Part shown: in pieces, positions 1-20,858 of the stretch
Layout: every line of letters starts with the position of its first letter
Numbering within the stretch: the first letter of the stretch is position 1
Virus record (IMG/VR): IMGVR_UViG_3300032050_000981
Span: 1-20,858 of that record
Direction: 5' to 3' (one strand)
Length of the DNA: 20,858 nucleotides
Origin: a virus
Program-made: the position numbers and the translations under genes
Notes under the pieces: generated by a model
What the model saw: the letters and a program-made list of their open reading frames with translations, nothing else
The model's database searches: none
What the model was told of the DNA's origin: nothing

Positions 1-837
1 ATCTATAAGTTCTTTTGTGGTGGTGACCTTCTTGACCGGTCCAAACAGACCTTCGAGCACCAACTTATGAGTCTGGGCACCATCAAGAGTACCTGTAAAT
101 CCAAATCTGTATTGGCAATCTACCAACTTCTCCATGATAGAAGTCAACGATTTGGCTTTAAAGAGATGTGCTTCGTCGCCGATGACTACATCAAACCTAT
201 CAAACCAAGATTTAGGCATCTTGTAGATAGACTGCCATGTAGTGATGGTTATTGGTTTGTCTACGTCCTTTTCTTCTCCTGAATAGATCCTATGACAATG
301 CTTTTCAGAGTCATATCCATAAGATTGGAAGTCAGTATACATCTGATGGACAAGAGAAGTAGTAGGAACGATAAGAAGAGTACGAGCACTAAACCATCTG
401 CTGATCAGATAGATGATGAATGATTTACCAGATGCAGTGGGAGACAAGAGGACAGCTCGACGATTGCGAACTGCATAAACAAATGCGTCTACTTGATAGT
501 CTCTTGGTTGAAATGGGAGAGCAAGAGATGAGATGAAGTCTTGTGCTTCTTTGAGAGAGAACTCATCAGCACTGAAGTCGGTTAGGTACTCTATTTGATA
601 TTCACGTTCTTCACAGAACTTCTCGAGATACCCGTTTAGTCCTCCATATAACACTTGGCCACGCACATTAAATATGTGCACATCTCCATTCCACATACCA
701 GACCTATACTGAGGCATAAACTGGTAACCAGGAACTTTGAAAGTGAAAAACGAATCGATCTCCTTGGCCAACCAAGGTTCACAATGGATTCTGTTGTATA
801 CTTCATTTAGTTTCTCTACGCGTACTACATCCATCAT
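1..837 (-). CDS. uvsW: UvsW-like superfamily 2 DNA helicase, N-terminal part (cut by window edge)
   Basis: The gene runs off the left edge, so only the first 279 residues are present (T4 UvsW is about 500). In T4, UvsW is a 3'-5' helicase that unwinds R-loops and branched recombination and fork intermediates, and drives the switch from origin-dependent to recombination-dependent replication. The translation shows an N-terminal substrate-binding region with the family pattern PQYRSGMWNGDV near residues 42-53. A Walker A motif, SPTASGKS, is at 132-139, and a DEAH box, GDEAH, is at 220-224. The motif III-like segment GFTGTL is near 246-251. The start ATG at 837 overlaps the uvsY stop as ATGA, and a second ATG follows immediately at 834, so either may be used. 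The overlap implies translational coupling with uvsY. Identification by family motifs and by neighbourhood is strong. Confidence 0.93.
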   Translation of the reverse strand, partial: MMDVVRVEKLNEVYNRIHCEPWLAKEIDSFFTFKVPGYQFMPQYRSGMWNGDVHIFNVRGQVLYGGLNGYLEKFCEEREYQIEYLTDFSADEFSLKEAQDFISSLALPFQPRDYQVDAFVYAVRNRRAVLLSPTASGKSFIIYLISRWFSARTLLIVPTTSLVHQMYTDFQSYGYDSEKHCHRIYSGEEKDVDKPITITTWQSIYKMPKSWFDRFDVVIGDEAHLFKAKSLTSIMEKLVDCQYRFGFTGTLDGAQTHKLVLEGLFGPVKKVTTTKELID

Positions 838-1268
838 ACACCATTCATAAATTTAGCCCAATCAATCGCATTCTTTATCTGGTAATTACGGTTATTCAAA
901 GCTTTGATGATGTTCTCAAGCAGATTGATCTTTTCTTTCTGGTACTCGATCTTAAGCTGAGAGTTATGAATATCTGTATCACCTTCTAAGTATATATTCA
1001 GATCAGTTTTTAGCACTTTGAGAGTAAAAGGATTCCATCCGTTCTCTTTCAGTTCTTCTTGGCTAAGCGTGCCATTATAGTATTCATGCTTAGTCTTATA
1101 TAAGACCTTGTATTGGTATTCAAGTTTCTTAAGTAGAAGCCTTTCCTCAGAGTACATCTTAAAGTAGGTCGAATGATACTGAGCTATCTTTAGACTTTCT
1201 TCGCCTAGTTCAGATCTATCAATCTGACTATCTTTTTCCCAAAGAGATTGAATCTCTTCTAATTTCAT
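834..1268 (-). CDS. uvsY: UvsY-like recombination mediator
   Basis: This 144-residue protein matches the size of T4 UvsY (137) and has its general pattern. It is highly charged and helical, starts MKLEEIQ, has a central lysine/tyrosine-rich segment (YKTKHEYYNG, near 56-65), and ends with a helix NYQIKNAIDWAKF. UvsY loads the UvsX recombinase onto gp32-coated single-stranded DNA during recombination-dependent replication. It lies directly upstream of uvsW with a 4-base ATGA overlap, the order I recall for marine T4-like phages; in T4 itself the two genes are separated. The ribosome binding site is weak (GGAT, 8 bases before ATG). A strong sigma70-type promoter lies about 40 bases upstream, which sets this pair apart from the late genes. 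Identity rests on length, charge pattern and context. Confidence 0.88.
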   Translation of the reverse strand: MKLEEIQSLWEKDSQIDRSELGEESLKIAQYHSTYFKMYSEERLLLKKLEYQYKVLYKTKHEYYNGTLSQEELKENGWNPFTLKVLKTDLNIYLEGDTDIHNSQLKIEYQKEKINLLENIIKALNNRNYQIKNAIDWAKFMNGV

Positions 1269-1306
1269 GATTAAATCCTATATCAATATTATTCAGGATA
1301 CCATAG

Positions 1307-1335
1307 ATTATACTACAGTAGAATTAAATTGTAAA
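1307..1335 (-). promoter_or_regulatory. sigma70-type promoter for uvsY-uvsW
   Basis: Read on the minus strand, a -35 hexamer TTTACA (1335-1330, 5 of 6 matches to TTGACA) is followed by a 17-base spacer and a perfect -10 TATAAT (1312-1307). It lies in the 70-base gap after the gp3-like gene and points at uvsY. Transcription would begin near 1300, giving a leader of about 30 bases. No late-promoter octamer is present in this gap. Confidence 0.8.
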
Positions 1336-1338
1336 TGC

Positions 1339-1875
1339 CTAGACAGCAGAAATAGTGTAGCGAAGGTAAGAAAAGGTTGCGGTGGCTTCCACAGAGATTA
1401 CATCAGACATCTTTGTATCGAATGAAAAGCCAGATAGATTGATAGGAGCTAAGTCAAAGAAATGCACTTGCACGATAGGATTCATTACGGAATTCATGAT
1501 AAAAAGCGTACCATCTGATTTTATTTGACCCGGTTTGTTGAATCGATTTGAGTTTGTAGAGTCAGGACCAGTACCTATATATTGATCAAATTTTTCTGGG
1601 AAACCCAGGCCAATCATCCAGTTATGAAGTTCAAGATAATTAGACATGTCTTCATCGACCCGAAAGGTTACTTGTAACTTTTCAAAAGTTAATTGCTCAC
1701 CAGAAAATGGAATATTAACAAAAGGAGTTTGCACCACAGCTTCAGGCAAACTTATTCCAGGTAAATTCACGGATTGTACGAACCAATTCATATTAGGAGT
1801 TTTCTTAATTAAGAATTTGAATCCTAATGGTGAAAGAAAGTTCTTGTTTGAAGGTTGATTATCTACGGCTGACAT
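1339..1875 (-). CDS. Tail-tube-fold protein, candidate gp3-like tail terminator/completion protein
   Basis: This 178-residue protein is beta-rich and resembles the gp19 tail-tube family in its pattern. Residues about 16-50 (SPLGFKFLIKKTPNMNWFVQ and the following VNLPGISLPEA) look like the first tube strands and the loop after them. The segment LTFEKLQVTFRVDEDM (near 62-77) matches the central hairpin, and the C-terminus ends with a long strand pair. It is similar in size to T4 gp3 (176), which caps the tail tube and binds gp15. My recollection is that marine T4-like phages carry gene 3 directly after gene 23, which fits here. Alternatives are a baseplate-proximal tube initiator (gp54/gp48-like) or a generic virion protein. 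It has its own late promoter and a strong AAGGAG site 5 bases before ATG, and is separated from gp23 by two terminators. The gp3 name is inference. Confidence 0.7.
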   Translation of the reverse strand: MSAVDNQPSNKNFLSPLGFKFLIKKTPNMNWFVQSVNLPGISLPEAVVQTPFVNIPFSGEQLTFEKLQVTFRVDEDMSNYLELHNWMIGLGFPEKFDQYIGTGPDSTNSNRFNKPGQIKSDGTLFIMNSVMNPIVQVHFFDLAPINLSGFSFDTKMSDVISVEATATFSYLRYTISAV

Positions 1876-1892
1876 AAGATCTCCTTTTTCAT

Positions 1893-1900
1893 TATTTATG
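1893..1900 (-). promoter_or_regulatory. T4-type late promoter (CATAAATA) for the gp3-like gene
   Basis: The octamer CATAAATA on the minus strand lies 18 bases upstream of the ATG at 1875. It immediately follows the U-tract of the terminator at 1902-1930. It fits the NATAAATA variant of the T4 late promoter (TATAAATA) that is recognised by the gp55 sigma factor family. Confidence 0.65.
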
Positions 1901-1901
1901 C

Positions 1902-1930
1902 AAAAAAATAGGAGAGCGGGGCTCTCCTAT
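1902..1930 (-). terminator. Intrinsic terminator (second of two after gp23)
   Basis: A perfect 10-bp stem (arms 1908-1917 and 1921-1930) encloses a 3-base loop. On the minus strand it is followed by a run of seven T residues. This is a textbook rho-independent terminator for transcripts coming from gp23, and it lies just before the promoter of the gp3-like gene. Confidence 0.9.
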
Positions 1931-1955
1931 AATTTTAAGTCTTTATTCTTATTCT

Positions 1956-1987
1956 AAGAAAAGAGGGGACATTGCGTCCCCTCTTTT
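1956..1987 (-). terminator. Intrinsic terminator (first after gp23), possibly bidirectional
   Basis: A perfect 12-bp stem (arms 1959-1970 and 1976-1987) has a 5-base loop. The GC core is flanked by A/T runs on both sides, so T-tracts follow the hairpin in either direction. It starts 17 bases after the gp23 stop codon. Confidence 0.88.
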
Positions 1988-2004
1988 TGACTATCTCGTC
2001 TCAA

Positions 2005-3360
2005 TTACATGATGTTATTGACGAGAATACGACGATAGTATAGGTTTGTATCCTGTACTAGGCGACCGCTGTTTGCAGGAGTTGTGGCGTTGCCAGCTTC
2101 TGCAAATGGGTTGGCTACCATGCCGTAGCGTGTCTTGAAGCCAATCTTTGGCTGGAAGCTATTCTGATCGACTGCACGAACCATCTGGAGTGGAACGTAT
2201 GGGCAATAGAATAGACCGGCATCGAATGGGCTGGAACCCTTATAACCAGTTGTTAGATAGTTACCAGTTGTATATGGGTCGATGTATACACGAATACGAC
2301 CATTGAGTACACCAGCGAAGGTGTTACCTGTATCGTCAACGTTTAGGTTGTTGCTGTTTAGAGCAGGAGCGTAATCAAGAACACCAGCCATCTGAAGAGC
2401 AGAAGCTACGTCGCTTGAGCAGATGAGGATGTTGCCCTTGCCACGACGTGTGTCTTTGGCAATTTGGTTACATTCACGTTCAACCTGGAACATTAGGCCC
2501 TTGAACTTTTCAACTGACCAACGGCCGTTGGAGTCTGTATCAAGGTCGAATACACCGGCTGTGGTTGTACCAGTATTGGCACCGCGTACAGCTGTAATGT
2601 TGATTGTGCGGATTACTTCACGATTGATTTCAGCTAGAATTTCGGCGGAAAGAATATTGGATAGTTCTGTTTCAGCATCTAGACCATGAATAGCCTTAAG
2701 ATCCTGAGCGAGTTCCATTGAGTATTCAGCCTTTAGAGCGCGGCTTAGAGCAGTTACTGTTACCTTCTCGATGCTGAATGCCATTTCAGGAATTGCAGGA
2801 TGAGAAGTAGTACCTAGAGCTTCGGCGTTGGCTAGTGGTAGACCAATACCCATATTGTAAAGGGCATTACTAACGTTGCTGTTAGCAGAAGGAACTGTAC
2901 CGACTTGACCGTTACCGAAGGCAGCTGTGTTAGGTACTCTTGGTGAAGAGAATGAAGTATTCGCTTCGTTATAAAGTGCTTCTGCACTGGTCTGATCTGT
3001 GTAGCGAGCGCGCATTGCAAAGATTAGACCTGTTGGGCCAGTCATTGGCTGTACACCGCAGATGTCATAAGCAATGAGGTTAGGCATTGAACGACGAACG
3101 AGTGAAATCAAGACTGGGTCAAATGTATCAATTGCACCATCAGATGCAGTTGAAGATGAAGCGCCCATTGAGTTTGTTGGAGCAGCTTCGCCAAGAAGAT
3201 GCTGATAACCAAGCTGACGACCAGCTTCCCGTAGAGCGTTCTCTGTGTTTTCTAGAATGACTGCCGTAACTGCACGACGATGTGTGTCGGCAATCTTTGG
3301 TAGGTCAGGATGCTGTAGGACTGGGGCCCACTTTCTTTGTGCTTCTTCAGTTAGAATCAT
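2005..3360 (-). CDS. gp23: gp23 major capsid protein precursor
   Basis: Major head shell protein of T4-like phages, which forms the hexamers of the icosahedral capsid and is cut by the prohead protease on maturation. The start is set at the ATG at 3360, giving 451 residues, because AAGGAG lies 7 bases upstream. A longer reading from TTG at 3381 adds 7 residues but has no Shine-Dalgarno site. The N-terminus (MILTEEAQRKWAPVLQHPDL) is typical of the family. A [LI]-x-E cleavage site, L56-G57-E58 then A59, would remove a delta peptide of about 58 residues, similar to the 65 in T4. The region FDPVLISLVRRSMPNLIAYD, then GVQPMTGPTGLIFAMR, is strongly family-like. It is shorter than T4 gp23 (521). It has the clearest late promoter in the window and two terminators behind it, consistent with very high expression. 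Confidence 0.97.
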   Translation of the reverse strand: MILTEEAQRKWAPVLQHPDLPKIADTHRRAVTAVILENTENALREAGRQLGYQHLLGEAAPTNSMGASSSTASDGAIDTFDPVLISLVRRSMPNLIAYDICGVQPMTGPTGLIFAMRARYTDQTSAEALYNEANTSFSSPRVPNTAAFGNGQVGTVPSANSNVSNALYNMGIGLPLANAEALGTTSHPAIPEMAFSIEKVTVTALSRALKAEYSMELAQDLKAIHGLDAETELSNILSAEILAEINREVIRTINITAVRGANTGTTTAGVFDLDTDSNGRWSVEKFKGLMFQVERECNQIAKDTRRGKGNILICSSDVASALQMAGVLDYAPALNSNNLNVDDTGNTFAGVLNGRIRVYIDPYTTGNYLTTGYKGSSPFDAGLFYCPYVPLQMVRAVDQNSFQPKIGFKTRYGMVANPFAEAGNATTPANSGRLVQDTNLYYRRILVNNIM

Positions 3361-3402
3361 TGGTTTCTCCTTTGTTAGCAATCAATTATCTTGCTATTTT
3401 AC

Positions 3403-3410
3403 TATTTATA
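3403..3410 (-). promoter_or_regulatory. T4-type late promoter (TATAAATA) for gp23
   Basis: A perfect TATAAATA on the minus strand, 42 bases upstream of the gp23 ATG and just beyond the end of gp22. Initiation about 6 bases downstream gives a leader of roughly 37 bases that contains the AAGGAG site. Confidence 0.85.
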
Positions 3411-3423
3411 AAACGAATGTTTT

Positions 3424-4446
3424 TTACTTAACAGTGTTTCTGCTAATGGCTTTCATATAGTGGGCCATAGGACCTCTTGTTACCGGCATTTCTTCTTCAC
3501 CTTCAAAAGATTCTTCAAGAAGACCCGAGGTTCTCTTCTCTGCCTTAGCAGTGCCGAAGTAATTCTCTTTGATGATCTGAAGCTTTTTCTTATAGTTAGA
3601 AAGATCGTCGTACTCTACACCTTCCGTTAGCTTCTTGAACTTCTCAACCTGAGTAGCTACTAGGCCTTCTGAGATTTCGTTGAAAACTTCTTCAGTGTTC
3701 ATTTCGTTGATTGAAGCAGCAAGTTCGATATTTTCGTTAACAGCTTCGTTCAACTGATCTTCGAGTTCTTGTACGCGAGCAGATAGCTCTTCTACGACGT
3801 CAAATCTTTCGTTAGGAACGTCAATATAGTGCTCGGCAAATAGATTCTTTAGGCCTTCAATAAATTCTTCTGTGATTTCTGACTTAAGTGCAGATTCAAC
3901 AGCAATTTCATTGGTTTCCATCCACTGTTCTGTAACATAGTTTAGATATTCGTCAAGCTTAGCAGCAAGACCTTCTAGATCCTGAATTGACTGCTCTTCG
4001 ATTTCTTCGAGCTTGGCATTAAGTGCAGCTTCATATTCTTCTTCTAGAGCAGCGACGATTTCAACAACGCGCTCGCTAACTGCGGCTTCGAAGATCGTGC
4101 CGGCTTTTTCTTTGAATTCTTCAGAGAGATCTTCTCCGTCGAACATTACGTCGATGTGTTCTTTCATACCCGTTCCTTTAGTGGCAACAGAAGCTCTGTT
4201 CTTGGCAGAAGCATCGCCTGTTGGCTTTGTATTGGTTTCTGCATCTGTGTCTTCTACACCAGGATTGTTAGGATCTACGATCTTAACTGGAGCAAGATCG
4301 CCCTGAGCTTTACTATTGCCGGGGGCCTTAGCACGAACGCCGGTTGGTTCTGCGACCTTAGAAGTGCCAGTGGCGCCGCCACCGACTTCTACAGCTTCGT
4401 CTAACTCAACGTCTTTCATCTTTCTAATCGTTTCTGTAAGATTCAT
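3424..4446 (-). CDS. gp22: gp22 main prohead scaffold (core) protein
   Basis: 340 residues, very rich in Glu, Ala and Leu, with long predicted coiled-coil segments (about residues 120-250). This is the character of the T4-family internal scaffold, which fills the prohead and is degraded by gp21 during maturation. Protease-type [LI]-x-E sites recur, for example L15-D16-E17 before A18, IFE near 118-120 and several LEE triplets. The C-terminus (RGPMAHYMKAISRNTVK) has the conserved short basic tail of the family. Residues about 20-90 are a low-complexity Gly/Pro/Ala/Thr linker. At 340 residues it is longer than T4 gp22 (269), mostly because of this linker. It lies between the protease and capsid genes, has an AAGGAG site 9 bases before ATG, and carries an upstream late-promoter motif. 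Confidence 0.93.
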   Translation of the reverse strand: MNLTETIRKMKDVELDEAVEVGGGATGTSKVAEPTGVRAKAPGNSKAQGDLAPVKIVDPNNPGVEDTDAETNTKPTGDASAKNRASVATKGTGMKEHIDVMFDGEDLSEEFKEKAGTIFEAAVSERVVEIVAALEEEYEAALNAKLEEIEEQSIQDLEGLAAKLDEYLNYVTEQWMETNEIAVESALKSEITEEFIEGLKNLFAEHYIDVPNERFDVVEELSARVQELEDQLNEAVNENIELAASINEMNTEEVFNEISEGLVATQVEKFKKLTEGVEYDDLSNYKKKLQIIKENYFGTAKAEKRTSGLLEESFEGEEEMPVTRGPMAHYMKAISRNTVK

Positions 4447-4478
4447 CTAGAAACTCCTTCTAAAAATTATGTTTGATA

Positions 4479-4486
4479 TATTTATT
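4479..4486 (-). promoter_or_regulatory. T4-type late promoter (AATAAATA) for gp22
   Basis: The octamer AATAAATA on the minus strand lies in the 45-base gap between gp21 and gp22, 33 bases before the gp22 ATG. It fits the NATAAATA pattern and leaves room for a leader with the AAGGAG site. Confidence 0.6.
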
Positions 4487-4491
4487 AAAAC

Positions 4492-5151
4492 TTATTTTTT
4501 AACCAATTCGTTGAGAAAGCTAGCAAATACACTTAGCTTTGCTTCATCGAGATTCTTTGATGAAGTTCTTTTAATCGTTTTCTTCATCTCTTCAAGCTTT
4601 TGTGCTTTAAGAAGACCGTTATCCCATACCCATTCTACACCTTCCATGATGCCACGAACGAATGCATCTGGAGCAGAAGGATCGGCCACGATATCGGCAG
4701 CTGTAGCTAGATGAAAGTCATCTTGTACTTCCATAAAGCCTTGCTTATTTTCTTTGATAGAACCCATACCGCGAGTAGATACGCCTAAAGAAGCTCCTTC
4801 ATCCATAAGATTCTTCACAATATTACCCATAGGAGTATCCATGATCTTAGCACGACCATAGAAATTGTTTCCATCTTGACGAAGTTCTTTGATCATATGA
4901 GATACACGATCAAGATTGATTGATGGACCTTGAGGATGACCTAATTCTCCGTATGCACGATTCTGTTGAACCGATTCCTTCATATAGCGTTCTGCTTCTT
5001 TCTGAAGGATCGACACTGGGTACATACGACCATTACGATTCTGAATATTACCTTGCATGAAGATGCCTTCGATAAAGTAATCTTTCTTTCCAGATTCTTT
5101 GGCTTCTGTAACGTAACGGACATTTTCCATTTGTTCGCAGATTAATTTCAT
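4492..5151 (-). CDS. gp21: gp21 prohead core serine protease
   Basis: 219 residues, against 212 in T4. This herpesvirus-assemblin-like serine protease sits inside the prohead. It cuts scaffold and capsid precursors at [LI]-x-E sites, then degrades itself. Visible motifs are NRNGRMYP near 38-45, the histidine motif GELGHPQG (His72), the serine motif LGVSTRGMGS (Ser125), and an Asp-containing segment ADIVADPSAPDAF (152-164). Together they give a plausible catalytic set. A self-cleavage-type site, L201-D202-E203 before A204, lies near the C-terminus. It is flanked by a small unknown gene upstream and the main scaffold downstream, as expected for the head module. No obvious Shine-Dalgarno site is better than AAGGA, 9 bases before the ATG. 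Confidence 0.95.
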   Translation of the reverse strand: MKLICEQMENVRYVTEAKESGKKDYFIEGIFMQGNIQNRNGRMYPVSILQKEAERYMKESVQQNRAYGELGHPQGPSINLDRVSHMIKELRQDGNNFYGRAKIMDTPMGNIVKNLMDEGASLGVSTRGMGSIKENKQGFMEVQDDFHLATAADIVADPSAPDAFVRGIMEGVEWVWDNGLLKAQKLEEMKKTIKRTSSKNLDEAKLSVFASFLNELVKK

Positions 5152-5166
5152 TTGATGAATCCTTGC

Positions 5167-5580
5167 TTATCGATCTACAGTTGGTGTTTTTTGAAATTCA
5201 ATCATCAAATAACCAGTAGTGCTATTGATTAAACCGACCGAGCAATTAGCGGTTGTGTTTTTAATCAATGATGCACCACTGCCTGCAAAATCTATATAGC
5301 CAGTACCATCTAATACTAGTACAGTGTTGCCTGTTTGAAAACTTACATTTGCAACACTACTGTTACCTGTGCCGCGATTGACGATCCAATAAGAATTGCC
5401 GCCAATAGCTGTTGAACCCCACCAAACTTGCGTGATTGCAGCACTAGTAATAGTTTCATATACAGTACTATTACCAAACGCAATATTACTTACAGATGAA
5501 TTGCCTGCAATAACAATACAATCGTTGCCCGTTACATGAACGACCGCGGATGCACCTGATCTATTAATCATAGTTGCCAT
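5167..5580 (-). CDS. Beta-rich virion-type protein of unknown function in the head module
   Basis: 137 residues, rich in Gly, Ser, Thr, Asn and Val, with alternating short strands and no catalytic motif. An internal pattern repeats: GNSSVSNIAFGNSTV near 26-40 and GNSSVANVSFQTGNTV near 72-87. Trp pairs (VWWGS) and a closing strand (YLMIEFQK) recall small proteins I have seen in other marine T4-like phages near gp21, but I cannot name one securely. It lies between the 68-like core gene and the protease, a position with no counterpart in T4. A capsid decoration or internal head role is inference from location and composition only. The AGAGGTGA ribosome site overlaps the stop region of the upstream gene, so the two are probably translated together. 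Confidence 0.75.
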   Translation of the reverse strand: MATMINRSGASAVVHVTGNDCIVIAGNSSVSNIAFGNSTVYETITSAAITQVWWGSTAIGGNSYWIVNRGTGNSSVANVSFQTGNTVLVLDGTGYIDFAGSGASLIKNTTANCSVGLINSTTGYLMIEFQKTPTVDR

Positions 5581-5582
5581 AA

Positions 5583-6818
5583 TTAATCACCTCTCTTAGC
5601 AGAGTAATATGCGGCTAAAGCTTGTTTCATTCGTTCTTTCTTAGATTTACCAGCAAACTTAGGATCTTTTGAATGAACAAAATCTGAAATATAAGCTCCT
5701 GCGCCCATTGAAGGATTTAGGACTTCATCTACTTGAACTTCTTCTTTACGAAGCAACTTGAAGTCTTCAGCGTCTATTTTACCATTTTTATTTGCATCAA
5801 TTTTATGCTGATTGCCAACTAATGGCTTAGCTGATGGATCCTTAACTCCATAATTCTTTAGACGATTAAAAAGCTTTTCAGTTGGGCTCTTTTTTCTTCT
5901 TGCTTCATAAATGTGTTCAACTGATTCTTTATTATGTTTATAAGCTGGGCCGGAAGTTGGTTTATAATATTTTTTAAGCTCGGCTTTACTTTTTTCATTT
6001 TCTTGACGATTTACATTATTAAGATTTGTTTGAGCATGCAATCTTGCATAACGAACTGCTTCCTTGCCATGATTTTTTTGTATTCGTGTAAGTACATGTC
6101 TGGCTTCATCTTCATGGGCTTCAGGATATTGCGAATCACGAGACTTTACTATGTGATCAGAATACTTATCTACAAGCTTATCTAGTTCAGGATTATGTTC
6201 TTCTTTTTGAACTTTATTAGCAGCAGTTTTAATCATCTTAATGCGTTTAACATATGCTTGACCAGCTCTATCTGGATCGCCATGTTTAGCGATCATATCC
6301 ATAGCATCTGCTTTTGATGGTGCAGAAACTCCAGCTTTTTGTAGATGACGAAGAAATCTAAAATGAGATGCGTGTGAATCTTCATTAACTTCTTCTATTT
6401 CTTCGTTCTTAGCGGCATATCGCTTTTTTATTCTTGCCATTTCACGTTCAGTAGCTGCTCTACGTTCTGGTGACATTCCTTGTGATTTATGTGGAGTTAA
6501 ACCGGGTGTTAGTGTAGATGGCTTATAATCTGGATCTGAACGTAGATAGCTAGTGTTATCTCTTCTATATCCTTCATAAACCTTTTCATCTTCATCTGGG
6601 TTATATCCGTGACGCTCTTTGGCGCGCTCAAGAGTCTTTACATTTGTAGCATTAAAGACATCGTCTTTATTGCCATTGCGATCATCTGTTTTTTGAACTA
6701 CATGCTTTTTCTTGAAGCGAAGTTCATCAGTGCTCTTAGGAGCATAACCATCTTTTGTATCTGGCTTTTCTAAAGCTTTCTTTTTGGCTCTATCTAAAAG
6801 TTCAGTTAGATTAATCAT
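5583..6818 (-). CDS. Prohead core/scaffold-associated protein (gp68-position) with an EF-hand-like loop
   Basis: 411 residues, very rich in Lys, Arg, Glu and Asp and mostly helical, without membrane segments. It occupies the position of T4 gene 68 (prohead core, 141 residues) but is almost three times as long, and homology cannot be shown by eye. A calcium-loop pattern, DANKNGKIDAEDF at 341-353, places D341, N343, N345, G346, I348, D349 and D352 where an EF-hand or dockerin loop requires them. A candidate gp21 cleavage site, I303-Y304-E305 before A306, lies upstream of the loop. The C-terminal tail (residues about 380-411) is strongly basic. The ATG overlaps the end of gp67 by 8 bases (ATGATTAA), implying coupled translation. 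The best guess is an internal head protein that is processed on maturation. Confidence 0.75.
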   Translation of the reverse strand: MINLTELLDRAKKKALEKPDTKDGYAPKSTDELRFKKKHVVQKTDDRNGNKDDVFNATNVKTLERAKERHGYNPDEDEKVYEGYRRDNTSYLRSDPDYKPSTLTPGLTPHKSQGMSPERRAATEREMARIKKRYAAKNEEIEEVNEDSHASHFRFLRHLQKAGVSAPSKADAMDMIAKHGDPDRAGQAYVKRIKMIKTAANKVQKEEHNPELDKLVDKYSDHIVKSRDSQYPEAHEDEARHVLTRIQKNHGKEAVRYARLHAQTNLNNVNRQENEKSKAELKKYYKPTSGPAYKHNKESVEHIYEARRKKSPTEKLFNRLKNYGVKDPSAKPLVGNQHKIDANKNGKIDAEDFKLLRKEEVQVDEVLNPSMGAGAYISDFVHSKDPKFAGKSKKERMKQALAAYYSAKRGD

Positions 6819-7122
6819 CTGATTCTCCGTCTTCTTGTTCTTCTGTGTCTTCGTCTTCTAATTCGATTTCTTCTGTATCGAGTTCTTCGACATCGATATC
6901 CATATCATCTAATGCCTGTTGTAGTTCATCTTCATCATATTCTTCGTCATCTTCAGTTTCGTCAGCAGGATCATTAAACATACGTTGAGCAACTTCTTGC
7001 TTTTTAGCAGCTAAAGCATCAACAGCGCGCTGACTCAATAGCTTATCTAAAGAAGCAGCAAAATCGATAGGTTGATTTTCATTTGCATATTTAACTAGAT
7101 CAAATACTTCTACATCAGCCAT
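6811..7122 (-). CDS. gp67: gp67-like prohead core protein
   Basis: 103 residues. The N-terminal half is helical (SLDKLLSQRAVDALAAKKQE), followed by an extremely acidic tail of Asp and Glu from about residue 52 to the end. T4 gp67 (80 residues) has the same design, a short helical head with LFAEAMAARTIDLIKEEK-like character and a poly-acidic tail. It is a minor prohead core protein that affects head shape and portal-vertex initiation. It lies directly after the portal gene, as in T4, and overlaps the next gene by 8 bases. An AAGGAA site precedes the ATG, and two late-promoter octamers lie just upstream. Identification rests on architecture and position. Confidence 0.85.
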   Translation of the reverse strand: MADVEVFDLVKYANENQPIDFAASLDKLLSQRAVDALAAKKQEVAQRMFNDPADETEDDEEYDEDELQQALDDMDIDVEELDTEEIELEDEDTEEQEDGESDD

Positions 7123-7134
7123 ACTTAATTCCTT

Positions 7135-7153
7135 TATTTATAATCTATTTATT
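7135..7153 (-). promoter_or_regulatory. Tandem late promoters (AATAAATA and TATAAATA) for gp67
   Basis: Two octamers on the minus strand: AATAAATA at 7153-7146, overlapping the TAG stop of gp20, and TATAAATA at 7142-7135. The nearer one would start transcription inside or just after the AAGGAA ribosome site. The outer one, starting near 7140, is therefore the better fit for a translatable leader. Confidence 0.6.
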
Positions 7154-8704
7154 TGTTGGTTTAGCGCCGTTTTCTATTGCTTGTTGTTGCGCGGCCGCGT
7201 CTTCAGGTGACACTATAATACCTTGTTCAGTTTCGCCTTCTATCTGAGTATTGATCTCTTCAATATCTTCATCGGTTTGACGAAGTACATTTTTTCGAAC
7301 CCATTCGGATGAATAATATTTACCAACATATGCATCAACTAAATTAAGCGCATTTAGACGATCGTTAAGCACTTCAAGATCTTTAAGTTCAGAATAATGA
7401 TTATCTTTAGCAAAATTAAATCTAATATTATCACTAAGTTGATTCCAATCTTCTGGAGTAATTATCTTCTTTAAGATGAGCTGCTTTTCTAAAGCTTGTA
7501 GGAATAATTGTGAGAAACGAGTCTGAAGACGAGTGATCATCTTAGAGAACTTAACTTCATCTCGTGTAATCTCAGTAGCACGACCTAAATTGTATGTTTG
7601 CTCTGGTTCAATACGATTGATTGGTATGTTCAACGCTTTATATAAGTTACGTTGGAAATACTTAACGTCTTCTAATTGACCTAAGTTTTGACCAGGTGGT
7701 AGAGTTTGGATTTCTGTACCTTTACCGCCTTCACGACGAGGTAGCCAGAAATCCTCTAACATGGTCATGAACTTTCGATCATCACGTACTTCACCTGAAG
7801 CAGAGTCATAAACTACTCTGTTCTTGAATCGAGCCATAATATCACGAAGATACTGTTCAGCTTTCATCTTAGGCAAGTTACCTACATCGATATAGAATAT
7901 GCGACGCTCAGGTGCACGAGAAATGCGATAAATCAACGTAGCATCTTCAAGAGTTCTTAATTGATTTAGCGGCTTAATTGCTTTATGTAATGCACCTAAA
8001 ACCAACTGGTTGTTCTTATCAGTTATACCCGATGTTACATGAAGTATAGCATCTGCAGAAATTTTTACGCCAGATGTGCCAGTAGCAGTAGTTGTTTGGG
8101 CAATATTCTGAGCAAATCCTTTTTCATTATAGATGAAGTATTCAGATTGCTTTTGCGTAACGACTATGTTAGAATTAGGTATTGGCTTTCTTTTGACTTC
8201 ACGTACTTTTCGAATCTTACGTGGATCCACATATCTGAATTCTTTGATACCATTTTCTGGTTTGGCATCGTCAATGACCACATGATAGTATAATCTACCA
8301 TCTACATACCAACGTCTAAAGATGTCATAGCTATGCGTATGCATCTCGAACAATTGAAGGATAGATTTAAATTCTTGAATGATGACGTTCTTGATATTAT
8401 CAGAAAGATCTGTCTTATCAAGATTTAGTTCTATGACGTCGACGTCAGTATCGATGATAATAGCTTCATTGACAATATCATCGATAGCTGAGTCAAGTTC
8501 TGCATGTAGAGACATCTCACGATATTTCGTAACGAGTTCAGCTTCGGTACGAGCAGATCCTTCAAGATCTACATAGGTACCATAAGTACCACCCGCTGCC
8601 ACGACCATCGCGCCATCGTCTTGAACAAGAGGAGCAAAAGACTCGTTGTTACTCTTGTCTTCGTCCTTCTTGCGTTTAAATTCGAATCCGAAAAGACTTG
8701 CCAT
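7145..8704 (-). CDS. gp20: gp20 portal vertex protein
   Basis: 519 residues (T4 gp20 is 524). The portal is a dodecameric ring at one capsid vertex, through which DNA is packaged and ejected and to which the terminase and neck dock. Family features include the N-terminal segment AELVTKYREMSLHAELDSAI followed by DDIVNEAII (about 54-82). Later come the clip and stem segments around RAPERRIFYIDVGNLP and FWLPRREGGKGTEIQTLPPG (about 323-342). The family block LGQLEDVKYFQRNLYKALNI, then the arginine of PINRIEPEQ, follows. The C-terminus is Gln/Ala-rich. The start ATG has only a weak GTGAG site. The gene directly follows a strong terminator, and no clear late promoter sits in between. Confidence 0.96.
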   Translation of the reverse strand: MASLFGFEFKRKKDEDKSNNESFAPLVQDDGAMVVAAGGTYGTYVDLEGSARTEAELVTKYREMSLHAELDSAIDDIVNEAIIIDTDVDVIELNLDKTDLSDNIKNVIIQEFKSILQLFEMHTHSYDIFRRWYVDGRLYYHVVIDDAKPENGIKEFRYVDPRKIRKVREVKRKPIPNSNIVVTQKQSEYFIYNEKGFAQNIAQTTTATGTSGVKISADAILHVTSGITDKNNQLVLGALHKAIKPLNQLRTLEDATLIYRISRAPERRIFYIDVGNLPKMKAEQYLRDIMARFKNRVVYDSASGEVRDDRKFMTMLEDFWLPRREGGKGTEIQTLPPGQNLGQLEDVKYFQRNLYKALNIPINRIEPEQTYNLGRATEITRDEVKFSKMITRLQTRFSQLFLQALEKQLILKKIITPEDWNQLSDNIRFNFAKDNHYSELKDLEVLNDRLNALNLVDAYVGKYYSSEWVRKNVLRQTDEDIEEINTQIEGETEQGIIVSPEDAAAQQQAIENGAKPTNK

Positions 8705-8721
8705 ATTATATTATCTCACTT

Positions 8722-8748
8722 AAAAACGGGGGAGTGGAAGCTCCCCCG
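8722..8748 (-). terminator. Intrinsic terminator after gp19
   Basis: An 8-bp, almost all-GC stem (arms 8727-8734 and 8741-8748) with a 6-base loop is followed on the minus strand by five T residues. It lies 7 bases past the gp19 stop codon and 18 bases before the gp20 ATG. Confidence 0.85.
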
Positions 8749-8754
8749 ATATTA

Positions 8755-9306
8755 TTAAAGTCCGCCTGCGTTGCCAGTGATTCCACCGGAAACTTCCCAA
8801 TAGTCGACTGCAAAAGTAACTTGGAATCTTTCGATTTCATTTTGTGATGCCCATGAAAGTGGAATATCACTTATTAATGTTGGATAGATTCCGTTGTACT
8901 GATATGTACGAATAGGTACGCCAGTCTTTGAATACTGAACGACCTGAGCTTGTGACTTATAAAGCAAAGGAGAAGCAGAACCAAAAGATCTGATGTTTCC
9001 TTGGAAAGTATTGATCTTATTTGACCATTCTTCCATTGCATTACGAATCAAGAAGTCTTCGTCGTTGATGATCGTCACGTTCCAATCAGCGTATGTGCGA
9101 TCACCCGCGAGTTTAATCATTCTTCCAAAATATGGAACTTGTACCATACCAAGTTCTGCTTGTGGAATACCTGTGGCTTCACACATGAAAGGAACTTTGA
9201 TATCGGCTACAGAATTTGCTGGATTCTGTATCGTTACTTGAAAGAGCGCTGGGCGCGCTCCATCAAATAACATTTGACTTTTAATTTCATTAATATTAAA
9301 GGCCAT
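8755..9306 (-). CDS. gp19: gp19 tail tube protein
   Basis: 183 residues against 163 in T4. It forms stacked hexameric rings that make the inner tail tube. The family signature LAGDRTYADWNVTIINDEDF (near 66-85) is present, and the closing strand FQVTFAVDYWEVSGG matches the T4 family end FEVTLALDYWE. The segment ATGIPQAELGMVQVPYFGR also matches the first hairpin of the fold. It follows the sheath gene, as in all T4-like phages. It has a GAGGAG site 7 bases before the ATG, its own late-promoter motif, and a terminator directly downstream, so tube protein can be made in excess from a short transcript. Confidence 0.96.
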   Translation of the reverse strand: MAFNINEIKSQMLFDGARPALFQVTIQNPANSVADIKVPFMCEATGIPQAELGMVQVPYFGRMIKLAGDRTYADWNVTIINDEDFLIRNAMEEWSNKINTFQGNIRSFGSASPLLYKSQAQVVQYSKTGVPIRTYQYNGIYPTLISDIPLSWASQNEIERFQVTFAVDYWEVSGGITGNAGGL

Positions 9307-9331
9307 GTAAATTCTCCTCGTTAGTTAAACC

Positions 9332-9339
9332 TATTTATT
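9332..9339 (-). promoter_or_regulatory. T4-type late promoter (AATAAATA) for gp19
   Basis: AATAAATA on the minus strand lies 26 bases before the gp19 ATG. It overlaps the gp18 stop codon within TAATAAATAG. Initiation near 9326 leaves a leader with the GAGGAG site. Confidence 0.65.
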
Positions 9340-11431
9340 AGAAATTTCCAACAACTTCGCTAAATTCAACACCAGTTCTAACTGCTACGAAGTTCAACTG
9401 AATGAAGTTAATGCTGCGGGCGGGTTTAACGTAGATGTCTCCTATAAATTCGTTGCGATCAATAACATCACCTGTATTGTTTGTTTCATCACAAACAACC
9501 TTGAAGTCATAGATGCCGCGACGACCTTGAACGTCTCTTAGGAAAGGTTCAACTAAGTTTCTAAACTGAGCTCTTGTAAAGTCATCATTGAACTCGAATA
9601 GCGTAAACTTTGCAGCTGTTGCAATTGCCTTTTCAAGAACGATGAATAGACGACGAACGTTAATACGATCGAATGCGCTTGGTTTACCAAGAACCGTCTT
9701 ATCGCCAAATAGTACTGTGCCTTGACCCGGGAAAATACAGACTGGATTGACATCGCTCTTATAGAGGATATCACGATCTGCTTTAGCAGGATTATAAGCA
9801 AGCTTGATGATGTTCTTGATCTGACCACGATTGAAGCCAGCTGGCGAGTACCAAGGATCTCGTACGTTATCTGTACGAACAGCAAGACCAGCGATATCGC
9901 CATTTAATGGAATATAACGATATACGTCATTATATTTGTCATATTGATACTTATAACCAGAATCCATGACAGCATAAGAAGTAGATGTTAGAGCGTTACG
10001 GAAACCTACGACGTCTGTGACTTCTGTCTTACCAACGTTATTTACGACGTCATCTTTGTCTGGCGAAATAAAGACTACGCAATCTTTACGCGATTCTGCA
10101 ATATTGTCAATTAGATAATTTGCTAATTGTGCAGTATTTGAAGCTCCGCGAGATTTACCTTGAAGAATCAATGATACATCAATATCTTCGGCTGATTTGA
10201 ATAAATCGTATCCGCGGGTAAGATCACCGATTGCAACAGTACTTTCAGTGGCGCCATCTGAACCAGTTACAAATGATAGAGTTACTGGTTTTGAGTTTGT
10301 TGAATTAACTATATTTACAGCAGTATTACCAATAGCACCAGAACGATGATTAATCCACCAGATATAATTTGAATTCTGATTGAGTACTTCTTTATAATAT
10401 AGTGTGGCACCATCTTCTGTCTTAGCATCTGTAGCTCTTGAAAGACCTCTAAAGGTTTCAAGAATTGTGCCAGGAACACCAGTAAACTTGCCATCTTCAT
10501 CGGCAACTACTACATGAACTTCGTCGACAGCTGAGCTATTACCGAATTTCTTGGTATAAACTGAAGTGCCAGGAGCCTTATCTACTGCGTTATAATATTC
10601 CCAATTTCTTACAATTGTATTTGAATAATAGTTGGTTGAAAGCGTATAGTTAGCATCTAAGTTAAATACTGCAGTTGTATTTCCTGCGGCATATGCTGCG
10701 TTTGCGATACTAGTAATACGAAGACCTTGTGTACCAATCGTAGCATTACCTGCTTGTAGAATAGAGCCTACTATAAATGTATTGCTTATAACTATATTCA
10801 AAGCATCTTGAACTGCTGCTGAGCTATCAGCATTACCCCAATGTCCTGCCGTATTACCTATAAAAATTGTAGCCTGATTGGATCCAACCGTAAATAAAAT
10901 ACCGGCATTTGATATCTTAGTACTATCGGAGACTAAAGTGCTATTAGATAAAAACATATTTAAATTAGAACCGTATGCATTTACAGAATCGCATACAGAA
11001 ACTTTAAGCGAATTACCAAGGGCTCCAGGATATTTTGCAGCGTATAGTACATCTGTATCTGGGTTAGATAACAGATCGTAATCGTCATCATTCTTGATAA
11101 GAATTGTATTTGCATAAGCACCAGTATTTGCTACAGCAGTAAGGACACCTGTAACGCCAGTAGTGTCAGTAGTGTTAGCAGCACGACTTACATAAAGCTT
11201 ATTGCCATATGCAAGGAAGTTTGCAGCTGTAAAAAATGTTTCTGGATTAGTGCTGTCTGGCTTGCCGAAGCGAGCAGCAAGCTTGTCTTCTGAATCTACA
11301 AGGATGGCTTTACCGATTGGACCCCAACGGAAAACGCCGGCAATCGCACCTTCTGTGGTGGATACCGCAGGAACTATAGTGGTTAAGTCAATTTCAGATA
11401 CATTGACTCCAGGGCTGACTTGAAATGGCAT
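9338..11431 (-). CDS. gp18: gp18 contractile tail sheath protein
   Basis: 697 residues (T4 gp18 is 659). It polymerises as hexamer rings around the tube and contracts to drive the tube through the cell envelope. The N-terminus (SPGVNVSEIDLTTIVPAVST, then GVFRWGPIGKAILV) matches the family opening. FLAYGNKLYVSRA near 68-80 is the conserved strand-turn. The conserved C-terminal core includes NVRDPWYSPAGFNRGQIKNI near 525-544, GDKTVLGKPSAFDRINVRRL near 583-602, and the closing block from FTRAQFRNLVEPFLRDVQGR onward. The middle (about 110-330) is Asn/Ser/Thr/Ala-rich, beta-type and probably the variable surface-exposed domain. It has a GGGAGA ribosome site and upstream late-promoter motifs. Confidence 0.96.
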   Translation of the reverse strand: MPFQVSPGVNVSEIDLTTIVPAVSTTEGAIAGVFRWGPIGKAILVDSEDKLAARFGKPDSTNPETFFTAANFLAYGNKLYVSRAANTTDTTGVTGVLTAVANTGAYANTILIKNDDDYDLLSNPDTDVLYAAKYPGALGNSLKVSVCDSVNAYGSNLNMFLSNSTLVSDSTKISNAGILFTVGSNQATIFIGNTAGHWGNADSSAAVQDALNIVISNTFIVGSILQAGNATIGTQGLRITSIANAAYAAGNTTAVFNLDANYTLSTNYYSNTIVRNWEYYNAVDKAPGTSVYTKKFGNSSAVDEVHVVVADEDGKFTGVPGTILETFRGLSRATDAKTEDGATLYYKEVLNQNSNYIWWINHRSGAIGNTAVNIVNSTNSKPVTLSFVTGSDGATESTVAIGDLTRGYDLFKSAEDIDVSLILQGKSRGASNTAQLANYLIDNIAESRKDCVVFISPDKDDVVNNVGKTEVTDVVGFRNALTSTSYAVMDSGYKYQYDKYNDVYRYIPLNGDIAGLAVRTDNVRDPWYSPAGFNRGQIKNIIKLAYNPAKADRDILYKSDVNPVCIFPGQGTVLFGDKTVLGKPSAFDRINVRRLFIVLEKAIATAAKFTLFEFNDDFTRAQFRNLVEPFLRDVQGRRGIYDFKVVCDETNNTGDVIDRNEFIGDIYVKPARSINFIQLNFVAVRTGVEFSEVVGNF

Positions 11432-11462
11432 GGTTTATTCTCCCTTACGAAAACGTTTAGCA

Positions 11463-11494
11463 GATTTATGTGTATATGCTATGTTCTATTTATT
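11463..11494 (-). promoter_or_regulatory. Late promoter region for gp18
   Basis: AATAAATA on the minus strand at 11494-11487 lies in the 74-base gap between gp17 and gp18. A weaker CATAAATC is at 11470-11463. The upstream octamer fits NATAAATA and would give a leader of about 50 bases before the gp18 ATG. Confidence 0.6.
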
Positions 11495-11505
11495 ATTTTA
11501 TGTTT

Positions 11506-13497
<1,992 letters not shown>

Positions 13498-13501
<4 letters not shown>

Positions 13502-14334
13502 GTTATTGTATCCGATATCCCATCAAAATCTATTATGTATCCATAGTTATCATCGGCATCTATCAAAGAAATATCTACACTTGCCGATGCATTTGCAGTA
13601 GGAGAGCCATTTGCTAGTAGACCGGGAGTTATGGTTATTCTTTCAGAGATAGGAGTTCCTACAGCTTCATCTGCTGAAGTATCACCAGGTGGAACATATA
13701 GGTTAGTGTAGGTTCTCTTGATAACTCCGCTCTTTCTGATTGGTCCAAATAACTGAGCTTTCAGCGTAAATCCCAATGAATATACTATAGCACGACGATT
13801 TATAAAATCACCTTCATAAGTATCTTGTAAACTCGTAGTGTTTAATATAACCGGAACATCTACTTTCAAACCTAAATCAGGAATCATATTTAATGTCATA
13901 GTCCATTGCGGCGTAAAATATGGTAATATCTGTTCTACGATTCGCGTAGCATCATCATTAGTCTTCGCCATAATATCAAGAGTTATACCTAAATTATATG
14001 GCACGGGTTGATATTGATATAAAAGTTGTGAAGTGTTCGAAGAATTTTGTTTTACATTTCTATTTAACGTATTAAGCTTGCGTTCTGGATCATATGAAAT
14101 GTTGACGAGTTCAAAAGCCATGCGAGGAAGCACCATAGCAAATGGACGCGTTAAATCTGGATCGCCTTCTGATCTCGCTAGAAACTTTTCTTTTGGGCCA
14201 TAAGACAATGGCACCTTCATCGTTTGAATAGTTTCATTACTTGAATTTACGCGATTAATGTGAATATCATTAAAAAGCGTGCCAAAAGCAACTATGTACT
14301 TTCTTATAGCGCCATGATAGAATGTATTAAACAT
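13498..14334 (-). CDS. gp15: gp15 tail terminator / proximal tail sheath stabiliser
   Basis: 278 residues, close to T4 gp15 (272). Gp15 forms a hexamer at the head-proximal end of the tail, stabilises the extended sheath and joins the tail to the gp13-gp14 neck. The opening FYHGAIRKYIVAFGTLFNDI then HINR parallels T4 gp15. VPLSYGPKEKFLAR near 40-53 and the block RIVEQILPYFTPQWTMTLNM, which matches the T4 block QIVEQILPYFQP, are clear signatures. The C-terminal 60 residues are Pro/Gly/Ala/Ser-rich and probably flexible. It lies between gp14 and gp16 with a one-base gap to the former and a 4-base ATGA overlap with the latter. Confidence 0.95.
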
Positions 14335-14335
14335 C

Positions 14336-15064
14336 TTAATAATTTCCTTCTGAGAATGGATTTGCCTCAGAGAAATCTAATATATTATCAGCTTCTGTTT
14401 CAACCTCAGTATTATCTTCGAAGGAATCTCCGACCTGAGTAACGAAGTTAAATTGTTCTTGAACAAGATCATATCCGTCTTCATCCTGAAGGACATATGA
14501 ATCTTCTGTAAGCATACGATAATTAGAGAAATCAAACGAATAAAGTTCTTCTTTTGAATCAATTTCTGGAATACCGGTGTTGAGTCGTTCGTTTGAGTAT
14601 TCCCAAAGATCGCACACCAAATCAAACGTTTGTAGAGAACCTAGTTGATAGAATATAGCTTCATGTTCAACGAATTTAATTATAAAGATTTTTTTATTTA
14701 ATGGCAAATAGATAAGATCGCCTTCTCGTGGTCTAGCTAATTCATCTACATTACCAATCTCATCAAAGAAAGTTCTACGAGCTATTGTAAACGTTATCTG
14801 ATCTCTGATCTGGAGATTAAACTTAGATAAGAAATCGCCTTCTCCTTGAAATCCAGACACATCTTTGATGTACATATCAATAAAAAACGATTGATTATAT
14901 TCTGATACGCTGTCTTCACCACCAATCTCGTCTTTATTTTTCAACTGTCTTGGAATATAATACACGTCATGTCCATATATTTTTATGGATTCAATGATAA
15001 GATTCTCGATCAAGTTCTGTTCCATAGAACTTGTGAAGTTATTGAAGAAGACTGAGGTTGCCAT
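14336..15064 (-). CDS. gp14: gp14 neck protein
   Basis: 242 residues (T4 gp14 is 256). Gp14 and gp13 form the neck ring between portal and tail and close the head after packaging. Family-like features are the segment ESIKIYGHDVYYIPRQ near 27-42 (T4 ESIQMRGVECYYVPRE), the segment around GEGDFLSKFNLQIRDQITFT near 74-93, REGDLIYLPLNKKIF near 114-128, and the phrase EAIFYQLGSLQTF near 134-146. The acidic C-terminus ends ANPFSEGNY, comparable with the T4 tail ending in SPFDNDFMD. It follows gp13 with a 10-base gap and is one base from gp15, as part of a continuous late operon. Confidence 0.94.
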   Translation of the reverse strand: MATSVFFNNFTSSMEQNLIENLIIESIKIYGHDVYYIPRQLKNKDEIGGEDSVSEYNQSFFIDMYIKDVSGFQGEGDFLSKFNLQIRDQITFTIARRTFFDEIGNVDELARPREGDLIYLPLNKKIFIIKFVEHEAIFYQLGSLQTFDLVCDLWEYSNERLNTGIPEIDSKEELYSFDFSNYRMLTEDSYVLQDEDGYDLVQEQFNFVTQVGDSFEDNTEVETEADNILDFSEANPFSEGNY

Positions 15065-15074
15065 TAGATATATT

Positions 15075-15815
15075 TCAACCTACCATATCCATAACGGGTA
15101 ATGAATAACTGCTAATCATCTTATCTTCTAAGTCTGTAATTTCAGCAACAGCATCATTATAGATCTTCTCGCCATTAAACGTTAATCCGCCGGGAAGCTG
15201 CATACCAGTAAATTTAGTTAGATTAGAACCCCATTGACGTTTAATCAGAGCTGTTGCGTATCTCAACAACCATTGATCTTTCCAGACGTCAACATATTCA
15301 GTTGGATCTATGATCTGATAAGCTTCAACAAGTAGATATTCATTTGAGAGTGAGTTCCAATCCATATCGATATACAGACGATTCATATGGCGATTAAACC
15401 GTAGAAGTTGTTTACCGACTAACATTTCAGAAATCAGCGAAAGATGCTCCATGACCATGTAATAAGGAACCATCGATACAGATGTAAGCGTATATAGATC
15501 GTTTAATGCAATCTGATAACGAATATTAAAGAGGTCATCGGAACGAATAGATGGATCGGCAATATTGAAAAGATTCACTGCTCCGATTACATTGTCTGGA
15601 ACTGTAATATACTTATTAGTCTTATCAGTATCTGTGACTAAATGCTTATAATAGATCTTCTCTGTGCCATCAAAATGATAGTCCCAATAATAACGAAGAG
15701 CATCATCAACACGATCTTCTACTTGATCATCATCGACGTTGATTTCGATGACAGGTTTGCCTAGTCGTCTTAGACAATATTCTTTAAATGCAGCACGAGT
15801 AGTTGGAACAGCCAT
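15075..15815 (-). CDS. gp13: gp13 neck protein
   Basis: 246 residues; T4 gp13 is 309. It is the neck component that joins the packaged head to the tail together with gp14. The N-terminus (FKEYCLRRLGKPVIEINVDD, then DQVEDRVDDALRYYWDYHFDG) closely follows the family pattern of T4 (ILRRLGAPIINVELTPDQI with LYGEYHFDG). DVWKDQWLLRYATALIKRQW then GSNLTKFTGMQLPGG (about 179-213) is typical of marine T4-like gp13. It is preceded by two late-promoter-like octamers and a GGAGA site 5 bases before the ATG, so it probably begins a transcript for the neck and terminase genes. Confidence 0.95.
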   Translation of the reverse strand: MAVPTTRAAFKEYCLRRLGKPVIEINVDDDQVEDRVDDALRYYWDYHFDGTEKIYYKHLVTDTDKTNKYITVPDNVIGAVNLFNIADPSIRSDDLFNIRYQIALNDLYTLTSVSMVPYYMVMEHLSLISEMLVGKQLLRFNRHMNRLYIDMDWNSLSNEYLLVEAYQIIDPTEYVDVWKDQWLLRYATALIKRQWGSNLTKFTGMQLPGGLTFNGEKIYNDAVAEITDLEDKMISSYSLPVMDMVG

Positions 15816-15827
15816 ACATTTCTCCGA

Positions 15828-15846
15828 GATTTATAGAATATTTATG
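15828..15846 (-). promoter_or_regulatory. Late promoter region for gp13
   Basis: CATAAATA on the minus strand at 15846-15839 fits NATAAATA. TATAAATC at 15835-15828 is a one-mismatch octamer nearer the gene. Both lie in the 36-base gap before the gp13 ATG at 15815. The outer motif leaves a leader of about 18 bases that contains GGAGA. Confidence 0.6.
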
Positions 15847-15851
15847 TAGCG

Positions 15852-16181
15852 TTATCGAGTTACTTCTGGAGTAACCGTGACTATTCCCTCTTGGACTCTT
15901 GTTACTATCGCAGCATTACTCGTAATTTCACAGTCATAGACATATCTACCATATGAAATATTGGCAGTAGCATTAGCAGAAAGAGAAAGAGTGACCGTAC
16001 CAGAGTTTGCAACTGTAACTACAAATGATGTAGAGTTAGTAGACGAATAGTGTCTACGCATCTGAGCAGCACCTGTATAGTTAGTCAAATCCATAACATC
16101 ACCGTTTGAATCTTTAACCGTGATGGTGTTACTGAATGTAGCGCCTTGATCTATAACTAGGTTTGCTTTTGTCGATGCCAT
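15852..16181 (-). CDS. Small Ig-like beta-sandwich virion protein (BppU-like N-terminal domain type)
   Basis: 109 residues. It opens NLVIDQGATFSNTITVKDSN then GDVMDLTNYTGAAQMRRH, followed by alternating strands ending EGIVTVTPEVTR. The pattern of a DQGATF strand, a DLTGY-like turn, an AQMR strand and a closing V-strand is common in small phage structural proteins, including the N-terminal domain of baseplate upper proteins. I recall close relatives beside gp13 in marine T4-like phages. The function is not established. A minor neck, fibre or tail attachment role is inferred from its place directly upstream of gp13. It has a GGAT ribosome site and two late-promoter octamers upstream, so it is a late gene. 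Confidence 0.8.
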   Translation of the reverse strand: MASTKANLVIDQGATFSNTITVKDSNGDVMDLTNYTGAAQMRRHYSSTNSTSFVVTVANSGTVTLSLSANATANISYGRYVYDCEITSNAAIVTRVQEGIVTVTPEVTR

Positions 16182-16207
16182 ATTTAATCCAGAAAGTTTG
16201 GTTTCTT

Positions 16208-16906
16208 CTATTTATTATTTATAGAGTACCAGTTTCTATCTAATTTAGTATCAGCATTTACTATTGGAAAACTAAGAGAGATTCTTTTTTTAAGTGGAAA
16301 GCATTCATGATACTGATGTTTAGGTACATAGATCATATCGCCTGATTCTAGGTCACATTCAAACTCTACATCTAAATCCTTGCCATTCACATTGTATTCA
16401 AAGTTACAATCTTTGGCGCGTTGCTTATAGACTTTCCAATGACACTTACCAGATTGATGCAAGATTACGTTGTCAGCGTGATCGTAGTGCGCTCTGAACG
16501 ATTTGCTTTTCTTTAATCCGCAGTAAGCATGTACATCTACTGCCGTTTGTGGTATGATAGATTCTATCAGAGAACATATATGATTCACTTCCTTAGTTAT
16601 CTTAGATGCTCCAAGAATAACTAAACTATGACCAGCATTGATCTTATTGAACACGAATTGCGGATCTGGTCGTGGAGTATGAGACCATGCACAAGTAAAA
16701 AGCGGGATCTCTATCTTAACACGATTCTCATTGATAAGTTCTATACATTCAGGAGTAATACGATAGGTATCGTTTAGAAGATACTCTATGTCATCCCATT
16801 TGATTAATTTATGATCTAAAATATCCTTGGAATAAAATGCAGTTTGCGGATCACGACTAATCTTAATCAAAAGAGTTTCTAGGAAAGCACGTTCTTTTTT
16901 ATTCAT
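16208..16906 (-). CDS. JmjC/cupin-type Fe(II) oxygenase (putative protein hydroxylase)
   Basis: 232 residues. The core has the double-stranded beta-helix pattern of Cupin_4/JmjC oxygenases: FRAHYDHADNVILHQSGKCH then WKVY, with the metal-binding pair H140-x-D142, and GDMIYVPKHQYHECFPL, in which H200 is the likely third ligand. Known bacterial relatives of this family hydroxylate ribosomal proteins using 2-oxoglutarate. The substrate here is unknown. The N-terminal 70 residues, rich in charged helices, have no clear parallel. No Shine-Dalgarno site precedes the ATG, which lies in a very AT-rich stretch 14 bases after the previous gene. It is the last gene of an AT-rich accessory cassette and is followed by late promoters that overlap its stop codon. 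The family call is good; the biological role is open. Confidence 0.78.
   Translation of the reverse strand: MNKKERAFLETLLIKISRDPQTAFYSKDILDHKLIKWDDIEYLLNDTYRITPECIELINENRVKIEIPLFTCAWSHTPRPDPQFVFNKINAGHSLVILGASKITKEVNHICSLIESIIPQTAVDVHAYCGLKKSKSFRAHYDHADNVILHQSGKCHWKVYKQRAKDCNFEYNVNGKDLDVEFECDLESGDMIYVPKHQYHECFPLKKRISLSFPIVNADTKLDRNWYSINNK
16209..16223 (-). promoter_or_regulatory. Tandem late promoters (TATAAATA and AATAAATA) for the 109-aa gene and downstream
   Basis: TATAAATA at 16223-16216 and AATAAATA at 16216-16209 on the minus strand share one base. They overlap the last codons and the TAG stop of the oxygenase gene, and lie 28-42 bases before the next ATG at 16181. Confidence 0.7.
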
Positions 16907-16920
16907 AATATAATTTAAAA

Positions 16921-17448
16921 TTATAATCGTGTTATAATAGCAGTAATATCTCCGCTCTGTAATCGAATTGTAAGATTTTTTCCAGAAATATTTCGACCGA
17001 AATTTAATGCAGTTATCTCATTTCCATTTGCAATACATTTACCAATGATAGGTACAATATATCTGGTTTTATCAGACATACCTAAATCCATAGATTCCTC
17101 TATTATTGTAAAATCATGATTTTGTGTGTATGGAATAGGATTGAATGCAACATAGTACAATAAATTATTTCCGTTATTTAGAGCAGTTACTTTATTATTA
17201 AAGTAGGATCTAAAATTTATACCTTGTTTATGAGTACCAATAATTTCTATATTACCATTAATTCTATCATGAACAGTATATTTCATGTGGGGATTATCAG
17301 AGGAATCTAAACTTTGGATTACGCAATATACCCATTCATTGGCAATCCCGTCTCCTCTTAAAATCATATCTACAGATTCATGTGATCCAATATATCCATA
17401 ACAAATATTGAATTCATCTGTTTTTATTAAATTTGTAATTGTAGTCAT
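16921..17448 (-). CDS. Unknown beta-rich accessory protein
   Basis: 175 residues that I do not recognise. Predicted secondary structure is mainly strands, with many Asn, Ile and Tyr residues and no signal peptide or membrane helix. The final stretch (about 135-175) alternates small hydrophobic strands and Gly turns (VPIIGKCIANGNEITALNFG, and LTIRLQSGDITAIITRL at the end). This could be the second half of a cupin-like barrel, but the metal ligands expected for an enzyme are not evident, so this is only a suggestion. It sits between two small or oxygenase genes in the AT-rich cassette and has only a weak AAAGA ribosome site. The continuous reading frame and tight spacing (14 and 21 bases) support a real gene. 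Confidence 0.65.
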   Translation of the reverse strand: MTTITNLIKTDEFNICYGYIGSHESVDMILRGDGIANEWVYCVIQSLDSSDNPHMKYTVHDRINGNIEIIGTHKQGINFRSYFNNKVTALNNGNNLLYYVAFNPIPYTQNHDFTIIEESMDLGMSDKTRYIVPIIGKCIANGNEITALNFGRNISGKNLTIRLQSGDITAIITRL

Positions 17449-17469
17449 TTATTTACTATCTTTTTAGAT

Positions 17470-17748
17470 TTAAACGTCGATAATATCGCGATATGATGGC
17501 ACGATATGATCGCTAGATGAACCAACTAATTGTAGTAATTCTAATTTAGTTACAGATAACATCAAAGGCACTTTTTTCCATGTGTCTTTAAATTGATATG
17601 CAACTTCGTTTAACATTGTAACTAAGTCGTCTCGATTACCAGTCCATTTGAATATATTACTATTCTCTTGTACTCCATTAGTAAAACTCACGGTAATATT
17701 ACCAAGAGTTTCATCTACTTCTGTAATCTTCCAAGTTACTTCGCTCAT
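17470..17748 (-). CDS. Small unknown protein in the oxygenase cassette
   Basis: 92 residues with an N-terminal beta portion (VTWKITEVDETLGNITVSFT) and a C-terminal helical portion with Trp, Lys and Leu (about 42-80). I do not recognise a family with certainty. The opening resembles small proteins that accompany tail-fibre genes in marine T4-like phages, some suspected to be fibre assembly factors, but that is weak. Its ATG overlaps the stop of the upstream oxygenase gene by four bases (ATGA), so its translation is probably coupled to that enzyme. This argues for a shared or sequential function. Confidence 0.65.
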   Translation of the reverse strand: MSEVTWKITEVDETLGNITVSFTNGVQENSNIFKWTGNRDDLVTMLNEVAYQFKDTWKKVPLMLSVTKLELLQLVGSSSDHIVPSYRDIIDV

Positions 17749-18341
17749 TTAAACCTCGGTCCTGATATCCATACGACAAGAGTTCGTCTTGTCCCGTTTG
17801 TTATTGGTGTGACTCTATGTAATATATATGACGGAAACGCATATAGTAATCCTTTTTGTTTTTTACAAACATGAGGAATATTTCCCGTCATTAATTCTAA
17901 GTCCCCTCCTTCATATTCTGAAGGATGAGATAATTGTAAAACCATAGATAATTTTCTAGGAACATTATCGTTTGGTCCATTGTCCATATGCCAATCATAA
18001 TGTTGTTTAGATTTCTTTACATATTTATACGTTGTATACTGGAACAGTTCTCCAAATCCCCATAAATCTAAACCAAAAAATTTACCATTCAATTGTCTGG
18101 CTATATGTTGAAGTCTATCGGCTAACCATCCTTCATTATCTAACCATGATATAGTTGAACCTCGAATATTTTCATCACGAACTCCTTGACCTATGATAGC
18201 AGATTGAGGAGGTGCTCTTTCTCCCATTGTGCATATAGCATCTATCTCTTCATCAGTAAATCCATTTTCCCACCAAGCAAAAGTTGTACTATTATATGCC
18301 AAATCTGGCGATGGCATAAACATCTTCATTTGCGTACCCAT
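17745..18341 (-). CDS. 2-oxoglutarate/Fe(II) oxygenase of the prolyl-hydroxylase/PiuC type
   Basis: 198 residues. The metal-binding and cosubstrate residues are visible: HYDWHMDNG with H118-x-D120 (H114-x-D116 is an alternative pair), LHRVTPITNGTRR with distal H175, and R185, ten residues later, as the usual 2-oxoglutarate anchor. The HRVTP-(6 residues)-R pattern is characteristic of PiuC/PKHD-type hydroxylases. Such enzymes use O2 and 2-oxoglutarate to hydroxylate proline or other residues in proteins, or act on small molecules. The substrate is not shown by the sequence. The gene overlaps its upstream neighbour by 16 bases. A second in-frame ATG at 18329 would form an ATGA overlap with the upstream stop and may be the true start, removing four residues. 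It lies next to, but not touching, a collagen-like adhesin gene. Confidence 0.85.
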   Translation of the reverse strand: MGTQMKMFMPSPDLAYNSTTFAWWENGFTDEEIDAICTMGERAPPQSAIIGQGVRDENIRGSTISWLDNEGWLADRLQHIARQLNGKFFGLDLWGFGELFQYTTYKYVKKSKQHYDWHMDNGPNDNVPRKLSMVLQLSHPSEYEGGDLELMTGNIPHVCKKQKGLLYAFPSYILHRVTPITNGTRRTLVVWISGPRFK

Positions 18342-19033
18342 AAATTATTTCGATAATGACTACGCTCAACTTTCATCCTAGCCGAAGTTTTTTGTATTTT
18401 CTTCAATTCTTGTTGATTTAACTCATGTATGTCAGCTTCGATTTCAAAAGAACTTCTTTGTATTGGAATAGCCTGTATCAACGGAGTACCTACTGGAAGC
18501 ATTCCTTGAAAATTAGGTTTATTCCAAAAAGCAGGAAAATTTACAAATTCTTCATATCTATCACAATCTACTATACCAGTAACACAAGAAAATCTTTCAT
18601 CTTCTCTGTTAAAAGGAGAGGTAAAAAGAACTGACCATCCATCAGGAACTTTGATTGACCAATAGTTTAAAAATTTAATTGGAGGTTTAGGGTATTTCGG
18701 ATGTTTATCATCATTTATTTGACTAGCTAAATGAGATTCTAATATTGGCTTGTTCCAATCGCAATGCCAATCGATGCGAGAACAATCTTCATTCGTAGTA
18801 ATGTGTACTTCAGACGCTAATGGAATAATCCATCCTACAATCATCGCATCTAGAAAAGGAGCACATCTTTTAATAGTGGAACTATTCGAATTTGAATCTA
18901 ATGCGGGAACAAGATCTTTATACCAATTAGGCATAAGTTTTCTTGCCGGATAAGGTTTTGGAATTACATCCCAATCTTCTTCACGACATCTAAATTCAAT
19001 TACAGATTGTTTTGGCTTAAACCACTTAAACAT
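18326..19033 (-). CDS. DUF6065-like protein of unknown function
   Basis: 235 residues. The pattern of CREEDWDVIPKPYPARKLMP then NWYKDLVPA near 16-44, TIKRCAPFLDAMIVGWIIPL near 53-72, a Trp-rich segment, PPIKFLNYWSIKVPDGWSVL then FTSPFNR near 116-142, and NFPAFWNKPNFQGMLPVGTP near 164-183 matches a family I know from many phages and some bacteria as DUF6065. Its function is unknown, and I see no catalytic signature. Aromatic and proline-rich blocks suggest a compact beta-type fold. It lies directly after the glycine-rich adhesin gene (28-base gap) and overlaps the oxygenase gene by 16 bases, so it is likely part of the same accessory unit. The ribosome site is a weak GTGAG. Confidence 0.75.
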   Translation of the reverse strand: MFKWFKPKQSVIEFRCREEDWDVIPKPYPARKLMPNWYKDLVPALDSNSNSSTIKRCAPFLDAMIVGWIIPLASEVHITTNEDCSRIDWHCDWNKPILESHLASQINDDKHPKYPKPPIKFLNYWSIKVPDGWSVLFTSPFNREDERFSCVTGIVDCDRYEEFVNFPAFWNKPNFQGMLPVGTPLIQAIPIQRSSFEIEADIHELNQQELKKIQKTSARMKVERSHYRNNLWVRK

Positions 19034-19061
19034 AATTTTTCACTCACTTTTATATTATATA

Positions 19062-20267
19062 TCATCGTTCAGAACCAGTCCATGAAATGACTACGCTTCC
19101 ATTTGCAGCTCCAACAGTACCATTAGCGGCTTGGGAACCGGGTGTTAAATTACCAATTCTTCCACCAGTGCCTCCAGTGCCTCCAGTGCCACGACTGCCA
19201 ATTTGAATAGTTAATACATCACCTGAAGTTACACGAACTAACGTATCAGTACGCGATTGTCCTGCGCCTCCTGATTGACCAGGAGGAGATACTACTCCAA
19301 TTGTGCCATTTACGCTTGGTGCATTTGCTGCAACTCCTCCATTACCTCCAGTTGCACCACCTCCACCTCCACCTGCACCTGCATATGGTTGACCGATCGC
19401 TCCAGCGCCGCCATCTCCAGCATTTCCGGGTCCAGCACCTCCAGCACCGCCAGCCCCGCCTGTGCTGTTTGTGGTATTCCATGGTTGACCAATAGTACCG
19501 GCTTGACCCGACGTTCCTGCGGTTCCACTTGGAGTGCCTCCAGCTCCGCCTTGACCACCAGCACCGCCTGGCCCGCCGGGATTATTAGTTGAGTTTGCGC
19601 GAGTGCCTCCAGATCCTCCAGCGCCGCCTTGACCACCGTTTCCAGCAGTTGCTTGAGCAGCTGTGCCAGCATTTCCTGCGGCCCCGCCCGGTCCACCAGC
19701 ACCTGCACTACCTCCAGCATATGTTAATGTTGTAAATGCAGCTGCTGTTGTTTGTCCAACTACGTTAGTGGCACCGCCCGCATTACCTGCTGCTCCTTGT
19801 TGACCAGTTCCTGCAGCTATACCAGGAGTTATTATGTTCCCTGCGGCGCCGACGTTTCCAGGCTGACCTCTTGTTCCAGCTTGTCCAGGCGCATTAGCAC
19901 CTTGATACGGGCCGGCTAAATTGTTGCCGCCTTGTCCGCCAGCGCCGCCGACACCTTGAGGACTGGATGCAGCGGCTTGTCCAGCTTGACCTGCTATAGC
20001 AATGTTTGCTTTGACACCATTAAGACCTCCACCGCCACCGCCACCGCCGCCGGCTGTGCCAGCATTTCCAGAACCGGCCGCATTTCTATTTTCTCCAGTT
20101 CCAGCACTACCTAATCCACCCGCTCCTCCGGAGCCTCCACTAGCCCCAGCGCCTTGCACACTAATCCACTGCACTCCGACAGGAACAGTAAAAGTTCCAG
20201 ATGTGTTAAACGTCTGAGTACCAGCTGCAGCAGACTGACGTATTCTGGCTCTAAATCCTAATGGCAT
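19062..20267 (-). CDS. Glycine-rich (Gly-X-Y block) virion protein, candidate adhesin
   Basis: 401 residues, with glycine by far the commonest, plus Ala, Asn, Gln, Thr and Pro. A short beta frame, FNTSGTFTVPVGVQWISVQG near 20-39 and VRVTSGDVLTIQIGSRG near 344-360, closing with GSVVISWTG, brackets long glycine inserts. This resembles the glycine-rich domains of phage tail proteins and, more distantly, the polyglycine-II loops of S16-type gp38 adhesins. Blocks with Gly at every third residue are seen at 128-145, 189-203, 209-223, 232-246 and 248-262. A run of nine glycines lies at 73-81. Base composition is GC-rich because of GGN, GCN and CCN codons. It lies 3 bases after the upstream gene. A role in host recognition or fibre-tip structure is inferred from composition and position upstream of the neck genes. 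Confidence 0.8.
   Translation of the reverse strand: MPLGFRARIRQSAAAGTQTFNTSGTFTVPVGVQWISVQGAGASGGSGGAGGLGSAGTGENRNAAGSGNAGTAGGGGGGGGGLNGVKANIAIAGQAGQAAASSPQGVGGAGGQGGNNLAGPYQGANAPGQAGTRGQPGNVGAAGNIITPGIAAGTGQQGAAGNAGGATNVVGQTTAAAFTTLTYAGGSAGAGGPGGAAGNAGTAAQATAGNGGQGGAGGSGGTRANSTNNPGGPGGAGGQGGAGGTPSGTAGTSGQAGTIGQPWNTTNSTGGAGGAGGAGPGNAGDGGAGAIGQPYAGAGGGGGGATGGNGGVAANAPSVNGTIGVVSPPGQSGGAGQSRTDTLVRVTSGDVLTIQIGSRGTGGTGGTGGRIGNLTPGSQAANGTVGAANGSVVISWTGSER
19165..19190. repeat. Short tandem repeat, 9-bp unit, about 2.9 copies
   Basis: CCAGTGCCT is repeated almost three times without mismatch. On the minus strand it encodes three Gly-Gly-Thr units of the glycine-rich protein (about residues 360-368). 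Repeats of this kind can change copy number by slippage. Confidence 0.8.
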
Positions 20268-20270
20268 GTA

Positions 20271-20612
20271 TTATGGCTCGTAATTCTTGAAAGTTTCATC
20301 TGCAAGCAATGATTCTAAAGTTAGATGAACGGTATGCTTTGGATAACCGCCATTGATAGAAGAATCGGCTTTTTGATATATTAAAAATGGAAATGATTCA
20401 GGCGAAAGTAAAAATGAACCATCTGGATTAGGTCCAAACCAAGAATTTACTGGATCTACTACGGCTTGTAGATTTTCTAGTGTAGTACCACCGTAATTTA
20501 GATCTTTCCATTCTACATTCAATGAACTCAGATACTGTCTCCAAGGACAAGAATATAGTTTAGAAGCAGGTGTGATTGAATATAAAGTAGCATCGTAAAT
20601 AACAACAGCCAT
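20271..20612 (-). CDS. Small unknown protein in the tail-fibre region
   Basis: 113 residues that I do not recognise. It is mixed in character, with many aromatics and Pro/Gly turns (NSWFGPNPDGSFLLSPESFP near 57-76) and a possible helix near 95-108. There is no signal peptide or membrane segment. A strong GGAGGA ribosome site lies 5 bases before the ATG, better than those of the accessory genes downstream, and it follows the upstream gene by 12 bases. It directly precedes the glycine-rich protein with a 3-base gap, so it may be a virion partner, capping subunit or chaperone of the adhesin. This is inference from position only. Confidence 0.7.
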   Translation of the reverse strand: MAVVIYDATLYSITPASKLYSCPWRQYLSSLNVEWKDLNYGGTTLENLQAVVDPVNSWFGPNPDGSFLLSPESFPFLIYQKADSSINGGYPKHTVHLTLESLLADETFKNYEP

Positions 20613-20624
20613 CGAGTCCTCCTA

Positions 20625-20858
20625 TTAAGTAGTAAAGTTCATAAAAGATGGTGCTACTATATATGAAGAACCACCATCATAAGTTATTACAGATAATATA
20701 TCGCTTTTTGCTGGGCTTAACGTTAATGTTGGAGCAGTATTGTATGCATATTTCATTGTACCAGCAGCACCGGCTTGAGTGTTGCCCTGAATAGCTAGTG
20801 CTCCAATTGAGTTAGCGCCAGTGCCTAGGTATTGAAGAATAAGCGTTGCAGAAACCGC
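20625..20858 (-). CDS. C-terminal end of a virion/tail-fibre-type protein (cut by window edge)
   Basis: An open frame enters from the right edge and ends with TAA at 20627-20625, giving the last 77 residues. It is a beta-type sequence, rich in Ala, Thr, Ser and Asn, with NSIGALAIQGNTQAGAAGTM then KYAYNTAPTLTLSPAKSDIL, ending SYIVAPSFMNFTT. The pattern of a short strand, a DGGSSY-like turn, and a closing aromatic strand is common at the C-terminus of phage tail-fibre and other receptor-binding proteins. Identity cannot be fixed from this fragment. It is 12 bases upstream of the next gene and probably shares its transcript. Confidence 0.7.
   Translation of the reverse strand, partial: AVSATLILQYLGTGANSIGALAIQGNTQAGAAGTMKYAYNTAPTLTLSPAKSDILSVITYDGGSSYIVAPSFMNFTT

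Follow-up and report, generated by a model that had tools for sequence, protein, structure and literature searches.

Which proteins do the oxygenases carried by tailed phages modify? The question is raised by a window of 20,858 nucleotides (the whole stretch of DNA analysed here, IMG/VR record IMGVR_UViG_3300032050_000981) from a T4-like phage, in which an earlier note had picked out two Fe(II) oxygenases co-directional with a Gly-rich, virion-type protein and had suggested the latter as their substrate. The 2-oxoglutarate (2OG) oxygenases of PHROG 61 are among the common accessory genes in aquatic phages; published accounts describe the purpose of such enzymes as cryptic or tie it to nitrogen signalling or to DNA repair (PMC9301287, PMC3037559). 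We lean, modestly, toward the view that the 198-aa oxygenase of this window would be a prolyl hydroxylase dedicated to the tail-tip adhesin, whose gene lies two places upstream, and would act on X-Pro-Gly before assembly.

All of the ORFs in question were found, on the minus strand, and their positions place the adhesin upstream of both oxygenases, as had been described. In the direction of transcription, the 3' end of a 1141-aa fibre protein (20625..20858; complete in the overlapping contig L001, where the adhesin sits behind two long fibre genes) is followed by a 113-aa ORF (20271..20612), which has a homolog at the same place in L018, and then by the Gly-rich tail adhesin of 401 aa (19062..20267). 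A gene passed over in the earlier note, encoding a 235-aa DUF6065-like protein (18326..19033), separates the adhesin from the 198-aa 2OG-Fe(II) oxygenase (17745..18341) and overlaps the latter by 16 bases. Downstream lie a 92-aa ORF (17470..17748), which overlaps the oxygenase gene by 4 bases and is retained in near relatives, a 175-aa ORF (16921..17448) that is absent from L002 and L003, a 232-aa JmjC_2 oxygenase (16208..16906) and a 109-aa protein of phrog_1084 (15852..16181), kin of the L-shaped tail fibre assembly protein phrog_3304 (E=2e-30 and 1e-20). A megablast search of the region against annotated phages returned no match. The late-promoter motif TATAAATA occurs at four sites, all on the minus strand, which is chance level (20 of 100 shuffles reach four).

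The 198-aa protein passes the curated cut-off of PF13640 (53 bits against 27, E=7e-14) and matches phrog_61 (E=2e-32). The residues of PiuC/prolyl-hydroxylase type previously read from its sequence are indeed there: the HxD...H facial triad (H118-x-D120, H175) and a basic 2OG-binding residue, R185. H118, D120 and R185 are invariant among 15 relatives, and H175 is kept in at least 90% of them. When the family profile was searched against the PDB, PiuC-type hydroxylases (top match, 4e-14) outscored prolyl 4-hydroxylase (P4H) structures (1e-9 to 1e-4), although the latter were matched over the whole domain (5c5t, 1e-9; 2jig, 2e-8; 5hv0, 9e-5). Arg is the usual 2OG-binding residue in PHD and PiuC types and Lys in collagen P4Hs; the viral P4H of PBCV-1 likewise has Lys where the phage enzyme has Arg. 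Because Arg185 takes the place of the Lys ligand of collagen-type P4Hs, we do not file the enzyme with the latter.

The 232-aa protein is a clear member of PF08007, JmjC_2 (62.8 bits against a cut-off of 22, E=3e-17), of the NO66/MINA/YcfD type, with NO66 as its PDB match (E=7e-4). The JmjC/Cupin_4-type pair and distal histidine ascribed to it are borne out as H140-Y-D142 and H200. Relatives of JmjC_2 are ribosomal oxygenases. Co-occurrence with the adhesin did not hold up for this enzyme beyond near relatives (six loci), and it may be an optional add-on to an adhesin-hydroxylation system.

For the 198-aa oxygenase, the co-occurrence check gave the opposite outcome. The module of Gly-rich adhesin, DUF6065-like protein and 2OG oxygenase recurs across IMG/VR. 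T4-like phages of fresh water and the sea retain an enzyme of the prolyl-hydroxylase kind directly behind a Gly-rich tail adhesin. Among DUF6065-linked oxygenases made non-redundant at 80%, 32 of 42 are preceded by a Gly-X-Y ORF of like orientation that ends no more than 1.5 kb upstream, whereas genes drawn at random from these loci reach a mean of 4.3 and a maximum of 12 in 1000 draws. In the full set of 85 oxygenases, 47 have a Gly-X-Y ORF within 1 kb (null mean 25.6, maximum 35 of 300). When loci were instead sampled without bias, by way of the neck gene (gp13), Gly-rich ORFs proved frequent even where the oxygenase was missing (11 of 25), and co-presence by itself did not reach significance (Fisher p=0.15 and 0.32). 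The evidence is therefore one of adjacency and proline position rather than of co-presence.

Proline position is the second line of evidence. Over 45 non-redundant adhesins (7515 triplets), Pro occupies Y in 14.7% of triplets and X in 2.2%; Y-Pro exceeds X-Pro in 44 of the 45 and the reverse is seen in none. As read from these sequences, Pro at Y and not at X in oxygenase-linked adhesins is the preference of animal collagens. A paper on E. coli prophage collagens describes non-animal collagens as having no such preference, which it puts down to their lack of a prolyl hydroxylase (PMC3368898). Other Gly-X-Y proteins of the same phage have a Y-Pro fraction of 0-0.10, against 0.10-0.23 for the adhesin, a difference that holds at 8 of 8 loci. 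In the oxygenase tree, a group of 41 has 38 partners of the Y type, while in the sister group of 21 there are no such partners. Sister adhesins without an oxygenase of the 198-aa type (L047, L051, L053, L055, L056 and L315) have 0-6% Y-Pro and 0.5-1.5% PG, versus 11% and 3.4% in L057, which has the oxygenase and is nested among them, a contrast that comes down to two or three evolutionary events, too few for significance on a tree. The enzyme is absent from the available records of the first five of these. Background Pro runs the other way, being higher in the enzyme-free sisters measured (3.7-5.6%) than in L057 (3.1%); oxygenase-bearing loci taken together show somewhat raised background Pro and GC (p 0.02 and 0.04).

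The adhesin of the window is itself among the weaker examples of the pattern, with 5% Y-Pro and 3% X-Pro. It consists of a conserved N-terminal strand region (about residues 1-45), a Gly-X-Y/GG core and conserved C-terminal strands ending in ISWTGSER. Its N-terminus can be aligned with adhesins from 15 other loci; the first such alignment was too diverse for use as a search query. Each of the nine prolines listed in the earlier note (P127, P136, P148, P193, P230, P233, P280, P329 and P376) does lie in X-Pro-Gly. The nine PG dipeptides compare with 5.8 expected, and since 174 of 2000 shuffles reach nine (p about 0.09), the count in this protein alone is not significant. The Gly-X-Y repeats reported for it are genuine as a period of three (82 Gly pairs at lag 3, where shuffles give 42.2 +/- 4.4; z about 9), but none of this surplus is left by lag 12 and the longest run is six triplets, a length attained by 491 of 2000 shuffles. 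A Pfam search found no match to PF01391 (Collagen). A tblastn search of phages with this low-complexity query returned no match. A collagen fold is thus not borne out here; because the runs reach only six triplets, polyglycine-II is the likelier arrangement, and the short period-3 runs would fit a lattice of the S16 gp38 type. We draw no fold claim from the single-sequence AF2 model, which is unusable (pLDDT 35). In relatives, Gly-X-Y runs reach 114 triplets and PF01391 is matched (L031, E=6e-46; L164, 2e-36); a collagen-type or polyglycine-II array with hydroxyproline is possible in these.

In relatives, the most constant partner of both adhesin and oxygenase is the DUF6065-like gene, whose product in the window matches phrog_7084 (E=5e-56). 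We call it DUF6065-like because the window protein falls below the PF19541 cut-off (17.3 bits against 26.6, E=0.0036) while 8 of 9 relatives match that family (best 1.9e-9). Its AF2 model (pLDDT 65) has dUTPases as top Foldseek matches (E=5e-4, TM 0.4-0.55), a weak signal for a dUTPase-like beta fold. A third oxygenase was considered and rejected, as hhalign against the oxygenase showed no kinship. A scan reports at least 580 DUF6065 loci. Cellular ones lend no function, since 78 of the 80 covered here have neither an oxygenase nor a Gly-rich ORF and the other two, which have both, are MAG contigs that are possibly phage.

Taken as a pathway, these genes suggest the following. In the infected cell, the Gly-X-Y segments of new adhesin would form left-handed helices of polyglycine-II/polyproline-II type, and their X-Pro-Gly (Y) prolines would be hydroxylated with Fe(II), O2 and 2-oxoglutarate before the adhesin caps the long fibre, the DUF6065-like protein perhaps serving as an adhesin-handling partner (chaperone or scaffold). 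Hydroxyproline might give a steadier helix or turns, or an altered receptor-binding face. The reaction itself, the stereochemistry of hydroxylation and the gain to the phage are inferred from sequence. More tentatively, and with some doubt, tailed phages may possess a dedicated adhesin-hydroxylation pathway in which a DUF6065-like handler and a prolyl hydroxylase place hydroxyproline in X-Pro-Gly of a receptor-binding adhesin of polyglycine-II/collagen type, and in which the oxygenases (PF13640, PF13759, JmjC) could be swapped to fit the adhesin sequence.

It is rather unlikely, but deserves weight, that the enzyme acts on the adhesin, or on some other tail protein, at a residue other than X-Pro-Gly proline (candidates being Asn at X, Thr and Lys, or side chains in the conserved ends), Y-Pro being favored by polyglycine-II helices and turns for structural reasons. 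Adjacency outweighs any residue link, and Pro holds a fixed place in super-repeats of 21-36 residues (434 of 1069 versus 163 expected), like a turn residue. The L004 fibre is Lys-rich at Y. Distant family members adjoin fibres in which Pro occupies X (GPQ) or is nearly missing (L221, L229), and in L010 one lies next to uvsW without a Gly-X-Y ORF, so that the link to X-Pro-Gly does not extend to the whole oxygenase family. Against a non-proline target, Y-Pro is predicted by enzyme clade and is nearly absent from the enzyme-free sister adhesins, in which Asn at X stays frequent. Asn at X was rejected as the main target because its frequency is independent of the enzyme.

The uvsW neighbor of L010, like the tRNA/sugar cluster of S-SCSM1, would also suit an enzyme that lies in the variable tail region by chance and acts on proteins of host or phage, or on small molecules. 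Its task could then be to modify translation factors or ribosomal proteins, like PPHD, OGFOD1 and YcfD, to serve DNA repair, or to draw down 2-oxoglutarate and so steer nitrogen signalling, an idea put forward for cyanophages (PMC3037559). The PDB profile matches of the family include PHD2 (EGLN1) and other prolyl-hydroxylase types, and the ribosomal kinship of JmjC_2 points the same way. We judge this improbable, as the window's clade keeps the gene behind the adhesin across great divergence and adhesin Pro position tracks the enzyme. Fe(II) oxygenases are counted among marine phage metaviromic island genes (PMC3909814), so that adhesin and enzymes might be unconnected passengers of a hypervariable host-recognition island, linked by hot-spot insertion and hitch-hiking, and the gp13 result (p=0.32) would accord with this. 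Such an origin is very hard to credit given fixed order and orientation, overlapping genes and a proline position that follows enzyme clade.

Hydroxylation of the adhesin by the 198-aa enzyme offers a testable substrate for a common phage enzyme, with a defined partner, named residues and natural enzyme-free sister adhesins; for the X-Pro-Gly question, GNPGNAGNPGNNG may be compared with GNAGNAGNAGNNG, with GPQ peptides as the X-Pro control. If true, phages make hydroxyproline in their own adhesins, with a bearing on host range and fibre stability. This would be collagen-style hydroxylation of a structural protein of a prokaryotic virus, outside eukaryotes, and would be relevant to collagen-like biomaterials needing no animal enzyme.

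Several known systems share parts of this arrangement. The P4H of the algal virus PBCV-1 (Eriksson 1999, as cited in PMC9301287) is likewise a virus-encoded 2OG enzyme of P4H type and acts on Pro-containing peptides; in that account its partner protein is undefined, whereas the phage gene lies behind a defined adhesin. P4HA genes in Baltic viromes are also viral, and a link to collagen tail fibres was raised there in words, with no partner or position evidence in that study, whose authors call their use 'cryptic' (PMC9301287). Cyanophage oxygenases of PHROG 61 share the PHROG (E=2e-32) and catalytic residues of the 198-aa enzyme and have been likened to human EGLN3, with no substrate assigned (PMC12774648); those whose surroundings were inspected sit in oxygenase/halogenase clusters or among tRNA genes, rather than immediately after an adhesin as here. 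Collagen-like prophage fibres of E. coli O157 also place Gly-X-Y parts in phage tails, but prefer Pro at X and are said to be without hydroxylation (PMC3368898), in contrast to Pro at Y here. The adhesin gp38 of S16, a polyglycine sandwich (PMC6851490), is likewise a Gly-rich tip adhesin of a T4-like phage, encoded behind long fibre genes and with short Gly-rich runs. The window adhesin differs in having no sequence family match and no visible helical attachment domain, and its core repeats with a period of three and other residues, with relatives of up to 114 triplets and linked enzymes.

The window holds the structural module of a T4-like myovirus (an IMG/VR record of 20,858 bases), with neck genes, terminase, sheath, tube, portal, protease, scaffold, capsid and uvsW, every gene being on the minus strand. 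Its major head protein belongs to phrog_138 (E=4e-164), and the nearest capsids among annotated phages, at 63-70% identity, are those of Stenotrophomonas DLP6, Methylophilales Melnitz and Pelagibacter Mosig. An overlapping contig, L001 (L-numbers denote related loci), whose proteins in common with the window are 100% identical, carries upstream two long fibre proteins of 989 and 1141 aa, a 113-aa ORF and then the Gly-rich adhesin (401 aa, 19062-20267). There follow a DUF6065-like protein (235 aa, 18326-19033), the PF13640 2OG oxygenase (198 aa, 17745-18341), two small ORFs, a JmjC_2 enzyme (232 aa, 16208-16906), a fibre-assembly-like protein of 109 aa and the neck genes. Intergenic spacing from the adhesin through the 109-aa gene is at most 28 bases, and two gene pairs overlap, by 16 and 4 bases. 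A 175-aa ORF (16921-17448), lying between a 92-aa ORF and the JmjC gene, has no family match and is absent from the near relatives L002 and L003. The T4-late-promoter-like TATAAATA occurs at four sites in the window (3403, 7135, 16216 and 18022, minus), all on the coding strand and three just upstream of genes, a number not in excess of chance. The large terminase gene of L016 (3371-5968) is divided between two ORFs about 550 bases apart, as an intron or insertion might leave it.

Both oxygenase assignments of the earlier note, and the active-site residues it named, are correct. The nine prolines it listed in the adhesin are all X-Pro-Gly, that is, Pro at Y of a Gly-X-Y triplet, but in a protein that is one third glycine their number is not significant (p about 0.09). 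The Gly periodicity of three is genuine (z about 9), but its excess is lost by lag 12 and the longest run is six triplets. Short polyglycine-II helices, such as those of the S16 gp38 tip (PMC6851490), fit this better than a collagen rod does. Structure prediction gave a pLDDT of 35 and no usable model. With Pro at 5% of Y positions (Y-Pro) and 3% of X positions (X-Pro), this adhesin is a weak example of the Y-Pro pattern; compared with the near relative L002, its Pro-Gly sites have changed position, though not much in number (9 vs 11).

Some 330 loci came from IMG/VR scans that used alignments of the DUF6065-like protein, oxygenase, neck protein and adhesin N-terminus; among them the order adhesin, DUF6065-like protein, oxygenase is recurrent. 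The adhesins have N-terminal segments in common and similar C-terminal strands; the Gly core between these varies widely in length, and the longest Gly-X-Y runs reach 114 triplets. Pfam Collagen matches several of the adhesins (L031, E=6e-46; L164, 2e-36). In 45 non-redundant adhesins that adjoin DUF6065 as well as oxygenase, with 7515 triplets in all, Pro stands at 14.7% of Y and 2.2% of X positions, Y-Pro exceeding X-Pro in 44 and the reverse holding in none. The same phages' other Gly-X-Y proteins lack this preference (8/8 loci). Long adhesins place Pro at a fixed point of a 21-36 residue super-repeat (434 of 1069, vs 163 expected), frequently within G-N-P-G-x-N-G, an arrangement that would also be in keeping with a stack of polyglycine-II helices and turns. 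The super-repeats themselves, of 27, 33, 36 or 21 residues (multiples of three) in L041, L060, L106, L164 and others, are far above triplet-shuffled controls.

Among non-redundant Gly ORFs with low X-Pro, median Y-Pro is 0.119 with an oxygenase within 3 kb (n=69) vs 0.000 with none (n=13; Mann-Whitney p about 1e-6, over sequences related to one another). Once kinship is counted the contrast cannot be significant, since the oxygenase state changes only three times on the DUF6065 tree, two of these changes being forced by starred branches. Loci that carry the oxygenase are slightly richer in background Pro and in GC. The best single case is L057, which has the enzyme and a Y-Pro of 11%, compared with 0-6% in its enzyme-less close kin L047, L051, L053, L055, L056 and L315; background Pro, where measured, is higher in the kin. 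The P4H-type enzyme is absent from the whole records of L047, L051, L053, L055 and L056, which may be fragments. A PF13759-type oxygenase (2OG-FeII_Oxy_5) comes after DUF6065 in L047, L051, L055 and L056, directly so at L047:10717-11331, L051:10720-11337 and L055:10717-11382 and 11611-12210, an apparent enzyme exchange with loss of adhesin Y-Pro.

That the 198-aa enzyme is a prolyl hydroxylase acting on the adhesin is the reading to which we incline, by a little more than even chances. In its favour, the oxygenase tree shows a Y-type partner for 38 of 41 in one group, several standing without DUF6065, vs 0 of 21 in the sister group (support modest, 80-95). The idea that another residue or tail protein is modified is unlikely yet deserves room; some family members lie next to nearly Pro-free fibres (L221, L229). 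A substrate that is not a virion component seems rather improbable; one family member lies away from fibres (L010). Linkage alone, with no functional tie, is highly improbable. The co-occurrence check proposed in the earlier note comes out positive for the 198-aa oxygenase's family, in loci that came from enzyme searches: for 32 of 42 non-redundant DUF6065-linked oxygenases, a same-strand Gly-X-Y ORF ends no more than 1.5 kb upstream (random genes of the same loci: mean 4.3, maximum 12, 1000 trials), and such an ORF lies within 1 kb of 47 of all 85 (mean 25.6, maximum 35, 300 trials). In the neck-gene-anchored set, co-presence within 10 kb is not significant for oxygenase and Gly ORF (Fisher p=0.32) or for DUF6065 and Gly ORF (p=0.15), and 11 of 25 loci without the oxygenase also have a Gly-rich ORF.

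The DUF6065-like protein, which may handle the adhesin, gives a weak dUTPase-like fold signal; its relative in cyanophage S-CREM1 is annotated 'triphosphate nucleotidohydrolase'. Tandem copies occur in L005-L009, L021, L097 and L098, the second of L097 matching dUTPase PF00692 faintly (E 0.05). In the haloarchaeal viruses HF2 and HRTV-15 (L023, L024), a 'putative adhesin' rich in Gly (27%) is encoded 1 kb from a DUF6065 gene, and no P4H-type oxygenase was found in either whole genome. Many Rhizobiales and other Proteobacteria also carry DUF6065 as a lone chromosomal gene (contigs L333-L412, among the matches listed).

The JmjC_2 enzyme is confined, among loci examined, to near relatives of the window. 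In cyanophages its homologues are found downstream of Gly-rich tail-region proteins, in clusters that hold a halogenase, a DUF6065 relative and as many as seven 2OG oxygenases. Sets of 4-7 2OG oxygenases, nearly adjacent to one another, occur in cyanophages S-CREM1 (L419, 55789-68484) and syn9 (L418) and in pelagiphage HTVC008M (L415, 51094-67675), adjoining tail or terminase genes and variously accompanied by JmjC, tryptophan halogenase or a DUF6065 relative; in HTVC008M, the terminase subunits have a halogenase and an oxygenase between them.

Such genes were earlier proposed to act in nitrogen signalling or DNA repair (PMC3037559) or in decorating polysaccharides or metabolites (PMC7824862), and a Baltic virome study that named collagen tail fibres called the use of viral P4H 'cryptic' (PMC9301287). 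No earlier description of the module or the Y-Pro pattern was found in the literature searched, whose scope took in few subscription journals. Bacterial and viral collagens are said to be without a Y-Pro preference, for want of prolyl hydroxylases, according to a study of E. coli prophage collagens (PMC3368898). The GPQ-type fibres near more distant oxygenases of our set obey this rule, with 50% X-Pro and 2% Y-Pro, whereas the 45 adhesins do not.

Follow-up and report, generated by a model that had tools for sequence, protein, structure and literature searches.

In the window (the whole stretch of 20,858 nucleotides analyzed), 5 minus-strand genes lie between fibre genes and gp13 (16208-19033). 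Two of them, encoding a DUF6065-like protein and a 2-oxoglutarate (2OG)-Fe(II) oxygenase (OXY), belong to a fibre module that is widespread in phages and constitute its conserved core. Our preferred reading, held with moderate confidence, is that the window carries a tail-adhesin module, with the block corresponding to its downstream half plus lineage-specific additions, and that OXY would act as a prolyl hydroxylase of the adhesin. The comparison of adhesin sequences points to some phages hydroxylating the adhesins they encode: in most relatives, although not measurably in the window phage, proline occupies precisely the positions targeted by collagen-modifying enzymes. The first-pass annotation had interpreted the 5 genes as a transferred moron-type block. 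This mostly fails, because the genes do not move together and have separate distributions, and an adhesin-linked module that has received local additions is the better fit.

Layout, expression signals, and composition of the block

On the fibre side, the minus strand encodes the C-terminal end of a large fibre protein (20625..20858; weak PHROG tail-fibre matches), which comprises 1141 aa in a contig 99.96% identical to the window (L082), followed by a 113-aa protein (U113, 20271..20612) and a glycine-rich protein of 401 aa with 33% Gly (GLY, 19062..20267). The block itself then consists, on the same strand, of the genes for the DUF6065-like protein (18326..19033), OXY (17745..18341), a small protein (U92, 17470..17748), a 175-aa orphan (U175, 16921..17448), and a JmjC_2/cupin oxygenase (JmjC, 16208..16906). 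The next gene, also on the minus strand (15852..16181), is a fibre-side gene before gp13, whose product matches phrog_1084 (2e-30) as well as phrog_3304 (L-shaped tail-fibre assembly, 1.2e-20).

This arrangement had been described correctly, including overlaps of 4 and 16 bases within the block and the lack of the late motif TATAAATA in the spacer 5' of any of the 5 genes. Both exact matches to this T4-type motif in the block lie within coding sequence (18022-18029 and 16216-16223), the latter on the minus strand at the end of the JmjC gene, 42 bases before the next gene. Furthermore, no minus-strand terminator was found for the block. Ribosome sites had been called weak or missing throughout, which holds for U175, JmjC, and OXY with their negligible Shine-Dalgarno pairing (-0.9, +0.6, and +0.1 kcal/mol, respectively), but not for the DUF6065-like gene (-4.4 kcal/mol) and U92 (-6.6 kcal/mol). 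The clean contrast drawn with the flanking virion genes was overstated, as these also overlap and are often promoterless: a near-consensus late motif is likewise absent for GLY, U113, gp14, gp15, gp16, gp17, gp20, and gp21, and 4-base overlaps occur in the gp15/gp16 and 834-837 gene pairs. Since the 16-base overlap between the DUF6065-like gene and OXY was found again in 16 distinct DUF6065 loci, it represents conserved architecture rather than disorder; an alternative OXY start at Met5 (18329) would result in the usual 4-base ATGA overlap.

Of the proposed AT-richness, only that of the U175 gene was confirmed (GC 0.284, compared to 0.34, 0.355, 0.33, and 0.349 for DUF6065-like, OXY, U92, and JmjC, respectively). 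Low GC3 was also found in fibre-side and scaffold-side genes, with the low GC3 of the DUF6065-like and OXY genes resembling that of the former, and the codon-model scores of the block genes fall inside the virion-gene range. The profile of GC and codon usage, which had been proposed as a check, gave no support for foreign codon use. The GC step seen at 19060 is largely an amino-acid effect, as the Gly/Ala-rich neighbour GLY has a GC content of 55% (GC3 0.24). With dN/dS values of 0.08 (DUF6065-like), 0.08 (OXY), and 0.07 (JmjC), compared to 0.05-0.06 for virion genes, purifying selection on these 3 genes is strong and matches that on the virion genes.

Distribution of the block genes and the conserved core

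Comparison with related phages bore out a variable slot, though not the presence of the block as a unit. The slot preceding gp13 shows high variability, and this gene set is missing from most phages that have a related gp13. The 5 genes are not shared group-wide; 4 of them are kept in close kin, and a conserved five-gene unit was rejected, since U175 is missing in 3 relatives (L083, L090, and L092) and the remaining genes differ in range. The JmjC and U92 genes were found at this place exclusively in close kin of the window phage and belong to its own lineage. U92 is kept at this position in the 3 relatives without U175, and no homologue was found in isolated phages; its placement in a wider fibre-locus family was rejected, with E-values of only 0.7-1.3 to small proteins in 2 loci (L085 and L076). 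For U175, the only relative among viral contigs was in a near-identical contig, and none was found in isolated phages, Pfam, or NCBIfam. The U175 gene is a recent insertion: a segment of approximately 580 bp (16924..17503, minus strand), comprising U175 and the last U92 codons, is represented by 19 bp in L083 and L090.

The DUF6065-OXY pair, in contrast, is kept far more widely than among close kin. Synteny revealed a module in the order large fibre, approximately 110-aa protein, Gly-rich protein, DUF6065, and 2OG oxygenase. Among the matches listed, 39 non-redundant DUF6065 loci extended far enough upstream for assessment; a Gly-rich ORF lay within 4 genes on that side in 36 of them and a P4H-type OXY gene within 3 genes in 30, while 314 further matches exist beyond those listed. 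In 4 further phages (L141, L143, L145, and L146), a PF13759-type 2OG gene replaces OXY. By domain and catalytic residues, OXY is assigned to the PKHD/P4H branch of 2OG-Fe(II) oxygenases (PF13640, 53 bits, cut-off 27 bits; PDB profile matches to PKHD, 1.7e-15, P4H, 1.4e-7, and PHD2), with the HxD...H iron triad and the 2OG-binding Arg (H118, D120, H175, and R185) invariant in 42 sequences. To our knowledge, a role as protein hydroxylases is not established for the PKHD relatives PiuC/YbiX, and therefore sequence kinship does not fix the OXY substrate.

GLY, whose ends are conserved and whose middle is variable (dN/dS 0.28, with indels), is probably a tail adhesin and is proposed as a candidate substrate of OXY. 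U113 belongs to a family (E ~1e-24) of which 132 of 146 redundant copies adjoin a Gly-rich ORF. While its AF2 model (pLDDT 91.9) has a predicted glutaredoxin/thioredoxin-like topology, a real glutaredoxin was rejected, since the resemblance is limited to the fold (best VIA Z 8.2, to glutaredoxin), with no significant Foldseek match, a PDB profile E-value of 0.5, and no CxxC.

JmjC (phrog_8014) is placed among the JmjC_2 oxygenases by PF08007 (62.8 bits, cut-off 22 bits) and its HxD...H motif (H140, D142, and H200, invariant in 5 sequences). Its nearest solved relatives in the PDB are the protein histidyl hydroxylases NO66/MINA. However, a ribosomal oxygenase of the NO66, MINA, and YcfD type was rejected: as the domain match already spans residues 108-214 of a 232-aa protein, the C-terminal dimerisation and winged-helix domains would not fit. 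This kinship, together with the variable slot and the recent insertion of U175, would be in line with oxygenases that entered a permissive fibre hot spot as a moron or auxiliary-metabolic block and act, independently of the fibre, on host metabolites, ribosomes, or 2OG pools, and published work indeed assigns phage 2OG oxygenases to auxiliary metabolism or repair (PMC3037559, PMC9964418). We consider this distinctly unlikely, as the DUF6065-OXY pair is fixed beside the Gly-rich gene down to DUF6065 identities of 38-50%, the block has neither its own promoter or terminator nor evident foreign codon use, and the proline position in the adhesin tracks the oxygenase type (see below).

The DUF6065-like protein (phrog_7084, 4.7e-56) is named thus because its PF19541 score of 17.3 bits is under the gathering cut-off of 26.6, while a relative (L028) reaches 46.6; the alignment of 43 sequences contains 21 invariant columns. 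A sequence search against the PDB gave no match, and no paper on DUF6065 was found among open-licence papers. Its AF2 model (pLDDT 92.6) has a predicted dUTPase fold, as judged from Foldseek (3ecy, 2.5e-5) and comparison to dUTPases (VIA Z 9.7, rmsd 3.4-5.2 over 118-133 residues). This fold, which DUF6065 would share with the dUTPase superfamily, and the retention of parts of motif 3 (G-x-V-D) and motif 4 (G....Q) could speak for a working nucleotide enzyme of the dUTPase or dCTP-deaminase type, with the genes serving nucleotide or DNA modification. Most catalytic signature motifs are missing, however, as motifs 1 (AGxDL), 2 (PRS), and the C-terminal motif 5 (RGxxGFG) are absent in the window protein and the displayed relatives, and the gene has its fixed place next to that of a virion adhesin instead of among replication genes, which renders such an enzyme very improbable. 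Since cellular and haloarchaeal-virus copies mostly stand without an oxygenase, DUF6065 is used outside the module too; the cellular part of this observation is weak, being based on only 42 copies and poor ORF calling at many high-GC loci.

Proline position in the linked adhesins

Proline positions were determined in Gly-X-Y runs of at least 10 triplets, with other phage Gly-X-Y proteins of the same loci as comparison set. Proteins linked to DUF6065 and a P4H-type gene harbor Pro in Y (16.5%) rather than X (2.8%), with Y exceeding X in 32 of 34, whereas the other proteins have Pro in X (35.9%) rather than Y (2.8%). Compared with permutation expectation, X-Pro-Gly was in clear excess in the former set (1182 versus 710, z 26; p<0.05 in 27 of 34 proteins), while no excess was found with DUF6065 and PF13759 (14 versus 13.9), and proteins with neither DUF6065 nor P4H were at 26 versus 22.9. 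Linkage to OXY alone was rejected as an explanation of Y-proline, since P4H-type genes without DUF6065 (L051, L068, and L106) show no excess (12 versus 17.2). Furthermore, Gly at positions -5, -2, +1, and +4 from Pro (0.70-0.81) was found in the P4H-linked set only, and the longest Gly-X-Y run has a median of 47.5 triplets versus 6.6 in shuffled sequences, reaching 114 triplets in relatives. The window GLY has no such long run (6 triplets versus 5.4 shuffled) and no significant X-Pro-Gly excess (8 versus 5.6, p 0.14), and the result for L083 is similar (p 0.08). Extension from the related adhesins to the window's collagen-poor protein is thus by homology only.

Since the Y-Pro bias accompanies P4H-type genes linked to DUF6065 and is absent with the other 2OG type, the oxygenase most likely hydroxylates X-Pro-Gly of the adhesin. 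Y-Pro could also be an old family trait merely co-travelling with the oxygenase: Gly-rich protein, DUF6065, and oxygenase would then be inherited as one recombining cassette, with Y-Pro being structural (Asn-Pro-Gly turns or polyglycine II packing) and the oxygenase targeting another residue or virion protein. The DUF6065 tree requires only 2 changes of the P4H label and thus offers few independent contrasts, Ala likewise favours Y in the P4H-linked proteins, the PF13759-linked phages carry the same adhesin family almost without Y-proline, and the window GLY gives no significant signal. Nevertheless, we regard this as unlikely, because OXY profiles point to the prolyl-hydroxylase branch and because a switch within one clade is mirrored by adhesin proline: L149, a P4H locus nested in the PF13759 clade, has 20 Pro (PG 14 versus 9), while its PF13759 relatives (L141, L143, L145, and L146) have 4-10 Pro with PG at expectation.

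In the preferred reading of OXY as adhesin prolyl hydroxylase, the module genes would be expressed as a single coupled series on the minus strand, and OXY and the Gly-rich adhesin would be produced together. Using Fe(II), O2, and 2OG, OXY may hydroxylate the proline of X-Pro-Gly before or during adhesin folding, which could stabilise or diversify a Gly-X-Y or polyglycine-type shaft. DUF6065 might, as a guess, be a partner in substrate presentation or assembly. To this, the lineage of the window phage would have added a protein hydroxylase of the JmjC type and the small U92, with one orphan gene recently inserted. A more tentative extension is a widespread adhesin-maturation system, in which DUF6065 and the phage P4H would turn Y-prolines of collagen-like adhesins into hydroxyproline, and, in a few relatives (L028, L030, and L088), a PF11397-type GlcNAc-transferase and sulfotransferases would further decorate a Pro/Gly-rich repeat protein, resembling the hydroxyproline-linked glycosylation of eukaryotes.

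Comparison with known systems

A close parallel is the animal collagen P4H system, in which P4H modifies the Y-position proline of Gly-X-Y, as OXY belongs to the same 2OG oxygenase branch and the linked protein of most relatives likewise has long Gly-X-Y runs with Pro strongly in Y. Unlike the animal system, the enzyme is phage-encoded, X is often Asn and rarely Pro, the window GLY is without long runs, and hydroxyproline is, on the phage side, a prediction. The side-tail fibres EPclP of E. coli prophages are Gly-X-Y fibres of tailed phages as well, but favour Pro in X, and no prolyl hydroxylase has been reported for them (PMC3368898), whereas the module adhesins have Pro in Y and an adjacent P4H-type gene. 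This is at odds with the view that neither Y-position proline nor prolyl hydroxylases occur with viral collagens (PMC3368898). Chlorella virus PBCV-1 encodes a P4H, and evidence for hydroxyproline in viral proteins is attributed to Eriksson et al. 1999 (via PMC9301287). It shares a virus-encoded P4H with the module described here, but is a eukaryotic virus. We know of no linkage of this enzyme to a tail adhesin or DUF6065.

In being Gly-rich and variable, GLY also resembles the tail-tip adhesins of the S16 gp38 type with their polyglycine II structure, for which we know of no oxygenase neighbours. Among open-licence papers, none was found that connects an oxygenase with a glycine-rich phage tail fiber. 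Phage 2OG oxygenases are abundant, above all prolyl-hydroxylase-like ones, and published accounts either leave their substrates unspecified or place them in host metabolism (PMC9301287, PMC3037559, PMC9964418, PMC12774648). Here, a fixed neighbour whose proline position varies by oxygenase type provides a specific, testable substrate. If true, bacterial viruses would possess a collagen-style modification pathway, and some phages would tune their host-recognition fibres via oxygen-dependent modification. The cyanophages syn9 and S-CREM1 similarly harbor a DUF6065 relative, a JmjC relative, and other 2OG genes downstream of fibre/Gly-rich genes; unlike the window, these arrays, published as host-metabolism genes, include several oxygenases and a tryptophan halogenase, and their Gly-rich proteins contain His and little Pro.

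Gene order and the DUF6065-oxygenase pair

The 20,858-base IMG/VR record derives from a T4-type phage whose gp13 is closest, among isolates, to those of Stenotrophomonas phage DLP6 (64%) and Caulobacter phage Cr30 (57%). All genes considered in the window lie on the minus strand, in the following transcription order: the end of a large fibre gene; U113 (113 aa, 20271..20612), with a glutaredoxin-like topology by prediction only; GLY (401 aa, 33% Gly, 19062..20267), the proposed substrate; a DUF6065-like protein (DUF, 18326..19033); a 2OG-Fe(II) oxygenase (OXY, 17745..18341); U92 (17470..17748); U175 (16921..17448); a JmjC_2/cupin oxygenase (JmjC, 16208..16906); a phrog_1084 protein; and gp13, after which the remaining neck, tail and head genes follow. 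Upstream of gp13, DLP6 encodes only two hypothetical proteins (250 and 292 aa, calculated from coordinates) and one small ORF.

A profile scan of viral contigs yielded 394 DUF6065 relatives, 80 of which were listed. Among the matches listed, 36 of the 39 non-redundant copies with room upstream have a Gly-rich ORF at most 4 genes away, and an OXY-type gene lies within 3 genes in 30/39; a further copy (L152) sits at the very end of its contig. The typical order is large fibre, a protein of ~100-130 aa, Gly-rich protein, (about 67 aa), DUF6065 and OXY, and the DUF-OXY overlap measures 16 bases in 16 distinct loci, 4 in 5 and 1 in 16. The DUF6065-OXY core pair is part of a conserved adhesin module. 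In four loci (L141, L143, L145, L146), DUF6065 is followed by PF13759, a different 2OG enzyme, and this non-orthologous replacement of OXY suggests that a 2OG oxygenase is required either way.

OXY belongs to PF13640, its iron triad and 2OG-binding arginine are invariant across 42 sequences, and its profile matches in PDB are PKHD-type hydroxylases, prolyl 4-hydroxylases and PHD2. The AlphaFold model of DUF6065 (pLDDT 92.6) has a predicted dUTPase-like fold (Foldseek 2.5e-5; VIA Z 9.7), and dUTPase motifs 1, 2 and 5 are absent from its sequence. JmjC (PF08007, intact HxD...H) is closest to NO66 and MINA and is too short for the extra domains of ribosomal oxygenases.

DUF6065 homologues also occur in many Rhizobiales and other bacteria (L268-L347), mostly apparently as single genes, with a phage-like DUF6065-oxygenase pair in a Dehalococcoidia MAG (L268). 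Others, at 34-40% identity, were found in Halophage HF1 (L107) and about 50 haloarchaeal virus records; the HF1 gene has no annotated oxygenase adjoining and is located close to ribonucleotide reductase, in the orientation opposite to that of the virion genes.

Proline register in Gly-rich adhesins

If OXY acts as a hydroxylase on adhesin proline, this proline is expected to lie in the X-Pro-Gly register. For Gly-rich proteins whose genes accompany DUF6065 and a P4H-type OXY, the X-Pro-Gly count was 1182 versus 710 expected by permutation of non-Gly residues, with a z of 26; as to INDEPENDENCE and the limits of the test, z values overstate the evidence because the sequences share ancestry and contain internal repeats. 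The excess was individually significant (p<0.05) in 27/34 proteins. Counts were at expectation for PF13759-linked proteins (14 versus 13.9) and close to it for Gly-rich proteins without DUF6065 or P4H (26 versus 22.9). The grouping thresholds (Gly fraction, oxygenase distance, redundancy cut) were chosen as the analysis progressed, and the test itself went through stepwise refinement; an earlier, looser grouping agreed (1140 versus 748 and 59 versus 59). Median proline content also differs (5.5% versus 2.2-2.5%).

In the P4H-linked set, Gly frequency at positions -5, -2, +1 and +4 from Pro is 0.70-0.81 (otherwise 0.34-0.42), a spacing that constitutes a three-residue register. Where 10 or more Gly-X-Y triplets run on unbroken, Pro fills 16.5% of the Y positions and 2.8% of the X positions in these proteins (Y>X in 32/34); the remaining Gly-X-Y proteins from the same loci show the opposite bias, with Pro at 35.9% of X and 2.8% of Y, and both kinds coexist in several contigs (L140, L180, L186, L208). 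Published phage collagens, from viruses said to be without prolyl hydroxylases, prefer Pro at X (PMC3368898), and thereby match the other Gly-X-Y proteins rather than the P4H-linked ones.

The P4H label requires two changes on the DUF6065 tree, and the most useful contrast comes from a single clade: L149 has a P4H-type OXY but falls among the PF13759 carriers on the tree, and there are 20 prolines in its adhesin, with 14 X-Pro-Gly versus 9 expected, whereas its PF13759 relatives have 4 to 10 prolines and X-Pro-Gly at expectation. P4H-type genes away from DUF6065 (L051, L068, L106) had no X-Pro-Gly link. The best mechanism, which we consider somewhat probable, is 2OG-dependent tail-adhesin hydroxylation, in which OXY, using 2OG, would modify the adhesin, in most relatives at the proline of X-Pro-Gly. 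GLY itself is an outlier, with a longest Gly-X-Y run of 6 triplets (shuffled 5.4) and 8 X-Pro-Gly versus 5.6 expected (p 0.14); since it has no significant signal, the substrate claim for the window phage rests on synteny and homology.

Separate histories of the five genes

The first-pass annotation had read the five genes at 16208-19033 as a transferred, AT-rich moron-type block. Its ORFs, coordinates and overlaps were all borne out, as was the absence of late promoters from the spacers, but the contrast with the flanks is weaker than claimed: a nearby late motif is also missing from many of the virion genes, and 4-base overlaps are also found outside the block. Weak or missing ribosome sites do not apply to two of the five genes, whose Shine-Dalgarno pairing is ordinary. 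Codon scores fell inside the virion-gene range and gave no support for foreign codon use; low GC3 marks U175, OXY and DUF, but also U113 and the near-portal genes 5583-6818 and 6811-7122, while the GC jump at 19060 is due to the Gly/Ala codons of GLY.

The near-identical L082 matches the window at 99.96% over 7.2 kb. In L083 and L090, OXY, U92 and JmjC are retained in window order (as is DUF in L083) but U175 is missing, the ~580 bp segment 16924-17503 being replaced by 19 bp. As the more distant L092 likewise lacks this segment, a gain in the lineage of the window is the simplest reading; U175 had no further relative in the collections searched. At this locus, U92 and JmjC were found only in a small group of close relatives, with JmjC relatives also held by cyanophages, and OXY and DUF range far more widely. 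Ratios of dN/dS versus L083 for DUF (0.08), OXY (0.08) and JmjC (0.07) resemble those of gp13 (0.05) and gp14 (0.06), with GLY at 0.28. Overall, the observation was confirmed in part, and the moron reading found partial support: the inserted orphan U175 and the variable slot favor it, but the core pair belongs to the conserved module.

Synonymous divergence from L083 is uneven across 14336-20612 (gp13 0.10, gp14 0.15, OXY 0.19, DUF 0.67, JmjC 0.65), a pattern suggestive of recombination in the fibre-neck region.

Related loci and neighboring regions

In the related ARRANGEMENTS L028, L030 and L088, a Pro/Gly-rich repeat protein is followed by OXY, DUF6065, another DUF6065-like gene and a (GlcNAc) glycosyltransferase of PF11397 type, identified by Pfam in L028 (7e-26) and by similarity in L030 and L088. 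Sulfotransferase-like genes come next, joined in L028 by a desaturase-like one. The repeat protein of L028 is extensin-like in Pfam with a score below cut-off; it is rich in NGPANYNAP-like units, and the gene run behind it (382-9915) also holds a DUF6445 gene. In cyanophages syn9 and S-CREM1, a DUF6065 relative (1e-22 and 9e-19) lies downstream of fibres, Gly-rich proteins and a tryptophan halogenase, together with a JmjC relative and several 2OG genes; the literature reads these genes as serving host metabolism, DNA repair or the control of 2OG (PMC3037559, PMC9964418). In the cyanophage oxygenase arrays L188, L189, L190 and L191, the DUF6065 relative comes first, after His-containing Gly-rich proteins, and histidine may be a fitting target for the JmjC relative found there.

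Many relatives have a widened gap between gp13 and gp14, and GIY-YIG endonuclease-like ORFs lie in it in L092 (3439-4101, a weak SegE match) and L068 (10796-11476). Right before gp13, a 160-aa ORF of L092 (2148-2630), without a match in Pfam, opens with MATPTTRPAF, duplicating the gp13 start; upstream of gp13 in L068 (8585-9292), the protein start resembles a Hint/intein-type domain by eye. The gp23 ORF of the window (2005-3381) is listed with a TTG start with a poor ribosome site, and its real start may be a later ATG (MILTEE...). In a close relative, gp17 (terminase large subunit) contains an insertion of about 970 bp (L002 4164-5140, equivalent to about 12332 in the window), which may be an intron, intein or homing element.
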